Source: Granulicella sp. (GTDB lineage: Bacteria; Acidobacteriota; Terriglobia; Terriglobales; Acidobacteriaceae). From it: a stretch of 64,000 nucleotides of DNA. Below the pieces are notes generated by a model, which saw only the letters and a list, made by a program, of their open reading frames with translations, did not search any database and was not told the DNA's origin. Of the stretch, positions 1 through 64,000 are shown piece by piece (positions within the stretch are counted from its first letter, which is position 1; each line of letters opens with the position of its first letter). Location: contig JANXYX010000003.1 in the NCBI GenBank assembly GCA_025408425.1, positions 1 to 64,000 on the forward strand. The letters are read 5' to 3'. Both the position numbers and the translations under genes were made by a program.

Positions 1-214
1 GATCCGCATCCCGACTCAATTTCGTCGCCGATGCGCCCGCATATTCCGCGATCTCATGGCGCGTCACGTCCGGCGCGAAGAAAGGGTCACCCAAGATGCC
101 GACGTCCACGACGAGAGTTTCGACGCCCGCACGATTGAGCCGGGTCTTGAGGAATAAGTTCTCCTCCCCCTTGGTATCCAGACTACCTGCTATTAGAACG
201 CGTCCGGGTCTCAT
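1..214 (-). CDS. Tm-1-like ATP-binding / UPF0261 family protein, N-terminal part
   Basis: Seventy-one codons are visible, read leftwards from an ATG at 212-214; the rest lies outside the window. The N-terminus has a hydrophobic first strand followed by SLDTKGEE and, after about 20 residues, VVDVGILG. This is the typical beginning of Tm-1-like ATP-binding (UPF0261) proteins, where the SLDTKGEE loop contributes to the nucleotide site. The best known relative is the tomato Tm-1 resistance protein; the bacterial members have no settled function. The gene starts 20 bp after a broken cupin gene on the same strand, so the two may once have been co-transcribed. The family assignment rests on the N-terminus only. 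Confidence 0.75.
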   Translation of the reverse strand, partial: MRPGRVLIAGSLDTKGEENLFLKTRLNRAGVETLVVDVGILGDPFFAPDVTRHEIAEYAGASATKLSRDAD

Positions 215-233
215 TTCTTCGTCTCTCCAACAC

Positions 234-563
234 TCACCACTGACGGTTGTGCGTATCGGTAATCACAGCGTGTAGCGGTTCATTGCCGATCACGATCGCC
301 TAGTGGTTGGTGTTTCTCGGAATTAGCACGCAGTCGCCCGGATGCAGGGCTACCTTGTGGTCTCCAACAATATACTCATACGATCTGAAGATTACGAAGA
401 GTAGCTTCTGGCTGCTCGGGTGCTGGTGGAGGACGTTCTATTGGCCTTCCTTGATTTCGACAATGCCAGTGTAAACACGCGACACTTACGGCAACGCGTA
501 TACCGCCCAATCTCTAAAGGCTGTTGACTGCCAGATTCTGAGCCATGAGATGCAGCGGGTCAT
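234..563 (-). pseudogene. Degenerate cupin-domain gene with three in-frame stops
   Basis: From ATG 561-563 to TGA 234-236 one frame of 110 codons keeps a cupin pattern but has three internal stops: TAA (486-488), TAG (438-440) and TAG (300-302). Between the stops it shows VYTGIVEIKEGQ, NVLHQHP (motif 1 histidines) and GDCVLIPRNTNH (motif 2: Gly, Pro, His), ending VITDTHNRQW. Both TAG codons fall where Trp would be natural (GQ-W-N and NH-W-AI), which fits single G-to-A changes; this is inference. No shift of frame is needed, so decay by nonsense mutations is likelier than sequencing indels. The intact protein would have been a small single-domain cupin. Confidence 0.7.
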
Positions 564-582
564 TTGGACGCAGGTTGACGTT

Positions 583-789
583 CTAGTCCTTCAGACCCAA
601 TGCCCGGAAGATGTTCATCGCGGGGCACCAGTTCGTAATGCCGGACTGGAAGAGGTTAAGTCCCACAAATGCCGTCAGGATGTACCAGTAAGGCGATACA
701 AAGTAAGCAAGGGCGAGAGACGCAAGGACGATGACACCAGCGAGGAGACGGACAGCGCGTTCAACGGTCATAGGGGTACTCCTTTTCAA
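583..789 (-). CDS. DUF2892 (YgaP-like) inner-membrane protein
   Basis: A 68-residue protein with two hydrophobic stretches (about residues 13-30 and 34-50) and the family's closing pattern [14 protein letters not shown]. This matches DUF2892, the membrane part of YgaP-like proteins. The Cys in NWCP is conserved in the family. Its ATG overlaps the stop of the RND pump gene in an ATGA, so it is the last gene of the TolC-adaptor-RND operon and is probably translationally coupled. Small DUF2892 proteins often accompany sulfur or metal functions, but its role here is unknown. Confidence 0.8.
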
Positions 790-3700
790 TTAGCAATTCG
801 TTCGGGCATATCGCTCGCCGGATGTTCGCGCTCGGCGAAATTATCGGGGGCATGAATGTGACCGGCGGTATCAGAGATGCGCTTCTGAACGAGGTAGTAA
901 AGAACAGGGACGGCGAGTCGCGACAAAATGGTTGAGGCTATTTCGCCGGCAATCAGCGAGAGTGCCAATCCTTGAAATATCGGATCAGAGAGAATGACGC
1001 TCGCACCGACGACGACTGCGGCGGCGGTCAGGAGCATGGGCCGGAACCGGACGGCTCCGGCGTCAATCACAGCTTCGGCGAGAGGCATTCCCTGTGCTCG
1101 GCGTAGCTCAATGAAATCGACGAGGATGATCGAATTGCGAACGATGATGCCCGCACCGGCGATAAAGCCAATCATCGAAGTAGCCGTAAAAAAGGCGCCG
1201 AGGATGGCGTGCGCCGGGAGAATTCCAACCAGAGTCAGAGGGATGGGGGCCATGATGACCAGGGGAACGATGAAGGAGCGGAACCAGCCGACTACGAGGA
1301 CGTAAATGAGGACAAGGACTGCCGCAAATGCCAGGCCTAGATCACGGAAGACCTCGAGTGTGATCTGCCACTCGCCGTCCCACTTCATGGAGTAGTGGTC
1401 GGTCGATTCGGGCTGCACGGAGTTGTAGCGAGTCAGTGTATAACCTGCTGGAAGTTGGAGATGATCGAGAGCGCGATTCATCTTGAAGATGGCGTACACG
1501 GGACTTTCTTCAGCACCTGAGACATCACCTGTCACGTAGACCACACTCTGCATGTTCTTGTGATAGATGCTCGGCTGCAATGTTGTCTGGTGCATTTGCG
1601 TCAGTTCTCGGAGGGAGACCAGAGTGCCATCAGCACCTTTCAGCTTGATGTTTTCAAGATCCTGCGGCGAAGACCGTTCGGCGCGTTCCATCTGCACCCG
1701 GACCGGCACCGTTTCACGAGACTGTTCGTCATGCACGAGTCCAGCTGCATCTCCCGACTCCGCAATTTGAAGAGTTCGCGCCACATCAGCTACTGCGATT
1801 CCATGCAACGCAGCTTTTGCCTCATCGACTGTAACAATGAGCTGCGGCTGAGGGTCTTCGACGTACCAATCGGCGTCGACTACACCGGGCGTTTGCTGAA
1901 AGATCTGCTTAACTTTGCGTGCGACGTCCAATTGGCCGGGGAGATCTGGCCCGTAGATCTCAGCAACCAGAGTTTGCACGACAGGTGGGCCAGGCGGCAC
2001 TTCGCTCACTTTGATGCGAGCACCGAACGGCAGAGCTAGCTTCACCAGCTCCGGTCTTATTCGCTTGGCGATCGCGTGGCTCTGCACGCTTCGCTCATCT
2101 ACTGGAAGCAGGTTCACCTGGATATCAGCCTGGTTAGGCTGGTGACGCAAGTAGTAGTGCCGGACCAATCCATTGAAGTTATAGGGTCCAGAGAGTCCAA
2201 CGTACGTTTGATAGTTTGCTACCTCCGGCTGTTGCGCCAGGTAATGTCCGAGCATCTGTGTCACCCGGGCCGTTTGTTCGAGCGTGGTTCCATCCGGCAT
2301 ATCGACGATGACCTGGAACTCGCTCTTGTTGTCGAAGGGCAACATCTTTACCTTGACCAGCTTCAGCGGGACAAGTGCAGCCGCGGCCAGCAACAGTACA
2401 ACCATCCCAATGAGGAAGAACATGCGATGGCGCGGCGAGTGAATGAGCGGCGACATGATGCGCCGGTAGAGACGTGTACTGGCGCTCTCCTCGGTGCCAT
2501 GTTTCTCCTTATGGCTCGACGTGTGTGCGAGCAGACGCAACGCAGCCCAGGGAGAGACCACAAAGGCAACAAGGAGCGAAAAGAACATGGCCGAAGAAGC
2601 GCCAACTGGAATGGGACGCATGTAGGGTCCCATCAGTCCGCGTACAAATGCCATCGGCAGGATGGCTGCGATGACCGCTATCGTCGCGAGGATGGTTGGG
2701 TTTCCCACTTCGGCGACGGCTTCGACCGCGACTTCGCTCAGGGGGCGCCCAGTGTTCTCTGGCAAGCGGAAGTGACGGACCATGTTTTCGACGACCACGA
2801 TCGCGTCATCTACCAGAATGCCGATGCTGAATATCAGCGCGAAGAGGGTAACGCGGTTTAGCGTATAGCCGTACAGATAGAACGCGGCGAGTGTGAGCCC
2901 GAGTGTCACAGGGATGGCCAGCAGAACAACTCCCGATTCGCGCCAACCAAGAAAGATGGCGATCAGCAGCGTCACGGAGAACGTGGCGAGCAGGAGATGT
3001 TCCAAAAGCTGGTCAGATTTAGCCTTTGCTGTGTCCCCGTAATTTCTGGTGGTCGTGATGTTCAGGTCGGGAGGCAGCGTTGTTTGCCGCATTCCGGCAA
3101 TTCTGGCGAGGACTGCATTGGCAATGTCGGTCGCATTCGTTCCCTTGCGCTTGGCAACCGTGATGGTCACAGCCGGGAAGTCACTGCCAACCACTACACC
3201 TGTCGTCTTGCTTCCCGCGGCTGCTCCGAACGTGACATAGTTCACAGGCTCTTCCGGACCGTCGACGACCTTTGCCACCACATCACGGAGGTAGATGGGA
3301 TGTCCGTGATCGACCCCCACAACGACCTGCTCAACATCTTCCTTGCGTTGGAAGAAATCGCCCGCATCGACCCTGAACTGCTGATTGTCCGCAGCAAACT
3401 GACCGGCTTCGACGCGAGCATTCGCGGCTTGCAGCTTTGCAACGATTGCCGCGGGCGACATGGAGTATGACGCCATGCGACTAGAACTCAGCATCACCTG
3501 CATGGTGCGTGCCTGGCCACCCAGAATGCTCGTTTCAGAGACGTCGCCCACCTGCTGGATGCTATGTTGCAGCTCTGCGGCAATAAGGCGCAGTTGATAC
3601 GAGGTGTAGTTCTTACCCCACAGTGTTAGCGAGAGAATCGGCACGTCATCAATCGAGCGCTCTTTTACCATCGGCTGCGAGGCGCCCTGCGGAAACCGAT

Positions 3701-4070
3701 CCATGTTTGAGTACAGTTTGCTGTAGACCTTTACCAAGGCATCTTCTTCTCGCGTCCCCACCAGGAAGCGGGCAATCACCAGACTTGTTCCCGGACTTGA
3801 AGTGGAGTAAACAAATTCGACTCCGGGTATCTCGCGCATCAGCTTCTCGATGGGGATCGTGACCCGCTGCTCCACCTCGCTGGGAGAAGCACCAGGCATG
3901 GATGTCGTGACGTCGAGCATCGGCACGATGATTTGGGGCTCTTCTTCGCGCGGAATCACTATGACTGCAAATACGCCTAGTACCAGAGACGCAACAATGA
4001 AGAGTGGCGTCAACTTCGAGTTGAGGAAGGCCGCGGCGATGCGGCCAGCGAGACCGGGCGAACTCTTCAC
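786..4070 (-). CDS. RND efflux pump, inner-membrane permease (AcrB/HAE superfamily)
   Basis: A protein of 1094 residues, the usual length for a proton-driven RND permease. It has an N-terminal membrane helix ending in PREEEPQI, two large periplasmic loops and two blocks of membrane helices. The proton-relay motif [13 protein letters not shown] near residue 420 carries the paired Asp of drug-type pumps rather than the single Asp of metal-type CusA/CzcA pumps. It should exchange H+ for an exported compound and work with the adaptor and TolC encoded immediately upstream. ATGA overlaps on both sides make it the third gene of four in a coupled operon. The substrate cannot be read from sequence; organic compounds are likelier than metals. 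Confidence 0.92.
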
Positions 4071-5185
4071 TGGTGCACCTCAATCTTGTTTCCGCCAAGC
4101 TCGCGATCTCCAGCAGAGAGCACGACAGTCTCTCCAGTACTAAGCCCCGATAGCACTTCGACTGCAGCGTTATGCTTTGCCCCTAGCGTTATATAGCGCA
4201 AGGAAGCAATGTGGTTGCCGTCAACTACCCAGACACCGTTCAAAGAGCCATGCGTCACCAGGGCGGACAAAGGAATGAGAAGCGCAGGGCGGCTCCCGCT
4301 CCCGATGCTGGCTGTGCCAAACATTCCGGAGCGCAAATTCGCAGCCGGAGGAAGGTCGATCTTGACGAGGAAGCTGTGGCTCGTTGGATCCGCAGCGGGA
4401 ACAATCTCCGCTATGCGCCCCATCAACTGCGGAGATGCGAGTGCCGCAACCTCAACCGAGACTGGCATCCCCTTCTGCAGGGACCGCACCAGCGACTCGT
4501 CAACAGTTGCGTTCAACTGCAGCACTCCAGCCTTCTCCACTTCCAGCAGTGGCATGCCCGGCACTGCCATCGCACCCGGATCTACGTGCCGAGCCGTAAC
4601 GACACCGGCGAACGGGGAGCTCAGCCGTGCGTAACCCGCAACTGCACCAGCCCCTGTCTCGGACGCCTTCACCGCCAGCATCTGCGAGCGTGCCGACTCC
4701 AGCCGAGCCGCCGCAGACTGCGAGCGGCGCTCCACTTCATCGAACTCCTGCGGACTAATGGTCTTGCGTTCTCGCAGCAGTTGATAGCGCTTCAGTGTGG
4801 AGGCTGCCAGCGATGCTTCGCTCTGCGCGACTTCAACCTGCTGTCCGCTGCTGGCGACCGATGCGCGGACACGTTCTACATCGGCACGCGCCTGTGCATC
4901 GTCCAGTGTCACCAACGTCTGTCCCGCGCTTACCGCATCGCCCTCACGCACAGCGACTGAAGTCACCCGTCCCATCACCTGCGCAGAGATCACTGCCGAC
5001 TCCCTGGCATGAACCGTGCCCACGACATCCATGGTGTTCGGTGTCTGTTCCACCTGCGCATGGCCGACGGAAAGGCCGCTCATAACAGGTGGCGCAGCAG
5101 CTTCGTGACTCTTATTGGTGCATCCGGTCAACACCAGAGCCGTGGCTGCGAAAAGAACTACAAAGGTGTTATTGAATCCATTCAT
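4067..5185 (-). CDS. RND efflux periplasmic adaptor (membrane fusion protein)
   Basis: A 372-residue adaptor. The N-terminus is a lipoprotein signal ([11 protein letters not shown], Cys near residue 22). A barrel-sandwich (lipoyl-like) half, [19 protein letters not shown], is followed by an alpha-helical hairpin at roughly residues 100-165 and the second half with [16 protein letters not shown] beta-barrel and membrane-proximal domain complete it. It should be anchored to the inner membrane and bridge the RND permease and the TolC channel. It overlaps both neighbouring genes by 4 bp, which indicates coupled translation and a fixed stoichiometry. Confidence 0.9.
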
Positions 5186-6549
5186 TGGAGGTCCCCTACG
5201 CTGCCCTGATTCAACGTTCCGATCGCAAATTTGAGGTTTGCGTAAGTCAAAGTGTCACGAGACACAGCCTGCCAGTAATTAGCCCGGCTTTGTCGCTGAG
5301 CGTCTTCCACCCGAAGCAGATCCGTCATGGTGGCGAGTCCAGCCTCATATCGGTCCTTCAGAATTCGTAGACTCTCATCAGCCTGAGAGGTTGAAGCGCG
5401 TGCCACCACCAGCATCTGTTGCGCGGCCTGGTGTTCGTAGTAGGCCCGCGTCACCTCCAGTCGTATCTCTTGGTCGGCTGACGCAGTGGCTGCTTCAGCC
5501 CGCCGCAGTCCTACCTTTGCTGTCATGAGCCCCTCGCGCTTTGCTATGGGGAAAATATCCATCCGCAACTCCACACCGGCAACCCAGTTATTTCCGCCCG
5601 ACCCGGTCAGAGATTCGCGGTCCGCCTCCCACGTGCCGTAGGTGTTGATCTGGGGGCCAAACGCAGCCTTGGCTGACTGTACCGCCGCACTCTGCGCGTC
5701 GCGCTGCAACGCCAGACTCTGGCGATCTGGCCTCGACTTCACCGCGGATGCAACTGCCTCGGAAAGTGGTATTGGGGTTAACTCCCGTTCGGCTAGCGGT
5801 TGCAACTTTCGTTGCTCGGAAGGAATAGCCACGCCCATTGCACCTTCCAGCTCGGCCCACGCAATCTGGACTCGTCCCTGAGCCGCAATCAGGTCCTGTT
5901 GCCGCTGGGCCAGATTCACGTCAGCAGTCAACTTGTCGGCGTCGATTGCGAGGCCAGCCTCAACTCGATTAGCACTGGACGACTGGAGCACCGTTGCTGT
6001 CTCCACATCCTGTTCATTCACCTCAACCTGTCGCATCGCAAACAAGACCGACTCATAGGCCGCGACGGTGCGATAGATGATCGCCTGGTCGGAGCGTGTG
6101 GCCCCGGCAGATGAACTCTTCCCCAATAGATCCATGCGCCGAATTTCAAACTGCGTGTGCCACGAATCGAACGCCATCCAGTTGCCAAGGAGACTCGTGG
6201 CGAAATTATTGATCGGCAACGGACGATTCAAGTTGTTGAGCGCAAAATCGTTCAGCGCAAATCTCTGTTGCCTCAGCCGTGTTCCAAACACGTAAACGGG
6301 ATCGTTGCCACGAGTGATGGCTTCTTTGAACGACAGATTCGGCAGCAAAACTATCCGCGCCATTCGAGACTCGGATCGGGTTGCATCGACTTCTGCCCGC
6401 GAGATCTCACGGGCAGGGTTTTTGTCCAAAGAAAGGGCTACGGCTTCTTGCAGCGTCAGCGGAGAACTCTGTTGCGCATGGCCTGCTTGCCATGAAACAG
6501 CCAAGAGTACGCTGAGAAGGCTTAATCGGACGTGCTGGGTCGTTCGCAT
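5182..6549 (-). CDS. TolC-family outer-membrane efflux channel
   Basis: About 455 residues from the ATG at 6547-6549. An upstream in-frame ATG would add 30 residues, but the inner one is preferred because it follows GGAGAAAG and begins a clear signal peptide (MRTTQHVRLSLLSVLLAV, cleavage near GHAQ). The body has the two-repeat, helix-rich OEP organisation, with SLDKNPAREISRAEVDATRSE in the first repeat and a second repeat in the last third (YEAGLATMTDLLRVEDAQ). It is the first gene of the TolC-adaptor-RND-DUF2892 operon, so it is the outer-membrane exit duct of that pump. Confidence 0.88.
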   Translation of the reverse strand: MRTTQHVRLSLLSVLLAVSWQAGHAQQSSPLTLQEAVALSLDKNPAREISRAEVDATRSESRMARIVLLPNLSFKEAITRGNDPVYVFGTRLRQQRFALNDFALNNLNRPLPINNFATSLLGNWMAFDSWHTQFEIRRMDLLGKSSSAGATRSDQAIIYRTVAAYESVLFAMRQVEVNEQDVETATVLQSSSANRVEAGLAIDADKLTADVNLAQRQQDLIAAQGRVQIAWAELEGAMGVAIPSEQRKLQPLAERELTPIPLSEAVASAVKSRPDRQSLALQRDAQSAAVQSAKAAFGPQINTYGTWEADRESLTGSGGNNWVAGVELRMDIFPIAKREGLMTAKVGLRRAEAATASADQEIRLEVTRAYYEHQAAQQMLVVARASTSQADESLRILKDRYEAGLATMTDLLRVEDAQRQSRANYWQAVSRDTLTYANLKFAIGTLNQGSVGDLQ

Positions 6550-6696
6550 CTTTCTCCAGTTGCACCGGCGTATCAAGGTATCAATACTCCCCGACACCCA
6601 TTTGGGGCGGTGATAGCTGTCACGCACGCTGCGATACATCTTCAGAGACGCCCTTCGAGCGCTCTCAATAGAAGAAAGACATGGAATTGGGAATCG

Positions 6697-7611
6697 TTAC
6701 AAGATGGCAGAACTTTTTTGCGTAACTGGATGGTCAAGCATGCGTAGATACTCCCGCGTCAGCGCTGAACGCAGTCTGGGCGCAATCTCCGGATCGCAAC
6801 CAACATCCAGCTTGCGGCAACGATCGATCGCATGGCGAAGATCGCCAATAAAAGCAATACAGGCCGGACAGGCCTCGATATGCTCGCGCATCTCCTGGCA
6901 ACTGCTAACTTCCATCCTGTCATCGAGATACTCAGAGAGGTTGGCGAAGATATCTCGGCACTGCTGTGGACGTCGGGAAGTGTCATCCGCCTTGGCCCTA
7001 CGACTTCGCGGTTTCTTGCGTTTCGGCTCCGTCACCAGTGGTTTGACAAGTGACATCAACTTGCGTACATAAAGACGCGCACGATGCAACCGGACTCTCA
7101 CAGTTCCGGGCCGAAGATCCAGAATCTGGGCAATTTGATCCGTATCGAGATCCTCCACGTCGTGCAGAACCAGCACAATACGATATTCCGGTGGAACCGA
7201 CAGAATTGCTTTGTGAATCAGTTGATTCTGCTCACCCCGCAGGACTTCGGTCTCCGGATTAGCTCCAGCACCCTGAAGGATCAAACCCAGCTCTGTCTCG
7301 TCCGGCATTAGTTCTTCCAGCGATAAAGTCTGCTTCGGAGCATGTACGGTCTTCCGGCGCATCCGCCAGCAACGGTTCCTCGTCACCTTATAGAGCCACA
7401 CCGCCAGCGCCCTCGAGTCGCCGATCTTCGCTAAATGCGGCAACGAGCCCACAAGCACATCCTGCATCGTATCTTCGGCGTCTTCGGTATGGCCGCACAC
7501 CTTCATGCTGAAGGAGTACACCGTGTTTTGCAGCAGACCAATAGCCTCGTTCACAGATGCTGTGTCGCCGCTACGTAACAGCCTGACTGCCTCAATCAAT
7601 TCTGGACGCAT
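6697..7611 (-). CDS. ECF sigma factor with C-terminal zinc-finger (zf-HC2-like) domain
   Basis: A 304-residue protein. Residues 10-90 are sigma-70 region 2 (QNTVYSFSMKVCGHTEDAEDTMQD). Residues 130-185 are region 4 (SVPPEYRIVLVLHDVEDLDTDQ, with the helix-turn-helix through RVRLHRAR). A basic linker of Lys/Arg follows, and the tail (about 215-260) holds HIEACPAC, the H-x3-C-x2-C zinc motif of anti-sigma factors. Ordinary ECF factors are about 180-200 residues, so sigma and anti-sigma-like modules are joined here. It lies 148 bp upstream of the TolC gene in the same orientation and is a likely regulator of that efflux operon, which is inference from position. No separate anti-sigma gene is present. 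Confidence 0.85.
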   Translation of the reverse strand: MRPELIEAVRLLRSGDTASVNEAIGLLQNTVYSFSMKVCGHTEDAEDTMQDVLVGSLPHLAKIGDSRALAVWLYKVTRNRCWRMRRKTVHAPKQTLSLEELMPDETELGLILQGAGANPETEVLRGEQNQLIHKAILSVPPEYRIVLVLHDVEDLDTDQIAQILDLRPGTVRVRLHRARLYVRKLMSLVKPLVTEPKRKKPRSRRAKADDTSRRPQQCRDIFANLSEYLDDRMEVSSCQEMREHIEACPACIAFIGDLRHAIDRCRKLDVGCDPEIAPRLRSALTREYLRMLDHPVTQKSSAIL

Positions 7612-8045
7612 CTAGTAGCCGGGCCTCCGGCCTAAATCACCGATAACAGCATTCTACGGCGTCTCCATGTGAACTGAATAACGGGTTGTCACTTCTGCTA
7701 TTTGAGGGGTCCGACTCGCATCGAGCGGCACTAGATAAAGGATACTCGTCGTTATTCAGAGGCAACGGTATCCATGTTCGATCAATGATCTAGATTTTGC
7801 CTCGCAATTCGAGTCGGCAGGAGCAATCGAATTGCGAATCATACGTCAGCTACCAACTGCAGCGCCCATCGGCTCTGCCTTGCGGAGGCGGCAGAGGGTT
7901 GCGAAGATTGGTTAGACGGCAACCGAATACGGATCTGACAAGATGATTCCAGGCTTCTATGAAGACCAAGCTAGATGCATTCATCACTGACTTAGCTGCG
8001 TTGCGTAACAGTTTAACTTGCTTCAGCATTTATTCCCGGCACCGT
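7612..8045. other. Intergenic region, no gene seen
   Basis: This 434-bp stretch separates the ECF sigma gene from the AI-2E gene, both on the minus strand. No reading frame with protein-like composition was found in it. Its one clear structure is a perfect 11-bp inverted repeat at 7802-7837. The promoter of the sigma gene does not lie here in reading direction except at its left end (just right of 7611); no convincing -35/-10 pair was recognised there. Confidence 0.6.
7802..7837. repeat. Perfect 11-bp inverted repeat (hairpin) in intergenic DNA
   Basis: TCGCAATTCGA at 7802-7812 is mirrored by TCGAATTGCGA at 7827-7837 with a 14-nt loop. All 11 pairs match. It is not followed by a T-run on either strand, so it is not a standard intrinsic terminator. 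Each arm contains the self-complementary core GAATTC-like sequence AATT. It could be a regulator site, a transcript-stabilising hairpin or a copy of a dispersed repeat; no second copy was noticed in this window. Confidence 0.5.
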
Positions 8046-9152
8046 CTAACCGCTCGAATCTCCCACACCTTTACTCATTACATTCAGTCTCTCTCGCCAG
8101 AGAGAGAGAAGTGATTGAGCTATCGCTAAAACGATAGGGCCAAGGACTAGGCCAGTTATTCCAAACAGCAATATCCCTCCTAAGATAGAAAGAAATACTG
8201 GCGCTGCGTGGAGTCGCAGCTGTGTGCCTACCAGAACCGGATAAAGGATATTATCCAACGTGCTGATAACGAGGGTCCCGACGGCCATCAATAGCCCGGC
8301 TTGTACCCAGTGATGCATGATGGCCAGGTAAATGGCGATGGGAACCCATACAATAAATGCGCCGAACGATGGCAACATCGCGAAGATCACCGTAGCCACA
8401 CCCAGTAGAGATGCACCCGATACTCCGAGGCTCGCGAACGTAATTCCTGCTGCAAGTCCTTGAATTAAGGCAACTAGAATGTGGCCCAAAACCGTCGCCC
8501 GAACTGTGTTGACGAGACGTGATAACAGGCGGTCAGTTTCTTTATTGCTCAGTGGAACAATCGATCGAAGAAGTGCGATTCCCAAATTTCCGTCACGATA
8601 GAGAAAGAAGAGCAGAAACAACATGACGAGGATCTGAGTTACAGCATTGACCGATCCGCCTAGAACAGTGCCAAGTCTTGCTGCGATGAAGCCGGCACTT
8701 TTATCGAATGCCTGACTGATGCTGATGTTGTCCATCGAGTACCGAAGCATGGTGGAGAAACGCGGCGATTGATCAAGAAAGTTCTGGATTGCTCGTTCGA
8801 CGGCTCCACTTTGCACGGCTCGTGCTGCCGAGAGAATACGGTATCCGAGGCTCTGAGCTAAGAAGAAGGTGGGGCCTATGATGCCGAGGCTAACCAGTGA
8901 CACGCTGGTACTGGCAGCGAGCGTCTTGTACTTTAGTCTTGCTGTAATCCACTGGTGGGGACGTTGAGTCACGATCGCTAGAACTACCGCTCCCGTGATA
9001 GCAGGCAGGAATGGCAGAAGCATGAAGAAACAGAGGAATACCGCACCCATCGTAATAAGGAAAAGAGTCAAACTCTTCCAACTAAAACCACTTCCTTCTG
9101 GCTGAGGACAGGCTGTATCCATTTCGAACTCCGCAATAGTGTCTTGCTTCAT
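8046..9152 (-). CDS. AI-2E family transporter (PerM/YhhT-like membrane protein)
   Basis: A 368-residue polytopic membrane protein with an early pair of helices (LTLFLITMGAVFLCFFMLLPFLPA), a central soluble region at about residues 110-160, and a second group of helices. The end carries the family's late pattern LLFGITGLVLGPIVLAI. AI-2E family members include quorum-signal exporters and Na+/H+ antiporters, so substrate assignment is unsafe. Its start overlaps the stop of the P-type ATPase in an ATGA, making the two a coupled unit. That pairing hints at ion traffic more than signalling, but this is inference. Confidence 0.85.
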   Translation of the reverse strand: MKQDTIAEFEMDTACPQPEGSGFSWKSLTLFLITMGAVFLCFFMLLPFLPAITGAVVLAIVTQRPHQWITARLKYKTLAASTSVSLVSLGIIGPTFFLAQSLGYRILSAARAVQSGAVERAIQNFLDQSPRFSTMLRYSMDNISISQAFDKSAGFIAARLGTVLGGSVNAVTQILVMLFLLFFLYRDGNLGIALLRSIVPLSNKETDRLLSRLVNTVRATVLGHILVALIQGLAAGITFASLGVSGASLLGVATVIFAMLPSFGAFIVWVPIAIYLAIMHHWVQAGLLMAVGTLVISTLDNILYPVLVGTQLRLHAAPVFLSILGGILLFGITGLVLGPIVLAIAQSLLSLWRERLNVMSKGVGDSSG

Positions 9153-12097
9153 TGTCGTCCCTCAGCCGTTCTAATATCAGAACGCATATTACGCCGCCTA
9201 AGAAATTTTGCGAATTCGCTGGCCCATAAGACACTGCTGGCTACTGAAACACAGAGTAGCCAGTCTTTCCAACTGAGGGAGACGACTCCAAATACAAGCT
9301 GAAGATATGGGAGATTGAGAATAATTACTTGAAGCCCAATCGATAGCAAGATGCAACCCCAAAGCCATTGATTTCCAAACATGTTGCGGAACGCGCTTGA
9401 ATAATCAGAACGAGCACTGAGCGAATTTATTAACTGAAAGAGAGTCAATGTTGTGAAGGCCATCGCTCGCTTGTGGAGAATAGAGTCACCAATCGGAGCC
9501 ATAAAGAAGACCAACAAAGTACCAATTGTCATCGCCGTTGCGACCAGGAATAGATCGCTTAGCATTTGGCTATTGATGATACTGGCATTCGGGCTTCGCG
9601 GAGCACGACGCATAACATCTGGTGATGCGGTATCCACACCGAGCGCAAGTGCAGGAGCACCGTCGGTAATGAGGTTGATCCAGAGAATCTGAGCTGCAGT
9701 GAGAGGCAATACAAAGGAGTGCGTATCCCCGCCACTTCGGAAGGATAATATGACAGCGCTCAGGAAAAGAGTAAGGACCTCTCCAAGATTGGTAGCCAAC
9801 AAATAACGCAAAAATTTCTGAATATTGTCGAAGATAATTCTGCCTTCCTCGACAGCGGCAACTATCGTGGAGAAGTTGTCATCCGTCAGGATAAGATCAG
9901 CGGCCGCTTTGGATACATCCGTGCCAGTGATGCCCATGGCAATGCCGATATGTGCGGCCTTCAACGCTGGTGCATCATTTACGCCATCGCCTGTAACTGC
10001 AACAATCTCGTTGTTTTGCTGGAGGGCATGCACTATACGGAGTTTGTGTTCAGGGTTAACTCGTGCGTAGACTGCGGTATCGCGGACTGCCTGACGCAAG
10101 TCCATATCGGACATCTGATCAAGCTTGGGGCCAGACAGAGCACAGCCGGTTGTGAGGATTCTTAGGTCCTTAGCAACAGCCAAGGCTGTAGTAGGATGAT
10201 CCCCCGTTATGAGGATTGTTCGGATACCTGCTTGTCTCGCCTGTTCGACTGCACGACGAGCCTCAGGGCGCGGCGGGTCGATCATGCCGACTAACCCAAG
10301 GAACGTCAGGTTCTGTTCCACGGTATGTTCGTCGATGGCCGTTGGATTGTCTGCCTCATCCGCTGTCAACAAGCGAGTGGCAATACCAAGAGTACGAAGC
10401 GCACTGGAGGTCAACTGTTCATTCTCGCGAAGAATGTCGTGACGGCGTTCAGGGGTCAAAAAATGGGTGACACCAGCAGCGAATTCGTGTGTGCAATGTT
10501 CCAGCAGGATGTCCGGAGCTCCTTTGGTAAAAACAAGGGTCTCCCCAGTATGTTGGTCTTGTCCGTTTATGGTGCTCATCATCTTTCGTTCCGAGGCAAA
10601 GGGAATTTCTGCCAGACGAGGATAGAGAGTTTGTGTCGTGGAAGGCAGTATCTTGGCTTTCCGGGCGGCCGTTAGCAGTGCGGCCTCAGTGGGGTCTCCT
10701 TGGATCTTCCAGCCCTTTGCAGATTCATTGAGTTGTGCGTTATTCACGAGTGTGGCAGCAAGGAGCAGTTGATGTATTTCTTCCTTCTGCCACTCCGAGA
10801 GTTTTCCATTGGTTGCACTGGAGAGATCACCTTCGGGGGAGTAGCCGATTCCAGACAAATGGGCCTGACCTGAAGCAGTAGCAACGACGCGGACGGTCAT
10901 CTCGTTCCGTGTCATGGTTCCGGTCTTGTCCGAGGCAATCACGGTCGTGGAGCCCAGTGTCTCTACAGCGGGCAGTTTCTTGACGATTGCTCCTCGACGA
11001 GCCATGCGCTGGACGCCAATCGCCAGCACCAGGGTGATGACAGCGGCAAGGCCTTCTGGAGTGGCAGCGACCGCAAGAGCGATCCCGAAGAGCAGGACGT
11101 TCATGACTGTCATTGCATCTTGCAGTCCTTGAACAGCGAGCAGGACTACGACAACACAGATGGCGATTAAGACGACAGCGACACCCAACTGCTTACTCAG
11201 GAGTTTAAGTTGTTGCTGCAATGGTGTGATCTGGTTGCTTTCAACGTCAATAAGCTTCGCGATCCTCCCGAATTCGGTTTGCATTCCTGTAGAGGTGACG
11301 ATTGCCTGTGCATTTCCAGATACGACCAGTGTGCCCGCAAAAACCATATTCAGCCGATCGCCCAGCACTGCAGAATGCTCTACCGGGTTGGAATGTTTTC
11401 GAATGGGGAGACTTTCACCCGTGAGCGAGGACTCTGATGTGAGCAGAGAAGTTGCCTGGAGGAGTCGAGCGTCCACGGGGACAGAATCGCCTTCACTCAG
11501 GATCAGCAAATCGCCTGGGACAAGTTCTTGAGCCAAGAGACGTAGTTGGGTCCCGTCGCGAATCACGGTAGCTTGTTCCGGCATCATTTGAGCCAACGAT
11601 GCCAACGCGCGTTCCGCTCGATCTTCCTGTACGAAGCCCAAGACTGCATTCAAGATAACAATCGCAAGAATTATGAGGGCTTCATAGGAAATTCCAGTTG
11701 CGCCTTGGAGCTTGGATACGAGCATAGCCACCGCAGTTGCCGTAAGGAGTAAGTAGACCTGCGGGTCATGGAACTGAGCGAGAAAACGGAGCCATGCGGA
11801 AACATGAGGTTTGGAGCGGAGGATGTTCCGGCCATAAAGCTTCTGACGTTTTCGTGCTTCTTCGGAGGTAAGGCCAGCCTGAGGATCGCCGCCCAAGGCA
11901 GCAACAACTGCTGAGGCCGATTGCTCGTGTGGCGACTGGAGGATGCTAGACGAATCGTCGAGTATAACCATATCGAGGAGCCGCACTTTCAGCCGCTGGT
12001 CGACGCTCAAAATCAACCATGAATCTAGCAGAAATGCGGCTTGACGGTTCTGCTGCGGAGTGATGACTCTATTAATGTAGTCGGGGTGCTTAGACAT
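9149..12097 (-). CDS. Cation-transporting P-type ATPase (P2A/Ca2+-ATPase-like)
   Basis: A protein of 982 residues. It has the N-terminal cation-ATPase domain (GLTSEEARKRQKLYGRN), the actuator motif TGES (about residue 226), the phosphorylation site DKTGTMT (about 394) and the hinge motif GDGVNDAP (about 706). A late C-terminal group of helices is also present. CAATPEGLAA in place of the heavy-metal CPC motif puts it among P2-type Ca2+ or Na+/K+ pumps rather than P1B metal pumps. It is probably an inner-membrane exporter of Ca2+ or a similar cation. The start is uncertain: an inner ATG (residue 43) would remove an atypical leading peptide, and neither start has a strong ribosome-binding site. 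It is coupled to the AI-2E gene. Confidence 0.88.
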   Translation of the reverse strand: MSKHPDYINRVITPQQNRQAAFLLDSWLILSVDQRLKVRLLDMVILDDSSSILQSPHEQSASAVVAALGGDPQAGLTSEEARKRQKLYGRNILRSKPHVSAWLRFLAQFHDPQVYLLLTATAVAMLVSKLQGATGISYEALIILAIVILNAVLGFVQEDRAERALASLAQMMPEQATVIRDGTQLRLLAQELVPGDLLILSEGDSVPVDARLLQATSLLTSESSLTGESLPIRKHSNPVEHSAVLGDRLNMVFAGTLVVSGNAQAIVTSTGMQTEFGRIAKLIDVESNQITPLQQQLKLLSKQLGVAVVLIAICVVVVLLAVQGLQDAMTVMNVLLFGIALAVAATPEGLAAVITLVLAIGVQRMARRGAIVKKLPAVETLGSTTVIASDKTGTMTRNEMTVRVVATASGQAHLSGIGYSPEGDLSSATNGKLSEWQKEEIHQLLLAATLVNNAQLNESAKGWKIQGDPTEAALLTAARKAKILPSTTQTLYPRLAEIPFASERKMMSTINGQDQHTGETLVFTKGAPDILLEHCTHEFAAGVTHFLTPERRHDILRENEQLTSSALRTLGIATRLLTADEADNPTAIDEHTVEQNLTFLGLVGMIDPPRPEARRAVEQARQAGIRTILITGDHPTTALAVAKDLRILTTGCALSGPKLDQMSDMDLRQAVRDTAVYARVNPEHKLRIVHALQQNNEIVAVTGDGVNDAPALKAAHIGIAMGITGTDVSKAAADLILTDDNFSTIVAAVEEGRIIFDNIQKFLRYLLATNLGEVLTLFLSAVILSFRSGGDTHSFVLPLTAAQILWINLITDGAPALALGVDTASPDVMRRAPRSPNASIINSQMLSDLFLVATAMTIGTLLVFFMAPIGDSILHKRAMAFTTLTLFQLINSLSARSDYSSAFRNMFGNQWLWGCILLSIGLQVIILNLPYLQLVFGVVSLSWKDWLLCVSVASSVLWASEFAKFLRRRNMRSDIRTAEGRQ

Positions 12098-12231
12098 ACT
12101 CTGTGACGCCAGTCACACCGTGTTATAGACGAATACGTTGTGTGGAGGCGTTGCGACTGCGTGTAACCCGAATCAACGATGGACAAGCATTTATCCGGTG
12201 CAAGGGCGGTCTATTCATCATGATGATGTAC

Positions 12232-13413
12232 TTAGTCTGAGTGTGAACCGGATACCTTGACCCGGGCTCGATCCTTCACATCCGAACTGGGATAAACGAT
12301 CACGTTGTCGCCAGGATGAAGACCCTCCAGGACCTCCCAATCAATCTGGCCTCGATGACCGAGTTGTACGGTGGTGATGTGCGCCACTCCATCCGCAACC
12401 GTGAATACGGCCCAGTCCTGTCCCGCACGAAACACTGCGCTGGATGGAGCCAGCAGCACATCTGAACCTTCCCAGGTAATGACACGTACCTCCACGTGAT
12501 AGGCATCCTCCAATCCTTTCGGATCTCCCACGAAGTCGCAGATGACATTGACCCGCTGCTCTTCTACTCCCAGGGCTGAGATCTTTGTGAAGGCTCCCGG
12601 CTCTACCATCCTTACCCGGGCCGGGATTGGGATGTCCCCACCCCAGTCTGTGAACAGTGCGGACATTCCTGGCTTTATCTTGACGGCATCCCGAGTCAAG
12701 AAGTCGGCGGCCACTTCAAGACGTGGCGTATAACCAAGTTCCACTATTGGCGTTCCCGGAGTTACTACCCTCTCGCTTTGCTCGACAAGTCGAAGTATTC
12801 GACCATCAACTGGGGCCCGAACTGCGGTCGGTAAATCAGAACGATTTTCCTGATGCACCATCATTGCCGATCTGGCCTCTTCGACTTGATATGCTGCAGC
12901 CTCAACTGCTGACTTTGAGGCCTGCAGTTGTCTTGCTGCCGCCTGCTCAAGCGTAGCGGCCTTATCTAGAGCTTCCTGTGAAATGATGCTTTGCTTGTAG
13001 AGTTCACGCCCTCGGTTGAGGTCTTTATTTGCCTGCTCGTACTCAGCCTGCGACCTGCCCGCTATTGCATCCGCTCCTTTCAGTGCGGCCAGAGCCGCGC
13101 TAAGGCGAGCCTGGAGAACGGCATTTTGCCGTGGATCGATCGGAGTTGGATCAATCCACGCAATGGTATCGCCCGCTCGGACGCGATCACCCGCGTGCAG
13201 ATCAATCCTTCGGAGTTGGCCAGCTACAGTGGCGGCCAGAACGAAGTGATCATGCATTCTGGTCTTACCCTCCTCCTCCACAATTTCCTGTAGGTGCCCG
13301 CGCCGTATGGAGACGGTTTCAACAGGGACGGGTACTGGTCTGAACACCATTACAAGGACTGCCACGATGAGCGAGGCGGCGGCCAGCCAGATGATTTGCG
13401 TTCGACGCCTCAT
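12232..13413 (-). CDS. HlyD/MacA-like periplasmic adaptor of an ABC exporter
   Basis: A 393-residue adaptor with one N-terminal membrane helix (IIWLAAASLIVAVLVMVF). The first lipoyl half is RIDLHAGDRVRAGDTIAWID; a long helical hairpin (about residues 95-175) follows, then the second half with VRAPVDGRILRLVEQSERVVTPG and a beta-barrel. It begins 1 bp after the stop of the FtsX-like permease gene, so the three genes form one operon. By analogy with MacA and DevB it would link the inner-membrane ABC complex to an outer-membrane channel. No TolC is encoded in this operon, so one of the two TolC proteins elsewhere may be shared (inference). Confidence 0.87.
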   Translation of the reverse strand: MRRRTQIIWLAAASLIVAVLVMVFRPVPVPVETVSIRRGHLQEIVEEEGKTRMHDHFVLAATVAGQLRRIDLHAGDRVRAGDTIAWIDPTPIDPRQNAVLQARLSAALAALKGADAIAGRSQAEYEQANKDLNRGRELYKQSIISQEALDKAATLEQAAARQLQASKSAVEAAAYQVEEARSAMMVHQENRSDLPTAVRAPVDGRILRLVEQSERVVTPGTPIVELGYTPRLEVAADFLTRDAVKIKPGMSALFTDWGGDIPIPARVRMVEPGAFTKISALGVEEQRVNVICDFVGDPKGLEDAYHVEVRVITWEGSDVLLAPSSAVFRAGQDWAVFTVADGVAHITTVQLGHRGQIDWEVLEGLHPGDNVIVYPSSDVKDRARVKVSGSHSD

Positions 13414-13414
13414 C

Positions 13415-15778
13415 CTATTCCCTGGCTTTCAGGACGGATACGATGTCCAGATGCGCAACGCGCTGGCTTATCAGCACTCCGGATGCAATTGCCGCGAACA
13501 TCACGATAAAGAATGCCCATGCGTAACTCGTGGGTCGCACGACAATCGGCATACGGTACAGTTCCGTCTTTATCCGGTCAGCCAGAATTGCGCACATTGC
13601 GTAGCCCGCGGCAAATCCAAACGGAATCGCCGCGACCGTGATGATCGCCTGTTCCCCGAGCAGGATGAATGTAACTTCGCGACGGGTAAAACCCAGGATA
13701 CGAAGCGTTGCCAGTTCAGACGCACGCTCTGACAGCGCGATGCGGGCGCCGTTGTAGATCATCCCTATGGCAATAATCGAAGCAAATACCATTAGGGTTC
13801 CGATCGACAAAGACATGCTTCGATCGATCGTCTCCTTGAAACTGGATACAGTAGCCGATTTGATCGAAACTGCCGCTACCGCAGGCAGATGCTTTAGCTG
13901 CTGGTACAAAGACTGTTTTTTGCCTGAATCCACCTGCAGCAACGTGCCGGAGATCAAATGATCTTCTTGCATGAGTCGGTTCAAAGCATGCATTTCCATG
14001 TAGGCATTTGTCCCAATCAACTCATCAACTGTACCGGCTAGAACGACGTCACGGACGGGACGGCGTCCTTCCAGCACTTCCACTCTCAGGTTCTGCCCGG
14101 GCTTCACTCCCAGTGTGGTAGCGAGAATAGAACTGATGATAATTCCGTTTGGCGGCAGCGAAAGACGATTGCCCTTCTGGTCGATGATTAGGCGAAGGTT
14201 GTTTCCGTCTTGCAGGCCAAGGATGGCTGTCTTCCGCCACTTATTCTGATAACGCAGACGTACGGGGACCGCACGAAAGGGTTCGGAATGAATCACCCCT
14301 GGTAGACGGGCCAGTTCAAACTGAGTCCGTGCGGAGTGTGCTTCGTTCAACGTCACTGCGATGTCTTCCCGCTGTATATCTCGAAATTGCAACTCCATCA
14401 TGCGATCGAGAGCGTCGAACATGCCGAACTCCACCACCACGATCATGATCGAGCAACAGATTGCAAAGGATGAGGCCAGCGCTCTCCACGGTCTTCTTTC
14501 CAGGTTGCGAACAATCATGCGCAGTGCCGGAGACATGAATCGAAAGTCCAACCTTTCGATAATCGTCGGGCGGTAACTCGCTGGTTGCTCTGGGCGCATG
14601 GCCTCCGCAGGTGGCAGCGCAACAGCTCTGCTCACTGCTCCCGCAGCCCCGCTAATTGCAGTGGCAAGTGTAATTAGGCCGGCCCAGAGAAATGTCCGGA
14701 ACTCCGGTCGATAGGTGAGAATTGGAAATCGATAAAATTCGGCATATATGGATGCGAGTCTGATGCCAAAGTACCAACCCACAGCGCATCCCAGAACATA
14801 GCCGGTCATCGCGACCAGCAAGCTGAACTCTACATAATGGGCTCCTACCTTCCAGTTCGAATAGCCGAAGGCCTTCATGACGGCAATGTCGGAGCGTTGC
14901 GTATTGACCAGGCGTGTAAATGACAGATGGACTAGCAGAGCCGCCACCACGAGGAAGATTGCGGGAATCACATTGGCGCTCACTCTGGTCTGCGCGATCT
15001 CGTCGCTAATAAAGCGGTTGGATATCTGGTCGGAGCGACCGTAAGCTCCTAAGGAGCCATAACGATCCAACTCGCGATCCATCTGGGCTATCACGTCGGC
15101 TTCGTTGGCATGGGGCATCAGTGACACCGTGATGGAGTTGAACGCGCCCTTCATGTTCAGCGCGGGCTCCAGTTCATCCGCTGACATCCAAAGGACGCCA
15201 AACCGCTTGTTGTCAGGAAAGAGCGATGCGCCGCCACGGATCTCGTAGATATATTCCGGCGAGATTGCGATGCCCACGACAATCAGCTTCTGCCAGCGGC
15301 CATTGATCACTGCATGTAACGTGCTCCCCAGGTCAAGGCTGTTGGCCTTCGCGAAGGCCTCACTGGCTATGACTTCATTGCCTGCTGTTGGGAAGATGTA
15401 ACGGCCACGAAGCATGAACAGCGCGTTCAGTCCCCGAGCTTGCCGTGGCGGGATGGAGATGAGGCGACCGACTGCTGGCTCTTGCAGTCCTGGGACGTCG
15501 AGCGTTACGTCCATCACCACCCGTGTCTCTGCCTGGGCGACACCTGGTATCCCTCGTATGGGTCCCGCAGACCAGTCAGGAGCGCGCTTCAATTCGGCGA
15601 AGATGTTGGCGAAGCGATATTGCGTGTAGTAGTCAGCCTGGGACCTTAACAGGGAGCGATACATCGCACGCATCGTAACGAATGATGCAACCCCGCATGC
15701 AATGACCAGCGCGATGGCGATCGCCTGTCCTCTCATATGCAACACATCGCGGACCAGCTTCCGATGCAATGTAGCCAT
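13415..15778 (-). CDS. ABC exporter permease with two FtsX domains (DevC/MacB-like)
   Basis: A 787-residue membrane protein. A first helix at about 18-38 is followed by a large periplasmic domain. A first FtsX block (about residues 270-395) contains [17 protein letters not shown], and a second periplasmic domain and second FtsX block (about 670-780) contain [17 protein letters not shown]. These two repeats are the signature of duplicated FtsX-type permeases that work mechanically on periplasmic substrates instead of translocating across the bilayer. It sits between the ATPase and adaptor genes with gaps of only 3 bp and 1 bp. The substrate is unknown; lipids, peptides or siderophore-like molecules are all possible. 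Confidence 0.88.
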
Positions 15779-15781
15779 AGC

Positions 15782-16528
15782 TCACCAGCTCAATTCTTCG
15801 GGGAGGACCTTGCTTGCATTGTGAGTGATCTCTACGATCTCGCCGCTACGCAGGCGAATCACCCGGTCAGCCATGCCTGCGATTGCAGAGTTATGTGTGA
15901 TAACTGCCACCAGTGTGGCAAGCTCAATGTTGATCTGCCTTAGAACATCAAGTACCAGCTTGGCCGTCGGAAAATCCAGTGCCCCTGTCGGCTCGTCACA
16001 GAGCAAAATGTCTGGCTTCTTGGCAATGGCCCGCGCAATCGCCACTCTCTGTTGCTCTCCACCCGAAAGCTGGGCAGGAAAATGGTTCTGCCTCTCGGTT
16101 AATCCGACAAGCTGTAGAGCCTCCTCGGGCCTCATCGGATCTTCAGCGATCTCCGTTACCAGCATCACGTTTTCTAGCGCGGTGAGACTCGGGATGAGAT
16201 TGTAGAACTGAAATACGAACCCAACGTGCTCCCGTCGAAAGCGCGTTAGACCAGCGTCATCGCTCTTAGAAAGCCAGTGGTCCCGGAATCGTACATCTCC
16301 AGAGGTGGGCCTATCGAGTCCGCCCAGTATATTGAGCAGTGTTGATTTGCCACTGCCGGAAGGCCCAAGGAAGACAATGAACTCCCCAGCTTTTAGCTCT
16401 AACTCCACGGAATGAAGCGCCATGACCTCAATAGCGTCGGTCTTATAGCTCTTCGAAACACCATGCATATGAAAAACCACTTCAGAGTCACACACAGCGT
16501 GGTTGTCCAATGCAGCAATCATGCGCAC
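15782..16528 (-). CDS. ABC exporter ATP-binding subunit (MacB/LolD type)
   Basis: A 248-residue ATPase with Walker [10 protein letters not shown] (about residue 58), signature [16 protein letters not shown] (about 158), Walker [13 protein letters not shown] and the switch His in VITHNSAI. The stretch around the Q-loop ([20 protein letters not shown]) is typical of the MacB/LolD/FtsE branch. It is the first gene of the ATPase-permease-adaptor operon. The first 15 residues are not conserved-looking, so the true start may lie slightly inside. Confidence 0.9.
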
Positions 16529-16851
16529 TCGCTAAACGGTTCGAGGCTCTACCTATTCCCCCGAGTCGATGTCTCTTAATAATCAAGCAAGGTGACAACG
16601 GAAAGTCTCGTTCTATCAATCACACTGCCATACGCAATCTCAATACCAGGTGATGCTGATGTCTGTGATGAGGGTCACCGTCTTTTATCGCCTAATGCGA
16701 TTCGGTGGAAGCCGGTGTTGCGGGCGAGATCTTATTTTCTTGCCGGCGGAGTATCTCTTGCGGCTCAACTCCGAGCTTCGTTGAGCGGGCGCGGCCTGAT
16801 TTGCGGCTTCGACCAAAATACGAATCTCAGAGTCTTAGGAGCTTCCAATAA
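16529..16851. other. Intergenic region, no gene seen
   Basis: These 323 bp lie between the transglutaminase gene and the ABC ATPase gene, both read leftwards. The region should contain the promoter of the ABC operon at its left end, but no convincing promoter, hairpin or repeat was found. A plus-strand open frame of 87 codons here has no recognisable feature and was not accepted as a gene. Confidence 0.5.
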
Positions 16852-17730
16852 CTAGGTGCCGATTGGTTCCATGTCGACGGCGACCTTCAGTGTGTTGGTC
16901 CCGCCACCTAGCACTAAGCCTCGCAGAGGACTGACATCGCTATAGTCGCGGCCCCACGCAAGCGTCACATGTCCGTCCGAAGGGACAACATTGTTTGTAG
17001 GATCAACGTCAAGCCAACCACTTACCGGACAGTAAGCGGAAACCCATGCGTGCGAGGCATCCGCGCCCACCAGCCTCGGCTTTCCAGGAGGTGGAGTGGT
17101 TCGAAGATAACCGCTGACATAACGGGCTGCGAGATTCAGGGAGCGAAGACAGGCGATTTGCACATGGGCAAAATCCTGACAAACGCCCCGCCTCTTCCGG
17201 AAGACCTCTTCTGGAGGCGTCCGAACGTTGGTTACTTTTGAATCGAAGCGAAAGTCGCTATGGATGCGGGCGGTCAGATCCAAGAGAGCCTCCGGCAGCG
17301 GCCGCCCGGGCGTAAACGACTGGAGGGCGTAATCGGCGAACTCCGGCCGTGCTCGTATTCGTGGTGATTCAAAGGCAAACTGGTAGGCTTTAAGACCCGC
17401 TGGGCTATGGTCTCCGGGTAGGGAAAGGGCTGTCTCTTCCCATGGGAGTGATTGTTGCGGCCAGCGCGCGGAATTTTTCTCAATTTTTACTTCGCTCCGA
17501 GCCTCTACCACCAGTTCCTTGTGTGGCTCCTGAATTGTGAAGAAGCAGAGCAGGTTCCCAAAATAGTCGATCCGATCGGTACGGGTTGCCGGCTGGGGGT
17601 GAATGAGAAGTTCGCTTTGCGCCGACTGGTGTTGCTGCAACAACCGCGGCCTGAGGCAAGCAACATGATTGCCGACCGAAACCGGATATTTGTATTTGTA
17701 AGTGGTTCGGTGAACAATTTTGTAAATCAT
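16852..17730 (-). CDS. Transglutaminase-like cysteine peptidase-fold protein
   Basis: A 292-residue protein with an N-terminal bacterial transglutaminase-like domain (about 1-85, beginning IVHRTTYKYKYPV) and a transglutaminase core. The presumed catalytic Cys is in RRGVCQDFAHVQ (about residue 183), the His in ASHAWVSAY (about 226) and the Asp in LDVDPTNN (about 241). There is no signal peptide, so it is probably cytoplasmic. It is the last gene of a three-gene operon with ATG/TGA overlaps. In the comparative work on amidoligases by Iyer and colleagues, such proteins belong with ATP-grasp, alpha-E and DUF2126 partners in a predicted peptide synthesis or modification system. The chemistry is not established. 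Confidence 0.88.
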   Translation of the reverse strand: MIYKIVHRTTYKYKYPVSVGNHVACLRPRLLQQHQSAQSELLIHPQPATRTDRIDYFGNLLCFFTIQEPHKELVVEARSEVKIEKNSARWPQQSLPWEETALSLPGDHSPAGLKAYQFAFESPRIRARPEFADYALQSFTPGRPLPEALLDLTARIHSDFRFDSKVTNVRTPPEEVFRKRRGVCQDFAHVQIACLRSLNLAARYVSGYLRTTPPPGKPRLVGADASHAWVSAYCPVSGWLDVDPTNNVVPSDGHVTLAWGRDYSDVSPLRGLVLGGGTNTLKVAVDMEPIGT

Positions 17731-20225
17731 TGGCCCATGGTGATCGGCAAGGTGCGAGCGTGGCTGAAGTATCGACTCGATAGGTTATTCGACCAGGAGG
17801 GCAGCAATGCCTCCAGATCTTTAAGGAAACGCTCGAGCCGGAAGAGAGACTCGAAACCATTCTCTACCATGTCGGCGCCAGGTATTGGAAACTTTACATC
17901 TCGCAAATCAAAGCTTCGCAGCGATGCCAGCGCCTCTTCCATTGCCAGCAAGTCTTCGGGCAGATGGCGAGGAAGTTTTTCATACAGCTCCATAAGATGG
18001 CTGATCTGAAAGTCTAAAGACCGTGGATTGGACTCATCCGCCATCAGCACATCCAGAACGGCCAGTGGCTGCAGCGTGGTGTAGTAGCGCGTCCGATAGG
18101 TCACGGAGCTATCCGCAACTTCAAGCAGGCGTTCCAGCAGGGACCAGTCGTGCTCCGACAGCGGCTTGATGACTTCGCGCAGTAGCCGCGTCAGGTAGAT
18201 TGCTCGTTCGAGGCGGCGTCCGATGCTCATTAATAGCCAGCCCGATCCGCGATTGATGTTTTCGCGCTCCATCCCGGAAAATGCAGAAAGAAGCTCCAGG
18301 CAGCCAGTCAACATTGCGGGATATTCGAGAAACGGAGTTCCGCGCTCGACCTGGACTGAATCCCTGAGCCGGCTGATAAGGAACATCATATCTGCGGACA
18401 GCCGCTCACGAACGTTGCCGCCAATCCGAGCTACTTCTGCGAGGATGGAAGCGAGGCTATCTGGCCGCTTAACGTCGGTTATGAGCGATACCATCTCTTT
18501 TTCAAGTTCAAGCGAGGTTGGTCGAGCGTCTTTAGCTTTGGGCAGCTTGCTATATCTGGAATCCAGGCAACTGTGCAGCCGGATGAGACAGCCCAGCTCC
18601 GTTGCTTCGATTCGTCTTACACGCGAGATCATTGAACGCACAATTCGAGCGATGTTTTCTGCGCGTTCGGCATACCGGCCTAACCAGTAAACATTGTCGG
18701 CAACGCTGCTCGGCACGACGCCTGAGACACGGCGCAACTCGACGGGCTCATTGCGCGGACGCAACATACTGAAGGTATCTACGGTGCTGTCCCAGAGAAC
18801 CCAGGCGTCCTTGCTGTGGCCGCCGCGCTGCATTGAAACAACGGATCCTTCCGCTTCGGCAACACGCACCAATCCTCCCGGAATTGCAATCCATCCGTTG
18901 CCGGTATTGAGGACGTAAGCCCGCAGGACGACGTTGCGCGAACTCAGATGGCCATCCTCCCACACGGGCGCGGTGGACAGTGTGACCTGCTCCTGCGCCA
19001 CAAACTCATGGGGTCTCGCGCGAAGTTGCTCAGCAAGCTTTCCTTTTTCGGCTTGTGCGAGGTCGGCTCCGAATACTGGCTCCATCCCACGGGATGGAAA
19101 CGCGGGCTTGACCACGACAGAATCAAGATTGTTGAGCACCCAATCGAGGGCATCAGTCTGCCCACACCACCAAGTGGCCACGGATGGAAGCTTAAGGCTT
19201 TCGCCCAATAGATGCCGGGAGAGTCCGGGTAGAAAAGGCATTACCGCCGCTGTCTCGATCAAACCGCTTCCCAGCGCATTTGCAACTTTCACATTGCCGG
19301 CGACGATCGCGTCGACCAGGCCAGGCACCCCCAGGAGCGAGTCGCTCCGCAATTCGAGCGGATCGCAGAAGCTATCATCAACCCGGCGCAAGATCACATT
19401 CACCTGCTCCAGCCCGTCTACCGTCTTGAGATAAACGCATCGGTCGCGAACCGTGAGATCAGCTCCCTCGACCAAAGTGAATCCAAGATATCGAGCTAGA
19501 TACGAGTGCTCAAAGTAGGTCTCGTTGTGTGGACCGGGAGTCAAGAGCACGATACGGGGGTTGCTGCATTGGGCGAGACTGGTAAGTGCTTCCCGTTGTG
19601 CTCGAAAAAATGGGGCAAGGCGCAATACGTTTGAGGCTCGGAAGATGTCGGGTAGGACATCAGAGACAATCGTCCGATTCTCCAGCGCGTAGCCGCTGCC
19701 CGAAGGCGCCTGGGTGCGATCGGCCAGCACCCACCATTGACCATCCGGCGAACGCGCAAGATCGACGGCAAGCATGTGCAGATAGCTATGCGAGGGAAGG
19801 GGCACGCCGACCAGCGGACGCAAGAATGCTGGATTGGCATAGAGCAGCGCCGCAGGAAAACGACCTTGCGATACGAGTTCCTGCTGCCCATAAAGATCTT
19901 CGAGTACGAGACTCAGCAACTTGGCGCGCTGAATGATGCCCGCCTCGATAAAGCGCCACTCATCCGCGGGAATCAGGAACGGAACAATATCGATCTTCCA
20001 GGGCCGCGTTGCTCCGAGTGGATCGCTGTAGATGTTGTAGGTGATTCCATTCTCGCGAATGCGCCGTTCGGCACGGCCCCAACGTCGTCCTAGTTCTTCA
20101 GGGCCTATCTCACGAAGCGATTCCATCAGTTGCTCCCAATGGGGTCGAGGATTCACTCCATCGGCAGACAACTCGTCGTAGGAAACTCCGTAGCGGAGCA
20201 AAGTTTGGCATAGATCCACCGTCAT
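17727..20225 (-). CDS. Circularly permuted ATP-grasp (type 2) fused to alpha-E domain
   Basis: An 832-residue fusion. The first part (about residues 1-480) is a circularly permuted ATP-grasp ligase (older names DUF404/DUF407), with FLIPADEWRFIEAGIIQRAKL, SGSGYALENR and VVKPAFPSRGMEP. The second part (about 505-820) is the all-helical alpha-E domain (DUF403), starting VADNVYWLGRYAERAENIARI. In many bacteria these are two separate genes. ATP-grasp enzymes form amide bonds through acyl-phosphates, and alpha-E may be an accessory subunit. It overlaps both neighbouring genes by 4 bp, so the ligase and the two transglutaminase-fold proteins are made together. No substrate peptide gene was seen nearby. 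Confidence 0.9.
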   Translation of the reverse strand: MTVDLCQTLLRYGVSYDELSADGVNPRPHWEQLMESLREIGPEELGRRWGRAERRIRENGITYNIYSDPLGATRPWKIDIVPFLIPADEWRFIEAGIIQRAKLLSLVLEDLYGQQELVSQGRFPAALLYANPAFLRPLVGVPLPSHSYLHMLAVDLARSPDGQWWVLADRTQAPSGSGYALENRTIVSDVLPDIFRASNVLRLAPFFRAQREALTSLAQCSNPRIVLLTPGPHNETYFEHSYLARYLGFTLVEGADLTVRDRCVYLKTVDGLEQVNVILRRVDDSFCDPLELRSDSLLGVPGLVDAIVAGNVKVANALGSGLIETAAVMPFLPGLSRHLLGESLKLPSVATWWCGQTDALDWVLNNLDSVVVKPAFPSRGMEPVFGADLAQAEKGKLAEQLRARPHEFVAQEQVTLSTAPVWEDGHLSSRNVVLRAYVLNTGNGWIAIPGGLVRVAEAEGSVVSMQRGGHSKDAWVLWDSTVDTFSMLRPRNEPVELRRVSGVVPSSVADNVYWLGRYAERAENIARIVRSMISRVRRIEATELGCLIRLHSCLDSRYSKLPKAKDARPTSLELEKEMVSLITDVKRPDSLASILAEVARIGGNVRERLSADMMFLISRLRDSVQVERGTPFLEYPAMLTGCLELLSAFSGMERENINRGSGWLLMSIGRRLERAIYLTRLLREVIKPLSEHDWSLLERLLEVADSSVTYRTRYYTTLQPLAVLDVLMADESNPRSLDFQISHLMELYEKLPRHLPEDLLAMEEALASLRSFDLRDVKFPIPGADMVENGFESLFRLERFLKDLEALLPSWSNNLSSRYFSHARTLPITMGQ

Positions 20226-23200
20226 GGAACCAGCCCCGTTGTCTCGATGTGGGAGCTTGACCCGGGCGCGGGTATTCTCAGATCCAGAGTCATCGGGAAG
20301 ATGGGGTTGACCTCTGCATCGGGTATCACCATTTTTTCTGTCGTGATGTTGGACTTCTGAAATCGTTCGCGACGACGGTCTTTAGCTTCTGCAGAATTGG
20401 ATGGCCGATCTGTATAGAGGCGACCGTCGGGCGCTGCCACATGGTAGGTGCATCGTCCAATCGAACGTTCTTTCCAACAGTCGATGATGTCGAACACAAG
20501 TGGCGCGTGAACGGGAATTGTGGGGTGTAATGTTGCCGAAAGCCTTCGCGCGCGATACCGCACACCTGCGATGGCTTCTCCGGCCACTCCTGTGGAATGG
20601 AGCGGTACCCTGCGTCCATTGCAAGCAACCGCGTAACGGGACTCCGCTGTAAGGCCGGAAATCTTCACCTGGATCCGTTCGAGCGATGAGTCCACGCTGC
20701 GGACGGTCTGGCCGGAGACTGCTTCTTCCGCGAGCACATTCCATGGTTCGAGAGCCTGACGCAGTTCGAGTTCGACTCCGTCCGCAGCGATCAAACCGAT
20801 CTTTGGGAAGCGAAACTCAAAGTGTGAAGCAAACCACGTCTCCTCGAATTCATAGCCGGACTGGCGCAGGCTGCTAAGTACATCGGAAAAATCCTGCCAT
20901 ACAAAATGCGGCAGCATGAAACGATCGTGCAGCGCAGTACCCCAGCGGACGAGGCTGGCTTCGAGAGGTCGTTTCCAAAACGTACTGACCAGGGCACGGA
21001 CGAGCAGCAACTCTACCAGGCCCATTCTGACGTGCGGAGCCATCTCGAACGCTCTTAATTCAAGTAAACCAAGACGCAGCCCGAAGCCCTCCGGGCGATA
21101 CATCTTATCAACGCAGAACTCAGCCCGATGAGAGTTTCCAGTGACGTCCACCAAGAGATTGCGAAACAGTCCATCCACTACCCACGGTGGACAATCCTTG
21201 GCAGGCAAATTGCGAAATGCGACTTCCAGTTCATACAAGGCGTCCAAGCGCGCCTCGTCAACACGCGGATGCTGGCTGGTGGGTCCAACGTACATCCCAG
21301 CGAACATATACGACAGCGAAGGATGGTGCTGCCAGAACGTCACCATACTGCGCAGCAGGTCCGGCCGGCGCAGAAAAGGGCTATCCAACACTGTTGCTCC
21401 GCCGACCACGATGTGGCTGCCACCGCCGGTAGCGATATGACCGCCCGCATAGGTGAATTTCGCAGCGGTCAATCGATTTCGTCGCGCTTCGTCAAACAGC
21501 ACTGTGTTGATCACCGTGAGTTCGTCCCAGTTGCTTGCAGGCGGGAGATTGATCTCCAAAACGCCCGGATCAGGTGTGACGCTGAAGAATCGCAACCTCG
21601 GATCAGAAGGCGGAGTGTAGCCTTCAATCCAGACTGCTGTCTGAAGATACTCGCAAGTATCTTCGACGGCCGCGACCACGTCGAGATAGTCCGCGAGCGT
21701 CGACGCATATGGAAGAAACACGTGTAGGCGACCTTCTCGCGCTTGAATGCAGAGCGAGGGCCGAATAAGTTCGGTGGCCGTCTCTGCCGTACTGGATAAA
21801 GGTGGCAGAGGATCGGCCGAGGGCTCTAACTCGAAGAGGTCTGTACGACGCGACGGCCGTGCTGGCAGCTTGACACTATCGGCGCAGGGGGCAGCGTCAA
21901 ACTCATACTCAAGCTCATCCGGGGCCACCCAGGGCATCGACTCGGTCGATATACGAAATCCGATCGGCGAGTCGCCAGCCATCAAAAGGAGACGTTCCGG
22001 CTGGGGGAACCACAACTGGCTCGACCAGCCCAGACGACCATCAGGTTGCCGGCGACGTAAGGGCAAGACATACCCCGCCGGCTCCGTCGATTCAGTTTCG
22101 GGATTGTATGCAGGCAGTAGATTATCGGAAGTTACCTGGAGCCGGCGGGTAAGCGCTTCACCGAACCTCAACGCATCTGCCACGCCAAACCCGTAGTCTC
22201 GATCCTCGCTCGCGATGAGAGCTGGATTCTGCCACACCGGGATGCCGTCGACGCGCCAATAGCAACTCAACGCCCAACGCGGTACTGGCTCGCCTGGATA
22301 CCACTTGCCTTGACCATAATGCAGTAAGGCGCCTGGCGCGGTCTTATCGCGGAGGCATTGGATCAGCCCCAAACCGCGGGTTCGCTTAATTGGCCCCAAG
22401 GCATCGATATTCCATTGAGGGCTCTCAGGCTCGTCTATGCCGACAAAGGTCGGTTCCCCACCCATCGTCAGACGTACATCCTGCGCCTGCAGGTCTTGGT
22501 CGACGGCATCCGCAACCTGTTCGACTCTGGCCCAATCTTCCTCGGTGAAGGGTTTCGATAGTCGAGGTGACTCGTTCAGGCGGCGAACGGACATCGAGTA
22601 GCTGAAGTCCACATTGACAGGCTCCACCGTGCCCCCGATTGGAGCGGCCTTCGCGGCAGTCGGGGTACAAACCAGCGGGATGTGCCCCTCGCCTGCGAGC
22701 AGGCCCGACGTCGGATCCATTCCAATCCAACCCGCGCCAGGCAAGAACGCCTCAGCCCAGGCATGCAGATCAGCGGAGTCCGTTTGCGGAGCGCTGGGGC
22801 CTTCCAACACTGTCTCGTCCGCCACCATTTGAATCAGATATCCGGAGACGAATCGTGCTGCGATCCCCATATGCCGGAGAATTTGCACGAGCAGCCACGC
22901 AGAGTCACGGCATGATCCCGACCGCTTCTCAAGCGTCTCTTCGCTGGTCTGTACGCCGTGCTCCAGCCTTGTCACATATCCAATTTCGTCACGGACCCTT
23001 CGATTCAAGTCCAGGAGCAGACTGATCGTTCCTTGCTTCTCGTCCAGGTAGTTCTTGAGGAACTCCTGAAGTAGAGGCCCAGGGGGGGACTCCGACCGAT
23101 ATGGCTCAAGGTCTTTGGCTAGCTCCGGCGCGTAAGTGAAGGGGTAATTCTCGATCCCTGATTCGAGAAAGAACTCGAACGGATTGAAAGGGGTTAGATC

Positions 23201-23449
23201 TGCGACGAGGTTCACCTCGACGACAAACTCGTTCGTCTTCTGCGGGAAGAGCAGACGCGCCAGGTGATTGTAGTGAGGATCCAGTTGCCAGTTGAGCAGG
23301 CGGTCAGAGGGAGTGACCTCAAGTGAGTAGCTGAGGATTGGCGTTCGACAGTGCGGTGCCGGGCGCAACTGTACAACCTGTGGGCCGAGGGATATGGCCT
23401 TGTCATACCGGTACTGAGTCCGGTGATTCAGAGCAACCTGTATTCCCAT
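20222..23449 (-). CDS. Transglutaminase-core protein with C-terminal DUF2126
   Basis: A 1075-residue protein. The N-terminus is a bacterial transglutaminase-like domain (ALNHRTQYRYDKAISLGPQ). A core follows with catalytic Cys in RSGSCRDSAWLL (about 178), His in DLHAWAEAF (about 229) and Asp in GMDPTSG (about 244). From about residue 300 onward it is DUF2126, including LTMGGEPTFVGIDEPESPQWN and, further on, GGGSHIVVGG. It is the first gene of the operon with the ATP-grasp/alpha-E protein. The length and domain order are usual for the family. The DUF2126 part resembles a ligase module, so a hydrolase/ligase pair acting on an amide-linked peptide is a reasonable but unproven idea. Confidence 0.9.
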   Translation of the reverse strand: MGIQVALNHRTQYRYDKAISLGPQVVQLRPAPHCRTPILSYSLEVTPSDRLLNWQLDPHYNHLARLLFPQKTNEFVVEVNLVADLTPFNPFEFFLESGIENYPFTYAPELAKDLEPYRSESPPGPLLQEFLKNYLDEKQGTISLLLDLNRRVRDEIGYVTRLEHGVQTSEETLEKRSGSCRDSAWLLVQILRHMGIAARFVSGYLIQMVADETVLEGPSAPQTDSADLHAWAEAFLPGAGWIGMDPTSGLLAGEGHIPLVCTPTAAKAAPIGGTVEPVNVDFSYSMSVRRLNESPRLSKPFTEEDWARVEQVADAVDQDLQAQDVRLTMGGEPTFVGIDEPESPQWNIDALGPIKRTRGLGLIQCLRDKTAPGALLHYGQGKWYPGEPVPRWALSCYWRVDGIPVWQNPALIASEDRDYGFGVADALRFGEALTRRLQVTSDNLLPAYNPETESTEPAGYVLPLRRRQPDGRLGWSSQLWFPQPERLLLMAGDSPIGFRISTESMPWVAPDELEYEFDAAPCADSVKLPARPSRRTDLFELEPSADPLPPLSSTAETATELIRPSLCIQAREGRLHVFLPYASTLADYLDVVAAVEDTCEYLQTAVWIEGYTPPSDPRLRFFSVTPDPGVLEINLPPASNWDELTVINTVLFDEARRNRLTAAKFTYAGGHIATGGGSHIVVGGATVLDSPFLRRPDLLRSMVTFWQHHPSLSYMFAGMYVGPTSQHPRVDEARLDALYELEVAFRNLPAKDCPPWVVDGLFRNLLVDVTGNSHRAEFCVDKMYRPEGFGLRLGLLELRAFEMAPHVRMGLVELLLVRALVSTFWKRPLEASLVRWGTALHDRFMLPHFVWQDFSDVLSSLRQSGYEFEETWFASHFEFRFPKIGLIAADGVELELRQALEPWNVLAEEAVSGQTVRSVDSSLERIQVKISGLTAESRYAVACNGRRVPLHSTGVAGEAIAGVRYRARRLSATLHPTIPVHAPLVFDIIDCWKERSIGRCTYHVAAPDGRLYTDRPSNSAEAKDRRRERFQKSNITTEKMVIPDAEVNPIFPMTLDLRIPAPGSSSHIETTGLVP

Positions 23450-23803
23450 CCACCCTCGTACGGCCCACGCCTAAGGTCCGGGGCTCGCTCTCACTAGGCA
23501 CACAGCCCGTTAAGGCGCTAGACGTTTCGCAGAAGCTATGGCTGTAAAACTTAAGTTAACATATCAACCGCGATCACAACATCGATTCGGTCCCCAAATC
23601 TCCATCGTCAAGGATAACTTCTTGATTAATCACTGCTGGCGCGCCTCACGCCTGCCCGCAATCGTTGCGCTGATCAGGTTGCGCCGATCGAGCGCAACGA
23701 AACCCACATTTAATATGGAGTTATCCGGGGCGTTCGAACAGCGTGTCCAGTGAGAGCGAACTCAATATTAGAAGTACAACAACGAATCGACTGCAAATGC
23801 TGG
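23450..23803. other. Intergenic region with a strong hairpin, no gene seen
   Basis: A 354-bp gap between the GH92 gene (ending at 23804, minus strand) and the DUF2126 gene (starting at 23449, minus strand). It should hold the promoter of the transglutaminase operon just right of 23449. The only clear structure is the stem at 23662-23700. Plus-strand open frames here lack protein-like features. Confidence 0.55.
23662..23700. repeat. Long inverted repeat, possible terminator or processed hairpin
   Basis: TCGTTGCGCT (23662-23671) pairs perfectly with AGCGCAACGA (23691-23700). Inside the stem, GATC on each side extends it by four pairs with one bulged G, leaving a loop of about 10 nt. It lies about 100 nt past the stop of the GH92 gene in reading direction, where a transcript end is expected. 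There is no T-run after it on the minus strand, so Rho-independent termination in the classical form is doubtful. Confidence 0.5.
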
Positions 23804-26113
23804 CTAGAGAGTAAGGGATGGTGGTGCCTGGTCAGGAGCAGTGGCAAAGCCGAGATTTGGGGATGGTCCCAACTCGAGGATGATCTGGCCACCCTGGGCA
23901 ATGTCGCTGTGGTGGAACCATGCGCGCTGCTGAGGTTTGCCGTTGAGGGTGAAGGCTTGTACGTAGGCGTCCTCGGGATTCTTGCGGCGGGCTTCGATTT
24001 TGAGGGTCTTGCCATTGCCTAGGTGGACGGTAGCACTCTCGACGAGCGGTGAGCCGAGGATGTAGTTGCCGCTGACGGGATCGACAGGATAGAAACCCAG
24101 GGCCGAGAGGATGAACCAGGCGGACATCTGGCCTACGTCTTCGTTGCCTTCCATGCCGTTAGGTTCGGCGCGGTACATGGTGTCCATGAGCATGCGGACG
24201 CGAGACTGCGTCTTGTGCGGGGCGCCGGCGTAGACGTAGAGGTAGGCGATGTGGTGCGAGGGCTCGTTGCCGTGGGCGTACTGGCCGACCATGCCGGCGA
24301 TGTCGGGCGGGGCGTCCTCTGGCAGGTCGGGGGCCGCGTTGAAGAGGCCGTCGAGCTTGGCGATGAAGGGCTCGCGACCGCCATAGAGGCCGATGAGGCC
24401 AGCGGGGTCGTGCTGTACGCCGAAGCTAGTTTGCCAGGAGTTGGACTCGGTGAAGTCGCGCCACTTTTTGGTGTGGCCCATCTCGATGGGGTTGAAGGGG
24501 GTCGCCCAGTCGCCGTTTTCGAGCTTCGGCTCCATGAAGGTGCTTTTGGGGTTGAAGTAGTGGCGGTAGCTGGTGGAGCGGGTGCGGAGCATGGCAGCCT
24601 GTTCGGCTTTGCCGAGTTTGCTCGCAACGTTGGCTGCGGCCCAGTCGCCGTAGCAGTACTCGAATGCTTTGGAGACCGACTCCTCTTCGCGGTCGGCCGG
24701 GATGTAGCCCAACTTGCGGTAGAAGCCCAGGCCGCGGTAGTTCTCAACCTCGGTGCGCTGGTTGATGACCTTGTAGGCGTCCTCGATGTTAATGCCGGGG
24801 AAGCCCTTCTGGATGGCTTCGGCGATGACGCTGGCGGAGTGGTAGCCGGTCATGGTGCCGGTTTCGGTGCCCTGGAGTGGCCAGACGGGCATGCCTGCAG
24901 GACTCTGCTGGGCCATCCGGATGAGGGTATTGACGAAGTCGGGAACGCGGTCGGCCTGGATGAGGGTATAAGCGGGATGCGCAGCGCGGAAGGTATCCCA
25001 GAGCGAGAAGGTGGTGTAGTTGTGCTGGCCCTTGGGGACTTGGTGAATCTGGCCGTCCATACCGCGATAGCTACCGTCAACGTCGTCGAAGAGTTGGGGG
25101 CCAAGCGACATGTGGTAGAGCGAGGTGTAGAAGATGCGCTTCTGGTCGGGGTTGGCGATCTCGGCGTCGACGCGGGAGAGTTGGGATCGCCACTTTGCTT
25201 GCGCGGTGGCGCGGGTCTTTTCGAAGTTCCAGTCGGGCTGCTCGGCTTTCAGGTTTCTGGCGGCGCCCTCTGCGCTGACGCCGGAGATGCCGGTGCGGAC
25301 GTAGATGATCTCTTTCTCAGTGGTCGTGAAGTGGAGTACGGCTTTGAGGTCGTCGCCGGCGAGAGGGGAGGTTGCACCGACTGGCTTGCCGTTGGAGTAG
25401 AAGACGATCTTCGATGGCTTCTTCGAGACCTGGAGGTTGAAGAAGCAGTGGCGGCGCTGGCCCCAGGCGTTGGTGATGTGGCCGCCGGCGAGGGTGTCGG
25501 GGGCGGGGCTTGAGAGCTCGGCCGAGTAAACGGAGCTGGCGCCCCGGGTGAGATAGGAGTGGGTGAGGTCGAGGATGAGCCAGGCTTCGTTGCTCTGCGG
25601 GAAGGTGTACTTGTGGATGCCGGTACGCTCGGTGGAGGTAAGCTCGACGTGGATGCCGGGGTCTTTGAGCAGGACAGAGTAGAAGCCGGGCTCGGAGACC
25701 TCATCCTTGTGGTCGAAGCGCGAGCGATAACCTTGATCCGGGTCCGAGCGCGGGCCGGGGTTGAGCTTGGTGGGGCCGATGCCGGCCATGACGAGGAAGT
25801 CGAGGAGGTCGCCGCAGCCGGTGCCGCTGAGGTGAGTGTGGCTGAAGCCCATGATGGAGGTATCGGAGGCGTGGTAACCGGCGCACCAGTCCCACTCGTC
25901 GTTGTAGGTATCCGGGCTGAGCTGGACTGCGGCGAAAGGGACGCTCGAGCCCGGAAAGCAATGCCCGTGGCCACCAGTGCCGATGCGTGGGTCGACCCAG
26001 TGTAGGGGGTCATTCGCTTCAGCGCCCTGGGGAGCTGCGAAGATGGGTAGGGGGAGTGCGGCCGAGGCGCAAGCGGCGCTGGCGGTCTGGAGGAAGGTTC
26101 TGCGGGAGATCAT
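23804..26113 (-). CDS. GH92 family alpha-mannosidase, Tat-exported
   Basis: A 769-residue protein. The N-terminus MISRRTFLQTASAACASAAL is a twin-arginine signal. The body shows the GH92 hallmarks GFSHTHLSGTGCGD (about residue 95), YTTFSLWDTFRAAHP, TGYHSASV and GNEDVGQMSAWF (about 665). GH92 enzymes are Ca2+-dependent, inverting exo-alpha-mannosidases. The cell location should be periplasmic or extracellular. A ribosome site (GAGGA) precedes the ATG. The gene uses very GC-rich third positions compared with its neighbours; as a result, stop-free antisense frames of up to 432 codons run across it. It stands alone, flanked by intergenic gaps on both sides. Confidence 0.92.
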   Translation of the reverse strand: MISRRTFLQTASAACASAALPLPIFAAPQGAEANDPLHWVDPRIGTGGHGHCFPGSSVPFAAVQLSPDTYNDEWDWCAGYHASDTSIMGFSHTHLSGTGCGDLLDFLVMAGIGPTKLNPGPRSDPDQGYRSRFDHKDEVSEPGFYSVLLKDPGIHVELTSTERTGIHKYTFPQSNEAWLILDLTHSYLTRGASSVYSAELSSPAPDTLAGGHITNAWGQRRHCFFNLQVSKKPSKIVFYSNGKPVGATSPLAGDDLKAVLHFTTTEKEIIYVRTGISGVSAEGAARNLKAEQPDWNFEKTRATAQAKWRSQLSRVDAEIANPDQKRIFYTSLYHMSLGPQLFDDVDGSYRGMDGQIHQVPKGQHNYTTFSLWDTFRAAHPAYTLIQADRVPDFVNTLIRMAQQSPAGMPVWPLQGTETGTMTGYHSASVIAEAIQKGFPGINIEDAYKVINQRTEVENYRGLGFYRKLGYIPADREEESVSKAFEYCYGDWAAANVASKLGKAEQAAMLRTRSTSYRHYFNPKSTFMEPKLENGDWATPFNPIEMGHTKKWRDFTESNSWQTSFGVQHDPAGLIGLYGGREPFIAKLDGLFNAAPDLPEDAPPDIAGMVGQYAHGNEPSHHIAYLYVYAGAPHKTQSRVRMLMDTMYRAEPNGMEGNEDVGQMSAWFILSALGFYPVDPVSGNYILGSPLVESATVHLGNGKTLKIEARRKNPEDAYVQAFTLNGKPQQRAWFHHSDIAQGGQIILELGPSPNLGFATAPDQAPPSLTL

Positions 26114-26258
26114 CTAGAGTCCTCTGTTCTGGTGGCTGGTTCGCGGGATGAATCGGGGCCATGTCCGGGAGCCGGCGAGCGACTCCCGGTGATTGTAAGG
26201 TCTGCGGCCTCTATTTTCGAATATCTGGGGCGTTTCTGGTTGCCGATGCTCTGCGCGC

Positions 26259-29200
26259 TTACCGCAATTGAGGCCCTGCGGGAATTTTAGGATTATCTGC
26301 AAGATACTCTTCGTTGATTTGATTTAGCGGATGAAGACGACCTTTGCGCAGCGCCCGCTCTTTCATCATTACGAAGAATACAGGTACCAGGATCAGGACA
26401 TGGATGGTTGAGGTAATCATACCGCCGACGATTGGTGCAGCTATTGGCTTCATCACATCGGAACCAATGCCGGATTCCCACAGGATAGGCGCAAGGCTGG
26501 CGAGGACCGCCGTGACCGTCATGAGTTTGGGACGCAGGCGATGGACCGCCCCTTCGATTACTGCAGCTTCGATGTCTGCGTTTGAAAGAGCGCCCCCCTT
26601 GCTTCGTCGTCGTTCCAGAGCTTCATGGAGATAGACCACCATCACAACTCCAGTCTCAACAGCGATGCCGAAGAGTGCGATGTAGCCAACCCATACCGCG
26701 ACGCTGAAGTTATAGCCCAACAGCCATTGCAATAGCAGGCCGCCGGTCATGGCGTAGATGGTTGGCACGATCAGCATGACGGCCTCGGCGACAGAATGAA
26801 AAACCATGTAGAGCAGTAAGAAGATGATGAAAAATACAACCGGCAGAATGAGTTTGAGCCTGTCCTTCGCACGCAGCTCAAACTCATATTCGCCAGACCA
26901 TTTGAAGGTATAGTTTGCGGGCAAAGAGATTCTGCTGTGGAGTTCACGGACCGCTGCATCGACGAAGCCTCCGTAGTTTGTGTCTTTCAGGTCGATGTAG
27001 ATGTATCCGGTGAGTTGCCCATCCTCATCGCGAATCATCGCAGGTCCATGGGAGAAGGAGATGTGGGCGACTTGCCCTAGCGGAATCTGCGCCCCCGAAG
27101 GGGTGCCAATCAGGACCGTCCGCATTCGCTCCACACTGTCTCTGAAGCCTTGTGCGTATCTCACACTGATTGGATATCGCTCGCGCCCTTCGATGTTCTC
27201 GGCGATGGTCTGCCCACCGATGCCTGAGGATACCGCCGTCTGAATATCTGCTACGCTCAGGCCGTACTTCGCAGCCTCCGCACGATTGACATCGACGTTG
27301 ACGTAGAAGCCTTGTGAGATTCGTTCCGCAAAGATTGACCGGACCTGGGGCATAGCAGACAGGACGGTTTGAATCTGTGCGGCGAGTTGTTCGATGCCAT
27401 CTACATTTGGTCCCTGGACTTTGAGGCCAAGCGGAGTCTTGATACCGGTTAATTCCATATCCAGCCGATTCTCAACCGGGCTTGTCCACGTATTTGAGAG
27501 GCCAGGAAACTGAAGCTTCGCGTCCATATCCTGCATTAGCTTCTCGTATGTCATGCCGGGTCGCCATTGTTCCTTGGGCTTGAGCATGATGGTGGTGTCG
27601 TACATGTCCAGTGGGGCATTGTCCGTGGCACTGTCCGATCGTCCAACCGTGCCGAAGACGCTAAGAACCTCTGGAAACGTCCGCAGGATCGCATCCTGTT
27701 TCTGCAATAGCTCCTTTGCCTGGCCGACTGCGATACCGGGCAGCGCTGTGGGCATATAGAGTGTGGAACCCTCAAAGAGTGGCGGCATAAACTGACTTCC
27801 CAATTTGAAAACCACTGGCAACGTAGCTACAAGGAAGAGGAGATTGAGTGCAATCGTGAGCTTGCGATACTTCAAGCAGAAGCGGAGTACCGGGAGATAA
27901 ATAGCTTGTGTGATGCGAGAGATAGGATTCGCGGTTTCCGGACGTAGGCGTCCGCGAATAAGGAGAACCATCAGAACTGGGACCAGTGTTATTGCAAGAA
28001 CAGAGGATGACGCGACGGCTAGCGTCTTGGTCCATGCGAGTGGTCGAAACATGCGTCCCTCTTGTGCTTCAAGAAGAAAGACGGGAAGGAACGACACCAC
28101 GATGATGAGCAGCGAGAAGAATAGAGCTGGACCAACCTGCTTCGCCGCCCCGATAAGAATCTCGCCGCGCTCGGGCTCAGAGACGGGTATCTTGTCCAAC
28201 TGTTGCCGTTCCGACAAGTGTCGATAGCCGTTCTCTACCATGACGATCGCGGCATCGACCAAGACGCCGATTGCAAGCGCCAAACCTCCAAGCGACATGA
28301 TGTTGGAGGTGACGCCAAGCAGATAAATGGGAATGAACGAGATCAGTACCGCAACAGGTAACGCGATAATTGCAATCAACGCAGAGCGAAAGTGAAACAG
28401 AAAAACGATGATTACAAGGCTCACGATGGCTGCTTCTTCGAGCAGATCACGTTCGAGCGTGGCGATCGAATTTTCAATCAGACCGGATCGGTCATAGCCG
28501 GACACGATCTGAACCCCAGGTGGAAGGGACGGTGCAATTTCGCGTAGTTTCCGCTTCACCCCTTCTATGACATTGAGCGCATTCATTCCCTGACGCATTA
28601 CAACGATGCCGCCAACAGTCTCGCCTTCACCGTTCCAGTCGGCAACACCCTCTCGAATATCAGGACCGAAGGCGACACTACCCAGATCACGCAGCAAGAT
28701 TGGTGTACCGTTCTTGCTGCCTACTGCGACTGAAGCAAGATCGTCGAGCGAGCGCAGATAGCCAAGGCCGCGGATCATATACTGCGCACCGCTAAGGTCA
28801 AGCACTCTCCCTCCTACTTCATTTGTGCTGGCCTTCACGCGGTCGATCACGGTAGACAAGGGAATGTTGTAGGCCAGTAGCTTATTGGGATCCACACGCA
28901 CCTGATATTGACGAACGAAGCCGCCGATGCTGGCTACTTCCGAGACACCAGGAACTGTTTCCAGGGCATAGCGCAGATGCCAGTCCTGCAAGCTGCGGAG
29001 ATCGGCCAGGCTGTGGGTTCCGCTCTTGTCGATAATGGCGTACTCGAAGACCCAGCCTGCGCCCGTGGCGTCGGGGCCAATTGCGGGATGAACGTCAGCA
29101 GGGAGGCGTCCGGAGATTTGCTGGAGGTATTCAAGGACACGCGATCGCGCCCAATACAGGTCTGTTCCGTCCTCGAAGACGACATAGACATAGGAGTCGC

Positions 29201-29465
29201 CAAACATGGTCTGCGCACGGACAGCCTTGACGTGTGGTGCAGCCAGCAGGCTTGTAACGATCGGATAGGTCACCTGATCTTCGATGATGTCTGGTGGCTG
29301 TCCCATCCAGCTCGTGTGCACGATCACCTGAACGTCCGAGATATCAGGCAGCGCATCCAGAGGCACATGTCGCAACGACCAGATGCCTGCCAGAGTAAGC
29401 GCTAAGACGAAGGTGAAGACCAGGAAGCGATTGCGAGCGCAAAATTCTATTAGGCGGGAGAGCAT
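26259..29465 (-). CDS. cusA: CusA-type heavy-metal RND efflux pump, Cu(I)/Ag(I)
   Basis: A 1068-residue RND permease of the heavy-metal branch. The proton-relay motif GVLVDAAIVMVENG (about residue 405) has the single Asp of metal pumps. LYMPTALPGI (about 568) and ENRLDMELTGIKTPLG (about 670) place Met residues where CusA has its periplasmic Met cluster, which favours Cu(I)/Ag(I) over Zn/Co/Cd export. The gene begins 1 bp after the adaptor gene and is the last of the CusC-B-A set. The 145 bp to the GH92 gene downstream contain nothing recognised. Confidence 0.9.
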   Translation of the reverse strand: MLSRLIEFCARNRFLVFTFVLALTLAGIWSLRHVPLDALPDISDVQVIVHTSWMGQPPDIIEDQVTYPIVTSLLAAPHVKAVRAQTMFGDSYVYVVFEDGTDLYWARSRVLEYLQQISGRLPADVHPAIGPDATGAGWVFEYAIIDKSGTHSLADLRSLQDWHLRYALETVPGVSEVASIGGFVRQYQVRVDPNKLLAYNIPLSTVIDRVKASTNEVGGRVLDLSGAQYMIRGLGYLRSLDDLASVAVGSKNGTPILLRDLGSVAFGPDIREGVADWNGEGETVGGIVVMRQGMNALNVIEGVKRKLREIAPSLPPGVQIVSGYDRSGLIENSIATLERDLLEEAAIVSLVIIVFLFHFRSALIAIIALPVAVLISFIPIYLLGVTSNIMSLGGLALAIGVLVDAAIVMVENGYRHLSERQQLDKIPVSEPERGEILIGAAKQVGPALFFSLLIIVVSFLPVFLLEAQEGRMFRPLAWTKTLAVASSSVLAITLVPVLMVLLIRGRLRPETANPISRITQAIYLPVLRFCLKYRKLTIALNLLFLVATLPVVFKLGSQFMPPLFEGSTLYMPTALPGIAVGQAKELLQKQDAILRTFPEVLSVFGTVGRSDSATDNAPLDMYDTTIMLKPKEQWRPGMTYEKLMQDMDAKLQFPGLSNTWTSPVENRLDMELTGIKTPLGLKVQGPNVDGIEQLAAQIQTVLSAMPQVRSIFAERISQGFYVNVDVNRAEAAKYGLSVADIQTAVSSGIGGQTIAENIEGRERYPISVRYAQGFRDSVERMRTVLIGTPSGAQIPLGQVAHISFSHGPAMIRDEDGQLTGYIYIDLKDTNYGGFVDAAVRELHSRISLPANYTFKWSGEYEFELRAKDRLKLILPVVFFIIFLLLYMVFHSVAEAVMLIVPTIYAMTGGLLLQWLLGYNFSVAVWVGYIALFGIAVETGVVMVVYLHEALERRRSKGGALSNADIEAAVIEGAVHRLRPKLMTVTAVLASLAPILWESGIGSDVMKPIAAPIVGGMITSTIHVLILVPVFFVMMKERALRKGRLHPLNQINEEYLADNPKIPAGPQLR

Positions 29466-29466
29466 G

Positions 29467-31029
29467 TTACATTCCCCCTTCAGCGACTACCCGCAGTTGT
29501 TTCGTGGCAATGATCTTTCCGTTTTGTTGCACAGTGATGGTTAGCTGCCAGGTGCCCCCGGAGTCCAAGACACCCGTACCTTCATAACGACCGCTGCTTC
29601 TCTGCTGCAGCTTCAAGCTTGTACTCAGGGCGGCCATTCCCATGGCTGGCATCGCTGCCATGTAGCACTTGACTGTGACCTCCGCTCCGGTGACTGGGAT
29701 CCCATTTGCTCCGGTGAGCTTGACCAGAAATGTATTTGCTCCCCGGTGTGGAGGCGTGGGATCGGTCGCAAAATCAATGTTCACGGCGGCGGCAGGTTGC
29801 GCTTTTTCTTGTGTGGTTACGTCACTGCCGCCGGGCAGCATTGGAGCAGGTGATCCAGAAGCTGCCTGAAGCTGACTTTCTGAATCAATCAAGAAGTTGG
29901 CAGAGGTGACAATCGGATCATGGACTGCAACGCCCTTCAACACAACGAGGTAATCACCAGAACGTGGCCCGAGAACTACATCTTTCGGCTCCAGATTTCC
30001 ATTGCCGTGATCGAGAAACACAAGCTGGCGTGTTCCGGTTTGGAATACGGCGGATGCCGGTACAACAAGCTGTCGACCTAACGCCGATTTCACATCGACG
30101 TTTACGAACATTCCAGGCTTGAGTCTGACCCCAGGATTATTTACCGCGATGCGTACACGCACCGTACGCGTGGTCAGGTCTACTTGGGGAACGATATCTT
30201 CGATATGTCCTGAGAATGTGCGTTCAGGGTAGGCATCCACGGTGATCTCAGCAGTGTCGCCAGGCTTCAACCTGCCGATATCATTTTGAAACACCTGAGC
30301 GGTCACCCAGACACGCGATAGATCGGCAATGGTATACAAACGCGTTGCCGGCTCAACGTACATGTGCGGGAGTGCGTTGCGCTCAGTGATGTATCCAGAT
30401 ACGGAGGACGTGACGGTAATATCCGCGGACGCTTTACCTGTCTCCTTCAGCTTGGCTATCGCACTCTCTGGAATCTCCCACTGCTGCAAACGCCGTTCGG
30501 CAGCGTCGGTCAGGGCGGCGGCTCCTGTTGCAACGCCATCAACGCTACTAGATCTTGCTGTGCTTTGGTTCTGACGGGCAATCAGGTATTCCTGCTGCGT
30601 TGCGACAAGGTCTGGACTGTAGATGGTGAAGAGGGGCTCGCCTTTTTTGACGTATTGATATGTAGCGTTGGCAAACACTTTGCGGATGTATCCGGGAAAC
30701 CGTACTTGCACGAACGACATCAGCCGCTCATCAATATCGACGGTGCCCGTCGCACGGACATCGTCGCTGAGTTGTTGGTATTCGACTGTTCCGGTCTTCA
30801 TGCCGATGTACTGGATCTGTTGGGCGCTGAGTTGCACCGGGACAAGCGGTGCTTCCATCTTTGGCGCAACCATCTCCGCGCTGCCTGCTTTCGAGGCTGG
30901 ACCAGAAGCCACCGGCTCATTTGCTGTAGCGGAGAAAATAGGGTGCTGGTGCGAGCGATAGAATCCGCCAATAATCACCGCAAGAATCAAGAGCCAGAAG
31001 ACAGAGGTGCGAATCACATATTTGTTCAT
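29467..31029 (-). CDS. cusB: CusB-like periplasmic adaptor with YtkA/FixH-like C-terminal domain
   Basis: A 520-residue adaptor with one N-terminal helix (SVFWLLILAVIIGGFYRSH). The CusB core includes VRFPGYIRKVFANATYQYVK, GEPLFTIYSPDLVATQQEYL and a beta-barrel region. About residues 415-515 form an extra beta-rich domain like YtkA/FixH, with FLVKLTGANGIPVTGAEV, Met-rich KCYMAAMPAMGMA and GGTWQLTITVQ. Ordinary CusB is about 400 residues. The Met-rich loop suggests periplasmic copper binding, possibly replacing a separate CusF chaperone (inference). It overlaps the CusC gene by 4 bp. Confidence 0.88.
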   Translation of the reverse strand: MNKYVIRTSVFWLLILAVIIGGFYRSHQHPIFSATANEPVASGPASKAGSAEMVAPKMEAPLVPVQLSAQQIQYIGMKTGTVEYQQLSDDVRATGTVDIDERLMSFVQVRFPGYIRKVFANATYQYVKKGEPLFTIYSPDLVATQQEYLIARQNQSTARSSSVDGVATGAAALTDAAERRLQQWEIPESAIAKLKETGKASADITVTSSVSGYITERNALPHMYVEPATRLYTIADLSRVWVTAQVFQNDIGRLKPGDTAEITVDAYPERTFSGHIEDIVPQVDLTTRTVRVRIAVNNPGVRLKPGMFVNVDVKSALGRQLVVPASAVFQTGTRQLVFLDHGNGNLEPKDVVLGPRSGDYLVVLKGVAVHDPIVTSANFLIDSESQLQAASGSPAPMLPGGSDVTTQEKAQPAAAVNIDFATDPTPPHRGANTFLVKLTGANGIPVTGAEVTVKCYMAAMPAMGMAALSTSLKLQQRSSGRYEGTGVLDSGGTWQLTITVQQNGKIIATKQLRVVAEGGM

Positions 31030-32285
31030 CGGAGTGAGGCTCCTGTCAGAGTTTCAAGATGGGCCAAAGCTGTTTCGTGATCGAAGATTGCCTGCTGGTA
31101 GTCATGCTGAAATGTCATGACATCCAGTAGTGAACTAAGCACGGGTGCGAACTGCTGTTTATTTGATTGGTAGGCTGATTCTTCCGAATGAAAGGCCATC
31201 TCAGCCTGCGGGATCAGTCCCTCTTGATATTCCTTCAGCAGTTCAGTTGTACTGGTGACCGCAACGTACTGCTTCTGGACTTCGGAGAGTTGCTGTTGCA
31301 TTTGAGAATCCCGTTCCTGCTTGGACCGATCCAATTGCTCCACCGCCTCAGCGATCTCCGCTTCAATGCGCTTGCGTCGCGGCAAGCGCATGTTGACGGT
31401 TAGCATGTAGTAGTCCCGATAGCCACTGCCTGTTAGCTGGAAGATGTAGCCCACATTGAAGTCTGGCTTACCCTCGCGTTGTACGGATTTAAGCTGAGCC
31501 TCCTGCTTTTGAACTGCATTCGCGCCCATGTGAACCGCGGGGTTGTGCTCTCGAACCAGTGCCTGCAACTGCTCTGCGGTGTATTCAAATCGCGTAACCG
31601 TCAGTTGCTCTGGCCTGATGTCGGCAGAGTCCTGCGATCGATGCACAAGTTGTTTTAAATCAGCCTCAAGCTGTCCCATCTCCTGGTGGTGCATCGTTAT
31701 TTCGCGCAGGATCTTGGTATGTTCAAGTTGAGCTTTCAGCACATCGGCCTGGCTCCCCAGACCCACGCTGTAGCGTGAAAGCCCATTCTCAATAAGCTGC
31801 CGCAACACCTCGTCATTGCGCCCCAGAATTGAAAGCGTCGCTTCGAGATATGCCAGTCGAAGGTAGAGCAGCTTTACCTGCTCGCCAATCGACGTACGAA
31901 CGACATCTTCTTGTGCATGTTGTGTCTCAGCCTCTCGGTTAGCTACGTCGCCTCTGAGACGAAGCTTGCCCGGGTAAGGGAGATCTTGCGATGCGCCGAA
32001 ACCAATATAGGCAAAATCACTGTTGCTAAAGCCTGCAAAAGGCTTGGGGCTGCCAACATTTAATTGCTGGACGGTGAACTGCGGGTCAGGCAGAGTTGTA
32101 ACTTGCCGAGCCAAGTAGGTTGCCGCTTTCCACGAGTGATTTGCCGCGGAAATTTGCGTATTATTTGCCGCGGCTTCTGCGAGTAGTTGAGTAAGGGGTG
32201 TCCGCATCGCGGGCATGTCCTCTGCAAATGCGAGGACGCCGCTAGCCAAAACCAATGCGGCGGTCCAATTTAAGGCCACCTTCAT
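31026..32285 (-). CDS. TolC/CusC-family outer-membrane channel of the copper pump
   Basis: About 419 residues from the ATG at 32283-32285, which follows AGGAG with 8-nt spacing. A longer frame to 32330 exists, but the inner ATG starts a clear signal peptide (MKVALNWTAALVLASGVLAF). The helical repeats of an outer-membrane efflux protein are visible (SRYSVGLGSQADVLKAQLEH, and in the second half EYQEGLIPQAEMAFHS). It is the first gene of the set encoding the CusB and CusA proteins, which fits the usual CusC-CusB-CusA order. Confidence 0.87.
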   Translation of the reverse strand: MKVALNWTAALVLASGVLAFAEDMPAMRTPLTQLLAEAAANNTQISAANHSWKAATYLARQVTTLPDPQFTVQQLNVGSPKPFAGFSNSDFAYIGFGASQDLPYPGKLRLRGDVANREAETQHAQEDVVRTSIGEQVKLLYLRLAYLEATLSILGRNDEVLRQLIENGLSRYSVGLGSQADVLKAQLEHTKILREITMHHQEMGQLEADLKQLVHRSQDSADIRPEQLTVTRFEYTAEQLQALVREHNPAVHMGANAVQKQEAQLKSVQREGKPDFNVGYIFQLTGSGYRDYYMLTVNMRLPRRKRIEAEIAEAVEQLDRSKQERDSQMQQQLSEVQKQYVAVTSTTELLKEYQEGLIPQAEMAFHSEESAYQSNKQQFAPVLSSLLDVMTFQHDYQQAIFDHETALAHLETLTGASLR

Positions 32286-32366
32286 GGCAGATTCTCCTAT
32301 TTCGATAACAATTCGGACGCGATTGCGCATTCGCGCAACTCGAATGAAGTGCGAGCAAGGAGGAGA

Positions 32367-32738
32367 CTAGACTCTTAGGACGGATGCCGAGGTGGATGAA
32401 TTGCCCGGAGGGGGGTGTTCCGCGCGCTCAATGAGCCCAACGAAAGCTGTGTCGGGATTCGAACGTTCAGAGGCCGTAAGCCACATATCCGTGACTACAA
32501 CCGGGTAAAGAGTTACCGGCTCTTTTATAAGAGCACTCGCACGAAGTCGCTGGGGCGTCTTTCGGCAGCAGTGGTGCGACGCAGGCATTTCAATCTGACC
32601 GCAATCACTCTTCATCATGCGACAGCACGAACGCTCATCAGAGTTCAGTTGTGCATCTGGGACCATGCACGCGATCGAGGGAGCGATGCATGACATAAGA
32701 AGTAAAACAACTATCCCAATATGATGAAAAATCCGCAT
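32367..32738 (-). CDS. Small exported Cys/His-rich protein upstream of cusCBA
   Basis: About 123 residues from the ATG at 32736-32738; a TTG nine codons upstream (32763-32765) is another possible start. After a signal sequence (MRIFHHIGIVVLLLMSCIA) come SCCRMMKSDCG and SHHCCRK, a dense cluster of Cys, His and Met that could bind Cu(I). No family was recognised. It lies 81 bp upstream of the channel gene on the same strand, so it is likely co-transcribed with the pump and may act as a periplasmic metal scavenger or sensor. The rest of the protein is low in structure clues. Confidence 0.6.
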   Translation of the reverse strand: MRIFHHIGIVVLLLMSCIAPSIACMVPDAQLNSDERSCCRMMKSDCGQIEMPASHHCCRKTPQRLRASALIKEPVTLYPVVVTDMWLTASERSNPDTAFVGLIERAEHPPPGNSSTSASVLRV

Positions 32739-33153
32739 GTGCAAAACCAGAATACTCTTGAACAATCAAACACATTCACATCCCGTCAATTATTCACGGG
32801 ACACTGACCTTCCGGCTGTGACCCAGGTCACCTAATCTGCCTAGTAGCTCCCCGTCGCTACTTTAGGGGTGATGTCGTCAAATCGGCTGGAAGCCGAACA
32901 GTCTCCAGATACGGATCGAGAGAGGTGGCGCCGGTTGTTCCGCATGGGAAATCCTAGACTACTGCCGATGAACTCTTCGTTGGGAGCTTGAGGCGGAACC
33001 CGCGCACTAACTCCGTCTCTGACTCCGCACTCGGATAAACTATCACCGTGCTTTACGGGTGTCCGGTCGGTGTTTGTCACTGTTTTGTCATTTATTAGCG
33101 AAAAGACTGTCGCAGGCACCGACAACAGGTACACACTGGATCGAGAGTGTGCC
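32739..33153. other. Divergent promoter region between Cus operon and regulator genes
   Basis: About 415 bp separate the minus-strand Cys-rich/Cus genes from the plus-strand response regulator. Both promoters must lie here. The recognisable element is the two-copy TTTGTCA direct repeat at 33073-33090. No protein-like reading frame was found apart from a short frame-extension upstream of the regulator's start. Confidence 0.6.
33073..33090. promoter_or_regulatory. Tandem TTTGTCA direct repeat, candidate response-regulator site
   Basis: TTTGTCA occurs at 33073-33079 and again at 33084-33090, exactly 11 bp apart. Direct repeats of one helical turn are the normal binding pattern of OmpR/PhoB-family regulators, and such a regulator is encoded 64 bp downstream. 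The same heptamer with the same 11-bp period recurs in the divergent promoter at 44.0-44.1 kb. The site may autoregulate the two-component genes, the divergent Cus genes, or both. Confidence 0.6.
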
Positions 33154-33837
33154 ATGGAAACAATCCTGATTATCGAAGATGACCAGCGCATTCAAAAGGC
33201 GTTGGAGCGGCAGTTTTTAGCTGAGGGCTATGGCGTGCATGTTGTGGCTGACGGTCTGGAGGCGTTGCCGGCGTGCAAGATGGTGAAGCCCGTAGCCATC
33301 GTGCTGGACTTGATGCTGCCTGGAATCTCTGGGCGCGAGGTGTGCAAGAGCATCAAGGCATGGGCCGTGGAGACCCCGGTCATTATCTTGAGTGCAGTGA
33401 GTGATGTAGCGGACAAAGTATTGTTATTAGAGATGGGTGCGGACGACTATGTGACGAAGCCTTTCAGCCCGCGAGAACTGTTGGCGAGGGTGCAGGCTGC
33501 AATACGGCGGACGCGAAGGACTCCAACGGTTAGGACGCTGCGCTTCGGTAGGGTGGCGGTGGACTTTACCACGATGGAGATCACTCGGGAGGGGGAGCCT
33601 GTGGCCTTGACGGCGCACGAGTTCAAGCTATTGAAGTTTTTTAGCGACAATGCCGGCAGAGTGGTGACCCGAGAAGAGTTATTGAACGATGTATGGGGAT
33701 ATAACTGCTATCCGTCGACTCGGACTGTCGATAATCAATTGTTGAAGTTGAGGCAGAAGCTGGAATCCGATCCGGCGCACCCGGTACACTTCCGCACGGT
33801 GCACGGGATGGGATACAAGTTTGTGAGTGAGCCGTAG
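33154..33837 (+). CDS. OmpR/PhoB-family response regulator
   Basis: A protein of 227 residues from ATG 33154; an upstream in-frame extension is rejected because the receiver domain begins exactly at METILIIEDD. The receiver has the acidic pair near residue 9, phospho-acceptor Asp52 in IVLDLMLPG and the Lys in DDYVTKPFSP. The C-terminal winged helix (about 130-225) shows LTAHEFKLLKFFSDNAG and SDPAHPVHFRTVHGMGYKFV. It acts as a DNA-binding dimer. The histidine kinase gene starts just after it, making a conventional two-component pair. The TTTGTCA arrays are the best candidate targets. Confidence 0.93.
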   Translation: METILIIEDDQRIQKALERQFLAEGYGVHVVADGLEALPACKMVKPVAIVLDLMLPGISGREVCKSIKAWAVETPVIILSAVSDVADKVLLLEMGADDYVTKPFSPRELLARVQAAIRRTRRTPTVRTLRFGRVAVDFTTMEITREGEPVALTAHEFKLLKFFSDNAGRVVTREELLNDVWGYNCYPSTRTVDNQLLKLRQKLESDPAHPVHFRTVHGMGYKFVSEP

Positions 33838-33859
33838 GTTGACTGTGAAGGGTGGCGGT

Positions 33860-35641
33860 ATGCACAGGTTGTCGATGCGGACGACGCTACTTATTGCATT
33901 GCTCGCACTGTCTTTTGGGTTGACGGCTACCAGCCTGCTGGTGATCCGCATGACTGTGGAACGGCAGATCGAGGAAAGCCTCGCGCTTGATTTGAGCCAT
34001 TCTGTTAGTACGTTTATGAACCTGCAGCGACAGCAGCGAGAGGCTCTGTCGCGCAGTTCAGCGCTAGTCGCGGACCTGCCGAGTCTGAAGGCGTTGATGA
34101 CGACCGGGGACCGCCGGACGATTGTTGACGGCAGTGCAGAGTTCTGGAAGGTGAGCGGCAGCGATTTGTTTGCGCTCAGCGGCTCTACTGGTGAGTTGAC
34201 GACTGAGTATGTTCGAGGTACATCTATCGTCGCGGCTGATCTGCAGCCTGCATTCAGCGAGTGTCTGGAACACGTGGGGCAGGCTCGGACGGTGCAAATG
34301 AACGGCCGGCTGTTCGAGATGATTGTGCAGCCGCTTTATTTTGGCAGAGATGAGCGTGGCACGGTGCTGGGTTATGTCGCGATGGGGAATGCAATTGACC
34401 AGCGGCTGGCGCGAGAGGTTCGCGACGCCTCGGCGGCTGAAGTGGTCTTTGCTGCTGAGGGTAGGGTTGTCGTAAGTACTCTGACTCCTGAGTTGGAGCA
34501 GAGGTTGAAGTTGGCGATTGGCAAGACTCCGCGAAGTGAGGGTGAGACGATCTTTTTGGGGAGCGAGCGATATCTTGCCGCAGTGGTTCCGTTAAAGCCG
34601 GCAACCACAAGCGGCTCATCGGAGCTGATCGTACTCAAGTCCTATGATCAGGCGAGCAGTTTCTTGATGCGGGTCAACCGCTGGGTTGCCGGCCTGGGAA
34701 CTCTGGCACTGGTCCTGGGAGGGCTCCTTGCTATCTCCATTTCATGGAGAGTGACAAGGCCGCTGGAGGGATTGGTAGATGGGGCGAGAGCGTTAGGACG
34801 AGGAGACTTCAGCTACGGCCTTGGGAATGGTGGCACCGCAGAGGTGGTGGAACTGCGTGAAGCGTTCGAACGAATGAGGGCGGAGTTGCTGCAGTCGCAG
34901 CGGGATGTGCTGGAGGCCGAGCGGCTTGCGACTATTGGAAGAATGGCCCGCTCCATCTCGCACGATTTGCGACATTATCTTTCTGCGATGTACGCCAATG
35001 CTGAGTTCCTGAGTCTTGCTGACACACCACAACGGGAGCGCGAAGAGTTGATTGGTGAAGTCGAGTTGGCGGTGCATGGCATGACAGATCTCTTGGATTC
35101 GCTGCTTATCTTTAGCCAAACGGGCAAGACGTTGAACCAGCAGGACGAGCTTATAGAGGTAGTTATTGAGCGCGCAGTGAGTATGTTGCGTGCGCATCCC
35201 GAGGCGCGGGACGTTTGCATCGAGATTGAAACCCTGCCCGACATCCAGTTACTGGTGGATGGAAAGAAGCTCGGGCGGGCAATTTTCAACCTGATGCTGA
35301 ATGCCTGTCAGGCAGCGCATCGCGGAAGTGGACCACCGCAGGTCCGGCTAAGTGTTACGCAAGCGGATGAGAGACTGTACGTGCGGGTGACGGACAGCGG
35401 CCAGGGAGTACCCGAGGCAATTCGGGAGACGATGTTCGATCCGTTCGTCAGTGAAGGTAAGGCGAGTGGGGTCGGACTGGGGCTCACGGTGGCGTTGCAC
35501 ATCGCACAAGAGCACGCTGGCACGGTGCAACTAGAGGAGAGCACGGCAGGCAGAACAGTCTTTGTGATTGTGCTGCCGATCATGGTGAAGAATAGTGGTC
35601 TTGCAGTTGCCGGCGGCACGTGGCGCGTCACTTCAAATTAG
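33860..35641 (+). CDS. Sensor histidine kinase with periplasmic sensor domain and HAMP
   Basis: About 593 residues from ATG 33860. A GTG at 33827 would add 11 residues but overlaps the regulator gene and lacks a ribosome site. There are helices at about 6-28 and 270-292 with an extracytoplasmic Cache-like domain between them, then a HAMP segment. The H-box ISHDLRHYLSAMYANAEFL has its His near 367. Then come N-box FNLMLNACQAAH (about 477), G1 DSGQGVPEA and G2 VGLGLTVALHIAQEH. This is the partner of the preceding regulator. The signal is unknown; copper or redox state is suggested only by the neighbouring genes. Confidence 0.92.
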   Translation: MHRLSMRTTLLIALLALSFGLTATSLLVIRMTVERQIEESLALDLSHSVSTFMNLQRQQREALSRSSALVADLPSLKALMTTGDRRTIVDGSAEFWKVSGSDLFALSGSTGELTTEYVRGTSIVAADLQPAFSECLEHVGQARTVQMNGRLFEMIVQPLYFGRDERGTVLGYVAMGNAIDQRLAREVRDASAAEVVFAAEGRVVVSTLTPELEQRLKLAIGKTPRSEGETIFLGSERYLAAVVPLKPATTSGSSELIVLKSYDQASSFLMRVNRWVAGLGTLALVLGGLLAISISWRVTRPLEGLVDGARALGRGDFSYGLGNGGTAEVVELREAFERMRAELLQSQRDVLEAERLATIGRMARSISHDLRHYLSAMYANAEFLSLADTPQREREELIGEVELAVHGMTDLLDSLLIFSQTGKTLNQQDELIEVVIERAVSMLRAHPEARDVCIEIETLPDIQLLVDGKKLGRAIFNLMLNACQAAHRGSGPPQVRLSVTQADERLYVRVTDSGQGVPEAIRETMFDPFVSEGKASGVGLGLTVALHIAQEHAGTVQLEESTAGRTVFVIVLPIMVKNSGLAVAGGTWRVTSN

Positions 35642-35663
35642 TTTGACTGGAGAAGCTCAGGTC

Positions 35664-37217
35664 ATGGGATTCAACTGCGGCAGATGGTACAGGCCGGTTC
35701 TGTGGTTTATGGGGTGGTGCTTGCTCTGTGAGGCGAGCTGCACACAGTCAATGCTGGCTCAAGGAAACCCTATCCAGCCAAGCTCGACCACGACGGCGAT
35801 GACTGCTCCGCAGATGGAGAAGCGTCTGAAGGAAGTGACTGACTTGCTGTTGGAGACGAGGCGGCAGCTTGAGCAATCCAGGGAGCAGATGAATGCGTTG
35901 ACCGCTGAGATTGAGTCAATGAAACAGCAGATGGCATTGATCCCGAGTACGGCTCCGACGGAGGAGAGTTCCACTTCGACATCACTTGCCGAGACGGTTG
36001 CGCGACAAGGAGAAGAGCAAGAAGTTCAGCAGGCGGAGATACGCCAGCATGAGCAGACGAAGGTGGAGTCGTCGTCGAAGTACGCGCTCCAGCTTTATGG
36101 GTTGGTGCTGTTTAACGCGTACTCGAACGCTGGCGTTGTCGACAATTTGAATCTGCCTTCGATTGCGCTGCGGAGGCCGGCAGGCGCGAGCCATGGCAGT
36201 TTGGGCGCGACGATGCGGCAGACAGTACTGGGACTGCATGGCACGGGGCCGAGGATTCTTGGCGCGCAGACTTCGGGCGATGTGGCGGCGGATTTTTTCA
36301 GCAACGTTTCTTACGACTACTATGGCAACTCGGTGGGCAACTTGAGATTGCGCAGGGCAGATATTGGGCTGGAGTGGAAGCGGAATGCCGTTCACGCAGG
36401 TGTGGATGGCCCGTTGATCTCTCCCAACTCGCCAACCAGTTATGCTTCGATTGGAGTTCCCGCGCTGGCGTGGGCCGGAAACCTGTGGAACTGGTCAACA
36501 CAGGTTCGCTACCGGCACGCAATCCAGTTGAGCGAGAGGCATGCGCTCGAACTGCAAGGCGGGTTGTGGGATGCACCTGTTATCGGACTGAATACAACCA
36601 CTGCAGCTCCTGTGCCCAGCGCGGGCGAACTCTCGCGGCGACCTGGGCTGGAGGGTCGGGTCGCTTATCACGCAGGACCAGAGGATGATGCCCTGGTGGT
36701 TGGCATCGGAGCTTATACGGGACAGGAGCACTATAACGGTAATTTCAACCTGCACACTTGGGCGCTGACGGGTGATTGGCAGATTCCATTGACGCGCAGG
36801 TTTAGTATCAACGGAGAGATCTATCGTGGTGTGGGGTTGGGCGGCTTTGGTGGTGGCGCCTACAAAGATGTCTTGAGCAGCACCGACCCGGTGACAGGTA
36901 TCACAAGTACGATTGGACTTAATGCAGTGGGCGGATGGGGCCAGATAAGGGCGAAGATTATGCCGTCTCTGGCGCTACATTTGGCCTACGGACAAGATGG
37001 AGGATTTGCGGCTGATTTTCGAAAGATAGAGCTTTATGGGAGCGCGTATCCATTGGAGCTAAGTGCGAGGAACAGGATGATGTTCGGCAACCTTGTATAC
37101 CGGCCAAAGACGTATTTAATCTTCTCTCCGGAGATCCGCAGGATTGAGAGCTGGCAGATAACCGGTTCTCCGAACGTGGCAAATGTATTTACGCTATCGG
37201 CAGGGTATCAATTTTGA
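35664..37217 (+). CDS. Outer-membrane porin-like beta-barrel with N-terminal coiled coil
   Basis: About 517 residues from ATG 35664, which has GGAG about 10 nt upstream. After a signal sequence comes a coiled coil (about 45-125, MEKRLKEVTDLLLETRRQLE). From LYGLVLFNAYSNAGVV onward the sequence alternates polar and aromatic residues like a porin barrel and ends in aromatic Phe (LSAGYQF), the usual signal for barrel insertion. The coiled coil could form a periplasmic trimer stalk. It lies 22 bp after the histidine kinase gene and just ahead of the plastocyanin-like gene, so it is probably in the same operon. No substrate can be assigned. Confidence 0.75.
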   Translation: MGFNCGRWYRPVLWFMGWCLLCEASCTQSMLAQGNPIQPSSTTTAMTAPQMEKRLKEVTDLLLETRRQLEQSREQMNALTAEIESMKQQMALIPSTAPTEESSTSTSLAETVARQGEEQEVQQAEIRQHEQTKVESSSKYALQLYGLVLFNAYSNAGVVDNLNLPSIALRRPAGASHGSLGATMRQTVLGLHGTGPRILGAQTSGDVAADFFSNVSYDYYGNSVGNLRLRRADIGLEWKRNAVHAGVDGPLISPNSPTSYASIGVPALAWAGNLWNWSTQVRYRHAIQLSERHALELQGGLWDAPVIGLNTTTAAPVPSAGELSRRPGLEGRVAYHAGPEDDALVVGIGAYTGQEHYNGNFNLHTWALTGDWQIPLTRRFSINGEIYRGVGLGGFGGGAYKDVLSSTDPVTGITSTIGLNAVGGWGQIRAKIMPSLALHLAYGQDGGFAADFRKIELYGSAYPLELSARNRMMFGNLVYRPKTYLIFSPEIRRIESWQITGSPNVANVFTLSAGYQF

Positions 37218-38008
37218 TGGATCAGCCGCTGAATAAGAGACGAAGGTGGAGCGGACACATGTTACTGCGTCTGACGGCGCGGTCATTGTTGTTTGCAGCA
37301 TGCTGTTTATCGGGCGGAGTGATGTGGGGGCAGGGCGCGACTGTCTCGCTCCAGGTCCAGCTTGAGCGAGTTCATTCGACGGAGCCGGGGGCTAAGAGTC
37401 CGCAGGACAAACGGCCGTCTACAAGTTCAGCGGATGTAGTGGTGTGGCTATCGCCCGAGGGAAGTAATGGCATAGCGACGGCACCGCCCGGTCTGCAGCA
37501 GAGCTATCGGATGGTGCAGAAGGACAAGCAGTTCACGCCTCATTTGCTGGTAGTGCCGACGGGTAGCAGCGTCGAGTTCCCGAACCAGGATCCGTTCTTT
37601 CATAATGTATTTTCGCTCTTCAACGGCAAGCGTTTTGATCTGGGTTTGTATGAAGCAGGCAGCCATCGCTCAGTACGGTTTGATCGCGAGGGTGTCTCCT
37701 ATATCTTCTGCAATATCCATCCTCAAATGGGCTCCGTGATTGTCTCGCTTAGAACGCCGTACGTTGCGATCTCAACAGCAGATGGTAAAGTCACGCTGCG
37801 TGGCGTGCCACCGGGAAGCTACCGTCTGCATCTCTGGGCTGAGGAGGTTTCGGGATCATTACTGCAAAAAGCAGAGCGCGACGTTCGAATACAGGGCGAC
37901 GATCTGCAACTTGGCGAGGTGCGGCTGCTGGTCACTAAGGTTGCGATGGCAGGGCATAAGAACAAGTTTGGTGATGATTATAAAAACGAATCCGCGACTC
38001 CTTATTGA
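37217..38008 (+). CDS. Exported plastocyanin-like (cupredoxin) protein
   Basis: A 263-residue protein whose ATG shares one base with the stop of the porin gene. After a signal region (about 15-40), residues 95-180 are cupredoxin-like. The His is in PNQDPFFHNVFSLF (about 127), and FCNIHPQM (about 165-172) supplies Cys, His and Met, the full type-1 copper ligand set. Residues 180-240 look like a small carboxypeptidase-regulatory type beta domain (VTLRGVPPGSYRLHLWAEE). It resembles methylamine-utilisation/plastocyanin-like proteins and should carry electrons in the periplasm. Its placement after a two-component system and porin suggests a regulated copper electron-transfer function. Confidence 0.8.
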   Translation: MDQPLNKRRRWSGHMLLRLTARSLLFAACCLSGGVMWGQGATVSLQVQLERVHSTEPGAKSPQDKRPSTSSADVVVWLSPEGSNGIATAPPGLQQSYRMVQKDKQFTPHLLVVPTGSSVEFPNQDPFFHNVFSLFNGKRFDLGLYEAGSHRSVRFDREGVSYIFCNIHPQMGSVIVSLRTPYVAISTADGKVTLRGVPPGSYRLHLWAEEVSGSLLQKAERDVRIQGDDLQLGEVRLLVTKVAMAGHKNKFGDDYKNESATPY

Positions 38009-38093
38009 AGATGGGCCGCGGTGGAGCATTCCCATCATGATGCGCTTGCTCGGATTAGCAGAGTTGCTCTGAGCAGATTGATCGATGGATGCC

Positions 38094-39239
38094 TTAGTTC
38101 AGGGCAATGTGGGGCTCTGGAGCGGGTCCCAACTCCGGTTGGATTCGCATTCGCCAGAAGAGCGTAGCGGCGACCAAGGCGATGGCTGCGATACCTCGCA
38201 GCGAAGATGGATACCCGTAACGTACGAAGGCTCCTCCCGCGAGAGTCGCAGCAATAGCCTGCGAAGATGACATGACAACGCTGTTGCACGCGGAGGCGCC
38301 ACCTCGTTGTTCGGCTGGGACCATATTCATGAGCAGGCTGTAGAGCCCAGGCTCATTCATCCACTGGAAAGCGGTGAATCCGACATAGGCTGCCGTTGCA
38401 CCAAGGGGATGACTTGTCGCAGCCAGGGCGACGAGCAGCAGACCACTGATGACCTGCGTCGAGACGATGCCGCTGACGATACCCAAGCGCCGGAACAGCA
38501 AGGGAGCTGCAAGGACGGCGGCAACTTGCGCGAACTGCGAGATGGAGAATGCATTGCCTATCTGGGGTAACGACATGTGCAGGTGCTGAGCCAGATACAC
38601 CGTGGCGAAGGGGCTGAACGAGCCGGTCACCATGCTCCAGATGGCTATGGCCGGCAGGAACCTGAGCATAAAGGGTGAGATAAGCGGCTTGTCTCGTTCC
38701 GGTAATTTTGCACGAGTAAAGGTGAGCCTTGTAACAGGCCATACGCCGATGGCTACGATGCAGCAGGAGAGCAATAAGACAGACTGTTCTGGTTGCAGCA
38801 CATGGGACAGCATGTGATGGATTGCAAGCCAGCCAGGGAGCCTGCTTCCGACCAGACCTCCCAAAGCCCCGACGCCAATACCGAGCGAGAAGACGAGGCT
38901 GAAGGCGAAGGGACGTTGCCGCTCTTCCGTTAGCTGCGCGACGGCTGGGGAGAGGCAAATCGCCCAGGCAGAAAGTGCGACTCCAGCGATAAAGGCCAGT
39001 GAGATTTGCCATGCAAATGAGAGCAAAACTGCACGAGCCGAAGACGCGACGATGATGAGCGAGAAGCAGGAGAGCAGCATAGGACGCAGGCCAAACCGCT
39101 GAGCTAGCTTGCCAATCGGTATCGCCCCGGCAAGATTTCCGATAGCCATGGCGCTTGTGAGCAAGCCTAGTGATTTCTCTGTGTAACCGTGACCGATCAA
39201 GAAAAGATTGAAGAGGAAGAAGTATATGGACAGGCCCAA
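38094..39239 (-). CDS. MFS transporter, main reading frame (first helix lies in the preceding gene's frame)
   Basis: The 381-codon frame begins with a TTG and lacks the start of a normal MFS protein. It opens mid-helix (LGLSIYFFLFNLFLIGHGY) and then continues as a typical transporter (GKLAQRFGLRPML between helices 2 and 3; about 11 helices). The missing beginning, QFWIFLAASFFF, is present just upstream but in the frame of the nucleotidyltransferase gene. The two frames meet at a run of nine T, and reading one extra T, or a -1 slip, joins them as SFFFDLGLSIYFF. There is no ATG or good ribosome site at the TTG. Either this is a frameshifted gene, or a slippage product with the upstream protein. 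The substrate is unknown; a drug or peptide exporter is possible. Confidence 0.75.
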   Translation of the reverse strand: MGLSIYFFLFNLFLIGHGYTEKSLGLLTSAMAIGNLAGAIPIGKLAQRFGLRPMLLSCFSLIIVASSARAVLLSFAWQISLAFIAGVALSAWAICLSPAVAQLTEERQRPFAFSLVFSLGIGVGALGGLVGSRLPGWLAIHHMLSHVLQPEQSVLLLSCCIVAIGVWPVTRLTFTRAKLPERDKPLISPFMLRFLPAIAIWSMVTGSFSPFATVYLAQHLHMSLPQIGNAFSISQFAQVAAVLAAPLLFRRLGIVSGIVSTQVISGLLLVALAATSHPLGATAAYVGFTAFQWMNEPGLYSLLMNMVPAEQRGGASACNSVVMSSSQAIAATLAGGAFVRYGYPSSLRGIAAIALVAATLFWRMRIQPELGPAPEPHIALN

Positions 39240-40561
39240 GTCAAAAAAAAAGAGGCAGCCAGGAATATCCAGAACTGTCGTATGAGTTGATGCTGTGAGA
39301 AGCGCCAGCGAAGGCCACGCAGTATGGTGGCAAAGTTGAGATAGTTAAACGAGGTGAAAGTGGAGAATAGGTAGGCCACATACTGTGAATAACGGTGGGA
39401 CCCGCTAGACGACCTGCTTCGCCGATTCTTGATGCTTACTGCGGGGGAATTGATGGGCGGAATCCGATAGGGGAGCAAAAAGCGTTTGAGCAGGACTCTT
39501 TTTGCTGTTGGGGATTGCAGTAAGCTCCAGTGCAGCCATACCGAGTCTTTGTTTTGATGGAACATGCCTTCAAGAGCAGACCCGATGAAGCGGTGCAGCC
39601 AGCGTTGTTGCACGGTGGGTAGATTCGCGATTTCGTCTTCGGCTCGGGGATGGAGGTCGCAACCGAACCAAGCGCGGGCATAGTAAAAAGTGATGGCTTC
39701 AAGCGATTGCAAAGTTGGATTGTGGGTCTCGTGCCAATTTCTCCAAAAGGCATCGTCGTTTGCGTGGGAGTGAAGAAAGGCAGCCAGTTCGCGAACGTGA
39801 TGGATGATCCAGGTTGGGGAAAGTATGTTGCGGAGGATATGTAAGGCGAGATAGCCGAGTTGATCAGCGGGGCTGAGACATGGAAAAGAGAAGCCGTCGA
39901 CGTCTCGCGTGATTCTTCTTTCCCAGAAGCTGCTAACCCCTGGGACGTTAAACAAAAGGCGACCTCGGTTCCAGAGGCAAAAGTGCAACTCGATGGAGAG
40001 GGGCATCTCAGGATCGAATGGATTCCCTCTCCAGGTCCAACCGCCGAGGCGAACTAGAGCTGGCGCATGGTCCGCGCGGCCATCGACACCGCCGTCAGGT
40101 TTGTAGCCGATGGCTTGCAAGGCGATTTGCGCGCGTTCAATCTTTTCTTCCGGACAATACAAGTCAATATCGGATTGAGACCGGTTCCGCGGATCTTTGA
40201 CGTAGTCCGGAGACTGCGTGAAGCCCTTTATGACAATGTGCTCAACTCCTGCATCATGGAGGGCTCTCGCTGCTTCACTGTAGGTTGCCTGTACATGCTC
40301 GAAGCGTCGGGCGTTATCGGCGATGTTTGTTCTGAGGCGTTCGACGACCCAGGAGGGAAATCCGTCGTTTGGCAACAGTGCGAGAGAGAGCGTGAGGTGC
40401 GCCAAGTCGCTAAAAGTGAGCAGGCTGGTCCACTCCTCATTGGACAACGTCTCCAGGAGCGTTAGATCTGGTGCATTTAGTTGAAGTGCGGTGATGAGTG
40501 CGCTGACCTCGCGAGGGATTCTCAGTGCGGGCCTGTCAGTTCTGTTGAAGAGGGATTTCAT
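39197..40561 (-). CDS. Nucleotidyltransferase-family protein (NTP_transf_5-like)
   Basis: About 454 residues from ATG 40559-40561 (MKSLFNRTDRPALRI). A longer open frame up to 40771 only reads across the kinase gene out of frame and is rejected. The nucleotidyltransferase pattern GVEHIVIKGFTQSPDY, then RSQSDIDLYCP with the metal-binding Asp pair (about residue 132), matches the large uncharacterised family often found beside HprK-like kinases. The last 30 residues (QFWIFLAASFF and after) look like a membrane helix of the following MFS protein, so the normal C-terminus is probably near LRGLRWRFS. The gene begins 7 bp after the stop of the HprK-like gene. Confidence 0.78.
   Translation of the reverse strand: MKSLFNRTDRPALRIPREVSALITALQLNAPDLTLLETLSNEEWTSLLTFSDLAHLTLSLALLPNDGFPSWVVERLRTNIADNARRFEHVQATYSEAARALHDAGVEHIVIKGFTQSPDYVKDPRNRSQSDIDLYCPEEKIERAQIALQAIGYKPDGGVDGRADHAPALVRLGGWTWRGNPFDPEMPLSIELHFCLWNRGRLLFNVPGVSSFWERRITRDVDGFSFPCLSPADQLGYLALHILRNILSPTWIIHHVRELAAFLHSHANDDAFWRNWHETHNPTLQSLEAITFYYARAWFGCDLHPRAEDEIANLPTVQQRWLHRFIGSALEGMFHQNKDSVWLHWSLLQSPTAKRVLLKRFLLPYRIPPINSPAVSIKNRRSRSSSGSHRYSQYVAYLFSTFTSFNYLNFATILRGLRWRFSQHQLIRQFWIFLAASFFLTWACPYTSSSSIFS
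39242..39251 (-). other. Slippery run of nine T at the nucleotidyltransferase/MFS junction
   Basis: On the minus strand the reading is TCT TTT TTT TTG in the nucleotidyltransferase frame. It contains the heptamer U UUU UUG (39248-39242), a known type of -1 slippery site. A -1 shift, or one extra T by polymerase slippage, leads into the MFS frame; the zero frame ends 14 codons later at 39197-39199. Whether this is programmed, a mutation or an assembly error in a homopolymer cannot be decided from sequence alone. Confidence 0.6.
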
Positions 40562-40568
40562 ATATCGT

Positions 40569-41585
40569 CTACCGTCCTGTGAAAGCCAGAGCCTGAAGCC
40601 TGTCGATGGCCCAATCCAGATCGGTATAGCGGAGTTCGAATATCCCGACCTGAAGGAGATGTTGAATGGCGGCATGTTGGGCCGGGTACGATGCGGGTCC
40701 AGGCAGGAGAAATTGATTGAACCAGCACAAAGCGGTCTCTCTGGAGAAGGACAAAAGTTCTGGAGACTCAACGTCGCGACGGTTGAGGAAGACGATGGAC
40801 TGAACGATTGCAGATTCAGCGGTGAGTAACTCTGGCATGTCCGACGTGGGAATTTCTATTGAGGGCTTTCCAGCCGCGCGAGGAGTCACGGAACGCCCTT
40901 CGAGCTCGGGAAAGAGCTGGACTCCTGAGTCGCGAAGCCGAATCTGATGACAGTTGCCTAGAACCATACGGTCTTGTCGATCGAATGGAAGATAGCTGGC
41001 ATCGTCACATACGAAGGTCCAGCCAGCCCGAGCACATGCAAAAGCAAGCGACGACTTGCCGGCTCCGGAATCGCCACACAGCAGCATACCGTGTCCACGA
41101 GGAGCAACGCAGGCGGCGTGAAGAGGTGCGGCGCGGAGAGCAGCCACCATTGAGAGAGCGGCTGCCTCCAGAAAGTGGTATCGAAGATACAACGTGGAAT
41201 GCGCGGTTCGTTGAGTAATCCATCCGAACGAAGATCCGGCGTTTAGATCGCAGATGACAAAGTTGTGAGCGTCAGCGATGTTGGCCAGCATATTTCTATT
41301 AACTCTGCAGACCGGAGCCGGTGGTAGATCAGGCGAGTCAACTGGATCCTTGGTAACACCAATACGCAGGGTCAGTGGTGGGCGCGAGAACCTAGATTGA
41401 AATGCCCCCCAACTCTGCTCGGCCGCTTCGAGAACTGCGGGTGAGTTGGTGGATATCTCCAGGGGGAAGCCGAGGGGGTAATAGATGCCACGTAGAGGTA
41501 ACGCAGCATGTGCAAGTACAGGATCGGCTTCTGAAGGATGGGCCAACTCCACGGTTTTGACAATTCCGTCGCTTACCATCGGCAT
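40569..41585 (-). CDS. HprK-related kinase (P-loop), HPr-rel-A type
   Basis: A 338-residue protein from ATG 41583-41585, preceded by AAGGAG. The C-terminal half has the HprK-type core: a His in PLHAACVAP, Walker A GDSGAGKSS (about 172), and CDDASYLPF with the acidic pair. It is not the Firmicute HPr kinase proper, since no HPr or PTS gene is present. Relatives occur next to nucleotidyltransferases, and in lasso-peptide clusters such as paeninodin a related kinase phosphorylates the peptide tail. The pair here could modify a small peptide, lipid or nucleotide. No precursor or PqqD-like gene was seen nearby. Confidence 0.8.
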   Translation of the reverse strand: MPMVSDGIVKTVELAHPSEADPVLAHAALPLRGIYYPLGFPLEISTNSPAVLEAAEQSWGAFQSRFSRPPLTLRIGVTKDPVDSPDLPPAPVCRVNRNMLANIADAHNFVICDLNAGSSFGWITQRTAHSTLYLRYHFLEAAALSMVAALRAAPLHAACVAPRGHGMLLCGDSGAGKSSLAFACARAGWTFVCDDASYLPFDRQDRMVLGNCHQIRLRDSGVQLFPELEGRSVTPRAAGKPSIEIPTSDMPELLTAESAIVQSIVFLNRRDVESPELLSFSRETALCWFNQFLLPGPASYPAQHAAIQHLLQVGIFELRYTDLDWAIDRLQALAFTGR

Positions 41586-41642
41586 TTCTCTCCTTTCGAG
41601 TAAGTCGCATACACCGGTGATTCTATCCGCGCTGAAGGTTGA

Positions 41643-42134
41643 TTACTTGGCATTTTCTTCCCCTGAGTAGACCGCCGGCTCTCCCAGACTTCCTTCCGGC
41701 GGAAGATGGCGCAGATAGACGATGATGGCCCACATATCGTCATCGCTGAGAATTCCTCTTGATGCAGGCATGCCGGATGGTGCGAGGCCGTTCTCGATGA
41801 TCCACTTCAACTGGCCGTCACTGTATTGCTGGATTTGCCGCGAGGCGAGCGACGGAATGGGAGGTGACATGCTTTTGGCAAAGGGGACGCCGGTGTTCTG
41901 TCCGTCACGGCCGTGACAGACGACGCAATAAAATCCAAAAGCCTGTTTGCCGGCCTCAATGCTGTCCGCGCTGCTGGGCACAGGATTTGTGTCGTGTGCG
42001 CCTCCGACGGTGACCGTGTGCTTAGTCCATTGGACGATGGTGGCCTCCGCTCTGCCAGGCGGGCTCACCTTGCATCCGATAAGTGCCGTAAGCGCCATGT
42101 ATCCAAGGAGTGCGGAGATGCCGTAACGTTGCAT
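41643..42134 (-). CDS. Lipoprotein c-type cytochrome
   Basis: A 163-residue protein with a lipobox (LTALIGC, Cys near 21) and a single haem-binding CVVCH (about residues 70-74). The downstream region GLAPSGMPASRGILSDDDMWAIIVYL supplies the axial Met and the closing helix of a class I cytochrome. It should be membrane-tethered in the periplasm. It starts 4 bp after the stop of the CuA-type gene with AAGGA upstream, in an operon with a second cytochrome and a barrel protein. It probably passes electrons to or from the CuA protein. Confidence 0.88.
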   Translation of the reverse strand: MQRYGISALLGYMALTALIGCKVSPPGRAEATIVQWTKHTVTVGGAHDTNPVPSSADSIEAGKQAFGFYCVVCHGRDGQNTGVPFAKSMSPPIPSLASRQIQQYSDGQLKWIIENGLAPSGMPASRGILSDDDMWAIIVYLRHLPPEGSLGEPAVYSGEENAK

Positions 42135-42138
42135 GGTG

Positions 42139-42501
42139 CTAATCCTTCACGTGAATGGTAAAGACCATAGATCCGTGGCTGCTGCCGCAGAACCTTCCAC
42201 ACTTCCCGCTGAAGTCTCCAGAGATAGTTGGGGTGATAACTACCTCGGTGGGATGTGCCTTGGTGATGGACTGATTGATTTGTAACCCAGGGATAAGAAG
42301 GCTATGAGCAACGTCGTCGGAGAGCAGCCGAAGTTTTACCGTCTCCCCTTTCTTCAAAGTGATCTCGGCTGGAGAGAAAGCATAACGATGAGCATGGATC
42401 TCGATAATGTGAGTCTTGTCCTGTGCCTGGGATGTGCTTGGCATTTGGATTACAAGGCCAAGCAATATCAGCACAGTGGGTATTGTTCGGTTGAGCTTCA
42501 A
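42139..42501 (-). CDS. Small exported protein with a CuA-type copper site
   Basis: A 120-residue protein starting with TTG 42499-42501, preceded by AGGAG at good distance. After a signal peptide (about 1-26) it is a single cupredoxin domain resembling the periplasmic part of cytochrome oxidase subunit II. The ligands fit a binuclear CuA site: His66 in DDVAHSLLIP, then Cys101, Cys105, His109 and Met112 in KCGRFCGSSHGSM. It has no membrane helices of subunit II and no oxidase subunit I gene nearby, so it would be a free electron carrier between the two cytochromes. It resembles the soluble CuA domains known from oxidases and N2O reductase, but alone. Confidence 0.85.
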   Translation of the reverse strand: MKLNRTIPTVLILLGLVIQMPSTSQAQDKTHIIEIHAHRYAFSPAEITLKKGETVKLRLLSDDVAHSLLIPGLQINQSITKAHPTEVVITPTISGDFSGKCGRFCGSSHGSMVFTIHVKD

Positions 42502-42553
42502 GGTTCAATTCTCCTGATGCGTTTGTCGTCACTTCTTCGAGTTGCCAATCTTG

Positions 42554-42850
42554 CTACGGGGCCATGTACTTCAGGAGAAGTTGCTCGTCCTGTCGGGACA
42601 GGCGCGCGCGGGTCCGCATGTGCATGATCACTGTTCCAGTGATTCGCGGCGAAATACTCATGGGTGGTACGTGACAACGACTACAGTTTGTTTTGAATAC
42701 TTCTTCTCCGCTGGGTTGGGCATGATGAACGCGAACGACGACGTTTTGCTCTTGCCCGGTTGGTGATTGCCCAGGCGTTGCTTCAGCAGAAGTCGACACC
42801 AGACTTGAAAAAAGAAAGACGATGAACGTGAAAAGGATTGATCGCCTCAT
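42554..42850 (-). CDS. Small exported c-type cytochrome
   Basis: About 98 residues from ATG 42848-42850, which has GGAGGA ahead and overlaps the stop of the barrel gene in an ATGA. A signal peptide (RRSILFTFIVFLFSSLVSTSA) is followed by a single haem motif CSRCH (56-60). The mature part is very short, about 75 residues, and has several Met (VPPMSISP, VIMHM) as candidate axial ligands. It probably works as a periplasmic electron carrier with the CuA protein encoded next in the operon. Confidence 0.82.
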   Translation of the reverse strand: MRRSILFTFIVFLFSSLVSTSAEATPGQSPTGQEQNVVVRVHHAQPSGEEVFKTNCSRCHVPPMSISPRITGTVIMHMRTRARLSRQDEQLLLKYMAP

Positions 42851-43920
42851 TTCGTCCTCCCAGGCCACAGCGGAAGTAAGAATCGGTAGGTAAAGCCCAC
42901 ATTCCAGATATTCGCATTTCCTCCTGAGCTAAACGTTCTTCCGTAGCTCGATACGAATCGAAGGTCATCTCGTAAGTAGTAGTTCAGTCCTGCGTCAACT
43001 CTTCGGGTATCAACACGGGGGAGACTGTTTCCGCCTCCATTGGCCGGAAAGAACTGCTGGACGCGGGCTACGATCTGCGTGCGTCGCAGGATGGATGGGA
43101 TCGGCATCTGCTGGAACATATACGCCGATTCCAGCCAGTATCCGCGACCGTTATAGCTGAAGTCCCCCTCAGCTTTGATGTCGAGCGGGACAGTTGGTAG
43201 CTGCCAGGAGAGGTAAGTCGCGACGCTGTTGATGTGACGGTCCTCAAGAAAGCGTTGATAGGAGGTCCCGATCTCCAAATGTGCGTGAGGGAGATAGATA
43301 CTTGCGTCGCCGCCAGTGGCGCGGGCAGCCTTGAGTTGATCGATGCCGCTATGTGAGGAGAAGTAGGCCGTGTACTGGAGTGAATAAGTCGGCTTCTGCA
43401 TAGCGACTCCGCGGAGCATGAATCCGTCGCCAGATCCGCTAGTCCGAGTACCGATGGTGGCGGTGATCGGGGCATCCTGCAGGTTTCTAATCCAGATTGG
43501 CTCGAGACGTTCCCCGTATAGTCCGAAGGGAAGCAGGTATCTTCCCGCCGTGGCGATGACGTGAGAGCTCGCCAGCCAATTGACCTGCGCAAATTCAACA
43601 GTCTTGAAGACCTTGCCGGTGAAGGATCCGCTGGTCCGGTCCCTTCGCTCAAAGAATCCGGTGAAATCAGTGCGAGATTCCAGCAATACATGTGAGCCAA
43701 ATGGCACAACCAAGATTGGATCGATCTGGGGTTCCAGCGTTACGATTCCGCCGTTCACATTGTGGACGTAACCCATCCCACCAGATATTGCTGGCACGTG
43801 TCCCGCATGGTTGTCTTCTACCTGCACATCCTGTGCCACGAGATCGCCGGCCAGAGAAAGAAAGAGTGCAAGGGTAAGTGCTCTACGCAGGTGCTTCCAA
43901 TGATCTTGCAGTCTCATCAT
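42847..43920 (-). CDS. Outer-membrane beta-barrel protein of a cytochrome/CuA operon
   Basis: A 357-residue protein with a signal peptide (LRRALTLALFLSLAGDLVAQ) and then repeated amphipathic strands such as HVIATAGRYLLPFGLYGERL and YSLQYTAYFSS. It ends in NIWNVGFTYRFLLPLW. That is the look of a porin-like barrel, but no named family was recognised. Two ATG codons stand in tandem at the start, and neither has a clear ribosome site. It is the first gene of the operon with both cytochromes and the CuA protein. It could admit a donor or acceptor, or hold an electron conduit in the outer membrane; this is inference. Confidence 0.72.
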   Translation of the reverse strand: MMRLQDHWKHLRRALTLALFLSLAGDLVAQDVQVEDNHAGHVPAISGGMGYVHNVNGGIVTLEPQIDPILVVPFGSHVLLESRTDFTGFFERRDRTSGSFTGKVFKTVEFAQVNWLASSHVIATAGRYLLPFGLYGERLEPIWIRNLQDAPITATIGTRTSGSGDGFMLRGVAMQKPTYSLQYTAYFSSHSGIDQLKAARATGGDASIYLPHAHLEIGTSYQRFLEDRHINSVATYLSWQLPTVPLDIKAEGDFSYNGRGYWLESAYMFQQMPIPSILRRTQIVARVQQFFPANGGGNSLPRVDTRRVDAGLNYYLRDDLRFVSSYGRTFSSGGNANIWNVGFTYRFLLPLWPGRTK

Positions 43921-43998
43921 GGTGTGTCTGACCCATTTCTTTGTGCAATCGAGGGCTGTTGGACGATTGGGCGGCTCCGGCAGCCCGGAACGATTCTG

Positions 43999-44004
43999 AG
44001 TATA
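43999..44004 (-). promoter_or_regulatory. Candidate -10 element for the barrel/cytochrome operon
   Basis: On the minus strand the hexamer TATACT lies about 80 bp upstream of the barrel gene start and 19 bp downstream of the nearest TGACAAA box (44024-44030 in minus orientation). No good -35 hexamer is present at the normal distance, so the repeated boxes may take its place, as at promoters activated by OmpR-type regulators. Confidence 0.4.
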
Positions 44005-44023
44005 GAAAAGCTAAGCGTTAACG

Positions 44024-44052
44024 TTTGTCACCACTGTGTCATCGATTTGTCA
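44024..44052 (-). promoter_or_regulatory. Three-copy TTTGTCA array, 11-bp period, candidate regulator site
   Basis: TTTGTCA (44024-44030), TGTGTCA (44035-44041) and TTTGTCA (44046-44052) repeat with exact 11-bp steps. Read towards the barrel/cytochrome genes on the minus strand they are TGACAAA, TGACACA and TGACAAA. The same heptamer and period lie upstream of the response regulator at 33073-33090. This is strong evidence for one shared binding protein, most likely that OmpR-type regulator. Confidence 0.65.
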
Positions 44053-44086
44053 AAGTCTTTGGAGTGACGAATATTGCGCTAAATTC

Positions 44087-44104
44087 TGACAAAGCCGTGA
44101 CATA
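44087..44104 (+). promoter_or_regulatory. Two-copy TGACAAA array facing the TonB receptor gene
   Basis: TGACAAA (44087-44093) and TGACATA (44098-44104) are again 11 bp apart, now oriented towards the plus-strand TonB receptor gene. An AATAAT -10-like hexamer follows at 44124-44129, 19 bp away, mirroring the arrangement on the minus side. The receptor and the cytochrome operon may therefore be divergently co-regulated. Confidence 0.55.
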
Positions 44105-44171
44105 TCAAGTGAGATGAGCGATCAATAATTGAGCTCGACTTCAAATCCTGCTTTAAAGTAGAGGCGAGACC

Positions 44172-47100
44172 ATGCATGGCTTAGCGATGAGAAATTTTCC
44201 AATAGCGCGAGTGGCGGCCCTGTTATTTTTAGTGGGTTCTCTGAGAGCTCAAAGTCCCGGCACCGGAGCTATCACTGGCTTGGTCGCTGATGCTTCAGGC
44301 GCTGTTCTTGCGAAAGCAAGTGTCTTGGTTGTTAGCGATGAAACACACGTTACGAGGCCCGTGTTGAGCTCATCGGACGGAGTTTTTCGCGTATCGTTAC
44401 TGCCTCCGGGAACATACAACATCTCCGCGGCGTCCCCGGGGTTTGCCACCCGGCAGATGCGAGCCGTACATGTAGGAGTAAGCGAGACGGTGACTGTTGA
44501 ACTGAGGCTGGCAGTTGGGTCGACGGGAGAAACACTTGAGGTCCGTAGTACTCCTTATCTGGCCCAGGTTGAAAGTTCGACGCTAGGTCGAGCGGTCGAC
44601 GAAAAGACGATCCGAGATCTGCCGCTTGCCAATCGTAACTATACCCAGATTATTGCTTTGTCTCCCGGAGTGGTTGTTGAGCTTCCTAATGCTTCTGCGC
44701 TGGGGCGCAATAGCCAGAATGTTTCGGCGAACGGCAACAAAACGACTTCGAACAACGTTCAATTCAATGGCATTGACGCAAATAATTTGTCGCAGAACTC
44801 GGCCTCTGGATATCAGTCCGAGGTAGGTACTGCTATTCCCGCTCCTGACACTATTGAAGAGTTCCAGGTGCAGACGGCCAACTTCGATGCTGGATACGGA
44901 AGAGGTGCTGGGGCTAACGTCGACGTTATCAGCAAAGCAGGCGGTAATCAGTGGCATGGAAGCGCGTGGGAGTTTCTGCGAAATGATGTACTGAACGCGA
45001 ATGATTTCTTCGCAAAAAGAAATGGTCAGCCGCGGCCTGTTCTGAAGCAGAACCAGTTTGGATTTACTCTTGGTGGACCAGTGCAACGGGACAAGCTGTT
45101 CTTCTTTACTGCATATCAGGGATCGACGCAGCGGAATGGTAATTCGAGCCTCTCGCTGGTTACGGCAATTCTGCCGCAGATCGGGAGTGATCGTTCCGCA
45201 GCAGCGCTGGGAGCGCAGTTTTGCCCTGTCAATCATCCGGAGAATCCGGGGTATACGACGTTTGCTGGCGGGACACAGATCGCTTGCGACGGATCGAATG
45301 TCAATCCCTCGGCACTAGCGCTTCTCAACTTCAAGCTCTCGAATGGCCAGTACGCGATTCCTAGTCCGCAGACGCTACTACCCAGCGATCCCCAGCAACT
45401 GCCGATTGGTGAGTCGACTTACTCTATCCCCGCAAAGTATAGGGAAGATCAATACACAGGCAACCTGGACTACGTCCTATCGAAGAACAATCAGCTTGGC
45501 GGAAGATTTATTTATTTACGAGCCGCAACCGACGAACCATTTTCTCCATATGGCGCCAATGTGCCGGGCTGGGGAACGAATGAGCTGGATCAAAATCACA
45601 TGTTCGTTCTGACAGACACGCATGTTATTAGCTCCAACCTTGTGAATGTCGCTCGATTTGGCTACATGAGGTTTGATGGCGATGCAGTTATTGCTCAGCC
45701 TATCCAAGCTGCAGATGTTGGTATGTCAACTCCGTCGGGACTGCCACAGACCCCTGGATTAATGATCGATGGGTTGTTCACGATTGGAACGGCGGGGCAG
45801 CCGTTCTATTGGCAGAACACAAATACATTCGTGTGGCAAGATACCGTCTCCTATACTCGTGGCCCGCATAGCCTGAGACTGGGCGCAGAAGTGAAGCGTC
45901 ATCAGGTCGACGTCAACGTTCCTTTTGTGAGCGACGGTTTTCTCGAACTGCGTACTCTCCCCGACTTTCTGCTGGGCGAGAGCGCAGCGCAGAATGGCAG
46001 CAGTATTAGCAACGTCTTCTCCTCGACGGGTTCGTCCGGTGTATTTCGCAAGGATGAGCGCTATAGCGACTTTGCTGGATTCGTTCAGGATGACTTTAAA
46101 CTCGCGCGCTGGCTTACCTTGAACGCAGGCCTGCGCTATGAGGTCTTTGGTCCGCCATCGGATACGCAGGGCAGGCTCCCGACCTTCGATCCAGGCATCG
46201 CGTCGCATTCGGTTCCTGCGACAGGTTCCTTGAGCGGCTTCATCCTTCCCGGGAACTACACCGGCCCGCTGCCACTGGATGTTGTGAAATCAGCGCACTC
46301 CGGACTGTGGGGAACCGACTACACGGACGTTTCGCCACGCTTCGGCTTTGCGGCGCGGCTGTCGAATCAGCCTATGGTGGTTCTGCGCGGAGGATACGGA
46401 ATCTACTTCGATCGAATGTCAGGCGATCTAGCCGAGCAGACTGTCGGGCAGCCTCCGTTCTCATACAAGCAGTCTCTGCAAGGGGTGCAGAATGCCCAAG
46501 CTACATTGCAGCAGCCTTACAACCCGGCGCTGCCACCGAGTTCGAGCTTTCCTATCTTTCTTCCTCGCGTACCCGGTGGGGGTTTGTCGCTGGCTGCAAT
46601 CTCACCTCATCTGTCGGACCCCTATGTTCAGCAGTACAACCTGAATTTGGAATATGAAGTGACCAAGGATCTCCTTTGGGAGGTCGGGTATGTTGGTGCG
46701 AAATCCACGCACATCCCGGGATGCGTTGAGTTCAATCAGGCGCTGCTTGCCAGCCCAGAGAATCCTGTCAATGGAGAGACAACCAACACGAATGAAAATA
46801 TTGTTCAGCGACTCCCATTCAGCGGCATCGCGCAAGGCTCCTATATCTGCCAGACGACTTTTGATGCACGCTACAATTCGCTTCAGACCAGCGTGACTAA
46901 ACGACTGTCGCATGGCCTGCAGTTTCTGGGCAGCTATACATGGTCGAAGAATCTGGACACAACGAGCGGATCGGGAGGTCTATCAAACTTCGAACTGGGC
47001 TTCTTGACGAATGATCAGACCAATCAACGTCAGGCACGCGGACTCAACGACTTTGATCGTGCCCATCGCGGGGTTATAAGCCTGATCTATGCGCCGCCGC

Positions 47101-47609
47101 GGCTTGCATTTGGGCCCGAGGTGTTTCGGCACGTTCTTTCAGACTGGCTGATATCGACAGTGGCTGTCGCGCAGTCCGGGACGCCTGTAACGGTGACCGA
47201 TAGCAATGCTGGCAGCGTGTACGGAAATCTTTCGTTCTTTTCGCGTGCTCAATGCACGGGGATCAATCCAGCAACGTCCGGGTCGTTGTTCTCGCGCATT
47301 GATGGGTATCTGAATCCTGACGCCTTTACCTCGGCGCCGTCGATTGGCGATGGGACTGACTTTGGAAACTGCGGTGTAGGTATTCTGCGGGCGCCGGCAC
47401 AGAGGAACATCGACCTGGCCGTGGAGCGCACGTTTCCTTTAAGGGAGTGGGGTGAGCTGCGATTCCGAAGCGAATTCTTCAACCTTACGAATACCCCAAA
47501 CTTTGGCGGACCAATCAGCAATTTGGTGGCAGGAGCCGCGTTCGGGTTGATTACGTCAACTACGACCAACCCTAGAATTATTCAATTTGCGCTGAAGTAC
47601 TCTTTTTGA
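44172..47609 (+). CDS. Oar-like TonB-dependent receptor with carboxypeptidase-regulatory domain
   Basis: A protein of 1145 residues, from ATG 44172 with GAGG upstream. After the signal peptide, residues 30-110 form a carboxypeptidase-regulatory beta domain (GAITGLVADASGAVLAKASV). A plug domain (about 120-240: TIRDLPLANRNYTQIIALSPG, NFDAGYGRGAGANVDVISK) and a very large barrel ending FALKYSF follow. This form is expanded in Acidobacteria and usually imports or binds glycans, peptides or chelates with TonB energy. The promoter region carries the candidate regulator boxes shared with the cytochrome operon. The substrate is not identifiable. Confidence 0.93.
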   Translation: MHGLAMRNFPIARVAALLFLVGSLRAQSPGTGAITGLVADASGAVLAKASVLVVSDETHVTRPVLSSSDGVFRVSLLPPGTYNISAASPGFATRQMRAVHVGVSETVTVELRLAVGSTGETLEVRSTPYLAQVESSTLGRAVDEKTIRDLPLANRNYTQIIALSPGVVVELPNASALGRNSQNVSANGNKTTSNNVQFNGIDANNLSQNSASGYQSEVGTAIPAPDTIEEFQVQTANFDAGYGRGAGANVDVISKAGGNQWHGSAWEFLRNDVLNANDFFAKRNGQPRPVLKQNQFGFTLGGPVQRDKLFFFTAYQGSTQRNGNSSLSLVTAILPQIGSDRSAAALGAQFCPVNHPENPGYTTFAGGTQIACDGSNVNPSALALLNFKLSNGQYAIPSPQTLLPSDPQQLPIGESTYSIPAKYREDQYTGNLDYVLSKNNQLGGRFIYLRAATDEPFSPYGANVPGWGTNELDQNHMFVLTDTHVISSNLVNVARFGYMRFDGDAVIAQPIQAADVGMSTPSGLPQTPGLMIDGLFTIGTAGQPFYWQNTNTFVWQDTVSYTRGPHSLRLGAEVKRHQVDVNVPFVSDGFLELRTLPDFLLGESAAQNGSSISNVFSSTGSSGVFRKDERYSDFAGFVQDDFKLARWLTLNAGLRYEVFGPPSDTQGRLPTFDPGIASHSVPATGSLSGFILPGNYTGPLPLDVVKSAHSGLWGTDYTDVSPRFGFAARLSNQPMVVLRGGYGIYFDRMSGDLAEQTVGQPPFSYKQSLQGVQNAQATLQQPYNPALPPSSSFPIFLPRVPGGGLSLAAISPHLSDPYVQQYNLNLEYEVTKDLLWEVGYVGAKSTHIPGCVEFNQALLASPENPVNGETTNTNENIVQRLPFSGIAQGSYICQTTFDARYNSLQTSVTKRLSHGLQFLGSYTWSKNLDTTSGSGGLSNFELGFLTNDQTNQRQARGLNDFDRAHRGVISLIYAPPRLAFGPEVFRHVLSDWLISTVAVAQSGTPVTVTDSNAGSVYGNLSFFSRAQCTGINPATSGSLFSRIDGYLNPDAFTSAPSIGDGTDFGNCGVGILRAPAQRNIDLAVERTFPLREWGELRFRSEFFNLTNTPNFGGPISNLVAGAAFGLITSTTTNPRIIQFALKYSF

Positions 47610-47711
47610 TGTCCGGTAGCCGTACTCTATCGCACTTAGTTGTAGAGACGATTGCTTTATCTGAAACGTGAGCACCACGCTCAGCCTAAGCTTTCCTCTG
47701 GCAATCTTGAA

Positions 47712-48737
47712 TTATCTGGCTATTCGGTTTGTTTGGAGTAGTGCCGTTTGAGCTGCGTTTCTAGGCTTCCATCCATACGCAGCTACTGAGTTCTTCCAGA
47801 GATATTTTTCGGCCGCAACTTTACCCCGGCTATGGATGAATTGCTGCGCAATGCTGAACGTATCGGCAAAGGATGCGAGGCTATCGCTATTGGGCCAGTC
47901 GCTGCCGAATAGCATGCGATCCTCTCCGAAGATCTCCCAGATCTGATCGAGCCAGGGGCGGTAGGTGGAGAGATCTTTCGATACGGTATTGTCGATGCGC
48001 CGCAAGATCTCTGACCCTTTGACAAAGAGATTGGATCGCTTGCTGAGCGCACGTAGATCATCCAGGTATTTATTGCGCGAATCGATATCCTCTGGTGGTG
48101 GTGCCTGCGGAAGATGATCGATGATGATTCGCAGATCAGGAACGAGCGCTGTAACTTGTAGTAACTCGGCGATCAGAGTGGGGTTGGGGTTTGCACTCTC
48201 AAGCAGCAGACCACTTTGAGCAAGCCGCTTGAGATTGTCGACGAATGCGGGTTCCTTGAGCCGTGCACCCAGGTCGCGGCTCCAAAGATTTCCGTATCGG
48301 ATGCCACGGAAGAGTGTGTTTGCATGCAACCGCTCGAGATCGGCTGGAAAGGTGGAGAGGGCAGGATCAAGGTCTCCGATAATTCCAACCATAATCTCGT
48401 TGCTCGCGGCTGTTTTCAGAAGCCAGTCATTGTCCGCGGCGAGCGGGCTGCACTCAATTGCAATTGCGCCGACGATACCAAATGGCTCTGCCAGCGAGCG
48501 ATAACGAGCGGGAAGAGCCGGTCGATAGAGGACGGTGTCGGCTGGCTCTGGCCAAGGTATTCCGCCTGGCCGAGTGGGATCGTACAGGTGGATGTGGGTG
48601 TCAATGACAGATGCTGGTGAAGGGTGCTTCGCAGGCTGTTGTGCTCCGGTCGAAGCAGGTAAGAGATGTTCAGCCTGTTGCGCAAGCGCCAGGCAGGCAG
48701 CGCCACGGAGAAAGTCACGTCGTCCAAGGTAAGGCAT
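47712..48737 (-). CDS. Amidohydrolase-2 family protein, Tat-exported
   Basis: A 341-residue protein. The N-terminus carries a twin-arginine signal (GRRDFLRGAACLALAQQ). The amidohydrolase-2 TIM barrel begins VIDTHIHLYDP, the metal-binding His-x-His pattern at strand 1. It continues with DLRIIIDHLPQAPPP and ends with FGSDWPNSDSLASFADTF. Members include sugar lactonases acting on L-rhamnono- and L-fucono-lactones and decarboxylases. The exported location and the glycan-related neighbours make a lactonase-like hydrolase plausible, but the activity is not proven. It converges with the TonB receptor gene. Confidence 0.85.
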   Translation of the reverse strand: MPYLGRRDFLRGAACLALAQQAEHLLPASTGAQQPAKHPSPASVIDTHIHLYDPTRPGGIPWPEPADTVLYRPALPARYRSLAEPFGIVGAIAIECSPLAADNDWLLKTAASNEIMVGIIGDLDPALSTFPADLERLHANTLFRGIRYGNLWSRDLGARLKEPAFVDNLKRLAQSGLLLESANPNPTLIAELLQVTALVPDLRIIIDHLPQAPPPEDIDSRNKYLDDLRALSKRSNLFVKGSEILRRIDNTVSKDLSTYRPWLDQIWEIFGEDRMLFGSDWPNSDSLASFADTFSIAQQFIHSRGKVAAEKYLWKNSVAAYGWKPRNAAQTALLQTNRIAR

Positions 48738-49117
48738 CGGTTGGAACCTCGCAGTGATGTGTAGATGTTAGCGGTTGCTTGGACGTTGGGTGGAGGGACG
48801 GGTGCGATGAAGAGTGGAAGCTAACGGCCAGCTGTGTGGGATGGGGAGTGCGACCAGTTGTGGTCTCCTAGCGAGAGAGATTTTTATGCTTTCAACTCAA
48901 CGTCTGTCAATAGAAAAACAGTTCTCCTTTAGAATGCCCACTGGATCAGGCCACCTGAATCGTGTGGTTTGGGGCGGTTTTGGTGGGGTTCTACTTCGAG
49001 GCCGTCGAGTAGAGCAGACCGTGCAATGTAATCGCTTGCATGGAGCGCTCCATCCATGTAGTTTGCTCAGTGTGGTTTCTGCGAGAGAAAACTTCAACTT
49101 GTAAAGGTCTGCAACCC
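48738..49117. other. Divergent intergenic region with a LacI-like operator
   Basis: About 380 bp between the amidohydrolase (minus) and the glycosidase (plus). The only recognisable element is the near-palindrome at 49027-49040. Short open frames across the region look random. No clear sigma-70 hexamer pair was found. Confidence 0.5.
49027..49040. promoter_or_regulatory. LacI-family operator-like near-palindrome
   Basis: TGTAATCGCTTGCA, flanked by A and T, is a near-palindrome around a central CG, with half-sites TGTAA and TTGCA. This fits the general shape of LacI-family operators (TGTAA-N-CG-N-TTACA). It lies about 80 bp upstream of the glycosidase start. No LacI-type gene is in the window. 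Confidence 0.4.
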
Positions 49118-50257
49118 ATGAAATTGCGCGTCGCCCTCACCGTCGGTCTTGTCGCTCTGTGCACCATTTCCGCGTTCGCTCAGAATCCTCCGGCCCGCTG
49201 GACCGAGGCGCAAGCGGCTACATGGTATGCGAAGCAGCCTTGGCTGGTAGGTGCAAATTTTGTTCCTTCCGATGCAACTAACGAGCTGGAGATGTTTCAG
49301 GCCGCAACCTTCAACCCGCCGCTGATCGACAAGGAGCTAGGTCTGGGCGAGAGCATTGGCATGAACACCATGCGCGTCTTCCTCCAGGACCAGCTCTGGT
49401 CGCAGGATCCCGAAGGCTTCAAGAAGCGGCTCGATACTTTTCTCTCTATCGCGGCGAAGCATCATATCCGACCGCTGCTGGTTCTGTTTGATTCCTGCTG
49501 GGAGACGAATCCGCATCTCGGACTACAGCACCCACCTATTCCGGGAATCCACAACTCCGGTTGGGTGCAAAGTCCCGGGAAGCAGGAGCTACTGGATCGC
49601 GGGTATGAGTCGAAGCTCGAAGCCTACGTTGAGGGTGTTGTTGGCGCATTCGCCAATGACGATCGCATACTTGGCTGGGATGTATGGAACGAGCCCGACA
49701 ATCGAGGAGGAGATAAGGCCGCGGACGAGTTGGCCAAGGTGAAGCGTGTCGAGGAACTGCTGCCAAAGGCCTTCGCCTGGGCCCGCTCCGCTCACCCGAC
49801 ACAGCCGTTAACCAGCGGCGTTTGGGCCGGCGACTGGATCCATCCCGATCAGGAGAGCATTACCACCCGGATTCAACTGGCCGAGTCTGATGTGATCTCT
49901 TTCCATAACTACGGATGGCCAGAGGAGTTCGAAGCCCGTATCGTATCGCTGCAACAGTACCACCGGCCGATTCTCTGTACGGAGTACATGGCGCGGGGGG
50001 CTGGCAGCACCTTCGACAACAGCTTGCCGGTCGCGAAGAAGTACAACGTCGCCGCAATCAACTGGGGTCTGGTCGCAGGTAAAACCCAGACGTATCTGCC
50101 TTGGGACTCATGGCAGAAGCCTTACGTGCTGTCCGAGCCGACGGTCTGGTTCCACGAGGTCTTCCGTCAGGATGACACTCCATACCGTAAACACGAGGTT
50201 GACCTGATCCGCCAGTTGACGGGTCGCGGCACGCCTTCAGTCGGAGCGGGGAATTAG
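49118..50257 (+). CDS. Exported GH5-like (clan A) glycoside hydrolase
   Basis: A 379-residue protein from ATG 49118, with signal peptide MKLRVALTVGLVALCTISAFA. The first codons of a longer frame are rejected as they precede the signal. The TIM-barrel glycosidase signs are WLVGANFVPSDA near the start, GWDVWNEPDN with the acid/base Glu (about 191) and LCTEYMARG with the nucleophile Glu (about 288). Retaining clan-A enzymes such as beta-mannanases, cellulases and xylanases share this. The exact substrate is not visible. A LacI-like operator precedes it. Confidence 0.85.
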   Translation: MKLRVALTVGLVALCTISAFAQNPPARWTEAQAATWYAKQPWLVGANFVPSDATNELEMFQAATFNPPLIDKELGLGESIGMNTMRVFLQDQLWSQDPEGFKKRLDTFLSIAAKHHIRPLLVLFDSCWETNPHLGLQHPPIPGIHNSGWVQSPGKQELLDRGYESKLEAYVEGVVGAFANDDRILGWDVWNEPDNRGGDKAADELAKVKRVEELLPKAFAWARSAHPTQPLTSGVWAGDWIHPDQESITTRIQLAESDVISFHNYGWPEEFEARIVSLQQYHRPILCTEYMARGAGSTFDNSLPVAKKYNVAAINWGLVAGKTQTYLPWDSWQKPYVLSEPTVWFHEVFRQDDTPYRKHEVDLIRQLTGRGTPSVGAGN

Positions 50258-50380
50258 CGCCTCTTCTCGGTTGGAGCAGCTATGACAGACCTACTCGTGA
50301 GCATCGGCGCTAAGATGGTAACTGCGGCCGCAACACGACCGCGAAGATCTACCGTAGGTCGCTCAGTCGCACTTTCCAAA

Positions 50381-52093
50381 ATGAAATTATTCGCCCACGT
50401 TGCCGCCGCCTTCGCACTCCTTGGTACTGCTATTGCCCAGAGTCCTCAGATTCCTCTGTCGCAAGGGAATTTTACTGACATTACCAGTAAAGCCGGCGTT
50501 ACCTTTACCGGCGTTGCCTCTCACACCTCGCACAAGTACCTGATGGAGACGATGGGTTCCGGGGTGGCGACTTTTGATTACGACAACGATGGTCTGCTGG
50601 ACATCTTCTTTGTCAACGGTGCACCCCTCGCCGATCCGACACCCAAGGGCACAGTTCCGAAGAAGTCTGGACCGCAGGACTGGAACCGTCTTTACCATCA
50701 AAAGAAGGACGGCACTTTTGAGGATGTGACCGAGAAGGCCGGACTGAAGGGTATTGGCTACGGTATGGGCGTTGCCGCTGGGGACTACGACAACGACGGC
50801 TTCGAAGATCTTTACGTGACGGCATACGGTGGAAACCGTTTGTACCATAACAACGGCAATGGCACATTCACCGATGTAACGGACAAGTCTGGCACTGGTG
50901 GCTCCACAACATCGGGCCAGATGTGGTCCACCTCCGCCGCGTGGGTCGACCTGGATAACGACGGCAAGCTTGACCTTATCGTTCTGCGATATGTCGTGTG
51001 GGACTTTGAGGACGTATGGTGTGGCGAGCATCGCGAGGGGTATCGATCCTACTGTCACCCGGATATCTTTCCCGCAATCCCGGCACTGGTGTATCACAAC
51101 GACGGAGACGGTCACTTCACTGAAGTCGCGCAGAAGATCGGAATGGCACTGCCGGGCAAAGGCCTCGGTCTGGCGATCAACGACTTTGATCGCGACGGAA
51201 AGATTGACGTCGCGGTGGCCAACGACTCGATGCTGGAGTTCTTGTATCACAACAAGGGCAATGGCAATTTTGAAGAGGTTGGTCTGACTGCTGAGATCGC
51301 GGTAGATGGCGATGGCCGAACCTATGCTGGCATGGGTATCGACTTTCAGGATTTTGACAACGACGGCTTACCCGATCTCGTCATTACCAACCTTGCCAAC
51401 CAGAAGTATGCTCTTTACAGGAATAATGGCGACGGTTCCTTTACTTACTCCACCTATGTTTCAGGCTTGGCGAAGATGACGCTGCTTCACTCTGGTTGGG
51501 GCATCCACTTTCTCGACTACGATAACGATGGCCTGAAAGACCTACTTATCTCTCAAGGACACGATCTCGATACCATCGAGCTTAACTATCCTCAGCTCCG
51601 CTACAAGGAACCGATGCTGCTTGCGCGTAACACAGGCAAGGGCGCCTTTGTTGATGTGAGTAAAGACTCTGGTGCGGTCTTTCAGCAGCCTTGGGTCAGC
51701 CGCGGCCTGGCTGTGGGCGACCTGGACAACGACGGTCGCCTCGATGCGGTCATCTCTACGAACGGAGGGCCGGCGCACATTCTGCATAATGAGACCGCTA
51801 CCTCCAACCACTGGCTGATTCTCAACCTCATTGGCCATAAGTCGAACCGCGACGGGATAGGCGCAGAGATAAAAGTTACAACCGCGCATATCTCGCAGTT
51901 CGAGACCGTCTCCACCGCCGGCAGCTATCTCTCATCGAACGACAAACGGGCTCACTTCGGCCTTGGGCCTGATGCCACTGCGACTACGATTGAGATACGT
52001 TGGCCCAGTGGCGTAGTCCAAACGTTGACAGATGTAAAAGCGGATCAGGTGCTCAAGGTCGACGAGCCTGCCGACGCGCGCGCCACCAAATGA
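50381..52093 (+). CDS. CRTAC1-family protein (FG-GAP/VCBS repeats plus ASPIC/UnbV)
   Basis: About 570 residues from ATG 50381, where the signal peptide MKLFAHVAAAFALLGTAIA begins; a frame starting at 50282 adds 33 unlikely residues. The body contains five or more calcium-binding-like repeats of the FG-GAP type (FDYDNDGLLDIFFV, GDYDNDGFEDLYV, DFDRDGKIDVAV, DLDNDGRLDAVI). The C-terminal ASPIC/UnbV domain (about 480-560) has FGLGPDATATTIEIRWPSG. It should be secreted and fold as a beta-propeller with unknown partners. Such proteins are very common in Acidobacteria and related groups. It lies in the same direction as the glycosidase. Confidence 0.88.
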   Translation: MKLFAHVAAAFALLGTAIAQSPQIPLSQGNFTDITSKAGVTFTGVASHTSHKYLMETMGSGVATFDYDNDGLLDIFFVNGAPLADPTPKGTVPKKSGPQDWNRLYHQKKDGTFEDVTEKAGLKGIGYGMGVAAGDYDNDGFEDLYVTAYGGNRLYHNNGNGTFTDVTDKSGTGGSTTSGQMWSTSAAWVDLDNDGKLDLIVLRYVVWDFEDVWCGEHREGYRSYCHPDIFPAIPALVYHNDGDGHFTEVAQKIGMALPGKGLGLAINDFDRDGKIDVAVANDSMLEFLYHNKGNGNFEEVGLTAEIAVDGDGRTYAGMGIDFQDFDNDGLPDLVITNLANQKYALYRNNGDGSFTYSTYVSGLAKMTLLHSGWGIHFLDYDNDGLKDLLISQGHDLDTIELNYPQLRYKEPMLLARNTGKGAFVDVSKDSGAVFQQPWVSRGLAVGDLDNDGRLDAVISTNGGPAHILHNETATSNHWLILNLIGHKSNRDGIGAEIKVTTAHISQFETVSTAGSYLSSNDKRAHFGLGPDATATTIEIRWPSGVVQTLTDVKADQVLKVDEPADARATK

Positions 52094-52173
52094 TTGAATA
52101 GCAAAGCGCATTGAACGAACGGCTTACCATCCCTGTGGAAGTAGTTGGTCCGCGACATGGCAAATCCGTGTAT

Positions 52174-53784
52174 TCAAGGAGCTGGGGCGGCGTGCACGTT
52201 CAAGATAATGCGGCGGTACGATGTCAGCTTAGGTGATCCATCGTCAGTCACCGCCAGGATGATGTGCGCAACGCCATCTCCATTGCACTGGCTGAACATT
52301 GGCAACCACTTTGGACGGCAGACTGCAGTGGGTGTGACAACTGCCTTTTCGGTGTCAGCGCCGGTGATGCTGACCGCAGACAGGTTCGAACCGACAGAGC
52401 CTGCTTCTTCATAGTGGAACCAGTTGTAGTGAAGGTGCTGGCTGTCGGGATCGTGACTATGGCTCGCATCCAATAGCACCGGTTTTCCGACTACTGCATC
52501 CACCATCATGGGAGCGATTCCCGACTGACCGTTCACTTCAAGCAAAGGATTGTGGTTGGCGTGACGATAGTCCCTGATGGTCCAATCCATGCGGGCGGCG
52601 AAGTCGTTTTGAAACGCCTCACGCCAACGCCAGATGGTCGCCTGGTCAGAGACGTACTGCTTGCCATCCATGCCAATGACCGTGTCCTGCGATGTGACGC
52701 GGGAGAAGAGGTCGCCGCCCTGCGTCCAGATGGGATGAGTCTCTCCATAGGGCTTTCGATAGATGTATCTTCCGCCCCATCCGCCCCAGTCTGGTCTGCG
52801 ATAGGAGTTGAGGCCGTTTTCGATCAAGCCCAGATACGACGGGGTGTCGCCCTCCATGATGAACATAAACTTTGGATAGACCTTGCCCAGTGGTCCCTTG
52901 TCCCGAATGTTTGCATCAAGCCACTCGTTCGTCACGATAGTTGAGTTCGCGCCGGTCCCATTTCGATAGTAGAAGTCGCCGCTGATTCCGGTCCACGTGG
53001 CGTAGTAATACTCATCGCCGGTCTGGTTCGAAGGCTGTACAACGTAGAACAAGTCAGGGAACTCACGGCGAATCCACGGCCCGGAGTCGTCCTGATCAGA
53101 GATGGAGGAAACCCTGAGCTTCGCAACGAACTTATCGACCTCGTCCGGTCGGCGGGTTGCACGTACTTGGATGAGAGCCTCAGCAAGCGTGTTAGGCCCA
53201 CCCCAGAGGCAGATCCACAGGGGGCGGCTGTCGTTGCGATCCACGGCTCGAATGATCGCTTCCGCTCCGGGCGACATCTTGTCGGGGCCGATCGCTGCCA
53301 GGCCATAGCCGGGCTGACCGCTATAGACATGACTGGCAAGCTCCTCTGCAGTGGGCCAGCCCTGCGCGTGGAGTAGCAGGTTGGGTCGGACCTGGCCATA
53401 GGTATCGATTAACGTGTGCATCGTCTCGGGATGCACCTTGGCCTTCTGCCACGTCGACGTTGCAGCGATCAGTGCCTCGATATCGAGTTCGTTGGAATAA
53501 AGCAGCAGACGAACCAGCGACATTTGATCGTCGGGCTCATTGCCAATGTCACTGATTACGATGACGCGAGGATGTCCTGTCGAGTCATCGACATGCGTTG
53601 GGGGAAGTGGCGCGGCCAGCATTATTGGACTGCTGAGACAGAGTCCAATTCCACACAGCAACAACGACGCGCACCAGCGACTTCGCAATCGTCGTCTGGC
53701 ATTTATCTGGTTTGACGAGTCGCTACCTGCAATCTGTTTGTCCGGATACATGGATCGATCTCCCATCCTGCATTTGCCCAGCAT
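52174..53784 (-). CDS. DUF1593 (nucleoside-hydrolase-like) exported protein
   Basis: A 536-residue protein. The DUF1593 domain (about 70-370) begins RVIVISDIGNEPDDQMSLVRL, the Asp-rich opening of the nucleoside-hydrolase fold (DxGNEPDD), and contains LWICLWGGPNTLAEAL. A C-terminal beta-domain (about 440-530, KPVLLDASHSHDPDSQHLHYNW) resembles the tail of the cellulose-binding Sde182-type proteins. A membrane signal (about 35-57) follows a long N-terminal extension, so the start may be the ATG at 53749-53751. It is probably extracellular and glycan-related. The gene converges with the CRTAC1 gene. Confidence 0.85.
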   Translation of the reverse strand: MLGKCRMGDRSMYPDKQIAGSDSSNQINARRRLRSRWCASLLLCGIGLCLSSPIMLAAPLPPTHVDDSTGHPRVIVISDIGNEPDDQMSLVRLLLYSNELDIEALIAATSTWQKAKVHPETMHTLIDTYGQVRPNLLLHAQGWPTAEELASHVYSGQPGYGLAAIGPDKMSPGAEAIIRAVDRNDSRPLWICLWGGPNTLAEALIQVRATRRPDEVDKFVAKLRVSSISDQDDSGPWIRREFPDLFYVVQPSNQTGDEYYYATWTGISGDFYYRNGTGANSTIVTNEWLDANIRDKGPLGKVYPKFMFIMEGDTPSYLGLIENGLNSYRRPDWGGWGGRYIYRKPYGETHPIWTQGGDLFSRVTSQDTVIGMDGKQYVSDQATIWRWREAFQNDFAARMDWTIRDYRHANHNPLLEVNGQSGIAPMMVDAVVGKPVLLDASHSHDPDSQHLHYNWFHYEEAGSVGSNLSAVSITGADTEKAVVTPTAVCRPKWLPMFSQCNGDGVAHIILAVTDDGSPKLTSYRRIILNVHAAPAP

Positions 53785-53880
53785 CGCCTCACGGCCAGGA
53801 GGAAGTCTGCTGCTGAGCCAAGCCAGCCTATCCTGTTTTGGGGTGGGATCGAGCGGGAAATAGGGCTTATTTCTCGCTCT

Positions 53881-53892
53881 GCATAATTATGC
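53881..53892. promoter_or_regulatory. Perfect 12-bp palindrome, candidate operator of the sugar operon
   Basis: GCATAATTATGC is fully self-complementary and lies 17 bp upstream of the -35 box of the transketolase operon. A near copy (GCATAAACATGC, 10 of 12 identical) stands just upstream of the SorC-family regulator gene at 62458-62469. A regulator acting on both promoters is the simplest reading. Confidence 0.55.
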
Positions 53893-53909
53893 TTATAGGC
53901 AAATGTATG

Positions 53910-53939
53910 TTGACAGACAAATTGAGCCGCGCTTATAGT
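53910..53939 (+). promoter_or_regulatory. Sigma-70-like promoter of the sugar operon
   Basis: TTGACA (53910-53915) and TATAGT (53934-53939) are separated by 18 bp. The start of transcription would fall near 53946, giving a leader of roughly 30-40 nt to the transketolase gene. It is the clearest promoter in the window. The 12-bp palindrome lies just upstream. Confidence 0.65.
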
Positions 53940-53973
53940 TCTGCTCTCCTAGCCTGAGCCTGTTCCGCAGGGA

Positions 53974-54906
53974 ATGAATCTACTTATGGACATAACTATG
54001 CAATCGCAACGCAGCACAGATTTGGGAGCTACCGATAACCCCAGTGATCTGAAGTTACTCGTGGAGTCTCTTCGCCACCGTTCGAACGTAATCCGGCTGA
54101 GTGCGATGATGATGACGAACCACTCGAGCCTGGGGCATACGGGGGGCGATCTGTCGTCGTCGGACATTCTGACGACTCTTTACATGTCTGGTCTGCTGGA
54201 GGTGGATCCGGTAAACCCAGCGTGGCCCCAGCGTGACCGGTTCATCATGTCGAAGGGGCACTGTTCCGGAGCGTTTTACTCAACGCTGGCGGCACGCGGC
54301 TTCTTTCCCCGTGAAATGCTAGGCACGTTCATGGATCCACTGTCGAAGCTGAATGGTCATCCCGATCGGAACAAGTTGCCGGGCGTGGAAGCGAACACCG
54401 GACCGCTGGGACACGGACTGCCGATCGGAGTAGGTTGTGCGTTGGCCGCGAGAATGCGCGGAGAGAGCTGGCGGACGTTTGTGCTTACGGGCGACGGGGA
54501 ACTGCAGGAGGGATCCAACTGGGAGGCGGCGATGACAGCTCAGCATTATGGCCTCGATAATTTGATCGTCATTGTGGATAGAAACCGGATTCAACAGGGG
54601 GACTTTACGGAGAATACGATTCGGATGGATCCGCTACCAGCGAGGTGGGAGGCGTTCGGCTTTGCCGTGAAGGAGATTGACGGACATGACCATGAGGCAC
54701 TGCTGGAGGTGTTGTCGAAGGTGCCGCTGCAGCCCGGGAAGCCGACCTGCCTGATTGCAAATACCGTGAAGGGCAAAGGCGTGTCGTTTGCAGAGAACAA
54801 GCCGGCGTGGCATCACGGAGTTCCAACGAAGGATCAGCTGGTGCAGGCAGCTCAAGAGTTGGGCGTGTCACCGGAAGAGATGGAAGGAATGGGGGTGGCG
54901 CGTTGA
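53974..54906 (+). CDS. Transketolase, N-terminal (ThDP-binding) subunit
   Basis: A 310-residue protein, half the length of a full transketolase. It contains the thiamine diphosphate-binding domain: MTNHSSLGHTGGDLSSSDIL, KGHCSGAFYSTL, the pocket segment TGPLGHGLPIGVG and the ThDP motif GDGELQEGSNWEA (about 174), with DRNRIQ closing it. The AGGGA motif sits right before the first ATG, so the ATG at 53986 may be the true start. The C-terminal subunit is encoded next with a 4-bp overlap. Split transketolases are known in several sugar pathways. It heads the operon. Confidence 0.9.
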   Translation: MNLLMDITMQSQRSTDLGATDNPSDLKLLVESLRHRSNVIRLSAMMMTNHSSLGHTGGDLSSSDILTTLYMSGLLEVDPVNPAWPQRDRFIMSKGHCSGAFYSTLAARGFFPREMLGTFMDPLSKLNGHPDRNKLPGVEANTGPLGHGLPIGVGCALAARMRGESWRTFVLTGDGELQEGSNWEAAMTAQHYGLDNLIVIVDRNRIQQGDFTENTIRMDPLPARWEAFGFAVKEIDGHDHEALLEVLSKVPLQPGKPTCLIANTVKGKGVSFAENKPAWHHGVPTKDQLVQAAQELGVSPEEMEGMGVAR

Positions 54907-55874
54907 ACACTACTGATACGGCTATCGCCGAGAAGCCGAAGTTATTCGATTGCCGCGATGCGTACGCACAAACGCTGGAGGCCATGGCCGCAGAAGATCC
55001 GCGTGTATGCGTTGTGGTCAATGACTCGGTGTCTTCAACGAAGATGAAGAGTTTTCAGACGAGGTTCCCGGAGCGTTTTGTAAATGTGGGGATTGCCGAG
55101 CAGAACATGGTCGGAGTTGGAGCGGGCCTTGCGAATGGCGGCATGACTCCCTACGTCTGCGGGGCTTCCTGCTTCCTGACCGCGCGAGCGATGGAACAGG
55201 TCAAGGTCGATCTTGGCTACTCGAAGTGGAACGTGAAGTTGTGCGGGATGAGCTCGGGAATGGCGTATGGTGAGCTAGGACCGACCCACCACTCGATTGA
55301 AGACCTTGCCTGGACGCGAATTATCCCGAACCTTACGGTAATCGTTCCTGCGGATCCGGCGGAGACGGCCTGGGCGATGCGCTACTCGCTGCAGTATGAA
55401 GGACCGATGTTCTTGCGGATGAGTCGTATGCCGGTACGGGAGGTGCACGGCGCAGATCAGCAGTTTGCCTTGGGCAAAGCGCCGGTGTTGCGTCAGGGCA
55501 ATGATGTCACTCTGATGGCGAACGGCGTCATGGTGTCGCGTGCACTGGATGCGGCGAAGCTACTTGAAGCGGAGGGCGTGAGCGCGCGCGTATTGAATAT
55601 GAGCAGCATGAAGCCAATGGACGCGGAGGCGGTGCTCGATGCAGCGCGGACGACGCGCGGAATCGTTACTGCGGAAGAAGCCCTGGCTGCCGGAGGACTG
55701 GGCGGCGCGGTTGCGGAACTGCTCGCGTTACATCATCCTGCGCCGATGCGAATTCTGGGTGTGCCTGATGTATTCGCACCCACGGGCTCGGCTGAATTTT
55801 TGTTGGAGCACTTCGGGTTGACGGCGCAGGGAATACGGGCTGCAGCGCTGGACCTGCTGGGAGCGAAGCGCTAG
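54903..55874 (+). CDS. Transketolase, C-terminal (pyrimidine-binding) subunit
   Basis: About 323 residues starting with TTG 54903, which overlaps the stop of the N-terminal subunit as TTGA and follows GGGGGTGG. A longer open frame into the first gene is rejected. It has the transketolase pyrimidine-binding domain with the Glu in VNVGIAEQNMVGVG (about 65) that activates ThDP, plus a C-terminal domain (ALDAAKLLEAEGVSARVLNM). It pairs with the preceding subunit to form the active dimer-of-dimers, moving two-carbon ketol units. Confidence 0.9.
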   Translation: MNTTDTAIAEKPKLFDCRDAYAQTLEAMAAEDPRVCVVVNDSVSSTKMKSFQTRFPERFVNVGIAEQNMVGVGAGLANGGMTPYVCGASCFLTARAMEQVKVDLGYSKWNVKLCGMSSGMAYGELGPTHHSIEDLAWTRIIPNLTVIVPADPAETAWAMRYSLQYEGPMFLRMSRMPVREVHGADQQFALGKAPVLRQGNDVTLMANGVMVSRALDAAKLLEAEGVSARVLNMSSMKPMDAEAVLDAARTTRGIVTAEEALAAGGLGGAVAELLALHHPAPMRILGVPDVFAPTGSAEFLLEHFGLTAQGIRAAALDLLGAKR

Positions 55875-57380
55875 ATGTCCATCGAGCTTATTCTAACGAT
55901 CGACCAGGGCACAACGAATACCAAGGCTCTGCTGGTAGATCGCGAGGGGCGGGCAGTATTCCGAGCTAGTGAGTCCGTGGAGCTATTACATCCGGCGGCG
56001 GGTCTTGTGGAGCAGGATGCGGTTGCGCTGTGGGAGTCGGTGAAATCGGTAGCACGCGCAGGTGCAGCGCACGCGCTTGCATTGGGAGCACGCGTGGCGG
56101 GCATTGCGCTGTCCAATCAACGTGAGACCGCAGTGACGTGGCGTCGTGGCGTCGATGGCGGCTCAGAGGTTGTAGGTAGGGCAATCAGCTGGCAGTGCAG
56201 GCGGTCGGCTGAGATTTGCGAGCGCCTGCGCGAGCATGCCGGGTTGATTCGTGAGCGCTCTGGCCTGCCGCTCGATCCGCTTATTTCGGCTGGAAAGTGG
56301 GCGTGGGTTTTGGAGCATGACCCCGAGGAGCGCAAAGCAGCCGAGAATCGCAGATTATGCTTTGGAACTGTGGATTCGTGGCTCGTCTACCAGTTGACGG
56401 GCGGGCGAGTTCATGCGACGGACCACACGAATGCCTCTCGGACCGGGCTGTTTAATCTTCAGACGCTGGATTGGGATGACGAACTACTGCAACTCTTCGG
56501 ACTGCCGCGTACTGCGCTGCCGGAGGTGCGGACTTCGGCAGGGGATTATGGGGTTTGTGAGGCGATTGAGGAGTTGGCGGGTATTCCGTTGGTGGCTGCG
56601 ATTGGCGACTCTCACGCGGCGATGGTTGGGCACGGCAGCTACGGCGCGGGAACAGTAAAGGCGACGTATGGCACTGGTTCTTCGCTGATGACGCTGACTC
56701 CGCGGCTGCTGCCGGAGAGTGCAGTGCTGGCAAGGACCATCGCATGGTCTCGCGGTGCAGACGTGCAGTATGCGATCGAAGGTAATATCTCGATGACGGG
56801 CTCTGGGGTGCAGTGGGTGGGAGAGTTTCTTGGACTTGTGAACCCCGCTGCTGATGCCGCAAAGTTGGCCGCGACCGTGCCTGATGCGGCAGGTGTGATG
56901 TTTGTTCCAGCTATGGTTGGGCTGGGAGCCCCGTACTGGGATACAGCGGCGCGTGGAGCGGTGGTTAATCTAGAACGGTCACATAGGGCAGCGCATCTTG
57001 CAAGGGCGGCGGTGGATGCGATTGCGTACCAGGTAGCGGACGTCTTCGAGGTGATGGAGGCCATGGCGGGTGTGCCGGTGCTGGCGCTTTATGCTGACGG
57101 GGGGGCGACGCGGAATACGGCGCTGATGCAATTCCAGGCAGACGTGATCGGACGGCCAGTGTTGCGTTCGGCGGCGGAAGAGCTTTCGGCGATCGGATCG
57201 GCTCTGCTGGGCGGCATGAGCCTGGGCTGGTGGAATGACTTTTCAGAGTTGGCGATGCTGCGGAATGAGGTGGAGCGATTCGAGCCAGTGATGGATGAGG
57301 CAGAGCGGCAGCGCATGCGCCATGCGTGGAGCTTGGCAGTTCGTCGGGTTCGGCTTACGGAAGTTGAGGCCAACCAATGA
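55875..57380 (+). CDS. FGGY-family carbohydrate kinase
   Basis: A 501-residue kinase starting directly after the preceding stop. It has the N-terminal phosphate loop ILTIDQGTTNTKALLVD (about 5-21), the central CFGTVDSWLVYQLTGG followed by TDHTNASRTGLFNL, and late GIAL and LYADGGATRN ATP-binding segments. The sequence is closest in look to glycerol-kinase-type members, but the operon has sugar transport and transketolase genes, so it is likely to phosphorylate an uncommon keto-sugar. Its stop overlaps the ABC ATPase start. Confidence 0.9.
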   Translation: MSIELILTIDQGTTNTKALLVDREGRAVFRASESVELLHPAAGLVEQDAVALWESVKSVARAGAAHALALGARVAGIALSNQRETAVTWRRGVDGGSEVVGRAISWQCRRSAEICERLREHAGLIRERSGLPLDPLISAGKWAWVLEHDPEERKAAENRRLCFGTVDSWLVYQLTGGRVHATDHTNASRTGLFNLQTLDWDDELLQLFGLPRTALPEVRTSAGDYGVCEAIEELAGIPLVAAIGDSHAAMVGHGSYGAGTVKATYGTGSSLMTLTPRLLPESAVLARTIAWSRGADVQYAIEGNISMTGSGVQWVGEFLGLVNPAADAAKLAATVPDAAGVMFVPAMVGLGAPYWDTAARGAVVNLERSHRAAHLARAAVDAIAYQVADVFEVMEAMAGVPVLALYADGGATRNTALMQFQADVIGRPVLRSAAEELSAIGSALLGGMSLGWWNDFSELAMLRNEVERFEPVMDEAERQRMRHAWSLAVRRVRLTEVEANQ

Positions 57381-58939
57381 GCGCACAAGAGCCGGAGGTT
57401 ATCTTGGAGGCGCGCAATCTCGTTAAGCGCTACCCAGGGAATACGGCGCTCGACCACGTCACCTACAAGGTGTATCGCAACTGCGTTAATGTGCTGATTG
57501 GGGAGAACGGTGCAGGGAAGTCAACGTTGATGCGGGTGCTGGCGGGCGTGGAGAAGGCCGACGAGGGTTGCCTCCTGCTCGAAGGAAAAGACGTGATGGT
57601 GCGATCACCCAGAGAAGCTGCGGCGCATGGCATCTCGATCGTGCATCAGGAGTTGGCGGTTCTGCCGAATCTCGATATTAGCGAAAACATCTTTGCGGGG
57701 CGTGAACTGACACATGGTGGATCGATTGTGGATCGTACGCGGGAAGACAGCCGCTCCATCTCCGCACTGGAACGGTTACATAAGCCGATGCCGGTAAAGG
57801 GGGCCGTGTCGCAGCTGTCACTGGGGAACCGGCAGATCGTAGAGCTGGCACGCACGCTGGCGCACGGGGCAAAGATACTGATACTGGATGAGCCGACGTC
57901 CGCGCTCTCAGTGGCGGAGACGGACTCGTTGTTCGAAGTGATCGCGGAGTTGAAGGCCACGGGCGTGACGATTATTTACATCTCACATCGGTTGCACGAG
58001 TTGATGCACCTTGGCGATCAGTTCACGGTGCTGCGGTCAGGACGCATTGTGGGCGAAGCAGCACGCGGCGAGGTGTCCCGGCAGTGGATTGTAGAGCGCA
58101 TGTCGGGCCGGGCGGATACGTCGGATCTGACGCAACGTGCAAGCGTTACCGATGCGCCGGAGGTTCTTCGCGTTACGGGGCTGCGCCTTGCGGCCTCGGT
58201 AGGAGACGAAGCCGCGCAGGCACCGGTCCATCACGTCGGCTTCACGTTACGCAAAGGGGAGGTTCTGGGTATCTACGGTTTGCTTGGGGCCGGGCGCACG
58301 GAGATGTTGGAGGCGCTGGCCGGGTGCCGTCGCATCCTGTCAGGCAATGTGGCGATTGATGGAGTCCCGCTGCGAATCGCGAGTGTAGCGGACGCGATGA
58401 AGGCGGGCCTGGTGCTGGTACCGGAAGACCGCCAGAAGGATGGGTTGGTGCCGGAGTTGAGTATCCGGGAGAACGTTATGCTGGGTGCGGCAGGCGGCCC
58501 GTTCCTGTCGCGTGCGCAGGAGACAGTAAAGGTGCGGGAGCTGGCAAATGACTTGAATATAGCGGCCCGCGATCTGGAGCTTCCGGTGACATCGCTCTCT
58601 GGAGGAAATCAGCAGAAGGTGCTGCTGGCACGCTGCCTGATGCGGTCGCCGAAGGTGCTGTTGTTGGATGAACCGACGCGTGGAGTGGACGTGGGAGCGA
58701 AGGCTGAAATCTACCGTATTCTGCTGCGGCTGGCCGCAGACGGGTTGAGCGTGGTCTTCACTTCGTCCGAGGTGGAAGAGACGCGTGTGCTGGCTGACCG
58801 GACGCTTGTGATGTGTCAGGGGCAGATTACAGCGGAGTTCTCACGAGCGGAGATGACGGATGAGGCATTGTTCGCGGCGGCCAGTCCGCGGGTGACAAAA
58901 TCAGGTGTGATGACAGTTCCCACAGGAGTGACAGTATGA
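57377..58939 (+). CDS. Sugar ABC importer, duplicated ATP-binding subunit (RbsA/XylG type)
   Basis: A 520-residue protein with two ATPase halves. Half one has Walker A GENGAGKST (about 39), LSLGNRQIVELARTLA and Walker B ILILDEPTSAL. Half two has the degenerate P-loop GLLGAGRTEMLEAL typical of this class, signature LSGGNQQKVLLARCL and LLLDEPTRGVDVG. This duplicated layout defines the ribose/xylose-type (CUT2) importers. It overlaps both the kinase gene and the permease gene by 4 bp. Confidence 0.93.
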   Translation: MSAQEPEVILEARNLVKRYPGNTALDHVTYKVYRNCVNVLIGENGAGKSTLMRVLAGVEKADEGCLLLEGKDVMVRSPREAAAHGISIVHQELAVLPNLDISENIFAGRELTHGGSIVDRTREDSRSISALERLHKPMPVKGAVSQLSLGNRQIVELARTLAHGAKILILDEPTSALSVAETDSLFEVIAELKATGVTIIYISHRLHELMHLGDQFTVLRSGRIVGEAARGEVSRQWIVERMSGRADTSDLTQRASVTDAPEVLRVTGLRLAASVGDEAAQAPVHHVGFTLRKGEVLGIYGLLGAGRTEMLEALAGCRRILSGNVAIDGVPLRIASVADAMKAGLVLVPEDRQKDGLVPELSIRENVMLGAAGGPFLSRAQETVKVRELANDLNIAARDLELPVTSLSGGNQQKVLLARCLMRSPKVLLLDEPTRGVDVGAKAEIYRILLRLAADGLSVVFTSSEVEETRVLADRTLVMCQGQITAEFSRAEMTDEALFAAASPRVTKSGVMTVPTGVTV

Positions 58940-60000
58940 GCGCGGTAGCAACAATGCTTTCTAAGTCCGATCGGCTGGCCAGCTCATCGGCTCGCGCAGT
59001 GCTGATGCTGCTGCGAGCCCGCGCCATTCTGGTACTGGTTCTGCTGCTGATTCTTTTCGCTGCGATGGTGCCGTCTTTCCTGAGTGCCAATAATCTTTCG
59101 ATTCTTTCGAAGCACGTGGCGATCTCGGCGATTCTTGCGATCGGTATGACCTTCGTTGTGTTGTCGGGTGGCATCGACCTATCGGTTGGCTCCGCTGCCG
59201 GCCTGAGTGGGATGGTGGCAGGATATGTCTTGACGCGAGGTGGTGTCTCCCATTCAACCGTGGTGGCGGTGATGATTGCATTTGCTGTGTGCCTGGCGAT
59301 CGGAGCGTTGAATGGCTGGCTTGTCGCAAAGGCCGGAGTCGCCCCGTTCATCGCGACGCTAGGCACGCTGTACATCGCACGTGGAGCTGCCCTGCTACTT
59401 TCAAACGGGAAGACATTTCCGAATCTGGGTGGAAGCGTGGCGCATGGGCTGACAGCCTTTCCAGCCATTGGGCAGAGCTTTCTGCTTGGCCTGCCAATGC
59501 CCGTGTGGATCATGCTGGTGCTCTTTGGACTCGCAGCTATCGTAGCCGCGAAGACTCCGTTGGGACGTCACGTCTACGCTGTGGGCGGAAACGAACGCGC
59601 CGCGCGTCTTGCTGGAATCAACGTGCCGCGAGTGAAGCTGATCACGTACCTGTTCTCTGCGTTTTGTGCTTCGGTGGTTGGAATCATCATCGCGTCACAG
59701 CTAGAGGCAGCTCATCCGGCAACAGGGGAGAGCTTTGAGTTGAATGCGATCGCGGCGGTGGTTCTGGGCGGAACATCTCTGATGGGTGGACGAGGTTCAG
59801 TGGCAGGGTCGCTGATTGGAGCACTTGTCATCGGGGTGCTCGCAGACGGCCTGGTCATGCTGGGCGTCTCGGAGTTTTGGCAGATCGTGATCAAGGGCGT
59901 CGTCATCGTCCTGGCAGTGGCGGTAGATCAGCTGCAGTCGAGGCTTCAGGCGAAGTTCCTGCCCTACCTTCTGCGGTCGACTACGGAGGCGGGGCGGTGA
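58936..60000 (+). CDS. Sugar ABC importer permease (RbsC type)
   Basis: A 354-residue membrane protein with about ten helices and the CUT2 permease marks: IGMTFVVLSGGIDLSVGS (about 70-87), the segment NGWLVAKAGVAPFIATLGT and GRHVYAVGGNERAARLAGI, which is the coupling region to the ATPase. It would form a homodimer in the inner membrane with the preceding ATPase. ATG/TGA overlaps join it to the ATPase gene and, by GTGA, to the binding protein gene. Confidence 0.93.
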   Translation: MSAVATMLSKSDRLASSSARAVLMLLRARAILVLVLLLILFAAMVPSFLSANNLSILSKHVAISAILAIGMTFVVLSGGIDLSVGSAAGLSGMVAGYVLTRGGVSHSTVVAVMIAFAVCLAIGALNGWLVAKAGVAPFIATLGTLYIARGAALLLSNGKTFPNLGGSVAHGLTAFPAIGQSFLLGLPMPVWIMLVLFGLAAIVAAKTPLGRHVYAVGGNERAARLAGINVPRVKLITYLFSAFCASVVGIIIASQLEAAHPATGESFELNAIAAVVLGGTSLMGGRGSVAGSLIGALVIGVLADGLVMLGVSEFWQIVIKGVVIVLAVAVDQLQSRLQAKFLPYLLRSTTEAGR

Positions 60001-60944
60001 GGGGGCAGCAGCGTTACTATGCCGCGACTCTGGTGCTGCTGCTCTGCGCAGCAGGATGTCATCGTGCTGATTACAGCAAGCGGCTAATCGTCATCCTCGT
60101 GCCGTCGCAGGATAACCCTTACTTCAAGGCGGAGGCAGACACCGCCGCCAAGCGCGCTCTGGAGCTTGGGTACAGGGTTCGAATTGATGCGCATGACGAC
60201 GATGCGTACCGGCAGGATAACTTAATCGATGGCGCGGTCGCTTCCAATGCAGCAGCGATTATTCTGGACAATGCTGGGTCGGACTCATCGATCTCTGCAG
60301 TTCGACGCGCAACCAGGGCGGGCATCCCATGCTTCCTGATCGATCGGGAAATCGCGGCGGACGGCATTGCGAAGGCTCAGATCATCGCTGACAATAACCA
60401 GGGAGCGCGCGTGGTGGCGGAGGAGTTTGCCAAGGCGATTGGTCGGGCTGGTGGGGAGTATGCAGAACTGCTTGGCCGCGAATCGGATACGAACGCCCAG
60501 GTCCGCACCAGGGGATTTCACTCAGTACTCGACACACGGCCAGAGTTCAAGCTGGTCTCTGCCCAGGCCGCAAACTGGTCGCAATCCGAGGCTTTCCAAA
60601 AGACAGAGACGATCCTGCAGGGGCATCCTAAAATTGTTGGGATTATCGCTGGCAATGACACGATGGCGCTGGGTGCAGTCGCGGCGATCAAGTCGGCTGG
60701 GTTGAAGGGCATTACGATCACTGGATTCGATGGTAGCCCTGACGCAACGGGCGCCATTCGTGCCGGAGAGCTGCACGCCACGACGTTGCAGCCTGCGGTC
60801 GTAATATCGAAGCTTGCGGTAGATGAGGCAGATCGATTTCTGAAAACTGGATCAACGGGGAGGCCTGAACGTCAGGTGATTCCGTGTGATCTCGTGACCA
60901 GGGCAAACGCAGATGAGTATCAGGACTTTGAAAAGATCAGGTAG
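59997..60944 (+). CDS. Sugar-binding lipoprotein of the ABC importer (RbsB type)
   Basis: About 315 residues from GTG 59997, overlapping the permease stop and preceded by GGAGG. A longer frame to 59877 lies inside the permease gene and is rejected. A lipobox LCAAGC (Cys near 20) replaces the usual free signal peptide, so it is tethered to the membrane. The mature part is a periplasmic-binding-protein fold: LIVILVPSQDNPYFKAEADTA, GIPCFLIDREI, GIIAGNDTMALGAVAAIKSAG and ITGFDGSPDATGAI. The ligand is a pentose or similar small sugar. It directly follows the permease. Confidence 0.9.
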   Translation: MRGQQRYYAATLVLLLCAAGCHRADYSKRLIVILVPSQDNPYFKAEADTAAKRALELGYRVRIDAHDDDAYRQDNLIDGAVASNAAAIILDNAGSDSSISAVRRATRAGIPCFLIDREIAADGIAKAQIIADNNQGARVVAEEFAKAIGRAGGEYAELLGRESDTNAQVRTRGFHSVLDTRPEFKLVSAQAANWSQSEAFQKTETILQGHPKIVGIIAGNDTMALGAVAAIKSAGLKGITITGFDGSPDATGAIRAGELHATTLQPAVVISKLAVDEADRFLKTGSTGRPERQVIPCDLVTRANADEYQDFEKIR

Positions 60945-60950
60945 ATAACT

Positions 60951-62366
60951 ATGGCGATGACACTGGGCGTAATTCTTGGCAACCGTGATTTTTTCCCCGA
61001 TGGTCTGGTCTCGGAAGCACGTCGGGATCTCAATAAATTATTTCTGGATCTGGCGATCGAGCCGGTGTGGCTGACGGAGGCCGATAGCAAGCTCGGCGCA
61101 GTGGAGACATGGCAGGATGCCGTGAAGTGCGGCGAGCTTTTTCGCCGGAATCGTCACCGCATCGATGGGATATTGGTATGCCTGCCGAACTTCGGCGACG
61201 AAAAAGGTTTGGCCGATTCCATCCGACTCTCGGAGTTGCAGGTGCCGATCCTGGTGCAGGCTTGCCCGGATGACCTGGATGCCTTTGGATTGAAGCGTCG
61301 TCGGGACGCATTCTGCGGGAAGATTTCGGCGTGTAACAATCTGCGCCAGTACGGTTACAAATACACCCTGACGCGGGACCACACGGTTGCGATTCTGGGA
61401 GAACGAATGCGCGAAGACATGCGGGAGTTTCTCGCAACGTGCAGGGTGACGCGCGGTCTGCGTAGGGTACGGCTAGGAGCGGTAGGAGCACGTCCCAATG
61501 CCTTCAACACCACGCGCTTTAGCGAGAAGTTGCTGGAAGCCGCGGGGATCTCGGTGAATACGATCGATCTGTCGGAGGTGTTTGGGAGTGCGGCGTTGAT
61601 TGCCGACTCAGACCCAAGGGTGAAGCAGCGGATTGAACAGATTGGGGCATATGCGGATGCCTCGGCGGCACCGGCTGAATCGATGCGCAAGATGGCGAAG
61701 TTCGCGATTGTGGTGGACGACTGGATGGAGTCGTTGGGACTGACGGCGACGGCGATCCAATGCTGGAGTTCCATGCAGAAGAACTACGGCGTGAACGTCT
61801 GCACGGTAATGAGCATGATGTCGGAACGAATGATGCCTTCGGCGTGTGAGGTGGATATCGCGGGGGTGGTGTCGATGTATGCCCTGCAGCTAGCCTCAGA
61901 AAGGCCCAGCGCACTGGTCGATTGGAATAACAACTATGGGGACGACCCGGACAAGTGCGTCTTCTTTCATTGCGGCAACTGGGCAAAGGACTTTTTACCC
62001 GATATCCGGATCGGCACAGCGCCAATTCTGGGAACGGTTCTGGGCGAAGAGAACACGGTTGGAGCGCTGGAAGGGCGCACTCCTGCTGGTCCCGTTACGT
62101 TTGGCCGTATCAGTACGGATGATGTCGCAGGCAAGATAAAAGCGTATGTTGGCAACGCAAATTTTACGGATGATCCACTTGATACATTTGGGACGCGCGC
62201 CGTGGTGCATGTCCCCCGATTGCAGCGATTGATGCAGGTGATTTGCCGCAACGGGTTTGAGCACCATGCTGCGATGAACGGGTCGCACTGTGCGGGCGCA
62301 GTGACGGAGGCCCTGGGGAACTATATGGGGTGGGATGTCTACCACCACAACGGGCCATCCGAGTAG
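60951..62366 (+). CDS. L-fucose/L-arabinose isomerase-family enzyme
   Basis: A 471-residue protein, from ATG 60951, six bases past the binding-protein gene. The family's folds and active site segments are visible: SACEVDIAGVVSMY (with the metal-binding Glu), VDWNNNYGDDPDKCVFFHCGN (metal-binding Asp) and NGFEHHAAMNGSHCAGAV (His). These Mn2+-dependent enzymes interconvert aldoses and ketoses. With kinase and transketolase genes in the same operon, it would open the pathway by isomerising the imported aldose. The exact sugar is unknown. Confidence 0.85.
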   Translation: MAMTLGVILGNRDFFPDGLVSEARRDLNKLFLDLAIEPVWLTEADSKLGAVETWQDAVKCGELFRRNRHRIDGILVCLPNFGDEKGLADSIRLSELQVPILVQACPDDLDAFGLKRRRDAFCGKISACNNLRQYGYKYTLTRDHTVAILGERMREDMREFLATCRVTRGLRRVRLGAVGARPNAFNTTRFSEKLLEAAGISVNTIDLSEVFGSAALIADSDPRVKQRIEQIGAYADASAAPAESMRKMAKFAIVVDDWMESLGLTATAIQCWSSMQKNYGVNVCTVMSMMSERMMPSACEVDIAGVVSMYALQLASERPSALVDWNNNYGDDPDKCVFFHCGNWAKDFLPDIRIGTAPILGTVLGEENTVGALEGRTPAGPVTFGRISTDDVAGKIKAYVGNANFTDDPLDTFGTRAVVHVPRLQRLMQVICRNGFEHHAAMNGSHCAGAVTEALGNYMGWDVYHHNGPSE

Positions 62367-62457
62367 CATCGCATCTTAAGGAAAAGATTAGCGCGTCGTG
62401 CTTTGAAGCGGGAATCCTGAAGGCTGCCGTCCCGGTTTCGCACAAATCTGCGCTATC

Positions 62458-62469
62458 GCATAAACATGC
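62458..62469. promoter_or_regulatory. Candidate operator upstream of the SorC regulator gene
   Basis: GCATAAACATGC matches the perfect palindrome GCATAATTATGC at 53881-53892 in 10 of 12 positions and keeps both outer half-sites. It ends 21 bp before the preferred ATG of the SorC-family regulator, so autoregulation is likely. Confidence 0.5.
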
Positions 62470-62490
62470 AGCGTGTGTGACAATCCTTCT

Positions 62491-63540
62491 ATGTCGCATC
62501 TGGATGAAGTCCGGCTGATGGTGAAGGTCGCCCGTATGTACTACGACCAGGGTATCCGGCAGCAGGAGATCACCGAGCGGCTGAATATCCATCAGTCCAC
62601 CATCTCCAGGCTGCTGAAGCGAGCCCGGGAGACCAATCTGGTTCGTATCAGCGTTGCCACTCCCCCCGGCGTGTACTCGGAGGTGGAAGAGGCTCTAGAG
62701 GCAAGATTTCAACTGAAGGAAGCCATCGTCGTCGACTCTCAGGAAGAAGAAGAGCGGATGGTACGCGACCTCGGCGCTGCTGCGGCATTTTTTGTGGAGA
62801 CTACTGTAAAGAAGGGCATGGTTATCGGAATCTCTTCGTGGAGCCGGTCGCTGCTTGCCATGGTTGACGTGATGAACCTCACTGACTGCGGAAAGGGAGG
62901 CAAGGTCGTGCAGATTCTTGGTGGTGTCGGCACGACAAGCACCCAGTATTACGCGACTCAGTTGGCGCAACGGCTCGCTGCCAACATTGGTGCCACCCCC
63001 ATTCTTCTCCAGGCGCCCGGGGTGGTCGGGACAGCAGAGGCACGCAGAGTTTTGAGCTCGGATCTTGCGGTACGTCAAGCATCCGACTACTTTGATCAGG
63101 TCGATGTAGCTCTGGTTGGCATCGGGTCGTTGGAGCCATCGAAGCTACTGGCCAGCAGCGGTAATATCTTTTCCCCGGACGAACGTGGAGAGCTGAGGAG
63201 TCTTGGGGCGGTAGGCGATATATGCCTCCGCTTCATCGATGCCCAGGGGCGACCTATTCGATCCAGTCTTATGAGCAGGGTGATCGGCATTGAGCTTGCT
63301 TCGCTCAAGCGAGCGTCTCGGGTGGTCGCTGTCGCGGGCGGCTCTCGCAAGGTCTCTGCCATCCTCGCTGCTTTGACTGGCGGATGGATCAATGTGCTAA
63401 TCACCGATCGCCACACCGCAGAAAAGTTGCTGGTCGCGGATTGGAAGCAGCCCCCGGATCCAATTGGGTCGAAAGAGGTAGCATCAACCGTGCGCAAAGT
63501 TGCTAGCCGTCGGGGTAAAGGCGCAGTTGACCGTCCTTAG
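62491..63540 (+). CDS. SorC/DeoR-type sugar-binding transcription regulator
   Basis: About 349 residues from ATG 62491; a GTG at 62473 could add six residues. An N-terminal helix-turn-helix (about 18-50: IRQQEITERLNIHQSTISRLLKRA) is followed by a SorC sugar-binding domain (about 60-335: GISSWSRSLLAMVDVM, QILGGVGTTSTQYYATQL, VDVALVGIGSLEPS and VVAVAGGSRKVSAILAAL). Regulators of this kind respond to phosphorylated sugars, often as repressors or activators of the adjacent pathway. It follows the isomerase gene after 124 bp, with its own candidate operator, and probably controls the whole 54-62 kb operon. Confidence 0.9.
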   Translation: MSHLDEVRLMVKVARMYYDQGIRQQEITERLNIHQSTISRLLKRARETNLVRISVATPPGVYSEVEEALEARFQLKEAIVVDSQEEEERMVRDLGAAAAFFVETTVKKGMVIGISSWSRSLLAMVDVMNLTDCGKGGKVVQILGGVGTTSTQYYATQLAQRLAANIGATPILLQAPGVVGTAEARRVLSSDLAVRQASDYFDQVDVALVGIGSLEPSKLLASSGNIFSPDERGELRSLGAVGDICLRFIDAQGRPIRSSLMSRVIGIELASLKRASRVVAVAGGSRKVSAILAALTGGWINVLITDRHTAEKLLVADWKQPPDPIGSKEVASTVRKVASRRGKGAVDRP

Positions 63541-63564
63541 ATCTCGGGCAGCGGCGCACCGGCC

Positions 63565-64000
63565 TTACACCCATCCGCCATCGATCACGTAGCTCTGGTT
63601 TGTAATGGCGGCACTATCATCGGAGGCAAGAAAGAGTACGAGACGCGCTACTTCTTCGGGGAGGATCATTCGCTTGAGTGCTTGCCGTCTCAGCACCTCG
63701 ACGGTATAGGCCTCGGTGAGCCACAACCTCTTCTGCCGCTCCGTCAGAATTGCACCAGGCATCACGCAATTGACGCGGATATTGTGTTTGCCCAACTCGT
63801 GTGCCAATGTTCGCGTCAGCCCGACGATAGCTGACTTGGCGGTCACATAGACCGGTACGCCAGTGGAAGGTATGACCCAGCCGATCGAACTCAAATTGAT
63901 GATCGATCCCCCGCCATTCTTCGTCATTTGCGGAATAACCGCCTGACTCAGAAAGAACTGATGTTTGAGGTTGACTGCGATCGAGTTATCCCAGTACTCC
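63565..64000 (-). CDS. SDR-family oxidoreductase, C-terminal part
   Basis: The gene runs off the window edge; about 145 C-terminal codons are visible. Typical classical SDR features are NLKHQFFLSQAVIPQM before the catalytic region, INLSSIGWV (catalytic Ser), YVTAKSA with the YxxxK pair, and GKHNIRVNCVMPGAILT after it. The ending SYVIDGGW is the standard C-terminal SDR pattern. The convergent position next to the sugar operon suggests a polyol or sugar dehydrogenase, possibly in the same pathway. The coenzyme-binding N-terminus is missing here. Confidence 0.85.
   Translation of the reverse strand, partial: EYWDNSIAVNLKHQFFLSQAVIPQMTKNGGGSIINLSSIGWVIPSTGVPVYVTAKSAIVGLTRTLAHELGKHNIRVNCVMPGAILTERQKRLWLTEAYTVEVLRRQALKRMILPEEVARLVLFLASDDSAAITNQSYVIDGGWV

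Follow-up and report, generated by a model that had tools for sequence, protein, structure and literature searches.

The arrays of direct TTTGTCA/TGACAAA repeats at 33 kb and 44 kb of a 64,000-nt stretch of Granulicella sp. DNA (the window) are predicted from sequence to be operator sites for a two-component response regulator whose gene lies at 33154, with a probability of about 84%. A preliminary description had listed seven words, TTTGTCA at 33073, 33084, 44024 and 44046, TGTGTCA at 44035, TGACAAA at 44087 and TGACATA at 44098. When the sequence was re-read, all seven were found in place and every step between neighbouring words was 11 bp. The -10-like words that it had placed about 20 bp past each 44-kb array were both present, within CTATACT and CAATAAT. 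The arrays and putative promoter elements are as follows.

33073..33090, plus strand: putative autoregulatory array made of a pair of TTTGTCA half-sites 11 bp apart, facing the regulator gene; the only exact copy in the genome and conserved upstream of orthologs
43999..44005, minus strand: -10 element CTATACT, starting 20 bp past the final TGACA in the left array; the geometry recurs in relatives
44024..44052, minus strand: left divergon array, with three half-sites in steps of 11 bp, facing the porin operon; best matrix match of the window (20.7 bits)
44087..44104, plus strand: right divergon array, with TGACAAA and TGACATA one 11-bp step apart, facing the TonB receptor; third-best array of the window by matrix (12.1 bits)
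44123..44129, plus strand: -10 element CAATAAT, starting 20 bp past the final TGACA in the right array; the geometry recurs in relatives

On the minus strand the left divergon array reads TGACAAA, TGACACA, TGACAAA. An extra TGACGAA at 44065 lies in register, 22 bp before 44087. Each 44-kb array faces its own gene as described earlier, but a difference in polarity had been missed. The 33-kb words face the regulator gene as TTTGTCA, whereas the 44-kb arrays face their neighbour genes in the opposite sense, as TGACAAA.

The regulator passed the cut-offs of PF00072 and PF00486, and both a receiver and a winged-helix Trans_reg_C domain are present. It is followed by three genes on the same strand.

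33154..33837, plus strand: OmpR/PhoB-family response regulator, 227 aa, Response_reg and Trans_reg_C; proposed binder of the arrays
33827..35641, plus strand: sensor histidine kinase with dCache_3, HAMP and HATPase_c; presumed partner
35595..37217, plus strand: barrel-like envelope protein (the barrel is our reading; no Pfam match); conserved beside the kinase among the matches listed
37214..38008, plus strand: secreted cupredoxin-like protein (our naming; sole Pfam match fn3_3); conserved beside the kinase among the matches listed

The HisKA match of the kinase was below the curated cut-off. Among the matches listed, the kinase adjoins the regulator in many relatives.

We determined how rare the arrays are. 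TTTGTCA-N4-TTTGTCA with up to two mismatches had five matches in the window against 0.29 expected, and none of 100 shuffled windows reached five. In the whole 4.23-Mb genome the same search gave 26 matches, compared with 10 for the reversed control. With up to one mismatch only four matches were found in the genome, all within the 33-kb and 44-kb arrays; the scan for 11-bp boxes proposed in the preliminary description singled out these arrays, and in related acidobacteria the spacing was conserved. The arrays are far from chance. The words are short (7 bp), as chance repeats in AT-rich intergenic DNA would be, but the probability of that explanation is practically negligible in view of the shuffles, the genome-wide rarity, the other-species matrix, the conservation in orthologs, the composite pattern and the fixed -10 offset. 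One two-mismatch pair on contig 5, located 351 bp ahead of the gene for a paralogous regulator, falls within a 201-aa ORF and was dismissed as a chance match.

TGTC pairs at exactly 11 bp were found in 23 of the 27 regions upstream of regulator orthologs, all facing the gene, whereas 27 random pieces gave a mean of 1.2 and a maximum of 5. No other spacing from 4 to 40 bp occurred in more than two regions, except 22 bp (10 regions). The exact pair was lacking in four regions (L045, L046, L049 and L051), of which L046 and L049 read TGTA in one half-site. Nine named relatives had not contributed to the fit (L142-L150, 61-70% identity), and the exact pair was present in only four of them; L144 and L146-L149 read TGTA in one half-site. 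Upstream of distant regulators the pair was found in 0 of 65 cases on the gene-facing strand, in a test of 80 loci, three of which (L174, L190 and L214) lacked upstream sequence and were not used. The 11-bp spacing, on which the earlier proposal depended, was therefore conserved in orthologous promoters, and the head-to-tail half-sites one helical turn apart are those of OmpR/PhoB-family tandem direct-repeat operators.

A 33-bp matrix was then fitted only to other species, using 26 regions upstream of their regulator copies. Its top places in the window were exactly the three 33-kb and 44-kb arrays. Neither the matrix nor a search for TGTCA pairs found a box in the PhoB region, the second PhoU region or the regions around four other regulators in this genome. 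A covariance model, R1, was based on 19 of these 26 upstream pieces (L040, L041, L042, L045, L051, L053 and L054 were left out). With 150 of 585 candidates scored, it recovered the 33-kb array, and at E<=10 the 44-kb arrays were not among its matches. A composite promoter pattern was therefore used for the regulon.

This pattern was drawn from observed promoters, among them the porin promoter of the window. The genes flanking the 44-kb arrays are as follows.

38094..41585, minus strand: likely remainder of the operon, namely an HprK-related protein (below curated cut-offs), an NTP_transf_5 nucleotidyltransferase and an MFS transporter
41643..42134, minus strand: c-type cytochrome
42139..42501, minus strand: soluble periplasmic CuA-type cupredoxin, COX2-like
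42554..42868, minus strand: small c-type cytochrome with a CxxCH motif (our reading)
42847..43920, minus strand: porin-like protein, 357 aa, first gene of the presumed operon (porin is our reading; no Pfam or NCBIfam match)
44172..47609, plus strand: TonB-dependent outer-membrane receptor with a CarboxypepD_reg domain, which we take to be Oar-like

Porin-like homologs were found beside arrays at L098, L112, L113, L116, L117 and L122 among the matches listed. In promoters of relatives, TGACA half-sites read outward are followed by CTAnnnT at 19-20 bp. The composite TGACA-N19/20-CTAnnnT had 64 matches in 62 genomes of this soil-dwelling acidobacterial genus against 3 for the reversed pattern, a count for a pattern taken from observed promoters, one of which (the porin promoter of the window) is among the 40 matches of one scan. 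Of these matches, 63 fell in the 45 genomes that carry the regulator and one in the 17 that lack it (Fisher on genomes, 4.7e-6), although the genomes are related and the counts are thus not independent. The strict pattern was absent from 13 of the 45 regulator-bearing genomes. A further 16 model matches were located 6-22 kb from the regulator in 8 genomes. Together with the ortholog-upstream arrays and the other-species matrix, these results support the earlier proposal that the regulator at 33154 uses the arrays.

The position of the -10 element was also investigated. In a first test of 29 arrays, mostly from regulator promoters, little emerged: one match each was seen at offsets 2, 19, 20, 21 and 26. 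For 24 exact pairs, regulator promoters included, ten -10 matches were at 19-20 and five elsewhere; on the opposite side of these pairs there was no match at 19-20. Of 16 gene-facing arrays upstream of TIGR03118 genes, 15 had a -10 at offset 19 or 20, and the remaining 42 offsets had none (25 of 30 loci; the weak partial matches L317-L321 were left out). Arrays have up to four half-sites. Ten pairs of opposite-strand arrays were found within 170 bp, including that of the window, and all were convergent, none divergent.

The arrays might instead be operators of another, co-inherited regulator, tied to the 33154 gene by linkage only. The recognition-helix region TRTVD is common to the regulator and the paralogs L055 and L056, whose loci have no 11-bp pair at up to two mismatches, so a comparison of recognition helices does not discriminate. 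We consider this improbable, since 23 of 27 regions have the array directly upstream of the 33154-type regulator despite differences in the neighbouring genes, and since presence of the composite pattern tracks the regulator gene.

Use of the arrays by the 33154 regulator was also compared with known systems. The promoter of E. coli phoA has its -10 on the other side of the box than the arrays here. The E. coli Pho box, bound by PhoB, consists of CTGTCAT-N4-CTGTCAY direct repeats (PMC3465305), and it shares with our arrays the TGTCA core, the 7-bp half-sites, the 4-bp spacer and an OmpR/PhoB-family regulator. That the arrays are Pho boxes of a PhoB-type phosphate regulon is nevertheless extremely doubtful. 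The regulator matched the TIGR02154 PhoB model with 195.6-195.8 bits, below the cut-off of 296.2, and a better candidate (248 bits, also below the cut-off) is encoded on contig 36, where a PhoU gene is located about 5.4 kb away. No array was found in the 16 kb of this PhoB/PhoU region (G000:C36:29000-45000), and no phosphate-uptake family was among the target families looked up. Here the targets differ, the -10 is on the TGACA-reading side at 19-20 bp, and up to four half-sites and paired convergent arrays in divergons occur, unlike in E. coli PhoB. Salmonella PhoP is similar in that, according to PMC3335776, half-site boxes in both orientations stand at set helical phases from the -10 and one regulator serves several promoter architectures. 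For its 23 promoters, the same paper reports no reverse box less than 24 nt from the -10 (at half-integral turns). The box of PhoP differs, and targets here show one polarity and one distance, with the array edge 17-18 bp before CTAnnnT.

The CusR/CopR box is the palindrome TGACAA-N2-TTGTCA. A word of the TGACAA/TTGTCA type precedes cusR and cusC in a published table. A copper response of this type could act through such palindromes on the CusCBA-like genes at 26259-32330 and the CuA operon, and the TTGTCA core and the nearby CuA and cupredoxin genes are consistent with it. We regard it as very improbable. The repeats are direct, not inverted, and no inverted TGTC/GACA spacing recurred in at least 3 of the 27 upstream regions. 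The regulator scored 162.3 bits with the heavy-metal model TIGR01387, below the cut-off of 279.2, and the nearest array begins 743 bp from the start of the OEP (CusC-like) gene at 32330. In relatives, array-linked genes are mostly TIGR03118, envelope and polysaccharide-type genes.

In the operator reading, the phosphorylated regulator would occupy two to four TGACAnn half-sites arranged head to tail, in steps of one helical turn (11 bp). At target promoters the array ends 17-18 bp before the CTAnnnT -10 element, so that the bound regulator would lie at or just upstream of the would-be -35 box. It may recruit RNA polymerase there by class II-like activation rather than repress. In the 44-kb divergon each gene would have an array of its own, and through the two arrays the porin/cytochrome/CuA operon and the TonB receptor would be turned on jointly. 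The array of the regulator's own gene, oppositely oriented and with no -10 at that distance, may exert feedback on the regulator.

Glycosyltransferase, radical-SAM, DsbD and TIGR03118 genes belong to the regulon predicted from sequence in relatives. One PEP-CTERM protein is among the predicted targets, and some matches of the composite pattern precede seemingly unrelated genes, such as DHBP synthase. Whether a genus-wide acidobacterial regulon for surface remodelling is controlled by a single PhoB-like regulator, through a promoter grammar specific to it, is, in our estimate, an evenly balanced question. If so, targets would have two to four half-sites in fixed polarity and distance, divergent targets would use two facing arrays, and the regulator's own promoter would have the opposite polarity. 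One promoter class would then work through a reversed box, whichever polarity is direct for the protein. The secreted, uncharacterised TIGR03118 family, polysaccharide-type enzymes and periplasmic CuA/cytochrome proteins would be tied to one sensor kinase. The type of switch is familiar, and the gene set under it seems undescribed; among the open-access full-text matches listed, none described a two-component operator in Acidobacteria. With a putative operator, a -10 spacing and predicted targets, the signal and the roles of TIGR03118 and the CuA/cytochrome proteins become testable.

An exosortase/PEP-CTERM regulon was rejected because exosortase presence does not track the regulator. Of 37 genomes, 31 had exosortase; the regulator is present in each of the other six (G003, G005, G011, G015, G030 and G036), and G022 and G032 carry exosortase and lack the regulator. 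As for TIGR03118, one study among the literature matches listed, on hot-spring viruses, mentions it.

The preliminary description placed seven TTTGTCA-like words in head-to-tail arrays at window 33073..33090 (+), 44024..44052 (-) and 44087..44104 (+). When the window sequence was checked, each word was found at its position and every step was 11 bp. With up to two mismatches, TTTGTCA-N4-TTTGTCA occurred five times in the window against 0.29 expected, and none of 100 shuffles reached five. The same search of the whole 4.23-Mb genome gave 26 places, compared with 10 for the backwards-read pattern. Only four places in the genome had 0-1 mismatch, and these were the four already described, with no others. 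TGACGAA at window 44065-44071, 22 bp from the right-hand array and in register with it, may be a further weak half-site. The genes around the arrays are as follows.

26259-32330, minus, left of the regulator: CusA/CusB/OEP-type (CusCBA-like) heavy-metal efflux genes
33154: OmpR/PhoB-type response regulator
33827: kinase with dCache_3 sensor
Downstream of the kinase: barrel-like protein (our name)
Next: cupredoxin-like protein (our name)
44 kb, leftward: porin-like protein, 357 aa
Leftward: small CxxCH cytochrome
Leftward: soluble CuA protein
Leftward: cytochrome c
Leftward: HprK-related protein
Leftward: nucleotidyltransferase (NTP_transf_5)
Leftward: MFS transporter
44 kb, rightward: TonB-dependent receptor, 1145 aa, CarboxypepD_reg domain

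The arrays at 44 kb lie between two divergent gene sets, the leftward porin-like operon and the rightward TonB-dependent receptor. The CuA, two c-type cytochrome, HprK-related and NTP_transf_5 genes form one apparent operon behind the porin-like gene (38094-44005, minus). The closest array to the CusCBA-like efflux genes is 743 bp from their start, and their CusB-like protein has a YtkA-like domain.

Conservation of the 11-bp spacing in orthologous promoters was then analyzed. The regulator was matched at E <= 1e-60 in 29 of 61 genomes searched, including its own. Exact 11-bp TGTC pairs, always gene-facing, were present in 23 of 27 regulator-upstream regions (the window's own among them), compared with an average of 1.2, and never more than 5, for 27 random 300-bp pieces of like loci (200 draws). 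The 11-bp spacing is conserved. A 22-bp spacing was seen in 10 of the 27 regions, and every remaining spacing in the 4-40 bp range in two at most; the exact pair was absent from four (L045, L046, L049, L051). A 33-bp matrix fitted to 26 of the regions, the window's left out, exceeded 17 bits in 24 of these same fitted regions, against <=5.6 bits in 130 shuffles and <=11.5 bits on the reverse strand. Its top places in the window were 44024 (20.7 bits), 33062 (19.1) and 44083 minus (12.1), and the best place outside the arrays scored 10.3 bits. Among nine named relatives that were not used for fitting (L142-L150), the exact pair was present in four (L142, L143, L145, L150) and a TGTA variant in five. 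The pair was absent from all 65 upstream regions of distant regulators (<47% identity). In the window's genome, the scan covered four of the five other regulator matches besides PhoB, the PhoB/PhoU region and a second PhoU region, and found no array at any of them.

The arrays share their core with the E. coli Pho box, whose consensus is given in PMC3465305. Membership in the Pho family and in the CusR family was tested, and neither was found. No prior description in Acidobacteria was among the papers listed by searches of open-access full texts.

At both divergent promoters of the window, the -10-like words noted in the preliminary description (TATACT, AATAAT) lie within CTATACT and CAATAAT, each 20 bp from TGACA. 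Reading outward from paired arrays of this kind, a CTAnnnT-like word often follows the last TGACA. This geometry was examined at 25 TIGR03118 loci picked by protein family, not by promoter. An array in either orientation was upstream in 17 of the 25, compared with 136 of 2000 random pieces. Among the 16 gene-facing arrays before TIGR03118 genes, nTAnnnT stood at offset 19 or 20 in 15, and at none of the other 42 offsets. The preference was not seen in an array set mostly of regulator promoters, where the array points the opposite way. Mixed box orientation is known for Salmonella PhoP (PMC3335776); for 23 promoters, that article reports reverse boxes at half-integral turns and none <24 nt from the -10.

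The pattern TGACA-N7-GACA-N(19,20)-CTANNNT gave 64 matches in 62 genus genomes, against 3 when read backwards. The regulator was found (E <= 1e-68) in 45 of the 62; these genomes (232.8 Mb) contained 63 matches, and the 17 genomes lacking it (64.8 Mb) contained 1. At least one match was present in 32 of 45 regulator-bearing genomes versus 1 of 17 without the regulator (Fisher P 4.7e-6, weakened because the genomes are related and differ in quality). The sole match in a regulator-less genome (G007, 85% complete) also precedes a TIGR03118 gene. In a 37-genome run, 15 of 40 matches (two of the 40 being one duplicated contig end) were <=300 bp upstream of TIGR03118 matches, as coordinates were compared by eye. 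The genes that follow other matches include radical-SAM, GT87, DsbD, methyltransferase, TonB-receptor, PEP-CTERM and VWA genes, as well as some that appear unrelated. The window's genome has one further match, before a TIGR03118 gene (G000:C10). In G022, where the regulator was not detected, a strong three-half-site array (28.4 bits; L108, box 4870 minus) lies beside a TIGR03118 gene (G022:C1:985095-985983) whose match is fragmented and contains a stop codon, as if the regulon were decaying after regulator loss.

Class II-like activation is suggested by three features: direct repeats spaced by one helical turn, an OmpR/PhoB-family gene at a conserved autoregulatory site and the fixed -10 distance. 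The regulator would activate target promoters in this manner, and may exert feedback on its own gene via the autoregulatory array. Activation of the targets, like the dependence on phosphorylation and the signal, is an inference.

Of 37 genus genomes, 29 had matches (E <= 0.3) to a sequence model of the regulator-upstream arrays (R1), and 16 matches in 8 genomes lay 6-22 kb from the regulator. In these neighbourhoods, arrays precede genes homologous to those for the HprK-like protein, porin and nucleotidyltransferase of the window. Genes near relatives' arrays also include polysaccharide export (SLBB/Poly_export), Wzz, flippase, glycosyltransferase, O-antigen-ligase-type, GT87 and B12 radical-SAM genes. 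From these targets we infer that the regulon may remodel the envelope and exported polysaccharide and may involve periplasmic copper/heme redox proteins. Opposite-strand array pairs <170 bp apart were convergent in 10 cases, the window's included, and divergent in 0; several are orthologous, so the ten are not independent.

Homologs of several genes of the window's porin/CuA operon recur near the regulator in relatives. Polysaccharide export-type genes are often near it as well (L090, L091, L093, L111-L117, L128; Pfam support at L090 and L111), and none were seen at the window's own locus. Exosortase (PF09721) was found in 31 of 37 genus genomes, with two in the window's genome (contigs C39 and C16).
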